Source: Lysobacterales bacterium (GTDB lineage Bacteria > Pseudomonadota > Gammaproteobacteria > Xanthomonadales > Marinicellaceae). From it: a stretch of 40,293 bases of DNA. The stretch is from assembly GCA_027067055.1 (NCBI GenBank), contig JAMOMK010000069.1, positions 1-40,293 on the forward strand, given 5' to 3'. The notes below the pieces were generated by a model that ran no database searches, had not been told where the DNA came from, and saw only the letters and a program-made list of their open reading frames with translations. The position numbers and the translations under genes are program-made. Shown here piece after piece: positions 1 to 40,293 of this stretch (positions are counted from its first letter, which is position 1; each line of letters starts with the position of its first letter).

Positions 1-425
1 GAGTCTCTGGAGTCAATGCAACATCATTAATCAATAGAGAATTATGTCGTATTGCACTCAAAGAAACCAAAGGTATCACCCTAGATATAGATGCATCGGA
101 AATCATAAGCAATAAAAAAGAAGCTAAAAAAACATACAAATTCAACATAGGTTATATGCCAATGGTTGGTCATATAGCAGAAATAAATCATGTAATTGAA
201 ACTGATTTTAGAGAAGGCAATATTGCACCAAAAACTGAAAATTTAGAATTCATAAAAAAATATATGAGCAACCTACCAAAAGGAGTAAAACTCAAGAACT
301 TAAGAATTGACTGTGCTGGATATCAAAAGTCCATTATAAAATATTGTGATGAAAAAGAAATCCACTTTGCAATTAGAGCTATAAAGAGTAAATCATTAAC
401 AAGCTATATAGAGGGTGTAAACTAA
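1..425 (+). pseudogene. IS1380-family transposase fragment
   Basis: The reading frame is open from the left window edge (first full codon at base 3) to a stop at 423-425. It carries the DDE-transposase signature of the IS1380 family: TLDIDASEI, then KTYKFNIGYMPMVGH, then a stretch ending in DCAGYQ. The 5' part lies outside the window. The 3' end is lost: after AIRAIKSKSLTSYI the frame runs into a repeat starting at 410, which supplies the last residues (EGVN) and the stop. What remains is about 140 residues, against the 400-plus usual for the family, so the gene is dead. Family assignment is by recognised motif. Confidence 0.75.
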
Positions 426-436
426 ACTGTGTAACT
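410..436. repeat. Lone IS256-like terminal repeat, copy 1
   Basis: The 19 bases at 410-428 (AGAGGGTGTAAACTAAACT) recur identically and in the same orientation at 25717-25735. The extension here, GTGTAACTTC, makes the whole look like an IS256-family end (TTACACAGTTTAGTTTACACCC read on the other strand). No IS256 transposase is present. The repeat sits exactly at the junction of two other transposase fragments and truncates both. The IS256 assignment is inference; the repeat itself is seen directly. Confidence 0.5.
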
Positions 437-1016
437 TCATTTATCTTCTTTCTTGTCTTGATTATCGATTCTATCTTGGTATTCTTGTATTTTATTTTCG
501 ATTTTAGCCAGTTGTTTCTTTAGGTTGTTTTCTGTAATAAATACTGCTTTTGTTGGCACTCGCTTTTAAAAATGTACCATCAACCGCAACCAGTTCTTTA
601 CCAAATAAATCTAATTCTTTGCACAATAATACAAAATCTTTATTGGCTTTCCTCAAGGCTTTGGCATTGTCGCTTCTAAAGTTTGCTATTGTCTTGTAGT
701 TTGGTTTTAAGTCCGACATTAACCAAATAACCTCTAAATTGATTAAGCATGTTCGTTCAAGCCTTCTCGATGAATGTATTTTATTCAGATAGCCATAAAG
801 ATATAATTTAAGAAGAACTTTAGGGTCATAGGCAGGCTGTCCTGATGTGATTGTTGGTTTACTGGTTTTAAAATCAAGTTCAACCATATCTAAACCTTCA
901 ACATAGGCATCAATTGCGCGAACTGTATTGTTTTTATCTACATATTCGTCAATGCTTGGTGGAAACAGCACTCCTTGACCTCTGTTTTTTGATGTTTTAT
1001 AACGTCTTTTTCTCAT
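437..1016 (-). pseudogene. IS1182-family transposase, frameshifted and truncated
   Basis: From ATG 1016 the product begins MRKRRYKTSKNRGQGVLFPP and continues through the DUF772-type N-terminal domain (YDPKVLLKLYLYGYLNKIHS, NFRSDNAKAL) to the first catalytic aspartate region (AVDGTFLKA). That is the arrangement of IS1182-type transposases of about 450-480 residues. The original frame stops at 504-506. The neighbouring frame carries on sensibly from about 526 (NLKKQLAKIENKIQEYQDRI) to a TGA at 437-439, so there is one frameshift around 524-530. The catalytic C-terminal half is missing, cut off where the IS256-like repeat begins. Not functional. Confidence 0.75.
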
Positions 1017-1172
1017 ATCAATATTTGCTCTTGAACTTCCTATATTTTACCATAATTGATACTCGGTTGAGGTTGAATACTTTCACAGTCTTTAAAGCCA
1101 GCTATCCGATTGAATATAAAAAAACAATGAGTTAAACGAAATAATTTTTGCATGCCAACTGTCATTGTTTAT

Positions 1173-1200
1173 TTGAAGGCTAATAAAAAACGGTTACAAT
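1173..1200 (+). promoter_or_regulatory. Putative sigma70 promoter for the PLP enzyme gene
   Basis: TTGAAG at 1173-1178 and TACAAT at 1195-1200 are separated by 16 bases. Transcription would start near 1207, about 20 bases before the ATG at 1226. Read by eye; the spacing and hexamers fit but the site is untested. Confidence 0.4.
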
Positions 1201-1225
1201 ACTGTTTTTAAAAAATATAAACTCA

Positions 1226-3067
1226 ATGCAAACAATTTTAGACTCATTAAAAGAATTACTTCATAAAACACCACAAAGCTGGGTGGAGTTAACCACGCAC
1301 CGTTTGGATATTTATAATGAATCTAAAGCCAAATCTGAGTTTTTGGATGAATTAAAAAAATTATTGGTCAATAATAATTATTCCACTCAAGATTTGGAAC
1401 AATTGCCGACCGCTTATGATTATATTCGCTTGGGGCATCAGTTATCCAGTTTATTGGAGTGGGTTTTGGCAGAAATAAACACTGTGTCAGATGACCAGGT
1501 AATTTCTTTTGCTTCGCATACTATGCCTTTGTTAGCAATCCTGCGTAAGAATAAGTTAAATGGACAAACAACCACTATTTATTACGATGGTGATAATTCT
1601 CCTCTTGTTGATGAAACACGATTGAGAGATATCTATGGTTATAATTATCAATTGAAAAAAATAAAGGATGTTGATGACATTCAACAACAGGATGGGACAG
1701 TTATTTTTGTCACCCAAAGAGCCTTTGACAAACCATTAGAACTGTCTAAAAACAATGATGTAACACTTAATATTCATCCTTCCTTTGGCAGTGTGCTATT
1801 AATTCATAATACAGAAATTGATAAAATAATCAACGATGTTCAGCACGTAAGAAGGCGTGAAACCATTGCCATGACACCACCAAATGCTTTAAATTTATTG
1901 AAGCAAATAGTTAATGATGAACCTCATAAATCTGTAGAGAATCAGCTTCAAGATAAACAAGTTGTTGTTGATTGCATTCAAGACAATACAGGAAGCACAT
2001 TACAACCATTAATTGCATCCAGCGGGCTTTCTATCCAATACGCCATGATGATGGGCTTGGTTGAAAATGCAATTACACATTACCCAAATAAGGCGATTAA
2101 AATCATTTTACCACCCAATTGTTATGGTGGCACCAATGACCAATCACGTCGAATTGCTGATTTGATAGACAATGTTAGTATTGTTGATATGTATGTCGAT
2201 AGTGGTCAAGATTTGGTTTCTAGTCTTGATGAAGCTCTCGATAGAGTTGCTAAAGATGATAGCGTAGCTTTGATTTTGGCTGAAATTCCGACCAACCCTA
2301 GAGTCGAAGTACCAGACATGGAAGATTTGGCAGAAGTTTTGACTAGAAAAAGAATAACTAAAGACAATGAAAAGGCTGTTGAAGCTTTCTTTATGGTTGA
2401 TCAAACTTTTTGTCCCAATGTTAAGTTATTGCACTCAAAAAGTGAGTTGAGCAATGTACAAACCATTTCTTTTGCCAGTGGTTCAAAATTTCCCAGTGGT
2501 GGACGTTGTATTGCTGGTTATTGCGTAGCCAATAATGTTGCACAGGATTTATTGCCTTTGATTTCAAGTCATTTAGTGTTATCCGATAACTCAGCCAACT
2601 CGGATCAATTACAAACGCTGGCAGAAAACATGCCCTCAATGCCAACAAGAATTAAGCAAGCCTACGCAAAAACACGGGAGTTAGTCAATAACATACAAGC
2701 CCTACTCCCACAGGCAAAAATTTATTATGTTTCCGATGCAATGGCACAGCGTGGATTTATGCCATCAGTTTTTTCTTTGGACCTCCCAATAACTGGTGAA
2801 ACAAAACAAAAAAGAAGCGAAAAGCAAAGACAACTCAATGTAAAACTTATTGAGTTTATGATTAAAACTCATCCACAAACATGCAAAAATTGTGTCAGTT
2901 ATGGTCAATTAAAGGGAAGTTATTGGACAATACCTGCCACTTCAACACAAGGCACAACCAAAGAAGAAGACAAGGATTATATCGTCCGAGTGGCGCTTGC
3001 CCCTGATGTTGATGTGGAATTATTATCACAGTCATTTACACAATTTTGTAATAATAATATAGGATAA
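1226..3067 (+). CDS. PLP-dependent Cys/Met-metabolism-type enzyme, extended form
   Basis: A 613-residue protein whose C-terminal two thirds resembles the cystathionine gamma-synthase/beta-lyase fold (fold type I PLP). Visible landmarks are AEIPTNPRVEVPDMEDLAEV (the usual ESPTNP segment), FFMVDQTFCPN with the cofactor-binding aspartate near residue 392, and ISFASGSKFPSGG with the expected Schiff-base lysine at 421. Ordinary family members are about 380-420 residues. This one has some 210 extra N-terminal residues with no motif I recognise. It is followed after one base by a GNAT acetyltransferase, so the two are probably co-transcribed. The substrate cannot be told: gamma-synthase, lyase and sulfhydrylase activities share these motifs. 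The start is the first ATG after a plausible promoter. Confidence 0.75.
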   Translation: MQTILDSLKELLHKTPQSWVELTTHRLDIYNESKAKSEFLDELKKLLVNNNYSTQDLEQLPTAYDYIRLGHQLSSLLEWVLAEINTVSDDQVISFASHTMPLLAILRKNKLNGQTTTIYYDGDNSPLVDETRLRDIYGYNYQLKKIKDVDDIQQQDGTVIFVTQRAFDKPLELSKNNDVTLNIHPSFGSVLLIHNTEIDKIINDVQHVRRRETIAMTPPNALNLLKQIVNDEPHKSVENQLQDKQVVVDCIQDNTGSTLQPLIASSGLSIQYAMMMGLVENAITHYPNKAIKIILPPNCYGGTNDQSRRIADLIDNVSIVDMYVDSGQDLVSSLDEALDRVAKDDSVALILAEIPTNPRVEVPDMEDLAEVLTRKRITKDNEKAVEAFFMVDQTFCPNVKLLHSKSELSNVQTISFASGSKFPSGGRCIAGYCVANNVAQDLLPLISSHLVLSDNSANSDQLQTLAENMPSMPTRIKQAYAKTRELVNNIQALLPQAKIYYVSDAMAQRGFMPSVFSLDLPITGETKQKRSEKQRQLNVKLIEFMIKTHPQTCKNCVSYGQLKGSYWTIPATSTQGTTKEEDKDYIVRVALAPDVDVELLSQSFTQFCNNNIG

Positions 3068-3068
3068 G

Positions 3069-3590
3069 ATGAAGTATCTATTAACGAACCAAGCATCTAA
3101 AAGATTAACTTATCGGAGTTTACTTGTTTCTGATTATGATAAGTGGCTGACTTTTCATCAAGACCCCAATACTTCACGCTTTTGGAAACCAGCCTATTCT
3201 TCACCCGAAAAAGAATGCATACAATGGTTTAAAAATCAATTCAACCGTTATGCTAATGACTTGGGTGGTATGAATGCCATGATTGAAAAAGAAACGAGTC
3301 AGTTAGTTGGATTTTGTGGCTTATTAGTACAAAAGGTTGATGGAATTGAAGAATTAGAAATTGGCTATTCACTCTTACCTGAATTTTGGGGTAAAGGTTA
3401 TGCAAGTGAAGGGGCACAAAAATGCAAAAAATTTGCCTTTGAAAATGAATTTGTGGAGTCTTTGATTTCAATTATCAGCCTAGAGAATATACCCTCACAA
3501 AAAGTTGCTACGAGGAATGGTATGACGTTAGAAAAACGAACCTCATACCACGACAATCCTGTTTACATCTTTAGAATTTTATCAGATTGA
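3069..3590 (+). CDS. GNAT-family N-acetyltransferase (RimJ/RimL-like)
   Basis: A 173-residue protein of the acetyltransferase type that modifies amino groups from acetyl-CoA. The N-terminal segment (TYRSLLVSDYDKWLTF) is the usual opening strand and helix. The core has LEIGYSLLPEFWGKGYASEG, in which the GKGYASE stretch corresponds to the acetyl-CoA pyrophosphate loop (Q/R-x-x-G-x-A). A later segment, LENIPSQKVATRNGMTLEKR, is the typical N-x-x-S-x-x-V-x-x-x-x-G motif of RimJ/RimL relatives. The ATG lies one base after the stop of the PLP enzyme gene, with AGGAT as ribosome site inside that stop region, so translation is probably coupled. The TGA stop falls at the edge of a decayed MITE. The substrate is unknown. 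Confidence 0.8.
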   Translation: MKYLLTNQASKRLTYRSLLVSDYDKWLTFHQDPNTSRFWKPAYSSPEKECIQWFKNQFNRYANDLGGMNAMIEKETSQLVGFCGLLVQKVDGIEELEIGYSLLPEFWGKGYASEGAQKCKKFAFENEFVESLISIISLENIPSQKVATRNGMTLEKRTSYHDNPVYIFRILSD

Positions 3591-3668
3591 GAGTATTTCC
3601 AACCTGTGGTAAGAGTTAAAAAGTGGCAAAAAACCCACTCCACGTTAAAAAAAGCTACAAATTGCATT
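3589..3668. repeat. Decayed MITE, same family as 37488-37646
   Basis: Read on the plus strand, this stretch aligns with the reverse complement of the right half of the MITE at 37488-37646. Shared blocks include GAGTTAAAAAGT, AAAAAAC, CACTC and CGTTAAAAAAA in the same order and spacing, and the outer end GAGA..TTT.CA matches the MITE terminus. About four in five bases agree over some 50 positions, counted by eye. It overlaps the stop codon of the preceding GNAT gene and ends about 50 bases before the fpr -10 box. Confidence 0.5.
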
Positions 3669-3716
3669 AATATCAAAGCTCTTGATATAGGTTAATTATC
3701 TTTAAATTTTATCCTG

Positions 3717-3722
3717 TATAAT
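3717..3722 (+). promoter_or_regulatory. -10 box for fpr
   Basis: TATAAT at 3717-3722 is a perfect -10 hexamer; no good -35 is seen at 16-18 bases upstream. Initiation near 3730 would leave a leader of about 20 bases before the ATG at 3750. It would also exclude the in-frame GTG at 3723 as the start. Confidence 0.5.
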
Positions 3723-3749
3723 GTGCATTTTTTCAAATTCAACTTAACT

Positions 3750-4520
3750 ATGGCATACATTACTGAAACAGTTACTTATGTAAAACATTGGAATGAAAGA
3801 CTCTTTAGCTTTCGTACCACACGAAAACCAACCTTTCGCTTTAAAAATGGTCATTTTGTGATGATTGGTATTGAGGTAGAAGGCAAACCATTGATGCGTG
3901 CTTATTCCATAGTTAGTGCCAATTATGAAGAAGAATTGGAGTTTTTCAGCATCAAGGTGCCTGATGGACCGTTAACATCGCGTTTGCAAAATATCAAGGT
4001 AGGCGATGAACTAATGCTTTCAGAAAAATCAACAGGTACATTAGTCACCGATTATACCTTCCCTGGCAAGAATCTTTGGCTAATTAGCACTGGCACTGGT
4101 CTTGCACCCTTTATGAGCATCATCAAAGATCCAGAAGTTTATGAACATTTTGATAAAGTTATTCTAACTCATGGCGTTCGTTATTCTGCCTGTTTGGCCT
4201 ACCATGATTTCATCACTCAAGAACTACCAAACAATGAATTTATTGGCGATATGGTCAAAGACAAACTACTCTATTACCCAACAGTTACTAGAGAACCTTA
4301 TAAGAATGAAGGACGTCTGACAGACTTATTAAAATCAGGAAAACTAGCCAAAGATTTAAACATGTCCGAGATAAATATCGAAGATGATAGATTTATGCTC
4401 TGTGGTAGTGAAGCACTGATTAAAGACATGAGTAAAATACTCGATGATAAAGGTTTCATCGCCGCTAAAAAACGTACTCAAGGACACTATGTGCTAGAAA
4501 ACGCCTTTGTTGACAAGTAG
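3750..4520 (+). CDS. fpr: Ferredoxin/flavodoxin-NADP+ reductase
   Basis: A 256-residue FAD enzyme that moves electrons between NADPH and ferredoxin or flavodoxin in the cytoplasm. RAYSIVSANYEEELEFFSIKV is the FAD-binding RxYS region and its following strand. WLISTGTGLAPFMSIIKDPE is the NADP-binding loop. The C-terminus carries FMLCGSEALIKDM and GHYVLENAFVDK, the aromatic-containing tail of bacterial subclass-I enzymes. Length fits E. coli and Pseudomonas Fpr (about 250-258). I chose ATG 3750 (MAYITETV) over GTG 3723 because the -10 box overlaps the latter. It stands just before oxyR and katG, which fits a role in oxidative-stress repair, as for Fpr in other Gammaproteobacteria. Confidence 0.88.
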   Translation: MAYITETVTYVKHWNERLFSFRTTRKPTFRFKNGHFVMIGIEVEGKPLMRAYSIVSANYEEELEFFSIKVPDGPLTSRLQNIKVGDELMLSEKSTGTLVTDYTFPGKNLWLISTGTGLAPFMSIIKDPEVYEHFDKVILTHGVRYSACLAYHDFITQELPNNEFIGDMVKDKLLYYPTVTREPYKNEGRLTDLLKSGKLAKDLNMSEINIEDDRFMLCGSEALIKDMSKILDDKGFIAAKKRTQGHYVLENAFVDK

Positions 4521-4642
4521 TGTACTTACTCTAGATAAGAACAATCTATGTGTAGAATTGCCGAATATTCAATATATCAAAGCAATTCAAGCCTATTTGT
4601 TATATATTCCTGTAAAATAAAATGTATTGTATGAAACTAATC

Positions 4643-4688
4643 TTGAACACGTTCAAATTAAACTGAGAAAGGTTATGTGTTTTAACCT
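4643..4688 (+). promoter_or_regulatory. Palindrome and leader hairpin upstream of oxyR
   Basis: TTGAACACGTTCAA (4643-4656) is a perfect dyad. It is followed by AGGTTA-loop-TAACCT (4670-4688), a six-pair stem ending nine bases before the oxyR ATG. The only Shine-Dalgarno-like purines lie in or next to the stem, so the hairpin could mask ribosome entry. The dyad could be an operator, but I do not recognise its regulator. Confidence 0.3.
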
Positions 4689-4697
4689 AAAAAATAA

Positions 4698-5597
4698 ATG
4701 ATATCTTTTAAACAACTCTCTTACGCATTAGCTGCAGCTGAAACATTGCATTTCAAAAAAGCATCAGAAAAGTGTAATATTAGCCAGTCAGCATTAAGCA
4801 CTGCTCTAAATGAACTGGAAAAACAGCTTGGATTGAAAATTTTTGAACGAAACAACAAGCAAGTATTCATCACTCCTGCCGGCAAAAAAATAATTCATCA
4901 GGCTAGGCAAATTTTACTTCAAGTTGACACATTGGAGCACTTTGCAGAAACCCATAAAGACCCTCTTAGTTTTCCCCTAAGTATTGGTATAATCCCAACC
5001 ATTGCACCTTTTATAATACCCAAGTTATTGCCTATTTTGAAGCAAGACTTTCCTAAGGCTAAGTTGAATATTGAAGAAAACCAGTCACATGTGCTTGTAG
5101 ATATGGTAAAAAATGGTGAGTTAGATACTGCTATTTTAGCACTGCCCTTTCCAACTACTGGATTGCTTACTTTGAAATTTTGGGAAGAAGATTTTTTTTG
5201 GATAACTTTAAAAGGCAATAAATATTCACAACAAAAAGAAATTAATAGTCATGAGATAAAGCAGTGTAACCTTTTATTACTTAAAGAGGGCCATTGTTTA
5301 AAAGACCATATAATCAGCGTCTGCAATATGCTAGATAAATCATCTAAACAAGAATTTTGTGCGACCAGCATTAACACATTAATTCAAATGGTTGCCGGCG
5401 ATTTAGGTTCTACTTTGGTTCCTGCAATGGCAGTAGAACAACTAACTTCTCAGCATAAATCACTCTCTGTTATCCATCTTGATGAGCCAGGTCCTCATAG
5501 AGAATTAGTTTTTATCTTTCGACCCAACTTTACCCGCACTTCCAGTATCGAGGCACTGGTTGAGGTTTGCAAGAAAGCATTAGAAACCTTGTGCTAG
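4698..5597 (+). CDS. oxyR: Hydrogen peroxide sensor and LysR-type regulator OxyR
   Basis: A 299-residue LysR-family transcription factor. The N-terminal winged helix-turn-helix (residues 1-60, FKKASEKCNISQSALSTALN) is followed by a substrate-binding-type effector domain. The redox pair of OxyR is present: EGHCLKDHIISVC gives Cys200 and Cys209, with the same nine-residue spacing as the C199-C208 disulfide switch of E. coli. ATSINTLIQMVAGDLGSTLVP is the usual C-terminal core. Peroxide oxidation of these cysteines turns on catalase genes, and katG starts 130 bases downstream on the same strand. OxyR here precedes its presumed target rather than being divergent from it. A palindrome and hairpin lie just upstream. 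Confidence 0.92.
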   Translation: MISFKQLSYALAAAETLHFKKASEKCNISQSALSTALNELEKQLGLKIFERNNKQVFITPAGKKIIHQARQILLQVDTLEHFAETHKDPLSFPLSIGIIPTIAPFIIPKLLPILKQDFPKAKLNIEENQSHVLVDMVKNGELDTAILALPFPTTGLLTLKFWEEDFFWITLKGNKYSQQKEINSHEIKQCNLLLLKEGHCLKDHIISVCNMLDKSSKQEFCATSINTLIQMVAGDLGSTLVPAMAVEQLTSQHKSLSVIHLDEPGPHRELVFIFRPNFTRTSSIEALVEVCKKALETLC

Positions 5598-5622
5598 AAC
5601 CAAGTTCAATAAAATAGATACT

Positions 5623-5643
5623 CATCTCCAATTTTTCGAGATG
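5623..5643. promoter_or_regulatory. Dyad overlapping the katG -35 region, candidate OxyR site
   Basis: CATCTC (5623-5628) and GAGATG (5638-5643) form an inverted repeat within a longer AT-rich stretch that begins with ATAG at 5614. It ends on the weak -35 hexamer of the katG promoter, where an OxyR tetramer would sit. The match to the four-element OxyR consensus (ATAG-N7-CTAT repeated) is poor, so the assignment rests mainly on position. It could also act as a weak stem behind oxyR. Confidence 0.3.
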
Positions 5644-5670
5644 TACTTATAAAGGCAAGCTCTCTATACT
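5642..5670 (+). promoter_or_regulatory. Putative katG promoter
   Basis: TATACT at 5665-5670 is a good -10. Seventeen bases upstream TGTACT (5642-5647) is a poor -35, as expected for an activator-dependent promoter. The start point would be near 5677, with a 50-base leader that contains the strong ribosome site GGAG at 5713-5716. Confidence 0.4.
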
Positions 5671-5672
5671 GA

Positions 5673-7955
<2,283 letters not shown>

Positions 7956-7974
7956 AACCCCAACTCAGTGTAAT

Positions 7975-8017
7975 AAAAATGCCACATTGTTCTTTACTAG
8001 GACTGTGTGGCATTTTT
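7975..8017 (+). terminator. Rho-independent terminator after katG
   Basis: AAAAATGCCACA (7975-7986) pairs with TGTGGCATTTTT (8006-8017), a 12-base stem closed by a 19-base loop and ending in five T. It lies 20 bases after the katG stop. The A/T flanks make it work in both directions. Confidence 0.85.
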
Positions 8018-8099
8018 AATTATCTTGAACAAATTACCACTTAATTTTATATAAATCCGATACTATGATTAAATAATGGCATGTGATAGACTTTAAAAC

Positions 8100-8612
8100 A
8101 TGAAATCTAATAAATTATTAACATTCACATTCATCTTTCTATTGCATAGCTTTTCTGCAAATGCCAATGAATCGCCACTTGAATTCACTGCACAAAATGG
8201 CTTTGGTGGTCTTAGCCAAGGTGATGGTTCATTAAAAACACTGTTTAAAAAACCAGTTACCTTTCATGTAGAAAGCAATGGCTATGAGCAAAGAGATGGT
8301 ACTTTTCGACTGGATCAAACAATTGTTTTTGAAGGCAAAGAACCACAACAAAGACACTGGATACTTAAGACAATTAGTCCAAATAACTACACAGGAACAT
8401 TAAGCGATGCCAAAGGAGTGGTAAAAGGGCGTACCCAAGGCTCGCGTCTGACTTTAAAATACCGTATTAAAGGCCCTATGGTTATGCACCAAACCTTAGA
8501 CCTCTTACCTGATGGTAAGACAATTGATAATATTGGCAAAATCACACTATTTGGAATTCCGATTGGTACACTAAGAGAGACCATAATTAAGAAAAAGCAG
8601 AATGAATTTTAG
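8100..8612 (+). CDS. Secreted DUF3833-like protein
   Basis: A 170-residue protein with a signal peptide (MKSNKLLTFTFIFLLHSF, likely cut after ANA at residue 23). The mature part is a beta-rich domain with GFGGLSQGDGSLKTLFKKPV, FRLDQTIVFEGKEPQQRHWI and YTGTLSDAKGVVKGRTQGS. That order (G-x-G repeat near the start, acidic-aromatic strand, then Y-x-G-x-x-x-D-x-x-G) recalls the DUF3833 family of lipocalin-like envelope proteins. No catalytic residue can be named. It stands between two terminators or promoters and looks monocistronic. Function unknown; the family call is tentative. Confidence 0.55.
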   Translation: MKSNKLLTFTFIFLLHSFSANANESPLEFTAQNGFGGLSQGDGSLKTLFKKPVTFHVESNGYEQRDGTFRLDQTIVFEGKEPQQRHWILKTISPNNYTGTLSDAKGVVKGRTQGSRLTLKYRIKGPMVMHQTLDLLPDGKTIDNIGKITLFGIPIGTLRETIIKKKQNEF

Positions 8613-8653
8613 AGCTCAATTACACTCTAAAACACGTTTTACACCCAAGATTT

Positions 8654-8662
8654 TGGTATAAT
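8654..8662 (+). promoter_or_regulatory. Extended -10 promoter for the DUF4404 gene
   Basis: TGGTATAAT (8654-8662) is a perfect extended -10 element. No clear -35 is needed for this promoter class. The start would be near 8669, 22 bases before the ATG at 8691, with AGAGGA at 8677-8682 as ribosome site. Confidence 0.55.
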
Positions 8663-8690
8663 GATAATAAAGTGATAGAGGAAATAGACC

Positions 8691-8954
8691 ATGAGTATAA
8701 AAAACGTCAAAAAACTACTTGAAGAGTTACAAATAGAATTAAAAAAAACTAATGAAAATTTAGATTCTCAAACACAACAAAAAATGGGCCAACTGGATAA
8801 TGAGATCCAATCGATGCTAGCTAATCAAAATTTGCAACAACAGGACTTGTATGATGGCATTAAGCAATTGGAATACGGCTTTTTAACCGAATACCCAACG
8901 GCAGCCAATCTAATGCGAGGTATTGTCGACTTATTGAGTAAAGCTGGTATTTAA
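8691..8954 (+). CDS. DUF4404 family small protein
   Basis: An 87-residue, highly charged, largely helical protein. Residues 1-45 are coiled-coil-like (LLEELQIELKKTNENLDSQT). The C-terminus GFLTEYPTAANLMRGIVDLL followed by SKAGI matches the conserved end of the DUF4404 family (F-x-x-x-H/Y-P-T, then L-x-x-x-GI) known from Pseudomonas and relatives. It has a strong ribosome site and its own extended -10 promoter. No function is established for the family; the shape suggests a small cytoplasmic partner protein. A REP doublet begins right at its stop codon. Confidence 0.8.
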   Translation: MSIKNVKKLLEELQIELKKTNENLDSQTQQKMGQLDNEIQSMLANQNLQQQDLYDGIKQLEYGFLTEYPTAANLMRGIVDLLSKAGI

Positions 8955-9058
8955 CTCCCGTAGCGACAAGGCACTGCCTTGTCGATGTTTGGGATACCAT
9001 TATTTATGCCAATTTGTAGATTTGAAATGCACAAGGCAGTGCCTTGTGCCTACGGAGT
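8954..9058. repeat. REP doublet A (inverted pair of palindromes)
   Basis: Two 21-base perfect palindromes, at 8964-8984 (core CAAGGCACTGCCTTG) and 9029-9049 (core CAAGGCAGTGCCTTG), stand in opposite orientation. Outer flanks ACTCCCGTAG and CTACGGAGT are reverse complements apart from one base. Each unit has a GTAG head followed by a palindrome, the hallmark of REP elements spread by RAYT transposases; the pair is a REPIN/BIME-like unit. It begins at the DUF4404 stop. Confidence 0.8.
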
Positions 9059-9092
9059 ATATTTTTGAAATTTATGTGTTATAATTTTTCAA

Positions 9093-9122
9093 AAAAAAGA
9101 GACACAAATGTGTCTCTTTTTT
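9093..9122. terminator. Bidirectional terminator between DUF4404 and narI
   Basis: AAAAAAGAGACACA (9093-9106) pairs perfectly with TGTGTCTCTTTTTT (9109-9122), leaving a two-base loop. A-rich and T-rich edges let it stop transcription on both strands: the nar operon arriving from the right and the DUF4404 transcript from the left. Confidence 0.85.
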
Positions 9123-9130
9123 CTTTTCTA

Positions 9131-9154
9131 GATTCCTGCCTTCGCAGGAATGAC
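9131..9154. repeat. GTCATTCC-type REP unit
   Basis: GATTCCTGCCTTCGCAGGAA followed by TGAC is an inverted-repeat unit of the widespread GTCATTCC(N)GGAATC family. Related units occur at 15948-16053. It lies between the narI stop and the terminator at 9093-9122. Confidence 0.65.
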
Positions 9155-9170
9155 GGCTTAAGGTTAAACC

Positions 9171-9842
9171 TTAACCGCGTTTACGCACAATCTGATAGCC
9201 TTTTCTAAACAAGTATTTACCTGGAGCACTCCATACGTGTACTAGTCTTGTAAATGGAAAAACTAGGAACATGGTGAGTCCGAGGAAAATATGTAGTTTA
9301 AAAATTAGTGGCTCCTCAAGAATATAAGCAGCGGCACCTGGTCTAAAGGTTACGATGTGCTGTGCCCAATTGGCTAAAGCTATCATTGATGATCCATCCA
9401 TGTGTTGTGCTGATGCTGGTAAGGTTAGTAAACCTAGACACAATTGCACAAACAACAATAATAGAATGAAGATATCAGAGAACTTTGTTGTTGCTTTGAT
9501 TCTTGGATTGGTTAAACGTCTGTGGATAAGGATAACCATGCCGATAAAGCATAGAGTTCCGAAAATTCCACCAGCTGTCATTGCCATAATCTGCTTTTGT
9601 TCTGCACTGATAAAGTGCTCATAAACACTGTGTGGCGTCAATAAACCTACCAAATGTCCAAAGAACAATAAGATTATACCCACATGAAATAAATTTGAAC
9701 CCACACGCATGCCTTTTGTACTTAACAATTGGCTGGATGAGGCTTTCCATGTGTATTGATCTCTATCGTAACGAAATAGGCTTCCAAGTAAAAACACTGT
9801 GGCAGCAATGTAAGGATATATTCCAAATAAAAATTCGTTCAT
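9171..9842 (-). CDS. narI: Respiratory nitrate reductase gamma subunit (cytochrome b)
   Basis: The 223-residue membrane anchor of NarGHI. It takes electrons from quinol at the periplasmic side and passes them through two b haems to NarH. Five hydrophobic segments are visible. Haem-ligand histidines lie in FHVGIILLFFGHLVGLLTPH (His53, His63) and in LHIFLGLTMFLVFPFTRLVH (His184, His202), the family pattern. The length matches E. coli NarI (225). A ribosome site AGGAG lies eight bases before the ATG, which overlaps the narJ stop by four bases, so translation is coupled. It is the last gene of the operon, followed by a REP unit and a strong terminator. Confidence 0.95.
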   Translation of the reverse strand: MNEFLFGIYPYIAATVFLLGSLFRYDRDQYTWKASSSQLLSTKGMRVGSNLFHVGIILLFFGHLVGLLTPHSVYEHFISAEQKQIMAMTAGGIFGTLCFIGMVILIHRRLTNPRIKATTKFSDIFILLLLFVQLCLGLLTLPASAQHMDGSSMIALANWAQHIVTFRPGAAAYILEEPLIFKLHIFLGLTMFLVFPFTRLVHVWSAPGKYLFRKGYQIVRKRG

Positions 9843-10549
9843 TTTATTGCTCCTGTCATAGTTGGTTCAGGCTGTGAATGTGGATTAGATGAGTGAATAT
9901 TCATCGCAATTTTTTGATGCAAGTAATCTTTTGATTTGAATAAATTCTTACCAAAAGCTTCTGGCTCAACCCAATCGGCATCAACATCAGTGAAAGTTTC
10001 TTCTTTCTCTGCTGCGACGATTTTTTTGATTTCTTTGCGATTAACTTTACCATCAGCTACTTCAATTAAAGCTGCAAATACATGCTTAAAATCAAGATCT
10101 TTTTTGGCGAGTCTTTCACGTATCAACATTAACACTTTTTGTGTTTCACCCAAGAAATGAGCGGCTACTTTAATATTTTGTGTTGATAAAAATTCAAGAA
10201 ATACAGGTAAATAATCAGGTAAATCTGATGTACCTACATCTAAACCATTGGCATTATACATCTCTAGCAAATCAATCATAGCCTGACCTCTATCACGAGA
10301 TTCGCCATGAATATGCTCAAACAAATGCAAAGAATGCGATGCGCCGCGATCAAATGTCGCAACGTATCGTTCTTGTAACTCAATTAAGTCTGTCGTTTTT
10401 AAACGTTCGATTAGTTCGCTTAAACCCTTAAGTTTTTGCTTTGAAAGTATTTTTTCTTGCAATAAAACCTGCTCTAATTCGTCGCAGTGTTCAATCCAAT
10501 CAGCTTGTGGATAGGAAAGTAACACACTTAACACTTTAAATGTTTTCAT
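9839..10549 (-). CDS. narJ: Nitrate reductase assembly chaperone (delta subunit)
   Basis: A 236-residue cytoplasmic chaperone of the NarJ/TorD type. It holds apo-NarG-NarH until the molybdenum cofactor and iron-sulfur centres are inserted, and is not part of the final enzyme. LSVLLSYPQADWI is the usual N-terminus, and SLHLFEHIHGESRDRGQAMI is the conserved centre. I prefer the ATG at 10549: TAGGAG ends nine bases upstream of it, whereas it directly touches the other in-frame ATG at 10558. With this choice the gene starts just after the narH stop (10551-10553). The acidic C-terminal tail varies in the family. Operon position H-J-I is standard. Confidence 0.93.
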   Translation of the reverse strand: MKTFKVLSVLLSYPQADWIEHCDELEQVLLQEKILSKQKLKGLSELIERLKTTDLIELQERYVATFDRGASHSLHLFEHIHGESRDRGQAMIDLLEMYNANGLDVGTSDLPDYLPVFLEFLSTQNIKVAAHFLGETQKVLMLIRERLAKKDLDFKHVFAALIEVADGKVNRKEIKKIVAAEKEETFTDVDADWVEPEAFGKNLFKSKDYLHQKIAMNIHSSNPHSQPEPTMTGAIK

Positions 10550-10550
10550 G

Positions 10551-12143
10551 TTATTCATCTCCTAATTTATTTAGTACATTATCACCTTGACCAACGACAT
10601 TACCACTCATGGTATTGGGTCGCTTAGTAGTATCGAAGATATTAAGTTTAATACTTTCTCCACTACCACCATGGCAACCGTTACCAAAACTAAAACCACA
10701 TGAGCCTTTATTTTCTGAAGCAATTTCATTATCAAAGGGTGTTGCCCCTGCGTATTCACGGTGATTGGTCGGAATCACAAATCTGTCTTCGTAATTTGCC
10801 AATGCGATAATACGGTACATGTCTTCCATCATAAATACATTTGCGCCATTTTCTTCAAGCATCTCTAAATCTGTTACACCTTCTACGGTTTTCTTACGCA
10901 TAAACTCACGTAGGACTATCATGCGTTTGAGGGCTTCTTCAACAGGCTTCTCTTCACCTGCTGTTAACATGTTTGCCAAGTATTTAACTGGAATACGTAA
11001 TTCGTCAAATTTAGGGAACATGCCATCAGATTGAATCTCACCTTTTTGCATCGCTGTTTTAATTGGCGATAAAGGTGGCATATACCAAACCATTGGTAAA
11101 GTACGGTATTCTGGATGCAGTGGTAATGCCACTTTCCATTCCATCGCCATTTTGTAAACTGGTGATTCTTTAGCCGCTTCTATCCACGATAATGGCACGC
11201 CATCTTTTAGGGCTTGTTTTTGCACTTCTGGATCATTTGGATCGAGGAACAAATCAAGCTGTGCTTGGTATAAGTCTTGCTCGTTTTCAACACTGGCTGC
11301 TTCTAATATCTTATCAGCATCATATAACATAACACCAAGGTAACGAATACGTCCAACACATGTTTCTGAACAAACTGTTGGTTCGCCTGCTTCGATACGT
11401 GGGTAACAGAAAGTACATTTTTCTGATTTGCCTGATTCCCAGTTGAAGTAAATCTTTTTGTATGGGCAACCCGATACACACATACGCCAACCGCGACATT
11501 TATCTTGGTCGATTAGGACGATACCGTCTTCTTCACGTTTGTAAATTGCACCTGATGGGCATGTTGCCACACACGATGGATTTAAACAATGTTCGCATAA
11601 ACGCGGAAGATACATCATGAATGTTTCTTCGAACTGTCCGTAAATTTCTTTCTCTATGTCTTTGAAATTGTAATCTTTTGAGCGTTTTGAAAATTCTCCA
11701 CCCAAGATTTCTTCCCAGTTTGGTCCTTTGTTGACCTTTTCCATAATCTCACCAGTAATAGCAGAGTGAGCTCTGGCTGTTGGTGGAGTTGGAAGTTCTG
11801 GTGCATTTTGCAAATGTGCATAATCAAAAGTAAATGGCTCGTAATAGTCATCAATCTGTGGCAAATCAGGATTAGCAAATATTTTACTTAATAATTTAAG
11901 CTTACCACCCATTTTTGGGATGATTTTACCACTGCCTGTACGTTGCCAACCACCATTCCAGCGTGCTTGGTTTTCCCAGTCATCAGGAAATCCAATACCT
12001 GGTTTTGATTCAACATTATTAAACCAGGCATATTCGACTCCTTCACGAGAGGTCCAAACATTTTTACACGTTACTGAACAAGTATGACAGCCAATACATT
12101 TATCCAAGTTTAGGACTTTACCAATTTGTGCTCTAATTTTCAT
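10551..12143 (-). CDS. narH: Respiratory nitrate reductase beta subunit (Fe-S protein)
   Basis: A 530-residue electron-transfer subunit with four iron-sulfur clusters that relays electrons from NarI to NarG at the cytoplasmic face. The cysteine groups are CIGCHTCSVTCKNVW (16-30), CEHCLNPSCVATCPSGAIY, CRGWRMCVSGCPYKK, and CTFCYPRIE followed by CSETCVGRIRYLG. The tryptophan in CRGW replaces a cysteine, as in E. coli NarH where this makes one cluster 3Fe-4S. Ribosome site GGAGG precedes the ATG, which overlaps the narG stop by four bases. The extreme C-terminus (SFGNGCHGGSGESIKLNIFD) is a low-conservation extension. All ligands look intact. Confidence 0.96.
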   Translation of the reverse strand: MKIRAQIGKVLNLDKCIGCHTCSVTCKNVWTSREGVEYAWFNNVESKPGIGFPDDWENQARWNGGWQRTGSGKIIPKMGGKLKLLSKIFANPDLPQIDDYYEPFTFDYAHLQNAPELPTPPTARAHSAITGEIMEKVNKGPNWEEILGGEFSKRSKDYNFKDIEKEIYGQFEETFMMYLPRLCEHCLNPSCVATCPSGAIYKREEDGIVLIDQDKCRGWRMCVSGCPYKKIYFNWESGKSEKCTFCYPRIEAGEPTVCSETCVGRIRYLGVMLYDADKILEAASVENEQDLYQAQLDLFLDPNDPEVQKQALKDGVPLSWIEAAKESPVYKMAMEWKVALPLHPEYRTLPMVWYMPPLSPIKTAMQKGEIQSDGMFPKFDELRIPVKYLANMLTAGEEKPVEEALKRMIVLREFMRKKTVEGVTDLEMLEENGANVFMMEDMYRIIALANYEDRFVIPTNHREYAGATPFDNEIASENKGSCGFSFGNGCHGGSGESIKLNIFDTTKRPNTMSGNVVGQGDNVLNKLGDE

Positions 12144-15100
12144 TTTGCACCTCCACTACGAGTATTTTCTGGCTCTGATTCATTTTTCCATTCTATATTT
12201 TTCATTTTTCTGACCACTACAAACTCATCACGGTTTGAACCAACTGTACCATAATAGTTGAAGCCGTAAGAGAGTTGTGCATAGCCACCAACCATATGTG
12301 TTGGTTTAATCACTGCTCGTGTTACTGAGTTATGAATACCACCACGGAAACCAGAGGTCTCAGTTGTTGGTGTATTTATAATTTTCTCTTGAGCATGATA
12401 CATCATTGTCATGCCTTCAGGAACACGTTGTGAAACTACAGCACGAGCTGCAATTGTGCCATTTACGTTATACAGTTCAAGCCAATCATTATCAACTACA
12501 TCCATCTTCTGAGCATCAATTTCTGATATCCAAACTATTGGGCCACCACGCGAGAGTGTTAACATCAACAGATTTTCTGAATAGGTTGAGTGAATTCCCC
12601 ACTTTTGATGTGGTGTAATAAAGTTAAGCGCAATTTCTTTATTGCCATTTGGCTTATGGCCTTTAATTGGCTCTACGGTCTTAGTGTTAACCGGTGGCTT
12701 ATAGACACATAAACTTTCTCCGAAATCTCGTAACCACTTGTGATCTTGGTAGAAATGTTGTCTACCAGTTAGGGTTCTCCAAGGAATCAATTCATGAATA
12801 TTAGTATAACACGCGTTATAACTGACATGCTCGTCCTCAAGTCCTGACCAAGTTGGAGAAGAGATAATCTTGCGAGGTTGAGCCTGAATATCATGGAAGC
12901 GAATCTTTTCATCCTCTTTAGGTTTAGCTAAATGCGTATGATCACGCCCTGTAATTTTACTCAGAGCTTCCCATGCTTTAACTGCAACCTGACCGTTAGT
13001 TTCTGGTGCCAATGACATAATCACTTCAGTTGCATTAATATCAGTCTCGATTTGAGGTTGATCTTTTGAAACACCCTCTTCGCGTACTTTTCTATTTATG
13101 CTACGAAGCATTTCAACTTCTTTATCTGTATTCCAAGAAATACCTTTACCGCCATTACCGAGTTTTTCAAGTAATGGCCCCACTGAAGTAAATTTCTTGT
13201 ACGTATTTGGATAATCACGCTCAACTTCAATTAAGGATGGCATGGTTTTACCTGGGATTGGATCACAATCACCGTTATACCATTCCTTGACTTCGGTTGC
13301 TTGTGCTAATTCACCTGGAGTATCGTGTTGCATTGGTAAGGTTACGATGTCTTTTTCCACACCTAAATGCCCAACACAAACCTCTGAAAATTTCTTAGCC
13401 AACCCTTTAAAGATTGCCCAATCAGACTTTGATTCCCAAGCGGGATCAACCGCTTTACTTAATGGATGAATAAATGGATGCATGTCTGAGGTATTCAAAT
13501 CATTCTTTTCATACCATGTTGCTGTTGGAAGCACAATATCAGAATACAAACAGGTCGTTGACATACGGAAATCTAAAGTGACAACCAAATCAAGTTTTCC
13601 TTCGACTGAATCTTCGTGCCATTTAACTTCTGTTGGTAGATCTTTACCCAATTTACCAATATCATCACCCATCACTGCATTTTGTGTTCCAAGTAGATGT
13701 TTAAGCATGTATTCATGCCCTTTACCTGAAGAGCCTAAGATATTTGAGCGCCATATAAACATATTACGTGGGAAGTTTTTAGGGTCATCTGGATCTTGAC
13801 AAGAAAACTCCAAATCTTTTGACTTTAATTGACTCACGACATAATCAGCTGATGACATTCCTGCTTCCTTAGCCCGTTTGGTTAATTCAATAGGATTTTC
13901 CTTAAATTGAGGAGATGAGGGTAACCAACCCATTTTTTCAGAACGAACATTGCAATCAATAAGTGAATATTTACTCCAGTCTTTTTTATCAGCAAGTGGT
14001 GAAATAAGTTCATCGACTTCTAATTTTTCATAACGCCATTGGTTAGCGTGATTGTAGAAAAATGATGTGCCATTCATGTGACGAGGTGGTCTGTGCCAAT
14101 CTGTGGCAAATGCTAATGGAATCCAGCCTGTTTGCGGACGTAATTTTTCTTGTCCTACATAATGAGCCCAACCGCCACCAGATTTACCAACACAACCACA
14201 CATCATAAGCATGTTCATAATGCCACGGTAGTTCATATCCATGTGATACCAATGGTTCATCGCTGCACCAATAATAACCATGGAACGCCCACGTGTTTTA
14301 TCCGCATTTTCAGCAAATTCTTTGGCTATTCTGATAACCGTATTGGCATCAACACCCGTGATTTGTTCTTGCCAACCTGGTGTATAAGGTTGATCATCTT
14401 TATAATCCTTAGCACAATTTTTATCGCCTAAACCACGATCTACACCATAGTTTGCCATCATTAAATCGAAAACAGTAGCAACATATTTGTCACCATCTTT
14501 AGTTTTGATTTTTTTAACAGGAATTTTGTGCTTTATAACATCATCGTGATCAGTGTGTTGGAAAATTTCTTGATCATGTTGTTTATTTGCAAAATAAGGA
14601 AATGAAACTTCAACAACTTCATCATGATTGTCAATGAGGGTTTTGACAGGCCAGATTTCCGATCCGCTGGTGTTGTCTTTAGTTTCTAGATTCCACTTCC
14701 CAGGTTCACCTTCTTTGCGGTCTTCCCAACGTGAGCCAATGGTTCCATTTGGGACGACAAGATTGTTGGTATTTTCATCGATTAAGACAGATTTCCATTC
14801 CGCTTTATCTTGTGAAGCCAGGTCTTTAATGTCACTGGCACGTAAAGTGCGCGTAGCAACCAAACCAGTTTCGTGTTCATCTAAACAAATCAAAAAAGGC
14901 ATATCCGTGTAAGTACGGCAATAATCATCAAAATATTGACTGACATTATCACGGTGATGCTCAGTTAAGATAACATGCCCCATTGCCATCGCTAATGCGG
15001 CATCAGTGCCTTGTCGTGCAGGCAACCATTCATCGGTTAGTTTTGCTACTTCTGAATAATCAGGAGTAACAGAAACAGTTTTTGTGCCTTTATATCGTGT

Positions 15101-15913
15101 TTCAGTAAAGAAGTGCGCATCTGGCGTACGTGTTTGAGGAACATTTGAACCCCAAGCAATAATATAAGAAGAGTTATACCAATCAGCACTTTCAGGAACA
15201 TCAGTTTGTTCTCCCCATGTTTGTGGAGAAGATGGTGGTAAATCACAATACCAATCATAAAAACTTAAACATGTTCCACCAATTAATGACAAATATCGAG
15301 AACCGGCAGCATAGGAAACCATGCTCATTGCAGGAATTGGTGAGAATCCAACGACTCTATCTGGGCCATACTCTTTTATGGTATGTACATTAGATGCAGT
15401 AATAATTTCATTGACCTCATCCCAGTCTGCACGAACAAAACCACCAAGACCACGAATTTGCTTGTAAGAATTTGTGTCTTCTTTATTATTCATAATAGAT
15501 TTCCAAGCCACAACAGGATCTGAGTGCTTGACTTTAGCCGCACGCCATAATCGCATTAAACGACCACGAATCATTGGGTATTTTAATCGTGTTGCCGAAT
15601 ATAAATACCATGAATAACTGGCCCCACGTGGGCAACCACGAGGTTCATGATTAGGTAAATCATCACGTGTTCGTGGATAGTTTGTTTGTTGTGTTTCCCA
15701 TGTGACTAATCCACGTTTAACGTAGATTTTCCATGAACACGAACCTGTACAGTTAACACCATGTGTTGAGCGCACTATTTTATCATGCGACCAACGGTTT
15801 CGATAAGCACGTTCCCAACCACGGTCTTCATCAGTAGTGATACCGTGACCATCTGCAAACGTTTCTGGACTTTTCTTAGTTAAATAAGTTAGCCTGTCTA
15901 AAAATTGACTCAT
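12140..15913 (-). CDS. narG: Respiratory nitrate reductase alpha subunit (Mo-bisMGD)
   Basis: The 1257-residue catalytic subunit that reduces nitrate to nitrite in the cytoplasm. The N-terminal FS0 cluster ligands are His51, Cys55 and Cys59 (HGVNCTGSCSWKIYVKRG) plus Cys94 (EPRGCPRGASYSWYLYS). The molybdenum-ligating aspartate is Asp224 in WYCDLPPSSPQTWGEQTDVP. The vestigial twin-arginine-like N-terminus is not an export signal. Length and motif positions track E. coli NarG (1247) within a few residues, so the enzyme looks complete. The molybdenum cofactor genes moeA and mobA lie in the divergent operon. The ATG has GAGGGG upstream. GTCATTCC repeats separate it from narK2. Confidence 0.97.
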   Translation of the reverse strand: MSQFLDRLTYLTKKSPETFADGHGITTDEDRGWERAYRNRWSHDKIVRSTHGVNCTGSCSWKIYVKRGLVTWETQQTNYPRTRDDLPNHEPRGCPRGASYSWYLYSATRLKYPMIRGRLMRLWRAAKVKHSDPVVAWKSIMNNKEDTNSYKQIRGLGGFVRADWDEVNEIITASNVHTIKEYGPDRVVGFSPIPAMSMVSYAAGSRYLSLIGGTCLSFYDWYCDLPPSSPQTWGEQTDVPESADWYNSSYIIAWGSNVPQTRTPDAHFFTETRYKGTKTVSVTPDYSEVAKLTDEWLPARQGTDAALAMAMGHVILTEHHRDNVSQYFDDYCRTYTDMPFLICLDEHETGLVATRTLRASDIKDLASQDKAEWKSVLIDENTNNLVVPNGTIGSRWEDRKEGEPGKWNLETKDNTSGSEIWPVKTLIDNHDEVVEVSFPYFANKQHDQEIFQHTDHDDVIKHKIPVKKIKTKDGDKYVATVFDLMMANYGVDRGLGDKNCAKDYKDDQPYTPGWQEQITGVDANTVIRIAKEFAENADKTRGRSMVIIGAAMNHWYHMDMNYRGIMNMLMMCGCVGKSGGGWAHYVGQEKLRPQTGWIPLAFATDWHRPPRHMNGTSFFYNHANQWRYEKLEVDELISPLADKKDWSKYSLIDCNVRSEKMGWLPSSPQFKENPIELTKRAKEAGMSSADYVVSQLKSKDLEFSCQDPDDPKNFPRNMFIWRSNILGSSGKGHEYMLKHLLGTQNAVMGDDIGKLGKDLPTEVKWHEDSVEGKLDLVVTLDFRMSTTCLYSDIVLPTATWYEKNDLNTSDMHPFIHPLSKAVDPAWESKSDWAIFKGLAKKFSEVCVGHLGVEKDIVTLPMQHDTPGELAQATEVKEWYNGDCDPIPGKTMPSLIEVERDYPNTYKKFTSVGPLLEKLGNGGKGISWNTDKEVEMLRSINRKVREEGVSKDQPQIETDINATEVIMSLAPETNGQVAVKAWEALSKITGRDHTHLAKPKEDEKIRFHDIQAQPRKIISSPTWSGLEDEHVSYNACYTNIHELIPWRTLTGRQHFYQDHKWLRDFGESLCVYKPPVNTKTVEPIKGHKPNGNKEIALNFITPHQKWGIHSTYSENLLMLTLSRGGPIVWISEIDAQKMDVVDNDWLELYNVNGTIAARAVVSQRVPEGMTMMYHAQEKIINTPTTETSGFRGGIHNSVTRAVIKPTHMVGGYAQLSYGFNYYGTVGSNRDEFVVVRKMKNIEWKNESEPENTRSGGAK

Positions 15914-15947
15914 TGTTATAAACCCCTCAGTTTAATTAATTTTTCTC

Positions 15948-16053
15948 GTCATTCCTGCGTAGGCAGGAATCTTTTATTTCTTTCATTCTGTATTTTTGTC
16001 ATTCCCGTGAAAATGGGAATCCAGTTCTAAACAATACTGGACCCCCTCATTCG
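15948..16053. repeat. Cluster of GTCATTCC-type REP units between narK2 and narG
   Basis: Three adjacent palindromic units are seen. GTCATTCCTGCG/AGGCAGGAATC lies at 15948-15971. GTCATTCCCGTG/AATGGGAATCC lies at 15998-16022. A third, decayed unit runs from 16021 to 16053 (CCAGT...ACTGG and CCTCATTCGCGAGGATGAC). They fill most of the 162-base gap inside the nar operon and would form hairpins in the transcript 35-130 bases before narG. Confidence 0.7.
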
Positions 16054-16075
16054 CGAGGATGACAACATTCCCTAT

Positions 16076-17665
16076 CTAAGGGTTATGGTACTCACCACCC
16101 TTCCTCATATAATAGAACCAGTTAAGCACCAAACATACAGCATAGAAAATAGCAAACCCATACAATGCATATTGTGGAGTTGTTGCCTTAATTTGTTCGC
16201 CTAATATTTTAGGAATTAAGAAAGCTCCATAGGCAGCAATAGCAGCTGTCCAACCCAATACGGGACCAGCTTGTTCTTTATCAAATATTGTTGCAATGGT
16301 TTTAAAAGTTGAACCATTACCAATACCAGTTGCTGTAAACAAGATTAAGAACAGAATTAAAAATGGCACAAAGTAATCTTGTGGTGTTGCACTGGCATAA
16401 GCTAATTGCATGTAATAAGCCACACCGATTGCCGAACCAATCATCACAATTGAAACCCATTGTGTCACACGAGCCCCACCCAATTTATCAGCAATCATGC
16501 CGCCAACTGGTCTAATCAATGCGCCAATAAAAGGCCCCATCCATGCATACATTAAGGCACTTGGTCCATCAGGATTAGGCATATCATGAGTCATTCGACC
16601 TGCCGCATCAGCAATATGTTGATAACCAAATATAACTTTTATTGATAAACCAAAACCAACTGCATAACCAATAAATGAACCAAATGTCATGGTATAAATT
16701 ACAGTCATTACCCATGTGTGTTTATTTTTGAATATTTTGTATTGTCTTGTTAAGTTTTTACCAATTTCACCAGGAATAAATTTTAACAACATAACTGTTA
16801 GTACAATAACTATCGGTAATACAATAAACTTATCTAAACCAACATTCAATAATAAATACAAACCAAATGCTGCTGTACAAAGACCAATACCTAACATTAA
16901 TAAGATTTTAGCAAAAGCGGGGAATGGTGATGAAACATCAGGAGAGACGTGTTCATCACGAATATTATTCATACCAAACCACGTGGCAAATGCCAACGGC
17001 ACAAGCAATATTAACCACACGAAACCTGCGTTATGAATAAAAGTTTCTGTTCCTGCTGGAATCTTACCAACCAATGTCCCACTGGTTGTTTTTAAAATCA
17101 TTGGATCGCCACCAAATAAAGCAAATGTCATCACTAAAGGAATAACCACTTGCATTGTTGTGACACCAAAATTACCAAGCCCTGCATTCATACCTAAGGA
17201 ATAACCTTGAACTTTTTTAGGGTAAAAATAAGAAATATTACTCATCGATGATGAAAAATTACCACCACCAATTCCAGATAATAATGCCCACAATTGAAAT
17301 TGCCACATTGGTGTATCTTGTGATTGCAAAGCAAAACCAACACCCACCGCTGGTATCATCAATAAAGCTGTGGTTAAAAAGATAGTGTAACGCCCACCAG
17401 CAATACGAATAAAGAAGGTGGAGGGTATTCTTAATGTTGCACCCGATAGACCCGCAATCGCACCCAAGGTAAATAACTGTGATTTTTCAAATGGAAAACC
17501 TAGGTTCAACATTTGAATGGTGATAATACTCCAATACAGCCAAACAGCAAAGCCAGCTAATAAAGCAGGGATTGAAATCCAAAGATTTCGTGTGGCAATA
17601 CTTTTGCCGTAGGAGTTCCACTGCTGCTCGTCTTCAGGGTTCCAGTTTCTTAAGTCTTTAGCCAT
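16076..17665 (-). CDS. narK2: Nitrate/nitrite antiporter, NarK2-type
   Basis: A 529-residue major-facilitator transporter with about twelve membrane helices that exports nitrite in exchange for nitrate. The opening NWNPEDEQQW...IATRNLWISIPALL closely resembles E. coli NarK (DWRPEDPAFW...IASRNLWIS). Both nitrate signatures are present: GLSGATLRIPSTFFIRIAGG with the substrate arginine, and FGSFIGYAVGFG plus GALIRPVGGMIADKLGG with the second arginine. It is some 65 residues longer than E. coli NarK, mostly in loops near residues 180-215 and 340-370. Second gene of the operon; ribosome site AGAGGAG precedes the ATG. Confidence 0.92.
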   Translation of the reverse strand: MAKDLRNWNPEDEQQWNSYGKSIATRNLWISIPALLAGFAVWLYWSIITIQMLNLGFPFEKSQLFTLGAIAGLSGATLRIPSTFFIRIAGGRYTIFLTTALLMIPAVGVGFALQSQDTPMWQFQLWALLSGIGGGNFSSSMSNISYFYPKKVQGYSLGMNAGLGNFGVTTMQVVIPLVMTFALFGGDPMILKTTSGTLVGKIPAGTETFIHNAGFVWLILLVPLAFATWFGMNNIRDEHVSPDVSSPFPAFAKILLMLGIGLCTAAFGLYLLLNVGLDKFIVLPIVIVLTVMLLKFIPGEIGKNLTRQYKIFKNKHTWVMTVIYTMTFGSFIGYAVGFGLSIKVIFGYQHIADAAGRMTHDMPNPDGPSALMYAWMGPFIGALIRPVGGMIADKLGGARVTQWVSIVMIGSAIGVAYYMQLAYASATPQDYFVPFLILFLILFTATGIGNGSTFKTIATIFDKEQAGPVLGWTAAIAAYGAFLIPKILGEQIKATTPQYALYGFAIFYAVCLVLNWFYYMRKGGEYHNP

Positions 17666-17694
17666 AATATATGCTCCTCTTAATAAATTGATAA

Positions 17695-17722
17695 AGCCAT
17701 TGTCTCAATTGAAACAATGGCT
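17695..17722 (-). terminator. Hairpin between narK1 and narK2
   Basis: AGCCATTGT (17695-17703) pairs with ACAATGGCT (17714-17722), nine base pairs with a ten-base loop. On the nar (minus) strand it stands eight bases after the narK1 stop and is followed by a broken T-tract (TTTATCAATTT). It may act as a partial terminator or as an mRNA-end stabiliser between the two transporter genes. A cleaner T-run follows on the plus strand, where no gene ends. Confidence 0.45.
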
Positions 17723-17730
17723 AGTTTTTT

Positions 17731-19032
17731 TTAATTAATATGATCTAACTCTGGTAGATGTTGTGCGTTACGTAATTCAGGGTGTGCTCTTCGCTCTGCA
17801 CGTCTAATGGCAAAGTGCATCCATATCAATGAAACCGCAATAATAACAGATAACAACATAAAGCAACTTGTCCAAACACCGATGTGATCATTCATGATTC
17901 CGAATGTAATTGGTAAGATAAATCCACCCAATCCGCCAATTAAACCCACAATACCACCTACTGACCCAACATTGTCAGGAAAATAGTGTGGAATATGTTT
18001 ATAAACTGCTGCTTTACCCAGTGACATAAAGAAGCCTAAGATAATAGTCATACTCACAAATAACCACAAAGGGATAGTTAAATTAAATGCAATTGGTCCT
18101 TCAATGCCTTTCACCACATAATCAGTCGAAGGGTAAGACATAATGATTGTACAAATTAAAGTTACGCTAAATGTCCAGTACATAATGGTTCGCGCCCCAA
18201 ATTTATCTGACAACCAACCACCTAACGCTCTAAATACTGCACCAGGCAGAGCATAAGCTGCTGCCAACATACCAGCTGTTGCCAGTTCCAAACCATAAGC
18301 ACCAACATAATAACGAGGCAACCATAAAGCCAATGCCACATAAGCCCCAAATACAAAGAAATAATACAACGAAAAACGCCAAACAATTAAATGTTTAAGT
18401 GGCTTCATTTGCTCCATAAAAGGACGTGCTTTGCCTTTTGTACCCGTATGAGCTGGATCAGTTTTACTAAACAAGAAAAACAATACTGCAGTAATAGCTA
18501 AAACAGTCGCATAGACATAAACAACAGAGCGCCACTGACCTCCCATTGCCACCAACAAAATTGGTGCTCCAAAGTTAGTCACTGCTGCACCAACATTGCC
18601 TGCTCCAAAAATACCAAGAGCTGTGCCTTGCTTGTTATCTGGATACCAAGATGAAACATAAGCAATACCTACAGCAAATGAGCCTCCTGCCAATCCAAGA
18701 CCCAAGGCTCCAACCAAATACATAGGGTAAGTATGAGCATATGTTAGAAAAAAGGCTGCCAAAGCAGATGTAAGCATTTGTAAAGTAAAAACAATCCGAC
18801 CGCCGTATTGATCTGTCCAAATGCCTAAAAAAATACGACTTAATGAGCCAGTAAGAATTGGCGTTGCAACTAAAAGACCAAATTGAGTATCACTTAATCC
18901 CAATTCACCTTTAATTTTAATACCAATAATGGAAAAGATAGTCCATACAGCAAAACACACAGTGAATGCTAATGTACTTAATGTCAGCGCCTTGGTTTGT
19001 TCACTCTTGGGCACATTTTCTAAATTCTTCAT
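17731..19032 (-). CDS. narK1: Nitrate/proton symporter, NarK1-type
   Basis: A 433-residue major-facilitator protein with about twelve membrane helices, first gene of the nar operon. It brings in nitrate with protons to start respiration, before nitrite is available for exchange. GLLVATPILTGSLSRIFLGI and QYGGRIVFTLQ form the first nitrate-signature region, with the substrate arginine in LSRI. AYALPGAVFRALGGWLSDKFG holds the second. In Paracoccus the two NarK types are fused into one protein; here they are separate genes in the same order, as in Pseudomonas narK1K2GHJI. Ribosome site AGAGGT lies a few bases before the ATG. The FNR/Dnr box and -10 lie 50-90 bases upstream. Confidence 0.9.
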   Translation of the reverse strand: MKNLENVPKSEQTKALTLSTLAFTVCFAVWTIFSIIGIKIKGELGLSDTQFGLLVATPILTGSLSRIFLGIWTDQYGGRIVFTLQMLTSALAAFFLTYAHTYPMYLVGALGLGLAGGSFAVGIAYVSSWYPDNKQGTALGIFGAGNVGAAVTNFGAPILLVAMGGQWRSVVYVYATVLAITAVLFFLFSKTDPAHTGTKGKARPFMEQMKPLKHLIVWRFSLYYFFVFGAYVALALWLPRYYVGAYGLELATAGMLAAAYALPGAVFRALGGWLSDKFGARTIMYWTFSVTLICTIIMSYPSTDYVVKGIEGPIAFNLTIPLWLFVSMTIILGFFMSLGKAAVYKHIPHYFPDNVGSVGGIVGLIGGLGGFILPITFGIMNDHIGVWTSCFMLLSVIIAVSLIWMHFAIRRAERRAHPELRNAQHLPELDHIN

Positions 19033-19082
19033 GATTACCTCTAATAAAGTTTATTATTTTAAATATAAAAATTTATGAGAGT

Positions 19083-19088
19083 ATTTTA
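19083..19088 (-). promoter_or_regulatory. -10 box of the nar operon
   Basis: On the minus strand this reads TAAAAT, one mismatch from TATAAT. Transcription would begin near 19076. The FNR/Dnr box centre (19116.5) then lies about 41 bases upstream, the class II activation distance. No proper -35 hexamer is present, as expected. Confidence 0.55.
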
Positions 19089-19109
19089 AGAACTGTTTAC
19101 ATAAGTCAC

Positions 19110-19123
19110 TTGATTGAAATCAA
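19110..19123. promoter_or_regulatory. Perfect FNR/Anr/Dnr box
   Basis: TTGATTGAAATCAA matches the consensus TTGAT-N4-ATCAA at all ten defined bases. It lies between the divergent narK1 (ATG at 19032) and the NIT-Crp/Fnr regulator (ATG at 19219), about 41 bases before the likely nar start. The candidate binding protein is the neighbouring regulator, whose recognition helix carries the E-x-x-S-R set of FNR; a global FNR encoded elsewhere is the alternative. Confidence 0.85.
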
Positions 19124-19218
19124 GTATTGACATTAATTGATTAAATTGTGTCTCATTATAACAATTGTACAGAGTTATCGGTAAAATAACCTTATTCTAA
19201 CTAATCTCTAATTTTTTA

Positions 19219-20727
19219 ATGAATCAACTTCTCATTCTATTGTGCCAATCCATTCATGCATTTCAAAAAGAACGTGGCAGTCTCTGTTTGTATTTATCCA
19301 CCAAAGATGAGTATAGCCTTAAGAAATTACTTCAGATAATTAAAACCAATGACTTGTTAGTTGAAGAAATATTGCAGTTTGCTCAACATGAAGGCAAAAA
19401 AATCAATGCTGAACAACGCAAAAGTTACAATAAGCTACAACAAATTTATGAGAACTTTAGCAGCAAAGCCCAATTTAGAGATAATATTCAACTAAAAGAC
19501 ATTGATATATTACAGACCACATCACTCTATACTTACAACCTTATAGTACACTTAAGCTATGTGTTAATAGAACTTGCCTTGTTTGATGAAAGTAATATTC
19601 CTGCAGAAATCTCCGCCTTATCTAACTACATCAACTGGAAGGAACGTATAGGTCGCGAAAGGGCTTTAGGGATTGTTGGCTTTGCTTTGAATGAGTTTAA
19701 TTCAGAACAATTTCGCCGTGATTTCAAAATATTACTTGGTGAACAAAACATCAATAAACGTTCATTTTTAGCACTGGCAAATGAACGTCAAAAGCAAGCT
19801 TTTGATAGTTGCTTTATTGTTAATAGAGATATTGAAGATGTTCACAAACAAATGGAGGCAGATAAAATTCCTCATGTTAATGCAAAAAACTGGTATGACA
19901 TGGTAACAGAAAAAATGGAAATGATGCATGTGATTGAACTCGCGATGATTAATCAATTGAATGATCAACCCCTCAATGAATCCCCCATGCAATGTTCAAT
20001 TCCACAGGAAGACCAAGCCGTGATATTAGACTTTCCTTTTTTTAGAAACTTATCGCAATCAACAGTTGATGAATTATTCAGACTCAGCAACATCAGAAGC
20101 TATAAAAAAGGGAGCTTATTATTTTTAGAAGGAGAACCTGCATCCCGTATTTATGTCATCTTATGTGGCTGGGTAAAAGTCTATAAAAGCACACCTGATG
20201 GCAATGAAACTGTGGAACAAATGTTATCTACTGGCAATTTAGTTATTGAGTCATCTATATTTACCAATGACAAACATTTTAGTAGTGCACAAATCAGTAA
20301 TGGAGCAAAACTGCTGTCATTTCCATCATCAATCTATAGAAATTTATTGAATAAAGACCTTGCATTAGCATTGAATTCCCTAAAATATTTGTCACAAACT
20401 TCTCGCAGCTACCTTAACCAAATCGACAATAATAAATTAAAATCTTCAAAAGAAAGAGTTGGGTGGTTTTTACTTAAACAATTTATCGAACAAAAAAACC
20501 CCAACACTATACTTCTCCCCTATGAGAAAACCATTATTGCCTCATTATTAGACATGAAACCAGAAACCTTTTCTCGCTCTTTAAAGTCTTTTAAAAACAG
20601 CGGGCTATCTTCAGAAAAGCACCAAATTCAAATTAAGGATATCAAAATGCTCTGCCATTATTGTGACGAGAACCTGTCTACTCATTGTCAATTTAAAAAC
20701 AACCATTCAGAATGCCGATTTAAATAA
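19219..20727 (+). CDS. NIT-domain / Crp-Fnr fusion transcription regulator
   Basis: A 502-residue fusion. Residues 1-245 resemble a NIT (nitrate- and nitrite-sensing) domain: an FQKERGSLCLYL opening (Arg19), a central NWKERIGRERALGIVGFALN (140-159), and a closing NWYDMVTEKMEMMHVIE. No membrane segment is seen, so it is cytoplasmic, as in NasR. Residues 272-400 are a cyclic-nucleotide-binding-type beta barrel (KKGSLLFLEGEPASRIYVIL, CGWVKVYKSTPDGNE) close to Dnr. A helix-turn-helix follows, with the recognition helix KPETFSRSL; Glu449, Ser452 and Arg453 match the FNR residues that read TTGAT. The tail has four cysteines (479, 482, 490, 499), while FNR's N-terminal cluster cysteines are absent. 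moeA starts one base after the stop. Target nar control is inferred from the box next door. Confidence 0.88.
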   Translation: MNQLLILLCQSIHAFQKERGSLCLYLSTKDEYSLKKLLQIIKTNDLLVEEILQFAQHEGKKINAEQRKSYNKLQQIYENFSSKAQFRDNIQLKDIDILQTTSLYTYNLIVHLSYVLIELALFDESNIPAEISALSNYINWKERIGRERALGIVGFALNEFNSEQFRRDFKILLGEQNINKRSFLALANERQKQAFDSCFIVNRDIEDVHKQMEADKIPHVNAKNWYDMVTEKMEMMHVIELAMINQLNDQPLNESPMQCSIPQEDQAVILDFPFFRNLSQSTVDELFRLSNIRSYKKGSLLFLEGEPASRIYVILCGWVKVYKSTPDGNETVEQMLSTGNLVIESSIFTNDKHFSSAQISNGAKLLSFPSSIYRNLLNKDLALALNSLKYLSQTSRSYLNQIDNNKLKSSKERVGWFLLKQFIEQKNPNTILLPYEKTIIASLLDMKPETFSRSLKSFKNSGLSSEKHQIQIKDIKMLCHYCDENLSTHCQFKNNHSECRFK

Positions 20728-20728
20728 T

Positions 20729-22003
20729 ATGTCAATAAACAAACTCTTACCCTACTCCAGTGCTTTAGAAATGATTGAAAAGGTAGCGAATCAACATTCA
20801 ATCAATTTGAACCAAACATGCGAACTAGGAAATTCGACTAGTCGATTATTAGCAGAAGATATTTTCTCACCGATAAATGTACCCAGCTTCAACAATTCTG
20901 CTATGGATGGCTTTGCTGTACAAACACATATCGTAAATCAGGCAATTGAAAAATCAGGGAAAATTACCCTCAAAGTATCAGGCAGTATTCAAGCAGGTGA
21001 TTGCCAGGACATTAATGCAGGTTCGGAACATTTAGCATGGGAAATCATGACTGGGGCACCTGTTCCCAATTTATTTGATGGCGTCATTCAAATCGAAAAT
21101 GTGAGCATTAATGAAGTAGATGGCAATAAAACTATAACTCTGACCGAACCCGTGCAAAAAGGAAGAAATATAAGAAAATTGGGGACAGACTACAAAACCA
21201 ATGAAATTGTTGCTTATAAACATGCCATTATCCAATCTCAACATATTATGGCATTGGCAACGGTAGGAATTAAAAAAATTAACGTTATAAAAAAAGTTAG
21301 AATTGCCATTTTATCAACTGGTAATGAGCTAGCGAAGAAGTCTTCCACTTCATTAAATTCGGGTAAAATTTTCAATTCCAACCAACCATTTTTGAAGGCA
21401 TACTCGCAAAACCTCAATTGTGACCCAGTTTTTGTCGGCCGTTGCAATGATACTATTGAAGCTTTTAACGCTCTTATTGATGATGCACTGGAGGAGAAGG
21501 TAAAAATAATATTCTCAACAGGCGCAGTTTCAATGGGAAAATTTGATTTTATTCCACAAGCATTACTTGCTCGTGGTGCTAAAATTCATTTTCATAAGGC
21601 AAAAATACGCCCAGGGAAACCTATATTATTCGCCGAGTTACCCAATGGTGTCATTTACTTTGGTTTGCCAGGTAATCCAATAGCTGCTGCTGCAGGTATG
21701 CGGTTTTTTGTTTCACCATTTATTCGACAAATGCTTGGTTTACCACAAGAGAAAAGACTCAAAGCACAAGTTATGGCTGATATTTCAAAGAAAAAAGGGT
21801 TTCGTACATTTGCTAAAGCACTGGCTTTTGTTAATAATTCAGGAAAATTATGTGTTGAGATGTTAATGGACCAAGGCTCTTATCAATCTTGTTCATTTGC
21901 ACAATCCAATTGCTGGCTTATTCTGCCTGAAGAAAGTGAAAATATAAAAAAAGGTGAACTTATTGATGTTGCCCCAATGATTCCAAATCTAATGGTCCTG
22001 TAA
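20729..22003 (+). CDS. moeA: Molybdopterin molybdenumtransferase
   Basis: A 424-residue cytoplasmic enzyme that inserts molybdenum into adenylylated molybdopterin, needed for the NarG cofactor. Visible MoeA motifs are VPSFNNSAMDGFAVQ, WEIMTGAPVP, ILSTGNELAKK, STGAVSMGKFDFIPQALL and GKPILFAELPNG followed by FGLPGNPIAAA. I use ATG 20729, one base after the stop of the NIT-Crp/Fnr gene; the frame also runs 22 codons upstream inside that gene, but those residues do not look like MoeA. The last base of its stop codon is the first base of the mobA start, so the three genes form a tight operon of regulator and cofactor synthesis. Length is near the usual 400-410. Confidence 0.93.
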   Translation: MSINKLLPYSSALEMIEKVANQHSINLNQTCELGNSTSRLLAEDIFSPINVPSFNNSAMDGFAVQTHIVNQAIEKSGKITLKVSGSIQAGDCQDINAGSEHLAWEIMTGAPVPNLFDGVIQIENVSINEVDGNKTITLTEPVQKGRNIRKLGTDYKTNEIVAYKHAIIQSQHIMALATVGIKKINVIKKVRIAILSTGNELAKKSSTSLNSGKIFNSNQPFLKAYSQNLNCDPVFVGRCNDTIEAFNALIDDALEEKVKIIFSTGAVSMGKFDFIPQALLARGAKIHFHKAKIRPGKPILFAELPNGVIYFGLPGNPIAAAAGMRFFVSPFIRQMLGLPQEKRLKAQVMADISKKKGFRTFAKALAFVNNSGKLCVEMLMDQGSYQSCSFAQSNCWLILPEESENIKKGELIDVAPMIPNLMVL

Positions 22004-22551
22004 TGCCTCTTATTGCAGGAGTTATATTAGCAGGTGGTCAGTCATCACGAATGGGGGTGGATAAATCACAACTCACCTTTAAAAATCAAACCTTATTAGA
22101 AAGAGCACACAATCTACTTATTCAATCAAGCATTGAACCTGTTTTTATTAGCGGCCCTAATGGCATTCAAGATAGGTATAACAATATTGGTCCATTAGGA
22201 GGAATCCTTTCCTGTCTAACTCAATTAACCGAATATAACTATATACTTTTTACACCAGTTGATATGCCTTTGCTCAAAAAAGAGATACTTGAGAAATTAA
22301 TCCATAAAATGAGCTTAGATTTAAGTCATTTACAAAATCATAGATTTCCATTAATTTTAAAAAACACGGCACAGGTTAGAAAACTTATCCAAAAACAGAT
22401 AACTGACAATGTTTTGTCTTTGTATCAATTGTTTGAAAAAACAGAAGTCAATACTATTAAGCATCGTTTTGATAAGGCGCTTTTTCTTAATGCAAACTCA
22501 CCCAAACAGTGGCAAGATGCTAAGAAACGACTTCGATTACTAGAACCGTAA
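22003..22551 (+). CDS. mobA: Molybdenum cofactor guanylyltransferase
   Basis: A 182-residue enzyme that links GMP from GTP to molybdopterin, making the bis-MGD form carried by NarG. The N-terminal nucleotide-binding loop VILAGGQSSRMGVDKSQL is typical. GPLGGILSCL and the metal-binding FTPVDMPLL (the PCD-like aspartate) follow in order. It is a little shorter than E. coli MobA (194). The start overlaps the moeA stop by one base (TAATG). The 3' end overlaps the convergent phosphatase gene by 32 bases, so no terminator fits between them. Confidence 0.9.
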   Translation: MPLIAGVILAGGQSSRMGVDKSQLTFKNQTLLERAHNLLIQSSIEPVFISGPNGIQDRYNNIGPLGGILSCLTQLTEYNYILFTPVDMPLLKKEILEKLIHKMSLDLSHLQNHRFPLILKNTAQVRKLIQKQITDNVLSLYQLFEKTEVNTIKHRFDKALFLNANSPKQWQDAKKRLRLLEP

Positions 22552-23227
22552 TATTGTCAGAACCACCAGACTTAAGTGCGGCTATGGTCAATTGATCAGC
22601 AATTTCTTGTGGGTGAATGTTTTTAGCTAAAATCTCTTCAATCTTATTATCTTCAACCTCTTCAGACAATCCATCACTACACAACAAAAATTTATCGCCA
22701 ATAGAGACATTTCCGTTTTCTAATGACACTTTGATTTCAGAATTATCCGTCACACCTAGTGCTTGGGTAACAACATTTCTATGAGGATGGGTGCGTGCTT
22801 GTTCAAGCGTGATTAAGTTTTGATCAACCAATTCTTGAACATAAGAATGATCGGTAGAAATTGGTTTTAATTGACTATTTGAGCATTTATAAATTCGACT
22901 GTCTCCAACCCATGCTGCATGGTATTTTTTGTTTTTTATTTGCAACACAACAATGGTTGTTCCCATTGGCAAATCACCACCACGTTCATAAGAGCTGTCA
23001 ATAATAGACTGATTCGCTTTAAGAATACTGTCTTTAATTGATTCCTCATTATTTAAAAAATATAAAACAGAATCTCGCGCCATAGCACTGGCAAGCTCAC
23101 CATGATCATGTCCACCCATTCCATCAGCTACTAGCCATAAGTTCAACTCATTACTCACACCGTAAGTATCTTCATTATGATCTCGCTTGATTCCTGTATG
23201 GGTAACGTGTCCGATTTTAAATTTCAT
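22520..23227 (-). CDS. PP2C-family serine/threonine phosphatase
   Basis: A 235-residue metal-dependent protein phosphatase of the Stp1/PppA type. The conserved series is complete: HTGIKRDHNEDTYG, WLVADGMGGHDHGELAS, LPMGTTIVVL, AWVGDSRIY, CSDGLSEEV and GGSDNITVLVIEV. The aspartates in these motifs hold the two manganese or magnesium ions. No membrane segment or extra domain is present, so it is cytoplasmic. Such phosphatases usually pair with a Hanks-type kinase or type VI secretion genes, but none is in the window. The gene converges on and overlaps mobA by 32 bases. Confidence 0.9.
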   Translation of the reverse strand: MKFKIGHVTHTGIKRDHNEDTYGVSNELNLWLVADGMGGHDHGELASAMARDSVLYFLNNEESIKDSILKANQSIIDSSYERGGDLPMGTTIVVLQIKNKKYHAAWVGDSRIYKCSNSQLKPISTDHSYVQELVDQNLITLEQARTHPHRNVVTQALGVTDNSEIKVSLENGNVSIGDKFLLCSDGLSEEVEDNKIEEILAKNIHPQEIADQLTIAALKSGGSDNITVLVIEVVS

Positions 23228-23384
23228 ATAGATTTAAATTATTAGTCTTTTATGACATTCTAGCATTAAAATTAAAAAAATTAAAAAAATATCCTAATAA
23301 TAGAACGTTTTACATAACTCTAAGGCATTTCTATAGAGAAATAGAAAAGTCTCTTTTAAGAAAAAAATCCATACATTTCAACAA

Positions 23385-24725
23385 TCACTGCTGCTCTTTC
23401 CACTGTAATAAATTTTTATAGACTTGTATATTTTCAACATACTTAACTGCTGTCTCACCATCTACTGTGGATATTTCATTTAATTTTCTTAAAAACGGTT
23501 TGACTTCATGCCATGAATCTGGATTCTTTGCATTCCTCTGAGCCATTATTCGTGCTTTTTCAAGGTTTCCAAAACCAATATTATAAGAAGCCAATGCAAA
23601 TTTTACTCTATCTGAATCATGTATTCTTTTAGGTATTTTCTCTAAAGTTTTGAGAAAATGTCTTGCTCCACCTTCTAAGGATTGAAGAACATCCAGTCTA
23701 TCGGTTACTCCCTGCTCCTTAGCTACTTCCTTTGTTAACATCATAAAACCTTTAACCAAAGTAGGAGAAACAGCACTTGCATTCCAATGAGACTCTTGAT
23801 AGCTTATTGCTCCTAAAAGAATGGGATTAATATTATATTGTTTTGCTACATTATAGATGTGATTTTTTACTTTACCCCATCGATTTTTATAATTTTTTAA
23901 AAATTGTACTGTATCTGCCGGCTTAGAACGAGGCAACGAATCATTAATAATTGCTTTGTAAGTATTAATTTTTCCTGCTTTTTTATACTTTTGAATAAAA
24001 TCATCTAACTTATACTTAACAGAATAATCTTTAGTTGATGGAAGCAAAAATACAATATCTTTAGTTTCAGATAATTGAATTCCAGTACGTAAATTTGGAA
24101 TGTATGGGCGATAAACTGATAGAATATTAGAATCAACCAATGTATAGTCAATATCACCATTTACTACCCTTATCAGCAATTCATAAAGACTTTTATCAGC
24201 GACTAAATTAATAACTGCTTGGTATTTATTAGTTAAACCTTCTGCAATATCAACATAGGAAGAATGAGCTAACACTTCTCCAGACAAGTTTGATAACTTT
24301 TCTAGGGATTTGATTTTTTCTTTTCTTAATGAACTCACTAACTTTATTGAGGTTTCACCATAACCAACTGTTGCCAAAAATTGAGTTAACCTTCTTTTTG
24401 TAGCAATAAGATTGGCCCCAGCAACATCCACATTATGAGTTGACAACAATGTAAACAAGTCAGTATTTGAATGGCTTATTGTGACCTTTAATTTGATTTT
24501 GTTTTGCTCACAAAATTGTTTTAAAATATCATGCTCTAAACCAATAACCCCATCCAAACTCTCATAGTAGGTCAATGGACTCGGTCTGGTCACCCAGGAC
24601 AAATAACCGCGTGCTTCTATCTTTTGCCAATTATTTAGTTTATTTTTTGGACTGTACAAAAACAAATACAAACTTATCATCAATAGAAAATAAAAAATGA
24701 TTTTGTTTTTAAAAAAAATTATCAA
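23385..24725 (-). CDS. mltF: Membrane-bound lytic murein transglycosylase F
   Basis: A 446-residue envelope enzyme that cleaves peptidoglycan glycan strands to 1,6-anhydro ends. A hydrophobic N-terminus (about residues 8-24) acts as signal or anchor. Residues 37-262 form a solute-binding-protein-type domain (TRPSPLTYYESLDGVIGLEH). Residues 285-430 are the SLT domain with the catalytic glutamate Glu311 in AISYQESHWNASAVSP, then GFMMLT and LASYNIGFGNLEKAR. The start is uncertain: TTG at 24723-24725 keeps the whole hydrophobic segment, while the next in-frame ATG (24680) would cut into it. It appears monocistronic. Confidence 0.88.
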   Translation of the reverse strand: MIIFFKNKIIFYFLLMISLYLFLYSPKNKLNNWQKIEARGYLSWVTRPSPLTYYESLDGVIGLEHDILKQFCEQNKIKLKVTISHSNTDLFTLLSTHNVDVAGANLIATKRRLTQFLATVGYGETSIKLVSSLRKEKIKSLEKLSNLSGEVLAHSSYVDIAEGLTNKYQAVINLVADKSLYELLIRVVNGDIDYTLVDSNILSVYRPYIPNLRTGIQLSETKDIVFLLPSTKDYSVKYKLDDFIQKYKKAGKINTYKAIINDSLPRSKPADTVQFLKNYKNRWGKVKNHIYNVAKQYNINPILLGAISYQESHWNASAVSPTLVKGFMMLTKEVAKEQGVTDRLDVLQSLEGGARHFLKTLEKIPKRIHDSDRVKFALASYNIGFGNLEKARIMAQRNAKNPDSWHEVKPFLRKLNEISTVDGETAVKYVENIQVYKNLLQWKEQQ

Positions 24726-24838
24726 GTGATGCTATTCCGCAGAATTTAAAAAAATAACAGTCTAACGCTATAAACTAGAAAATTGAAATCATTTTCTTAT
24801 TTTAAAAGGATTAACTAAATTAATCATTTAAAATTTTG

Positions 24839-24844
24839 TATAAT
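24839..24844 (+). promoter_or_regulatory. -10 box for the DUF6524-DUF6165 pair
   Basis: TATAAT at 24839-24844, with TG directly before it, would start transcription near 24851, some 20 bases before the ATG at 24872. AGGA at 24859-24862 is the ribosome site. No convincing -35 is seen. Confidence 0.45.
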
Positions 24845-24871
24845 TGATTTTTTGTTAATAGGAAATACAGT

Positions 24872-25276
24872 ATGAAAGCAGGTGGCTTTATTCTGCGGTG
24901 GTTTTTTGCCGTCTTAATTGTTTTAATAACATATAACCCGACACATTACTCACTATTCCACTGGTTAATTCCTTTTGAAAATGTTCAACTGCCTTTAAAA
25001 ATATTAGCATCTCTGGTTATGCTAGTCATTTACATTATCTTCATTCGAGCCACATTTCGTTCAATTGGTGTTTTAGGCATTATTTTAGCAACAGCCGTTA
25101 GTTCTACCATCGTTTGGTTATTCATTGACCAAGGGTGGATGAGCCTTGAAAACAAGGCAGCTATAACTTGGATTGCACTTGTGGTTGTCGGGACTATTCT
25201 AGGGATTGGTATTTCATGGTCGCACATACGCAGAAAATTAACAGGACAATTAGACACAGATGATTTAGAGGATTAA
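24872..25276 (+). CDS. DUF6524 family integral membrane protein
   Basis: A 134-residue protein with four hydrophobic segments (about residues 6-22, 40-60, 66-86 and 98-116) and a short acidic cytoplasmic tail (LDTDDLED). The first loop has YNPTHYSLFHWL, a pattern I associate with the DUF6524 family. Nothing suggests a catalytic site. It is followed after two bases by the DUF6165 gene, so the two are almost surely co-transcribed. Function unknown. Confidence 0.7.
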   Translation: MKAGGFILRWFFAVLIVLITYNPTHYSLFHWLIPFENVQLPLKILASLVMLVIYIIFIRATFRSIGVLGIILATAVSSTIVWLFIDQGWMSLENKAAITWIALVVVGTILGIGISWSHIRRKLTGQLDTDDLED

Positions 25277-25278
25277 AA

Positions 25279-25671
25279 ATGAGCTTAATTAATACACCCG
25301 TTTCTTATGGTGAAATTTTAGATAAAATCACTATTTTAGAAATAAAAGAACAAAACATTACTGCCGCTGACAAACTTAAAAATGTTCGCCATGAACTATC
25401 CATTCTAACCAATACATGGAATGACAAAGTTACTGCTTCAGCTAAAATTGACCAACTTAAAGAACAACTTAAGCAGGTCAATCAAAGCTTATGGAATATT
25501 GAAGACAATGTTCGTATAAAAGAATCTAAAAAAGAATTTGATGATGAGTTCATCCAAATTGCACGCAGTGTATATTATGAAAACGATAAACGCGCAGCAA
25601 TAAAAAAAGAAGTTAATCTTCTACTGGGTTCAGAACTAGTCGAAGAAAAATCTTATGAGGGTTATAAATAA
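25279..25671 (+). CDS. DUF6165 family protein
   Basis: A 130-residue soluble, mostly helical protein. VSYGEILDKITILEIK at the N-terminus, KLKNVRHEL, LWNIEDNVRIKE and FIQIARSVYYENDKRAAIKK, then GSELVEEKSY, are the conserved blocks of DUF6165. The middle (residues 30-75) is strongly coiled-coil-like. The ribosome site AGAGGA lies inside the end of the preceding DUF6524 gene. Members of this family often sit near glycan or lipopolysaccharide genes, but no such genes are here. Function unknown. Confidence 0.75.
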   Translation: MSLINTPVSYGEILDKITILEIKEQNITAADKLKNVRHELSILTNTWNDKVTASAKIDQLKEQLKQVNQSLWNIEDNVRIKESKKEFDDEFIQIARSVYYENDKRAAIKKEVNLLLGSELVEEKSYEGYK

Positions 25672-25684
25672 ATCACATACTATC

Positions 25685-25713
25685 AAAGACCTTGATTAGT
25701 AAACAAGGTCTTT
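25685..25713. terminator. Stem-loop between DUF6165 and trhO
   Basis: AAAGACCTTG (25685-25694) pairs perfectly with CAAGGTCTTT (25704-25713) around a nine-base loop, between two convergent genes. The T-tracts are only three bases long on either strand, so it is a modest bidirectional terminator. Confidence 0.6.
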
Positions 25714-25716
25714 ACA

Positions 25717-25735
25717 AGAGGGTGTAAACTAAACT
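25717..25735. repeat. IS256-like end repeat, copy 2
   Basis: AGAGGGTGTAAACTAAACT is identical, and in the same orientation, to 410-428, 25.3 kb away. It lies between the stem-loop and the trhO stop codon, with which it shares one base. No transposase is nearby, so it is a solo remnant or a small repeat family. Confidence 0.5.
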
Positions 25736-26730
25736 CATTTAACTTTATCAGCTTTTCTTGCTTGTTCTTTTTGCTGCAACTTTAAATCATGACGCTTTTT
25801 AATAATACTTTTCACCGTACCACCAATATGTTCCTCACCACGTTGTTTAGCTAAAAGAATCTGCTTCTCTCTCTCCGCAAAACGTTCCCTTTGATCATTA
25901 GTCACTGTATCATAACAGTACGGACAGCTGACACCTTCTTGGTACTTGTCACTATTCATTTCTTCTTGAGTAATTGGATAGCGACAAGCAAAACATTGTT
26001 CATACTGACCTTTTTCTAAATCATGGTTCACAGCTACGCGGTTATCAAAAACAAAACACTCCCCTTCCCACATCGTTTCTTCCTTGGAAACTTCTTCTAA
26101 GTATTTCAAAACGCCTCCTTGTAAATGAAACACATCTTCAAATCCTTGCTCAATTAAGTAAGCTGTAGACTTTTCACATCGAATGCCTCCAGTACAAAAC
26201 ATTGCCACTTTTTTATGTTTTTTAGGGTCCAAATTATCTTTCACATATTGTGGAAATTCTCGAAATGTGTTCGTATCAGGATTGTGTGCATTTTTAAAAC
26301 TACCTATTTGGTATTCATAATCGTTACGAGTATCAATCAGAATGGTATCAGGGTCACTAATCAATTCATTCCAGTCTTCCGGTTTTACATAGCGACCAAC
26401 CTTTTTTTGGGGATCGATTCCTTCAACACCCATAGTCACTATTTCTTTTTTAAGTTTAACTTTTGTACGATAAAATGGCATTGAATCAATAAAAGACTCT
26501 TTGCTGTCAAAATCCTTTAACCTTTCATCTTTTCGCAACCAATTCAGAACATTGTCCGTATCATCTCTTCGTCCTGCGATAGTCCCATTAATGCCTTCAT
26601 TAGCAAGCAGTAATGTTCCACGCACATTATTCTCAAGCATGACATTTAACAAGGGTTGACGTAAGTCTTTATAATTAACTAAACGAACAAAATGGTATAG
26701 CGCCGTTACGACGATTGTTTGCTTTTTCAT
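25735..26730 (-). CDS. trhO: tRNA uridine(34) hydroxylase, rhodanese-type
   Basis: A 331-residue enzyme (formerly YceA) that hydroxylates U34 of certain tRNAs with molecular oxygen on the way to 5-methoxyuridine or cmo5U. The N-terminal acylphosphatase-like domain has [16 protein letters not shown]. The rhodanese domain spans about residues 118-215 with the active cysteine Cys179 in [15 protein letters not shown] zinc-ribbon-like CFACRYP...CPYC pair follows. The C-terminal tail is rich in lysine and glutamine. It converges on the DUF6165 gene across a stem-loop. Length and domain order are standard. Confidence 0.92.
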
Positions 26731-26843
26731 AATTTTCTTTGCTAACCAGAACGTAAATCTGGTGCTTTATGGTTTCTATAGAAATAGTAGAAACGCTCTA
26801 TTTTGAGCATCATATCAATTAATGTCAAATTGTTCGAGCTTAG

Positions 26844-29800
26844 TTATTTTTTTGTATAAGAATTGACTAACTTTACTAACTCATCCGACTTAATTGGCTT
26901 AAGAAAAATTTCACTAATGCCTATATTTTCACATTTTTTCACAATTGCATCATTAATATCACCTGTTAATAAAACAATATTTGTAGTTGGAAATTCCAAC
27001 AATATATACTTGGACATATCAATACCATTCATTTCTGGCATTGAATTATCAGTTAATACCAAATCATACTTATCTGGATTTTGAAAAAATAAATCAACCC
27101 CCTCTAGCCCATTTTTACCAACGTCATAACTAATATTATTTTCCTCAAAAATCAAACTTATTAACTCAATCAAAGATGATGAATCTTCAACCAATAAAAT
27201 ATTTTTAGCATTTTTTTCACTTACTCTCATCAGAGTATCTACTGTGGATTTTTTGGGTTGATGTTCAACTAGAGGCAATAATACAATAAAACTCATCCCC
27301 ATATTATCGTTAGATAACACTCTGATATGGCCATTCATTTTGTGTACATTGGTGTTAACGATATGTAAACCAATACCTGTACTTTCAGCACCAGAATTTG
27401 CACTAAAAAACGGCTTGAATATGTGTTCAAGTAAATCTTGATGTATTCCTCTTCCCGTATCTGAAATTACAATTTCCAAAAAAGTTTCTTGCAAAACTTG
27501 TTGGCAAGCAATGCATGAATCATGATTCTTTTTTTCTGTAAACCCAGTTGTTATTGTAATTTCACCATAATCACCACATGCATTTCGAGCATTAATTATT
27601 AAATTCAAGATGACTTGATTAAACTGGCTCAAATCAGCATTAATAAATGCAGGTTCTGTAGAAAAATTCATATTAAATTGAATAGTATTAGGAATTCCAA
27701 TTTTTATTAATGATAAAATATCTGATAACGCGTCGTAAACACAAAAGGTTTGGTTTTTATCATTGTCTTTACGAGTAAAATTCAGTAACTGACCAATCAC
27801 TTCTTTGCAATTTTCAGCAGTTAACAATATATTATTCAACCACTTAAGGTTTTCATACTGTTCAGTGCTATTTTTCTCTAAGTCTTTTCTTATTACTTCA
27901 GAGCCAATAAATATAACCGACAACATATTATTAAAATCGTGAGCTATTCCACTGGTTAACTGTCCAACAACTTCCATTTTTTGAGTTTCTTGCAGTTGTT
28001 TTTCTTTATCTAAAGTTATCAGCATTTGTCGCTCTAACTCTTTACTCTTAACCTCAATTTCATCATTCAAGACATCACGACTTTTTCTTTCTCTTTGTAA
28101 TTCTCTTTTTTGAACTTCTTTTAAGGATTGCGTTTTCTGCTCAACTAATTTGGTAAGTTTTTTAGTTTCTTTTTCATAGCGCCAACTTCTAAAATAATCA
28201 TTTATAAAATACAAACCAAGAAAAATTGAGCCTACCAAGAAAACAAACCATGACTTTTGATAGAAGTAGCTTGTCACAGTGAAATTTATTCTATTATTTG
28301 TACTGGTTATCCAATTCTTGCTGGAGCTTTTAACTTTTACTTCAAACTCATATTCTCCTGGCTCTATATTTGCATAAACAATGGCATTTTTATCAACAGA
28401 ACTGACGTAATTCCAGCGTTTTTCTACTCCATTCAACCTATATTTATACTCCAAAGGAATGAGTTCATTAAGTGATTCATTAGCAAATGTAAAATGGTAA
28501 GATCGATGACTTGGTGAAAACTCTAATTGTTTTGATTGCATTTCAATTTTTTCACCATCCACCTCTAAGCTCATAACCATATTTGGCGCTTCAAATAGTG
28601 ACTTTTTCTCCTTGGCATCAAATATTAGAATTCCATTTTTACATGTAAAAATCAATTTTCCAGATAAGTTTTTAGAAATAGAACCATGCCCACCATTACA
28701 TTCATTCTGATTTAAACCAGGAATTGCTAATATTTCAAACAATAGCGATTGTTTACCCGTGTAGTTTTTCCACCACTCTTCTCTGACACGAACAATTCCA
28801 TTTTCTCCAATTAACATTACATCATTAGTCATTGTCACTACAATATTATAGAAAGAAAACTGTGTTAACAGTTTATCAAGTGTAAAGCTTTGAATGCCTT
28901 TATTGTTTGCTTTTATCAATTGATTTTTTTTTGAATCGTAATACCATATAGCATCCTGAACACTATCATAAGCCAGTACTAAATTTGTTGGTTGAAGATT
29001 TTTTGTTATGGTGTTTTGAATAAATTTACCCTGTTGAAAAACATAAGCATTCTTATCTGTAACCATAAGAATTTCATTGTTTTTTAAAAGTAAAATAGTG
29101 CTTATCGATTCGTTGTTTGGCAATTCTAGCTTCTTAAAATATCCCATTTCATCCAAATTTTTATAAAACAACCCTTTTTCAGTGCCAACCCATAAATTAT
29201 TCTCAGCATCCCTTAATAAAAACTTATAGAATAAAGCATCAATATCATTAATTATTCTTGGGTTCTTTCCTAAAGCACCAAATAAAACTAAATCAGTCTT
29301 GTATGCAACCCATACACCGCCACCTAAACCTTTGGCAATATCGTAGACAGCAACACTTTCAACATCAGCTATATTAGGTGAAATTCTAACCCCTTGATGC
29401 ATAATACTAAGACCATTATATCCTCCAATCCATTTAGCATTATCCTCAGTCTCAAGATAACTATTTGCACTTATGTTAGATTTTATAAAATCAAATGGGG
29501 TGTTTTTAAGTCTAAAAAGCCCCTCACTCCATGTACCAAACCAAATATTGTTATATTTGTCCTCAACAATACCTCGTATACGTAAATCTTGATAATGAGG
29601 TAAATTAATATGCTTTAAGGTTTTATTCTTATAGATGAAGATGCCTTTGTTAGTCCCAAACCAAAGATAACCATTAGAATCTTCAAATACCATTCGTGCG
29701 GCAACTTGAATCTTTTCACTTTCCATTTTATTGGTTTTAGTATTGAATACAAATGTTCCTTTATTTGTATTAATCAACAACAACTTTTCTTTGGTTAAAT

Positions 29801-30428
29801 ATAAAGAAATAACAACCAAATCTTCATGTGACAAAGGGATTTTATTAACTACCTTACCATTAGGACTTAATTCATATACAAATCCTTTGGAACCAAGGTA
29901 AATTTGTGAGGACTCTTTGGGCATATAAACAGAAGTTGACTTTATGCTATTGACCTGCAATGGGCTAGACTCATTTTTGCCAATTGAATACAAGGTGAAA
30001 TCACTAATAAACCACACCTCTGTTTCATTTAATAGCGCTAAACTACTATAATTATTATAATTTGAGGGAAGTTCATGTTTTTTTATACCGGTTTTATTAA
30101 GAAAAAAAACACCATAGGAATCAGTTGCCCAAATTTCTCCTTCATTTAGGTATATTTTCCCAAAAGACACATTGTTTGGGTTTGAATCGTATGAGAAATA
30201 GTCACTAAAACTAGCACCATCAAATCTCTTTACTCCATCACTGGTAGCAAGAATAAGATTATTAGATTCATCATAAAGTATATCTCCAATAACAGTTTTT
30301 CCAATATTATTACTAATTTCCCATTGGCTAACATGAAAGTACTCAACCTCAAGATTTGAATAATCAAAGGCCTGTACTTTGAAACATACAAGAAAAAAAA
30401 ATAAAAATATACAAAGATATTTAAACAT
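26844..30428 (-). CDS. Hybrid histidine kinase with periplasmic propeller sensor
   Basis: A 1194-residue signalling protein starting at ATG 30428 (an upstream TTG at 30440 is less likely). It has a signal peptide (KYLCIFLFFFLVCFKVQAF). Next comes a long periplasmic region of two-component-regulator propeller repeats (for example GYLWFGTNKGIFIYKN, NNIWFGTWSEGLFRLK, NNLWVGTEKGLFYKN) to about residue 640. A Y_Y_Y domain follows (YKYRLNGVEKRWNYVS), then one membrane helix near 730-750 and a coiled coil. The HisKA phosphorylation site is GIAHDFNNML near 835; the ATPase has NLIINARNACGD and GRGIHQDLLEHIFKPF. A receiver domain ends it, with the phospho-aspartate in LVLTDNSMPEMNG near 1130. No DNA-binding output is fused, unlike many Bacteroidetes members. 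Ligand unknown. Confidence 0.88.
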   Translation of the reverse strand: MFKYLCIFLFFFLVCFKVQAFDYSNLEVEYFHVSQWEISNNIGKTVIGDILYDESNNLILATSDGVKRFDGASFSDYFSYDSNPNNVSFGKIYLNEGEIWATDSYGVFFLNKTGIKKHELPSNYNNYSSLALLNETEVWFISDFTLYSIGKNESSPLQVNSIKSTSVYMPKESSQIYLGSKGFVYELSPNGKVVNKIPLSHEDLVVISLYLTKEKLLLINTNKGTFVFNTKTNKMESEKIQVAARMVFEDSNGYLWFGTNKGIFIYKNKTLKHINLPHYQDLRIRGIVEDKYNNIWFGTWSEGLFRLKNTPFDFIKSNISANSYLETEDNAKWIGGYNGLSIMHQGVRISPNIADVESVAVYDIAKGLGGGVWVAYKTDLVLFGALGKNPRIINDIDALFYKFLLRDAENNLWVGTEKGLFYKNLDEMGYFKKLELPNNESISTILLLKNNEILMVTDKNAYVFQQGKFIQNTITKNLQPTNLVLAYDSVQDAIWYYDSKKNQLIKANNKGIQSFTLDKLLTQFSFYNIVVTMTNDVMLIGENGIVRVREEWWKNYTGKQSLLFEILAIPGLNQNECNGGHGSISKNLSGKLIFTCKNGILIFDAKEKKSLFEAPNMVMSLEVDGEKIEMQSKQLEFSPSHRSYHFTFANESLNELIPLEYKYRLNGVEKRWNYVSSVDKNAIVYANIEPGEYEFEVKVKSSSKNWITSTNNRINFTVTSYFYQKSWFVFLVGSIFLGLYFINDYFRSWRYEKETKKLTKLVEQKTQSLKEVQKRELQRERKSRDVLNDEIEVKSKELERQMLITLDKEKQLQETQKMEVVGQLTSGIAHDFNNMLSVIFIGSEVIRKDLEKNSTEQYENLKWLNNILLTAENCKEVIGQLLNFTRKDNDKNQTFCVYDALSDILSLIKIGIPNTIQFNMNFSTEPAFINADLSQFNQVILNLIINARNACGDYGEITITTGFTEKKNHDSCIACQQVLQETFLEIVISDTGRGIHQDLLEHIFKPFFSANSGAESTGIGLHIVNTNVHKMNGHIRVLSNDNMGMSFIVLLPLVEHQPKKSTVDTLMRVSEKNAKNILLVEDSSSLIELISLIFEENNISYDVGKNGLEGVDLFFQNPDKYDLVLTDNSMPEMNGIDMSKYILLEFPTTNIVLLTGDINDAIVKKCENIGISEIFLKPIKSDELVKLVNSYTKK

Positions 30429-30470
30429 GAAATAGATCAATAAAATAAGAGCTAATTATACAATGAAAAT

Positions 30471-31082
30471 CTAATTACCATCACTCCAAGTGTTAACCTT
30501 TTGCATGATTTTTGTAAACATATGTGAATTGAGATGCCTAGCTAACCAACTTTGCAATTTAATAAATGGCAGTAAATCAAACCAAGCCTTGTCAACAAAA
30601 GCAAACTGTCGAATAAAAGGGGAAATGGCAATATCAGCTAATGAAACATTGTGACTAAACAAGTAACCACCTTCACTAAGTTGCTTATCAAGTAGTTCTA
30701 AAAACCATAGTGCTTTGTTGCGATAAACTTCTTCGGACTCCTCAAACCGTGCAGCATATTTGTATTTATCCAATTGAGCCTTGAATTTATTATCACATAA
30801 CTCAATTAACTCTAATTGATTTTGCGCATCAAGCTAACCATTTTCATCATTTTGACTTAGTGCCCACAACATAACACCCAAACTCTCATCAATAACTTGA
30901 TTTGGCAAAACCAAAACAGGAACAGTTCCTTTAGGGGAATAAACCAACAGTAACTTTGGCTTTTCTTTGAGCAAAATATCGCGCAATTCGAAATCAATTT
31001 GGGCATAAGTTAATGCCATACGCGCACGCATCGCATAAGGACGACGGCGAAATGAATACAGTATAGGTTTTAAATTGCACAT
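30471..31082 (-). pseudogene. Glutathione S-transferase interrupted by an in-frame amber codon
   Basis: From ATG 31082 the frame reads a thioredoxin-fold GST N-terminus (LYSFRRRPYAMRARMAL, then SPKGTVPVLVL and the glutathione-contacting DESLGVMLWAL). It meets TAG at 30837-30839 after NDENG. The same frame continues without shift (LDAQNQLELIELCDNKFKAQ) into a normal all-helical C-terminal domain (GGYLFSHNVSLADIAISPFI) and stops at 30471-30473. Relatives often have tryptophan at this point, so TGG to TAG is the simple explanation. Everything else is intact, hence a recent nonsense mutation, a sequence error, or read-through. Confidence 0.8.
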
Positions 31083-31162
31083 AATATTTAGGATAATGAT
31101 ACAATTTAAAATTAATATCAACTAATTCCAACCGATTCAAATTCACTAACGTCTTTTAGGGC

Positions 31163-31678
31163 ATGATTAACAAAGTTTACATTGAATACCTTTTACTTAA
31201 AGATGATAAAAAAGCATTTGCAGAAATACTTAGTATTATTCAGCCAAAGCTCTTGTCCTTTGCGACAAACATCTTAAAAGACCAATCAATCGCCCAAGAT
31301 GCAGTGCAAGATTCCTTAATCAACATCGTCAAAGGTGTTGCTAAACTTAAAGATTATAAAAAATTTCATGCATGGATATACCAAGTTACTCGCAATAAAT
31401 GCTTAGATATTATCCGCAAAAATAGCAAATATAAAAAAGACTGTGATTTAGAAGCAATTGCCGAACCACAAAGCAAAGCCACTAATCATGACGAACAACA
31501 CGACATGATGCGGATGATAAACCAACTTCTGCCAAAACAACAAAATATTATTCAACTTTTTTATTACGATGGATTTACCGTGCGAGAAATTGCAGAAATA
31601 CTAACCACACCCGCTGGCACAATTAAGTCCTTACTATTTGAAGCCCGTGGTAACTTAAAACAACTTTTTGGAGAATAG
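31163..31678 (+). CDS. ECF-type RNA polymerase sigma factor
   Basis: A 171-residue sigma factor. Region 2 (residues 12-80) has LKDQSIAQDAVQDSLINIVK and FHAWIYQVTRNKCLDIIRK, which bind the -10. Region 4 (residues 110-170) has LPKQQNIIQLFYYDGFTVRE followed by IAEILTTPAGTIKSLLFEAR, the helix-turn-helix for the -35. It has no region 1.1 or 3, as in the extracytoplasmic-function group. The next gene starts three bases after its stop and encodes a small membrane protein, the usual place for an anti-sigma factor. It is divergent from the broken GST gene. The stimulus is unknown. Confidence 0.88.
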   Translation: MINKVYIEYLLLKDDKKAFAEILSIIQPKLLSFATNILKDQSIAQDAVQDSLINIVKGVAKLKDYKKFHAWIYQVTRNKCLDIIRKNSKYKKDCDLEAIAEPQSKATNHDEQHDMMRMINQLLPKQQNIIQLFYYDGFTVREIAEILTTPAGTIKSLLFEARGNLKQLFGE

Positions 31679-31680
31679 AT

Positions 31681-32070
31681 ATGACTTCTATAGATGATAA
31701 AATTAAACAGGCATTAAACGAGGAGTTTAATGATATTGTAGATAATAATGAAAAACTTAATTCAAGCTTTTACAAGCAGTTTATAGCTGGTTTTAAAGGT
31801 AAAAATAAAAGAATTTATAAACTTGGGTATTTTATTGTTCTAATTATGTATATTGCCTGCGCTTATAGCATATATAAATTTGTAAACTACCCAAGCGATG
31901 AAATAAAATTTCTGTTGAGTTCAGCTGTTTCAAGTCTTTTCTTTGGAATGGCAGCATTGATTGGTGAATCTTGGTTTTATAACGAACTAGGAAGAGACAA
32001 AGTCATGCGGGAAATAAAAATAGTCGAATTGCAATTGGCTCAAGTGCTTAAAAATCAAGAAAAGGAATAG
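31681..32070 (+). CDS. DUF6768-like membrane protein, candidate anti-sigma
   Basis: A 129-residue protein with a charged N-terminus (IDDKIKQALNEEFNDIV), two hydrophobic segments (about residues 47-66 and 78-95) and a helical tail (REIKIVELQLAQVLKN). The pattern DDKI-x-x-ALN-E at the start and REIK-x-x-ELQ-x-A at the end fits DUF6768. Members of that family follow ECF sigma genes. Its position three bases after the sigma gene, ribosome site GGAG in the gap, suggests it binds that sigma factor at the membrane; this is inference. It converges with the next gene with one base between stops. Confidence 0.65.
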   Translation: MTSIDDKIKQALNEEFNDIVDNNEKLNSSFYKQFIAGFKGKNKRIYKLGYFIVLIMYIACAYSIYKFVNYPSDEIKFLLSSAVSSLFFGMAALIGESWFYNELGRDKVMREIKIVELQLAQVLKNQEKE

Positions 32071-32071
32071 C

Positions 32072-32695
32072 TTATTGAGGCTTAACCGCAATTCCACGAA
32101 TCGTTGGTCTAACAAAAGCTGGAGCTTTACGCATACTGGCTTTTGTTATTTTTTTAATTGTAAAACCTGTTTCAACCATATATTTCTCCGTTTCACGATT
32201 GGTATGGCAATTTCCTGATATGCGTTTCCAAATTGGATTAATGCGATTTTGCCATTTTAACCGACCTGGATTATTTTCTGCTGCCACATGCTCCATAAAT
32301 AAGAATAAACCACCGGGTTTCAACACCCGGTACACTTGTTTAAGTGCATCATACGGAGAGTGAACCGAACAACAAACCAAAGTCGACACCACACAATCAA
32401 CGCTATTGTCAGCCAAATTTATATCTTCCATACCAAAAGATTTAACTTGGGAGTCTTTCAAGCTTGAATTTGACAATTTCTCAAGTAAGCGTTTACGCAT
32501 AAATTCATCTGGCTCCGAGATAATCAACTTATCAACCTGCTCTGGATAAAAGTTAATATTTGCTCCTGTACCCGCACCAACCTCTAACACTGTTCCGTAA
32601 GCATTAGCCAACAACTCTTTACGCCAATCCTGCAAACAAGCCGTTTCAGTCTTAGCAATCATAGGATCGTAAATAAAAGCAAAAAATCGTGACAT
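32072..32695 (-). CDS. Class I SAM-dependent methyltransferase
   Basis: A 207-residue cytoplasmic methyltransferase. Motif I is VLEVGAGTGANINFYP (about residues 36-51), followed by the acidic SAM-ribose residue in LIISEPDEFMRKRL. MEDINLADNSVDCVVSTLVC and YRVLKPGGLFLFMEHVAAEN are motifs II and III. This layout (VLKPGG then MEHV) is that of the UbiE/METTL7-like group that methylates small lipophilic or phospholipid substrates; the actual substrate cannot be told. I use ATG 32695 (MSRFFAFIYDPM) since the upstream in-frame codon at 32707 is a TTG. Two REP doublets lie upstream. Confidence 0.82.
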   Translation of the reverse strand: MSRFFAFIYDPMIAKTETACLQDWRKELLANAYGTVLEVGAGTGANINFYPEQVDKLIISEPDEFMRKRLLEKLSNSSLKDSQVKSFGMEDINLADNSVDCVVSTLVCCSVHSPYDALKQVYRVLKPGGLFLFMEHVAAENNPGRLKWQNRINPIWKRISGNCHTNRETEKYMVETGFTIKKITKASMRKAPAFVRPTIRGIAVKPQ

Positions 32696-32767
32696 GGTTA
32701 TTTCCAATTATAAGATGTATTAGAATGCGTAGTATAAAGGACAATTAATCATTAAGCATCAATTATT

Positions 32768-32850
32768 GTAAGGTGGGCTTGCCCACCATATTTAATACTG
32801 ATTGATTGTCGAGGCACCTGAAACAATTTTGGTGGGCAAGCCCACCTTAC
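32768..32850. repeat. REP doublet B
   Basis: GTAAGGTGGGCTTGCCCACC (32768-32787) and its exact reverse complement at 32831-32850 face each other across 43 bases. Each arm has a GTAA head and a GGTGGGC/GCCCACC palindrome. The right arm with five further bases is identical over 25 bases to 34857-34881 inside paaD. Confidence 0.8.
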
Positions 32851-32865
32851 TGTTTTAAAGAGTCT

Positions 32866-32924
32866 AGTAGGTTTGGTTTTACCAAACAATAAGAAATGAT
32901 TTTTTTGTGGAGCCAAACCTACTA
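32866..32924. repeat. REP doublet C
   Basis: AGTAGGTTTGGTTTTACCAAAC begins at 32866 and is answered by GTGGAGCCAAACCTAC at 32907-32922 in the opposite orientation. The head is GTAG, followed by a GTTTGG/CCAAAC stem. Its sequence differs from the doublet B just 16 bases to the left. Confidence 0.7.
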
Positions 32925-32933
32925 TTAAAATTA

Positions 32934-33386
32934 TTATTTTTTGTTTTTTTCATCAAAAGGTATTATCAAATCTCCATCACAAACATGCTCTTTTGTATGT
33001 TTATTCATTATAGATGGTAATACAACAACATGTTCAGGAGCATCTGCTGGCTTATTTTTATCAAAAGGTAATAGAATTATTTCTGGATAATTAGTATCAA
33101 AAGAATAAAATCCATAATAAAACTTTGCTTTACTCCAGCGCCCATAAGTTTTTTTTGGTTTAGTTGATACAAAATATGCACAGGCTGTTTTCAACCATGC
33201 TTTGGTTAATTCAATACTTGTATCCTTTCTATTACAATCAACTGGAGGATAAATATTAAAATGAGTTAATTTGTTTTTATGGTTTACTGCATATCTGTAA
33301 ATTACAGAATGTAATGAGTCACAATCTTTCTCAGCAATAACACCTGTAGAAAAATGTAGCATTAAGGTCATTATAATAAGCTTCAT
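32934..33386 (-). CDS. Small secreted protein of unknown function
   Basis: A 150-residue protein with a signal peptide (MKLIIMTLMLHFSTGVIAE, likely cut after VIA at residue 18). The mature part has four cysteines (CDSLHSV, PPVDCNRKD, LKTACAYF, EHVCDGDLI), suggesting two disulfides. It is rich in lysine and aromatic residues. I recognise no family. A strong ribosome site (GAGGAG) lies a few bases before the ATG. The gene starts 21 bases after the paaE stop on the same strand, so it is probably transcribed with the paa operon, though an epoxidase role is not implied. REP doublet C follows its stop. Confidence 0.65.
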   Translation of the reverse strand: MKLIIMTLMLHFSTGVIAEKDCDSLHSVIYRYAVNHKNKLTHFNIYPPVDCNRKDTSIELTKAWLKTACAYFVSTKPKKTYGRWSKAKFYYGFYSFDTNYPEIILLPFDKNKPADAPEHVVVLPSIMNKHTKEHVCDGDLIIPFDEKNKK

Positions 33387-33407
33387 ACTTATCTCCTCTT
33401 TGTTTTA

Positions 33408-34460
33408 TTAACCATCATAATCAATCACAATTTTCTTGGTTTTGGGTAGTGATTGACAAGTCAGAATATAGCCTTTTTCTAATTCCCAATCTTCGAGTGA
33501 ATAATTATTGAGCATATCTACTTCGCCTTCGACCAATTTACAGCGACAGGTGGCACAAACTCCTGCTTTACAAGAATACGGCATTTTGATTTTGGCATCA
33601 AGAGCTGCATCGAGTAAGGTTTTGTCTTCACCTTGTTTTATTTCATAACGTGAGGTGACGCCATCAATAGTCACCATTACACCTGAATCAAGTGTGGCGG
33701 TCTTTTTCTTTTCGGACATGACTTGTCCTTCGGATAAAAACTGTTCGCTGTGAATTATTTTATCATTTACTCCTTTTTCGGCTAAAACAGATTTAACTTC
33801 ATCTATCATTCCACCAGGACCACATAAATAATAACCTGCAATATCAAGTGCTTCAAGTTCATTATTATAAATTTTTGTTACCTTTTCGGCATTAATTCGC
33901 CCAGCATACAATTCCACATCAATGGGTTCTTGTGATAAGAAATAACTAATGGATAAACGCTCAGGGTATTGGTCTTTTAGATCTGCTAATTGCGTTTTCA
34001 TCAAGGTGCTTTCGACTGTTGAATTACCATAATAAAGGTTGATATGGCTGTTTGAATTGTTCATCACTTCGTAAATCATACCCAAAACTGACGTAATACC
34101 ACTACCAGCTGCAAACATAGCATAAGTTTTATCATCTTGTGGAACCATGACAAAGTGACCGGTTGGTGCCATGACCTCTACTGCATCACCTACTTTATAT
34201 TCGGTTTGTGCGGGAACAGAGAACTGCCCGTCTTCAACTTTTTTTATCAAGACTTTAATATCATCTTGATTAGCAGGATTAAATATCGAATAACTGCGCC
34301 GAATTTCTTCGCCATTAACCTCTCTTTTAAAAGTCAAATGCTGACCAGCTTGCCAGATAAAAGTAGGCTTGAAATACACTGGTATATCCAAAGTCCAAAT
34401 CACCGCATCGTTGGTTTCTTGTTGTATATTTTTAATTTTTACTTTATGAAATTCGTACAT
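33408..34460 (-). CDS. paaE: Phenylacetyl-CoA epoxidase reductase subunit
   Basis: A 350-residue NADPH-ferredoxin-type reductase that feeds electrons to the PaaAC di-iron epoxidase. Order of parts: FAD domain (EEIRRSYSIFNPANQ), NAD(P) domain (TYAMFAAGSGITSVLGM and YYLCGPGGMIDEVKSVL), then a plant-type 2Fe-2S domain with MPYSCKAGVCATCRCKLVEG and a last ligand in YILTCQSLP. Length equals typical PaaE (about 350-360). It stands 160 bases after paaD with REP doublet D between, wider than the tight spacing of paaABC. The start has a weak ribosome site. Confidence 0.93.
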   Translation of the reverse strand: MYEFHKVKIKNIQQETNDAVIWTLDIPVYFKPTFIWQAGQHLTFKREVNGEEIRRSYSIFNPANQDDIKVLIKKVEDGQFSVPAQTEYKVGDAVEVMAPTGHFVMVPQDDKTYAMFAAGSGITSVLGMIYEVMNNSNSHINLYYGNSTVESTLMKTQLADLKDQYPERLSISYFLSQEPIDVELYAGRINAEKVTKIYNNELEALDIAGYYLCGPGGMIDEVKSVLAEKGVNDKIIHSEQFLSEGQVMSEKKKTATLDSGVMVTIDGVTSRYEIKQGEDKTLLDAALDAKIKMPYSCKAGVCATCRCKLVEGEVDMLNNYSLEDWELEKGYILTCQSLPKTKKIVIDYDG

Positions 34461-34501
34461 AATATTTTCTTTTTATTAATTTTAAAGAGATAATCACTTT
34501 T

Positions 34502-34586
34502 AAGTAGTGGAGTCCCTTGTGGGCTCCTTTTATGGTGAAAATCAATATCTCAATTTACAAGGCTCCCACAAGGGAAGCCACTACTT
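34502..34586. repeat. REP doublet D between paaD and paaE
   Basis: GTAGTGGAGTCCCTTGTGGG (from 34504, stem continuing to CTCC at 34527) faces GGCTCCCACAAGGGAAGCCA (from 34561, ending CTAC at 34584). Each arm has a GTAG head and an internal palindrome; the arms are near reverse complements. It fills about half of the gap between the two genes and would fold into a large hairpin in the operon mRNA. Confidence 0.75.
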
Positions 34587-34621
34587 CTTACATTTTCAAC
34601 TTTAGGTTCTAATTCTATAAA

Positions 34622-35083
34622 TTAATGACACTTAAAATAATCAAATGGTTCTAGACATTTAGTACATCTATACAGTGCTTTACACGCTGTTGAACCAAAT
34701 TGACTCAACAACTCTACATCTTTACTTTTGCATTGTGGACAAATTATTTTTCCACTACGCGATGGTGGCATTATGCCATATTTTAACAAGTCAGCTTTGC
34801 CTTTATCTGTTATCCAATCAGTTGTCCATGCTGGAGATAATTGCGTTTCTACCTTGATTTTGGTGGGCAAGCCCACCTTACGACCTTCTTTTGTAAGAAT
34901 GTCGATAATATCTTGCTCCATCACTTCCATTGCAGGACAACCTGAATAAGTTGGGGTAATAGTCACTATAACTTGCTCATCATCCACTTCAATATTTCTA
35001 ATCACCCCTAAATCCCCTAAAGACAACACAGGTATCTCTGGATCGGTTACTTGGGCGAGCATTTGTTTTATTTTATTTATCAT
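34622..35083 (-). CDS. paaD: Phenylacetyl-CoA epoxidase maturation protein PaaD
   Basis: A 153-residue protein that helps mature the epoxidase, with a MIP18/SufT-like N-terminal domain (VTDPEIPVLSLGDLGVIRNI, TPTYSGCPAMEVMEQDI) and a C-terminal zinc-ribbon-like part (CPQCKSKDVELLSQFGSTAC, then KALYRCTKCLEPFDYFKCH). SPAWTTDW is the family signature. Residues 69-74 (KVGLPT) are encoded by a REP palindrome at 34862-34881. Compared with the E. coli protein as I remember it, this spot is about five residues longer. Apart from that insertion the sequence is conserved, so the protein is probably active. REP doublets flank the gene on both sides. Confidence 0.9.
   Translation of the reverse strand: MINKIKQMLAQVTDPEIPVLSLGDLGVIRNIEVDDEQVIVTITPTYSGCPAMEVMEQDIIDILTKEGRKVGLPTKIKVETQLSPAWTTDWITDKGKADLLKYGIMPPSRSGKIICPQCKSKDVELLSQFGSTACKALYRCTKCLEPFDYFKCH
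34857..34881. repeat. REP palindrome inside the paaD coding sequence
   Basis: These 25 bases are identical to 32826-32850, the right arm of REP doublet B. The core GGTGGGCAAGCCCACCTTAC (34862-34881) is read in the paaD frame as KVGLPT (residues 69-74). It is a single unit, not a pair, and keeps the frame open. Confidence 0.8.
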
Positions 35084-35105
35084 TTCAACTAGACATTTAT
35101 GACCA

Positions 35106-35153
35106 GGGGAATGGACTTTAGTCCATTAATTCGTGGACTAAAGTCCACGCCCC
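35106..35153. repeat. REP doublet E between paaC and paaD
   Basis: TGGACTTTAGTCCA (35112-35125) and GTGGACTAAAGTCCAC (35133-35148) are two adjacent palindromes in opposite orientation, bracketed by GGGG (35106-35109) and CCCC (35150-35153). The whole 48-base unit can fold as one hairpin. The head is CGTGG. A fifth distinct core sequence among the doublets of this window. Confidence 0.75.
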
Positions 35154-35163
35154 AAATCTTTAT

Positions 35164-35913
35164 TTACCATTCACAACCCGGATATGCCCGTTGTAAAAAC
35201 TGCATTTCGCAGAGCATTTTACCTAAATATTCGCTGTGGTGTCCTACTCTGCCGCCTGTGGCTTTCCAGCCTGTTGTTGGGATTTCTAATGGCGTTTGGG
35301 TAATTAAATCTTTAACTTCTACATCCCATTTTTTGTGTAACTCTTCAGGATTGGCAGCGATGCCTTGTTGAACGAGTTCATCAATTTCGTCATTGCTTTC
35401 AAAAAGTTCGTGGTGGTAATGCCAGAGGTGGTTCATGGCATTCTGCATGCGTTTATGGCTTTCTTGTGTACCTAGTGCCATGCGTTTTATCCAGAGTTCA
35501 CTGCGTTGTTTGTGGTAGGTGACTTCTTTAAGTGACTTTTCGGCTATGGCAGCTAACTTTTCATGACTACTGTTTGACAATTCCTCATACAAATAAACAT
35601 GATACACATCTATCATGTATTGGCGCAGCATGGTTTGGGCATAGTCGCCATTGGGTTGTTCGACTAGCAATACATTTTTGAACAAGTGTTGATCACGCAT
35701 AAAGGCTAAATCATCAGCGGTTTCATCATCGCCTTTTATTTCTGATGCCAGCTCTAACAACATCTTAGCTTGTCCGATTATATCAAGTGATGTATTGGTT
35801 AAGGCTAAATCTTCTTCTAAAAAAGGCCCAACACCACACCATTCGGATAATCTTTGACCTAAGATAAGAGTATTATCAGCTAAATTGAGAACATAATTAT
35901 ACAGTGCGCTCAT
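35164..35913 (-). CDS. paaC: Phenylacetyl-CoA epoxidase structural subunit
   Basis: A 249-residue ferritin-fold protein that forms the core heterodimer with PaaA but has lost most metal ligands. LADNTLILGQRLSEWCGVGP at the N-terminus, DIIGQAKMLLELASEIKG, HLFKNVLLVEQPNGDYAQTM and EVTYHKQRSELWIKRMALGT are characteristic. The C-terminus has GRVGHHSEYLGKMLCEMQFL and RAYPGCEW, the usual PaaC end. Its ATG overlaps the paaB stop by one base, so translation is coupled. REP doublet E begins directly downstream. Confidence 0.93.
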   Translation of the reverse strand: MSALYNYVLNLADNTLILGQRLSEWCGVGPFLEEDLALTNTSLDIIGQAKMLLELASEIKGDDETADDLAFMRDQHLFKNVLLVEQPNGDYAQTMLRQYMIDVYHVYLYEELSNSSHEKLAAIAEKSLKEVTYHKQRSELWIKRMALGTQESHKRMQNAMNHLWHYHHELFESNDEIDELVQQGIAANPEELHKKWDVEVKDLITQTPLEIPTTGWKATGGRVGHHSEYLGKMLCEMQFLQRAYPGCEW

Positions 35914-36185
35914 TAGATATTTTTCACCTCTTTATCAAAAGGGTAAAAACTAGGGTGGCGGTATATCTTATCTTCTGCTGGTTCAAAATAAGCAGCTTTA
36001 TCAGTTGGATTAGATGAAATAATCTGAGTGGAATCCACCACCCAAATACTTTCGCCCTCTTCTCTTCGTGTATATAAATCACGTGCATTTTGCATTGCCA
36101 TTTGTGCATCTGTGGCATGAACTGAACCAACATGCTTATGGCTCAAACCTGCTTTTGCTCTTAAAAACACTTCGTATAATTTCAT
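35913..36185 (-). CDS. paaB: Phenylacetyl-CoA epoxidase subunit B
   Basis: A 90-residue small subunit that bridges the PaaAC dimers. KLYEVFLRAKAGLSHKHVGS, VHATDAQMAMQNARDLYTRR and EGESIWVVDSTQI are the conserved blocks of PaaB. It overlaps both neighbours by one base (paaA stop, paaC start), showing tight translational coupling and equal expression of the complex. Length is near the usual 90-95. Confidence 0.93.
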   Translation of the reverse strand: MKLYEVFLRAKAGLSHKHVGSVHATDAQMAMQNARDLYTRREEGESIWVVDSTQIISSNPTDKAAYFEPAEDKIYRHPSFYPFDKEVKNI

Positions 36186-37162
36186 TATGCCACCTCTTTT
36201 TTATTGTTTAATTTTTTAGCATAAACTGCTGCCGCTTCTCGTACCCATGCACCATCATTATAAGCTTTATTGCGTGCATCCATGCGTTGTTGGTTGCATG
36301 GGCCATTGCCTTTGATAACGTCGAATAGTTCATCCCAAATAATTTCACTGAAATCATAATGACCTGTTTTATCGTTGTATTTCAAATTCTTATCAGGAAT
36401 AGTTAAGCCTAAATATTCTGCCTGAGGAACTGTAGCATCAATAAATTTCTGTCTTAAATCATCATTACTAAAGCGTTTGATTTTCCACTTCATGGATTGA
36501 TTAGAATGGGTTGAATCTTTATCACTTGGGCCAAACATCATCAAAGAAGGCCCCCATGTTCGATTGAGTGCATCTTGTGCCATGGCTTTTTGTTCGCTCG
36601 AGCCTTTTGCCATCTTTAGCATAATGGCATAGCCTTGGCGTTGGTGGAAACTCTCTTCCTTACATATGCGAACCATCGCACGTGAGTAAGGTCCATAGGA
36701 AGTTCGACACAAAGCCACTTGATTCATAATTGCAGCGCCATCAACCAACCAACCCACAGCACCAGCATCTGCCCAGTTAAGTGTTGGGTAGTTAAAAATA
36801 CTGGAATACTTTGCTTTGCCTGAGAGTAAATCTTCAAACATTTTATGACGTGATTCACCTAAAGTTTCGGCTGCTGAATAGAGATATAAACCATGACCTG
36901 CTTCATCTTGAATCTTTGCCAGTAAAATCAACTTGCGTTTAAGTGTTGGCGCTCGACTCACCCAATTGGCTTCGGGCAATTGTCCTACAATTTCAGAATG
37001 GGCATGTTGTGAGATTTGACGTATTAGTGTTTTACGATAGGCACTGGGCATCCAATCGCGTGGTTCGATTTTTTCTTCCGCATCAATGCGTTTTTGGAAA
37101 GCTTCTAACAATTCTGGCAAATCATCACCCGCTTGTGAATCTCTTAGACCTTGTGAATACAT
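36185..37162 (-). CDS. paaA: Phenylacetyl-CoA 1,2-epoxidase catalytic subunit
   Basis: The 325-residue di-iron monooxygenase that turns phenylacetyl-CoA into its ring 1,2-epoxide. Helices with the iron ligands are visible: [20 protein letters not shown] followed by [19 protein letters not shown], then [39 protein letters not shown] and the conserved [14 protein letters not shown]. Length fits E. coli PaaA (309) with a slightly longer C-terminus. First gene of the operon; the ATG has only a weak purine run upstream. Two MITEs fill the region before it, so its promoter lies between or within them. Other phenylacetate genes (paaK, paaG, paaZ, paaJ) are not in the window. Confidence 0.95.
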
Positions 37163-37240
37163 AGTTTTACCTTTTTTAGTTTGTAACGTAACATTAATAA
37201 ATGATGAAAAATCACATAGAAATTATGTTTTGAGGTATTA

Positions 37241-37413
37241 TAATTCCCAAATCCCGATATAGAAATGCGTTTGAGAGTGCAAGTAACTGATGTGCATAGG
37301 AAATCAAGAAAAACTAAAGTCACCTCATTGGTGATGAAGCTTTTTCTGGGTTTTCTAGGTGCATCAAGGACTTGTGCTATCATCGTACTTTCTATATCGG
37401 GGTTTGGGTAATT
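37241..37413. mobile_element. MITE 1 with TAATT target duplication
   Basis: CCCAAATCCCGATATAGAAA (37246-37265) and TTTCTATATCGGGGTTTGGG (37389-37408) are 20-base terminal inverted repeats with one mismatch. They are flanked by the direct repeat TAATT at 37241-37245 and 37409-37413. The 163-base element has no full gene. On the minus strand an ATG 22 bases inside the repeat opens MIAQVLDAPRKPRKSFITNE, which looks like the start of a transposase, so it is probably an internally deleted insertion sequence. Confidence 0.75.
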
Positions 37414-37482
37414 AGAGATATTATAAATTCTCTAAGGAAATGAAGCAATGCTTTTATAAGGTGGTTTCTGATTACATATTAA

Positions 37483-37651
37483 TATAAGAGACCTTTGCAT
37501 AACTTTGGGACGGTGGAAAAAAGAATGAAAAATACTTCAATCAAGGCAAAAAATGAGTCAAATAGCCCGCTATTTGCGATTTTTTTAACGCAGAGTGGAG
37601 TTTTTTACAACTTTTTAACTCGTTCCACGAGTTGTGCAAAGGTCTCTATAA
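37483..37651. mobile_element. MITE 2 with TATAA target duplication
   Basis: GAGACCTTTGCATAACT (37488-37504) and AGTTGTGCAAAGGTCTC (37630-37646) are 17-base terminal inverted repeats with one mismatch. They are flanked by TATAA at 37483-37487 and 37647-37651. The 159-base element is non-coding. A decayed relative lies at 3589-3668. Together with MITE 1 it accounts for most of the 611-base gene-free gap between paaA and the YjdF gene. Confidence 0.8.
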
Positions 37652-37764
37652 TTAAGAAAAAAACTTTTCACCACTCACATTGCTTTCGTTGTATATGGCG
37701 GAATTTATAAAAATTGATTTAAAAGTATTAATATCTAGCTCTTCCAAAAAAAGTCTTTTATCTT

Positions 37765-37770
37765 TATACT
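37765..37770 (+). promoter_or_regulatory. -10 box for the YjdF-type gene
   Basis: TATACT at 37765-37770 would start transcription near 37777, downstream of the first in-frame ATG (37774) but before the one at 37801. No good -35 is present. Confidence 0.35.
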
Positions 37771-37800
37771 TTAATGGCAATCATCTCTAATCAATTTTAT

Positions 37801-38397
37801 ATGAATAAAACAATCTGGCTCATCTTATTTTTTTCTGCACTCATTTGGTCGGGAGTTAATCCTAAAGATCAATTCACTTGGTTTTTGGAAGTTTTTCCTG
37901 CAATCATTGGCTTTGCGTTAATGACGTGGACTTATAAAACTTTTCCACTAACGCCTTTATTGTATTGGTTAATCTTATTTCATTCGGTTATTTTGATGGT
38001 CGGTGGACATTATACCTATGCTGAAGTGCCTTTGTTTGACTGGATTAAAGAAACATTTGAACTCAGTCGAAACAATTACGATAAGGTTGGGCATTTTACC
38101 CAAGGTTTTGTGCCTGCTATTATTGCCAGAGAATTGTTCATTCGTAAAAAAATTGTCAATGGAGCCTGGTGGAGGCGTTATTTAGTCGTCAGTGTTTGTT
38201 TGGCCTTTAGTGCATTTTATGAATTAATCGAATGGTTAGTTGCCATTTTATCTGGCGAAGATGCCACTGCCTTCCTAGGCACACAAGGCTACATTTGGGA
38301 CACCCAATCCGATATGGGTTGGGCATTATTTGGGTCGATTGCTGCCTTAATTGTTTTAAGTAAATGGCATGACAAGCAGATTATAAAACTAGGATGA
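37801..38397 (+). CDS. DUF2238 (YjdF) family membrane protein
   Basis: A 198-residue inner-membrane protein with about six hydrophobic segments (near residues 4-20, 28-46, 52-70, 100-115, 128-150 and 172-190). The conserved DUF2238 features are HYTYAEVPLFDWI, NNYDKVGHFTQGFVPAIIAR and the ending FYELIEWLVAIL followed by GTQGYIWDTQSDMGWALFGS. The histidines, aspartates and glutamates in these loops are invariant in the family but no reaction is known. I chose ATG 37801 because a -10 box overlaps the earlier in-frame ATG at 37774; neither has a clear ribosome site. Confidence 0.82.
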   Translation: MNKTIWLILFFSALIWSGVNPKDQFTWFLEVFPAIIGFALMTWTYKTFPLTPLLYWLILFHSVILMVGGHYTYAEVPLFDWIKETFELSRNNYDKVGHFTQGFVPAIIARELFIRKKIVNGAWWRRYLVVSVCLAFSAFYELIEWLVAILSGEDATAFLGTQGYIWDTQSDMGWALFGSIAALIVLSKWHDKQIIKLG

Positions 38398-38401
38398 TTG
38401 A

Positions 38402-38765
38402 ATTATAAACTTTAAAGAACCGAGATTAAAAGCATTGAATGAATTTAAGATATTCAACCTTGTTTGGCAAGATGAGCTAGACTTTAATGATAATTATAAA
38501 GCTATCGAATCTTCATTAAGTCCATTTCTTATCAAGAAAGAAAGGACTGACGGATGACCTGGAACAAAAATTTTGGGGCATCTGGCTACAGTTCGTCACT
38601 ATAAGGTAATTGAAGAAAGTATTAATAGCTTAAGCCAAGTCTTTTACAGCATGGGTGTCACCAAGTTATTCAGAAGACCTTGCTTTTTATAAAAATGGTA
38701 TTGTCTTCTCTACTTCCATTGGTCCAAATGTAATTGACTTAGTTTACTGGCAGTTGTTTTTGTGA
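38402..38765 (+). pseudogene. Decayed gene of unknown family
   Basis: A protein-like frame runs from 38402 (INFKEPRLKALNEFKIFNLV, then WQDELDFNDNYKAIESSLSP) to an in-frame TGA at 38555-38557. It continues in the same frame as PGTKILGHLATVRHYKVIEE, then SINSLSQVFYS. After about 38651 the sense moves to the +1 frame (WVSPSYSEDLAFYKNGIVFS, then TSIGPNVIDLVYWQLFL) and stops at 38763-38765. No ATG opens it. So at least one nonsense codon, one frameshift and a lost start are present in about 120 codons. I do not recognise the family. It fills most of the gap between the YjdF gene and sdaA. Confidence 0.5.
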
Positions 38766-38780
38766 ACTTACAAAATATTC

Positions 38781-38786
38781 TATACT
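38781..38786 (+). promoter_or_regulatory. -10 box for the serine dehydratase gene
   Basis: TATACT at 38781-38786 places initiation near 38793, giving a leader of about 54 bases to the ATG at 38847. Ribosome site GAGAAGAG lies just before the ATG. The -35 region is not distinctive. Confidence 0.35.
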
Positions 38787-38846
38787 TATGGAATCAATGA
38801 ATTTAAAATCTGTTTAAAATTTTTTATCAATAATTGAGAAGAGCTA

Positions 38847-40226
38847 ATGGCAGTCAGTGTGTTTGATTTATTTAAAGTTGGGATTGGACCTTCGAGTTCG
38901 CATACGGTTGGACCAATGCGTGCCGCTTTTTTGTTTTGTCAGCAATTACAACACCGAGAAGTGATTAATCAAACAAGCACCATCACCACAGAATTATTTG
39001 GTTCACTTGGACACACCGGTAAAGGTCATGGAACGGACAAAGCCATTATATTAGGGTTAAGCGGTTATCAACCAGATAAAATTGATCCCGATGATATTGA
39101 CAAAATACTTGCAGGGGTTGAAAAAGAAAAATCAATTTCACTCACTGCAAGTCACTGCATCAAATTCAACTACAAAAAACACCTCAAATTTCATAAACGC
39201 AAGATGTTACCATTGCATTCCAACGGCATGCGTTTTGTTGCGATGGATAACGGTGGCACTATTTTATTAAGCAAGGATTTTTATTCTGTCGGTGGTGGTT
39301 TTATTATTTCGCATAATAAACTGGCACAACAAGAAATCATCGAGGATTCCACCGTTCTACCCTATTCCTTTTCTTCTGGCGAGGAATTACTTAAATTATG
39401 CAAAGAGAACGATAAAACCATTGCTCAAATCATGTATGAAAAAGAAAAAACATGGGCAAGTATTGAAGAAATTAATCAACAACTCGATAATTTATGGCAT
39501 GTTTTCAAGGCCTGTGTTGAACGTGGATTGAATTCTCCAGGTGTTTTACCAGGTGGATTAAATGTCAAACGACGTGCCCCAGAGTTATTCAATGAATTGC
39601 GCGACAAACCACAAGCTGCTTTACGAGACCCTTTGACCATACTTGATTGGGTTAATCTCTACGCACTAGCAGTAAGTGAGGAAAATGCCGCTGGTGGGCG
39701 TGTTGTCACTGCACCAACCAATGGAGCCGCTGGTATCATCCCGGCGGTATTGCATTACTATTACCATTTTTGCTCTCAAGCCAATATCCAAGGTATCCGA
39801 GACTTTATTCTTACCGCTGGTGCGGTTGGTATGTTGTATAAAGAAAATGCCTCAATATCTGGTGCAGAGGTTGGTTGCCAAGGTGAAGTGGGTGTGGCTT
39901 GCTCAATGGCTGCAGCAGGTCTTGGTGCTGCCTGCAACGAATCCCCAGAACACATAGAAAATGCAGCAGAAATTGCCATGGAACATAATTTAGGTCTAAC
40001 CTGCGATCCTATCGGAGGATTAGTACAAATTCCGTGTATCGAACGCAATGCCATGGGGGCCGTTAAAGCCATAAATGCTTTTCGTATGGCTTCTCGTGGT
40101 GATGGTTCTCACTGGGTATCGCTTGACAAGGTTATCAAAACCATGAAAATCACTGGTCAAGACATGCAATCCAAATACAAAGAAACCTCTCGCGGAGGTT
40201 TAGCTGTTAATATTATTGAGTGTTAA
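38847..40226 (+). CDS. sdaA: L-serine ammonia-lyase (4Fe-4S type, single chain)
   Basis: A 459-residue cytoplasmic enzyme that deaminates L-serine to pyruvate and ammonia. The N-terminal beta domain has [20 protein letters not shown] and [18 protein letters not shown]. The C-terminal alpha domain has [16 protein letters not shown] and the cluster cysteines in [20 protein letters not shown] and [20 protein letters not shown]. The chain ends in NIIEC: a terminal cysteine, which in the Legionella enzyme folds back to cap the iron-sulfur cluster. Both domains are fused, as in E. coli SdaA and SdaB. The remaining 67 bases to the window edge show no gene. Confidence 0.94.
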
Positions 40227-40293
40227 TCCACAAAATAAGCCTAACAAAATTACTGGGTTTGAAAAATATCCCAACGCCAGGTACTGTTGGTGA

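Follow-up and report, generated by a model that had tools for sequence, protein, structure and literature searches.

The question raised by this locus is how a nar operon may be controlled in a bacterium that seems to do without NarXL, and what part is played by a 502-residue regulator encoded back to back with that operon. The window, by which we mean the whole 40,293-nucleotide stretch of DNA that was analysed, comes from a Lysobacterales bacterium of the family Marinicellaceae. An earlier sequence-only reading had described the regulator as a nitrate/nitrite-sensing NIT domain fused to a Dnr-like Crp/Fnr protein that turns on transport, reductase and cofactor genes together. That reading was right about the architecture and its context, which prove to be conserved as a unit, and its functional claim is plausible on what the sequences offer. 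Its premise that nar operates here without NarXL agrees with the genome, in which no NarX/NarQ-type sensor exceeded the cut-off of PF13675, the sole family searched and one that matched in the E. coli control; the two matches to PF13675 that fell short of the cut-off share a contig, where their 673-aa frames are separated by about 350 bases.

Domain architecture of the regulator

The protein is confirmed as a NIT domain fused before a one-component Crp/Fnr regulator, and the features of its gene are as follows:

19219..20727, + strand: regulator gene (NIT-CRP), an ORF of 502 aa with full-length relatives
19252..19959, + strand: NIT domain, residues 12-247, with motifs Q16-x-x-R19 and G145-x-x-R148 (PF08376, E=1.3e-24)
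20095..20358, + strand: cNMP-binding-type beta-barrel, residues 293-380 (PF00027, E=4.7e-16)
20452..20658, + strand: Crp-type HTH, residues 412-480, with recognition motif PETFSR at 448-453 (PF13545, E=2.4e-10)
20653..20715, + strand: Cys4 motif C479-x2-C482-D483-x6-C490-x8-C499, a probable metal site

All three Pfam families (PF08376, PF00027, PF13545), which the earlier reading had named as a check on the domain order, match above their curated cut-offs. The NIT match scores 88.3 bits against a cut-off of 24.9 and spans model positions 3-238 of 239, and the matches to cNMP_binding (59 bits) and HTH_Crp_2 (40.6 bits) place the protein in the Crp/Fnr superfamily; beyond these three, no Pfam family matches at E up to 1. 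The protein is the sole NIT match in the 3.4 Mb genome (E up to 0.001). A spurious HMM match is ruled out by the E value and by its repetition in distant relatives (L134 and L135), whose NIT domains are also matched by Pfam. The E-x-x-S-R set ascribed to the recognition helix is likewise present, and its motif PETFSR is constant in all 29 full-length proteins of this architecture (NIT-CRPs).

The CRP half resembles Crp/Fnr regulators of the DNR and FtrB types. Its best PDB matches are 3fx3 (E=2e-28) and the near twin 3h3z, followed by DNR (3dkw, E=3.8e-21), and NCBIfam FtrB matches the regulator with E=1.2e-35, which is under the family cut-off. DNR senses NO through haem in its Crp-type sensor domain, and regulators of the DNR and FtrB types differ from NIT-CRP in having no NIT domain. 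The label "Dnr-like" is loose: the NIT-CRP clade lies apart from the Dnr-like protein of the same genome. FNR proper was rejected as an identity, since the window protein has no N-terminal C-x2-C-x5-C and scores 36 bits against an NCBIfam Fnr cut-off of 228.

For four close orthologs, NG86 dN/dS is 0.058-0.110 in the NIT part (6 pairs), indicating purifying selection, and 0.014-0.045 in the CRP part, several dS values being saturated. The dN between the window protein and three orthologs is 0.080-0.091 for the NIT half and 0.033-0.043 for the CRP half. An AlphaFold2 prediction made with the window protein and three orthologs reached a mean pLDDT of 36.5 and a pTM of 0.22, too low for use.

The NIT domain and its putative ligand

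Searching the PDB with a profile of the NIT part built from nine orthologs gave a single sequence within the E limit of 0.01, NasR (4akk, E=1.2e-12); the N-terminal 130 residues alone returned only matches at E 0.2 or worse, NasR not among them. NasR, a NIT-ANTAR antiterminator, resembles NIT-CRP in placing a homologous NIT receptor within a one-component regulator. The two differ in output, which is RNA binding by ANTAR in NasR and Crp-type DNA binding in NIT-CRP; with a limit of E=1, ANTAR is not matched in the 502-aa protein.

The window protein carries Q16-x-E-R19 and G145-x-E-R148, with Q16, E18, R19, G145 and R148 invariant in 29/29 NIT-CRPs and E147 present in 28/29. NarX/NarQ-type kinases are described as binding nitrate via G-x-x-R, and NasR as retaining both arginines with one glycine replaced by glutamine (PMC8199190); this Gln-for-Gly pattern matches the Q-x-x-R/G-x-x-R pair of the window protein. 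In addition, NasR E175 and R176, assigned to its predicted nitrate pocket (PMC7496416), align with E147 and R148 (chain number equal to NasR number plus 27, counted by hand). The same letters are nonetheless common to every NIT sampled, so that the motifs are no proof of nitrate binding: Q16, G145 and R148 occur in 59/59 sequences and R19 in 58/59, the exception being truncated, in an alignment of which 50 rows are from outside the window's family, two of these being NIT-CRPs. One NIT domain, that of PA4520, has been reported to bind neither nitrate nor nitrite (PMC6381276). Nitrate or nitrite is the putative ligand of the NIT part.

A conserved C-terminal cysteine tail

The feature overlooked in the sequence-only reading is the end of the protein, and it is the more novel part of the finding. 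The consensus L-C-x-[YF]-C-D-x6-C-x7/8-C occurs in 29/29 NIT-CRPs, and five of the 55 residues invariant across the 29 sequences fall within the last 24 (C479, C482, D483, C490 and C499). The window protein has cysteines at 9, 23, 198, 259, 316, 479, 482, 490 and 499, and none outside the tail is constant throughout the set. NIT and Crp/Fnr are both known kinds of domain. A search of open-licence full text found no paper describing such a tail. The Dnr-like and FNR-like proteins of the same genome have no Cys tail.

Because it is placed much as the C-terminal [4Fe-4S] site is in Bacillus Fnr, the tail is taken as a probable metal site, more likely to hold Fe-S than Zn. The Fnr of Bacillus subtilis and Bacillus cereus, likewise of the Crp/Fnr type, has its cysteine motif on the C-terminal side of the HTH; its [4Fe-4S] cluster is described as sitting on C-x2-C-x4-C plus a distant Asp (PMC3520743), and it controls narGHJI in B. 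subtilis (PMC8139620). The window protein does not show this Gram-positive ligand pattern, its cysteines being spaced differently (C-x2-C-x7-C-x7/8-C in NIT-CRP). To our knowledge, Bacillus Fnr has no NIT domain.

Related tails were seen in proteins of other architectures. A NIT-less Crp/Fnr protein (L136 9634-10362, in G775) has the same C-terminal Cys4 motif, and its neighbours resemble, by eye, ccoG/ccoN-type genes for cytochrome cbb3 oxidase. This suggests that the tail predates the NIT fusion or arose independently of it. Crp/Fnr proteins at L097 and L098 (G707 and G759) have a shorter C-terminal C-x2-C-x5-C and are placed beside the NIT-CRPs in a weakly supported grouping (86/40).

Conserved linkage to nar genes

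The genes on either side of the regulator are as follows:

17731..19032, - strand: narK1 transporter gene (sub-cut-off match to the NarK family)
16076..17665, - strand: narK2 transporter gene (sub-cut-off match to the NarK family)
12140..15913, - strand: narG (TIGR01580, 2194 bits, above cut-off)
10551..12143, - strand: narH (TIGR01660, 914 bits, above cut-off)
9839..10558, - strand: narJ (TIGR00684, 114.7 bits, above cut-off)
9171..9842, - strand: narI (PF02665, E=1.9e-81)
20729..22003, + strand: moeA (MoeA_N, MoCF_biosynth and MoeA_C domains)
22003..22551, + strand: mobA (NTP_transf_3, MobA-like)

The nar genes run leftward on the - strand from 19032. On the other side, in the proposed operon with moeA and mobA, the moeA ATG (20729) lies 1 base past the regulator stop, and the mobA ATG (22003) overlaps the moeA stop by 1 base. 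The divergent arrangement that had been noted in the window recurs in every full-length relative, as the regulator is divergent from narK in 29/29 loci; at L172-L174 the narK1 match that bounds the region is weak (23-26% identity), but the gene maps do show narK and narG. Molybdenum-cofactor genes (moaA, moeA, mobA and others) follow downstream on the regulator's strand in 21/29 loci, comprising 9/9 in the window's family, 2/2 for L134 and L135, and 10/18 of the rest. Two of the eight loci without recognised genes of this kind (L170 and L175) end soon afterwards.

The association also holds across genomes. Within the window's family, NarG was found in 11/33 genomes, 10 of which also encode NIT-CRP (8 full length, 2 as fragments at or near contig ends), and 21/33 have neither; the one other genome (G006) has NIT-CRP with narK at a contig edge, and NarG was not found in it. 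In the eleventh NarG genome (G011), a short NIT-less Crp/Fnr gene adjoins narK in place of NIT-CRP. At this locus (L141), the 233-aa protein, which has neither NIT nor the Cys4 tail, is encoded divergently from a 903-aa narK ORF and narGHJ in a NarR-like arrangement; judging by its length, the narK ORF is perhaps a fused gene.

An FNR-type box at a probable class II position

Three elements were annotated between narK1 and the regulator:

19110..19123, palindromic: FNR-type box TTGATTGAAATCAA; TTGAY-N4-RTCAA in 28/29 homologous regions
19083..19088, - strand: probable narK1 -10 (TAAAAT), 21 nt from the box, in class II geometry
19182..19187, + strand: possible -10 of the regulator operon (TAAAAT), a promoter-like match at background rate

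The perfect TTGAT-N4-ATCAA box that had been reported between regulator and nar is indeed present at 19110-19123. It is the only perfect instance in the window, where 0.15 would be expected, and dinucleotide shuffles of the 186-bp intergenic region produced such a box in 23/20000 cases. The homologous regions were delimited by the narK match start and the NIT QxxRG motif and hence take in a little coding sequence. Only L176 among them lacks a perfect TTGAY-N4-RTCAA, and shuffles of single regions (dinucleotide, 300 each; single-base, 500 each) yielded a box in no more than 0.01 of cases. Chance occurrence is thereby ruled out, both by the shuffles and by the presence of the box in 28/29 loci. 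Genome-wide, there are 77 TTGAYN4RTCAA sites, compared with 21 for the reversed control. The E-x-x-S-R helix and a target of the TTGAT-N4-ATCAA type point to FNR-type DNA recognition by NIT-CRP.

A box near -41 relative to the transcription start is the position of a class II activator. Within the window's family, TAAAAT or TAGAAT lies 21 nt from the box toward narK1 in 7/9 loci, and CAAAAT lies at 22 nt in the other two; a -10-like hexamer at this distance would put the box near -41 of narK1. The argument rests on the conservation of this spacing in the family and not on the promoter scan, which was uninformative by itself (2 found versus 2.0 expected). Outside the family this arrangement is the exception: TATAAG or TATAAA occurs at 21 nt in 3/19 boxed loci (L135, L177 and L178, measured from whichever box is closest to narK1), and the remaining 16 have no TAnnnT at 21 or 22 nt but often a weaker CAnnnT at 22 nt. 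In eight loci outside the family (L134, L161-L163, L165 and L169-L171), as at L032 and L033, CAnnnT lies on the narK side of the box at a distance of 22 nt and is perhaps a weak -10.

The proposed joint switch-on of nar and cofactor genes fares unevenly. The nar side fits the class II geometry for narK1, whereas on the regulator side about 78 bp separate the likely start from the centre of the box, which leaves joint activation of moeA and mobA by this box unsupported here. An AAAAT element like the possible -10 at 19182-19187 recurs, by eye, in most but not all orthologs. The nar/NIT-CRP intergenic regions of L135 and L177 contain three FNR-type boxes each, and in L135 an AT-rich hexamer follows one of them at 21 nt in the direction of the regulator (by eye), which suggests autoregulation.

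Distribution and origin

NIT-CRP is rare, yet distributed over three lineages. The 29 full-length proteins (9 + 12 + 8) include 28 that are 28-89% identical to the window's. Of 61 genomes of relatives, 9 have full-length copies, and these belong without exception to two genera of the window's family; two further genomes (G002 and G007) have C-terminal fragments located at contig ends or close to them. Samples drawn evenly from larger groups, and therefore incomplete, with only some candidates per genome scored in the large ones, gave the window's own copy alone in the class (369 genomes), 10 copies in the order (299 genomes; 9 full length and one fragment, in two genera) and three full-length proteins in the phylum (398 genomes), those of G731 and G782 coming from other classes than the window's. 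The family of G731 has NIT-CRP in 12/29 genomes (4/9 genera) and the order of G782 in 8/200 genomes (4/41 genera). This domain order, for which the earlier reading had suggested a survey, stands next to nar genes in every full-length case. A plasmid tblastn search matched 392 records, none covering at least 80% of the query.

NIT domains of any kind occur in 141/398 of the genomes sampled. None of 48 other NIT ORFs among the matches listed (two of them identical), a biased pick of best-scoring or short frames, has a CRP part. In a NIT tree, 11 NIT-CRP sequences split from these 48 with support 100/98, and in a tree of the CRP half, the NIT-CRPs together with the NIT-less L136 protein form one clade (100/97), distinct from the Dnr-like proteins included. 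Both trees are unrooted, with long branches flagged, and use the nine sequences of the window's family plus those of G731 and G782, leaving out 18 later ones. This topology fits a single fusion that then spread along with the nar cluster, or alternatively a loss of NIT in L136.

Among the matches listed in a search of open-licence full text, no title or opening of an abstract describes a NIT-Crp/Fnr fusion. PMC1592074, which names NIT, does not contain the word Crp, and a table of kinase input domains has NIT and cNMP_binding as separate rows, with NIT in one histidine kinase (PMC4618731). A published CRP/FNR similarity network is described as restricted to a length of 190-280 aa and to a single cNMP domain plus HTH (PMC9603854), a filter by which proteins of NIT-CRP length would be excluded.

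Proposed mechanism and alternatives

NIT-CRP is probably a one-component activator of nar that responds to nitrate/nitrite and receives a second input through a metal on its Cys4 tail, as judged from domains, context and conserved residues. In the mechanism proposed, it would act as a cytosolic transcription activator of the nar operon whose N-terminal NIT uses Q16/R19 and G145/R148 to bind nitrate or nitrite. The bound ligand would release or order the Crp-type dimer, and this dimer, sitting on the TTGAT-N4-ATCAA box near -41 of the narK1 promoter, would recruit RNA polymerase in the class II manner. The Cys4 tail adjoining the HTH would hold a metal centre, an O2- or NO-labile Fe-S cluster being likelier than structural Zn. 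With such a second input, nar is proposed to be on only when nitrate is present and O2 is low, so that one protein may sense nitrate together with oxygen (or nitric oxide). The fuller version, an undescribed Crp/Fnr class forming a one-chain AND gate in which an N-terminal NIT receptor and an O2-/NO-labile Fe-S cluster on Cys4 govern a class II nar promoter, is offered tentatively, at somewhat less than even chances. If true, a single protein would do the job of NarXL plus FNR, or of NarR plus FnrP.

The closest analogue is NarR of Paracoccus, a Crp/Fnr-type nar activator, which is described as controlling nar on nitrate/nitrite where NarXL is missing; it is presented as a nitrate/nitrite sensor, and no receptor domain is named in the parts of these sources that were available (PMC3541799, PMC6618116, PMC8139620). 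NarR, known here by description only, is a regulator without Fe-S; NIT-CRP carries NIT and the Cys4 tail, both of which the NarR-like 233-aa protein of G011 lacks. In NIT-CRP the receptor-type domain is explicit and fused, and the likely target promoter adjoins.

Alternatively, the protein could be a nitrate-only switch in which NIT reads nitrate, Cys4 binds structural zinc and the genome's FNR reads O2 from this box or from others, much as in Paracoccus, where nar is under dual control by FnrP and NarR (PMC3541799). The genome does encode a separate FNR-like protein with an N-terminal C-x2-C-x5-C, scoring 197.5 bits against the NCBIfam Fnr cut-off of 228, in addition to a CRP whose family match is above cut-off. 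The invariant Asp after the second Cys of the tail speaks against structural zinc, as does the spacing C-x2-C-x7-C-x7/8-C, which is not known as a common paired CxxC zinc pattern; this alternative is considered rather unlikely.

Two further readings detach NIT-CRP from nitrate or from the box. It is unlikely that the box serves the genome's FNR or Dnr while NIT-CRP acts elsewhere or only on its own operon, but both proteins are present and could be candidates for the same site, since each has E-x-x-S-R in its recognition helix and the Dnr-like one shares PETFSR. The Dnr-like gene lies next to a nitrite reductase gene of the cytochrome cd1 type, the two being convergent (L160 6402-9294; PF02239, E=7.5e-151). 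Recurrence of the box beside NIT-CRP in 28/29 loci argues for NIT-CRP as its user, although FNR is common too, so that this recurrence does not separate the two. Least probable, with only a small chance in our estimate, is that NIT, whether it recognises a ligand other than nitrate/nitrite or no longer binds any, works as a module for dimerisation or partner binding, the nar linkage then reflecting a metabolite or redox signal. The faster evolution of the NIT half (dN higher than in the CRP half, in the ranges given above) would agree with such a change, but nar linkage in 29/29 loci from three lineages and the invariance of nitrate-site-type residues weigh against it. For the preferred reading, a nitrate-responsive nar activator with a metal-based second input, the 29-protein set supplies invariant residues to mutate, and the Cys4 tail makes the integration of nitrate and oxygen testable in a single protein.

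Other genes in the window

Several other genes of the window may be recorded. DUF6524 and DUF6165 genes lie at 24872-25671; in several orthologous loci, such genes stand near PP2C and lytic-transglycosylase-like (by eye) genes downstream of mobA. A 1198-aa Reg_prop/Y_Y_Y hybrid histidine kinase with a receiver domain, its HisKA match being below cut-off, is encoded at 26847-30440. An ECF sigma factor gene followed by a gene for a DUF6768 protein, perhaps a sigma/anti-sigma pair, occupies 31163-32067, and a PaaA_PaaC-family protein with a Fer2/FAD/NAD reductase, perhaps from a phenylacetate catabolism cluster, is encoded at 33411-37162. Near the left end, a 170-aa ORF at 507-1016 contains the transposase domain DUF772.
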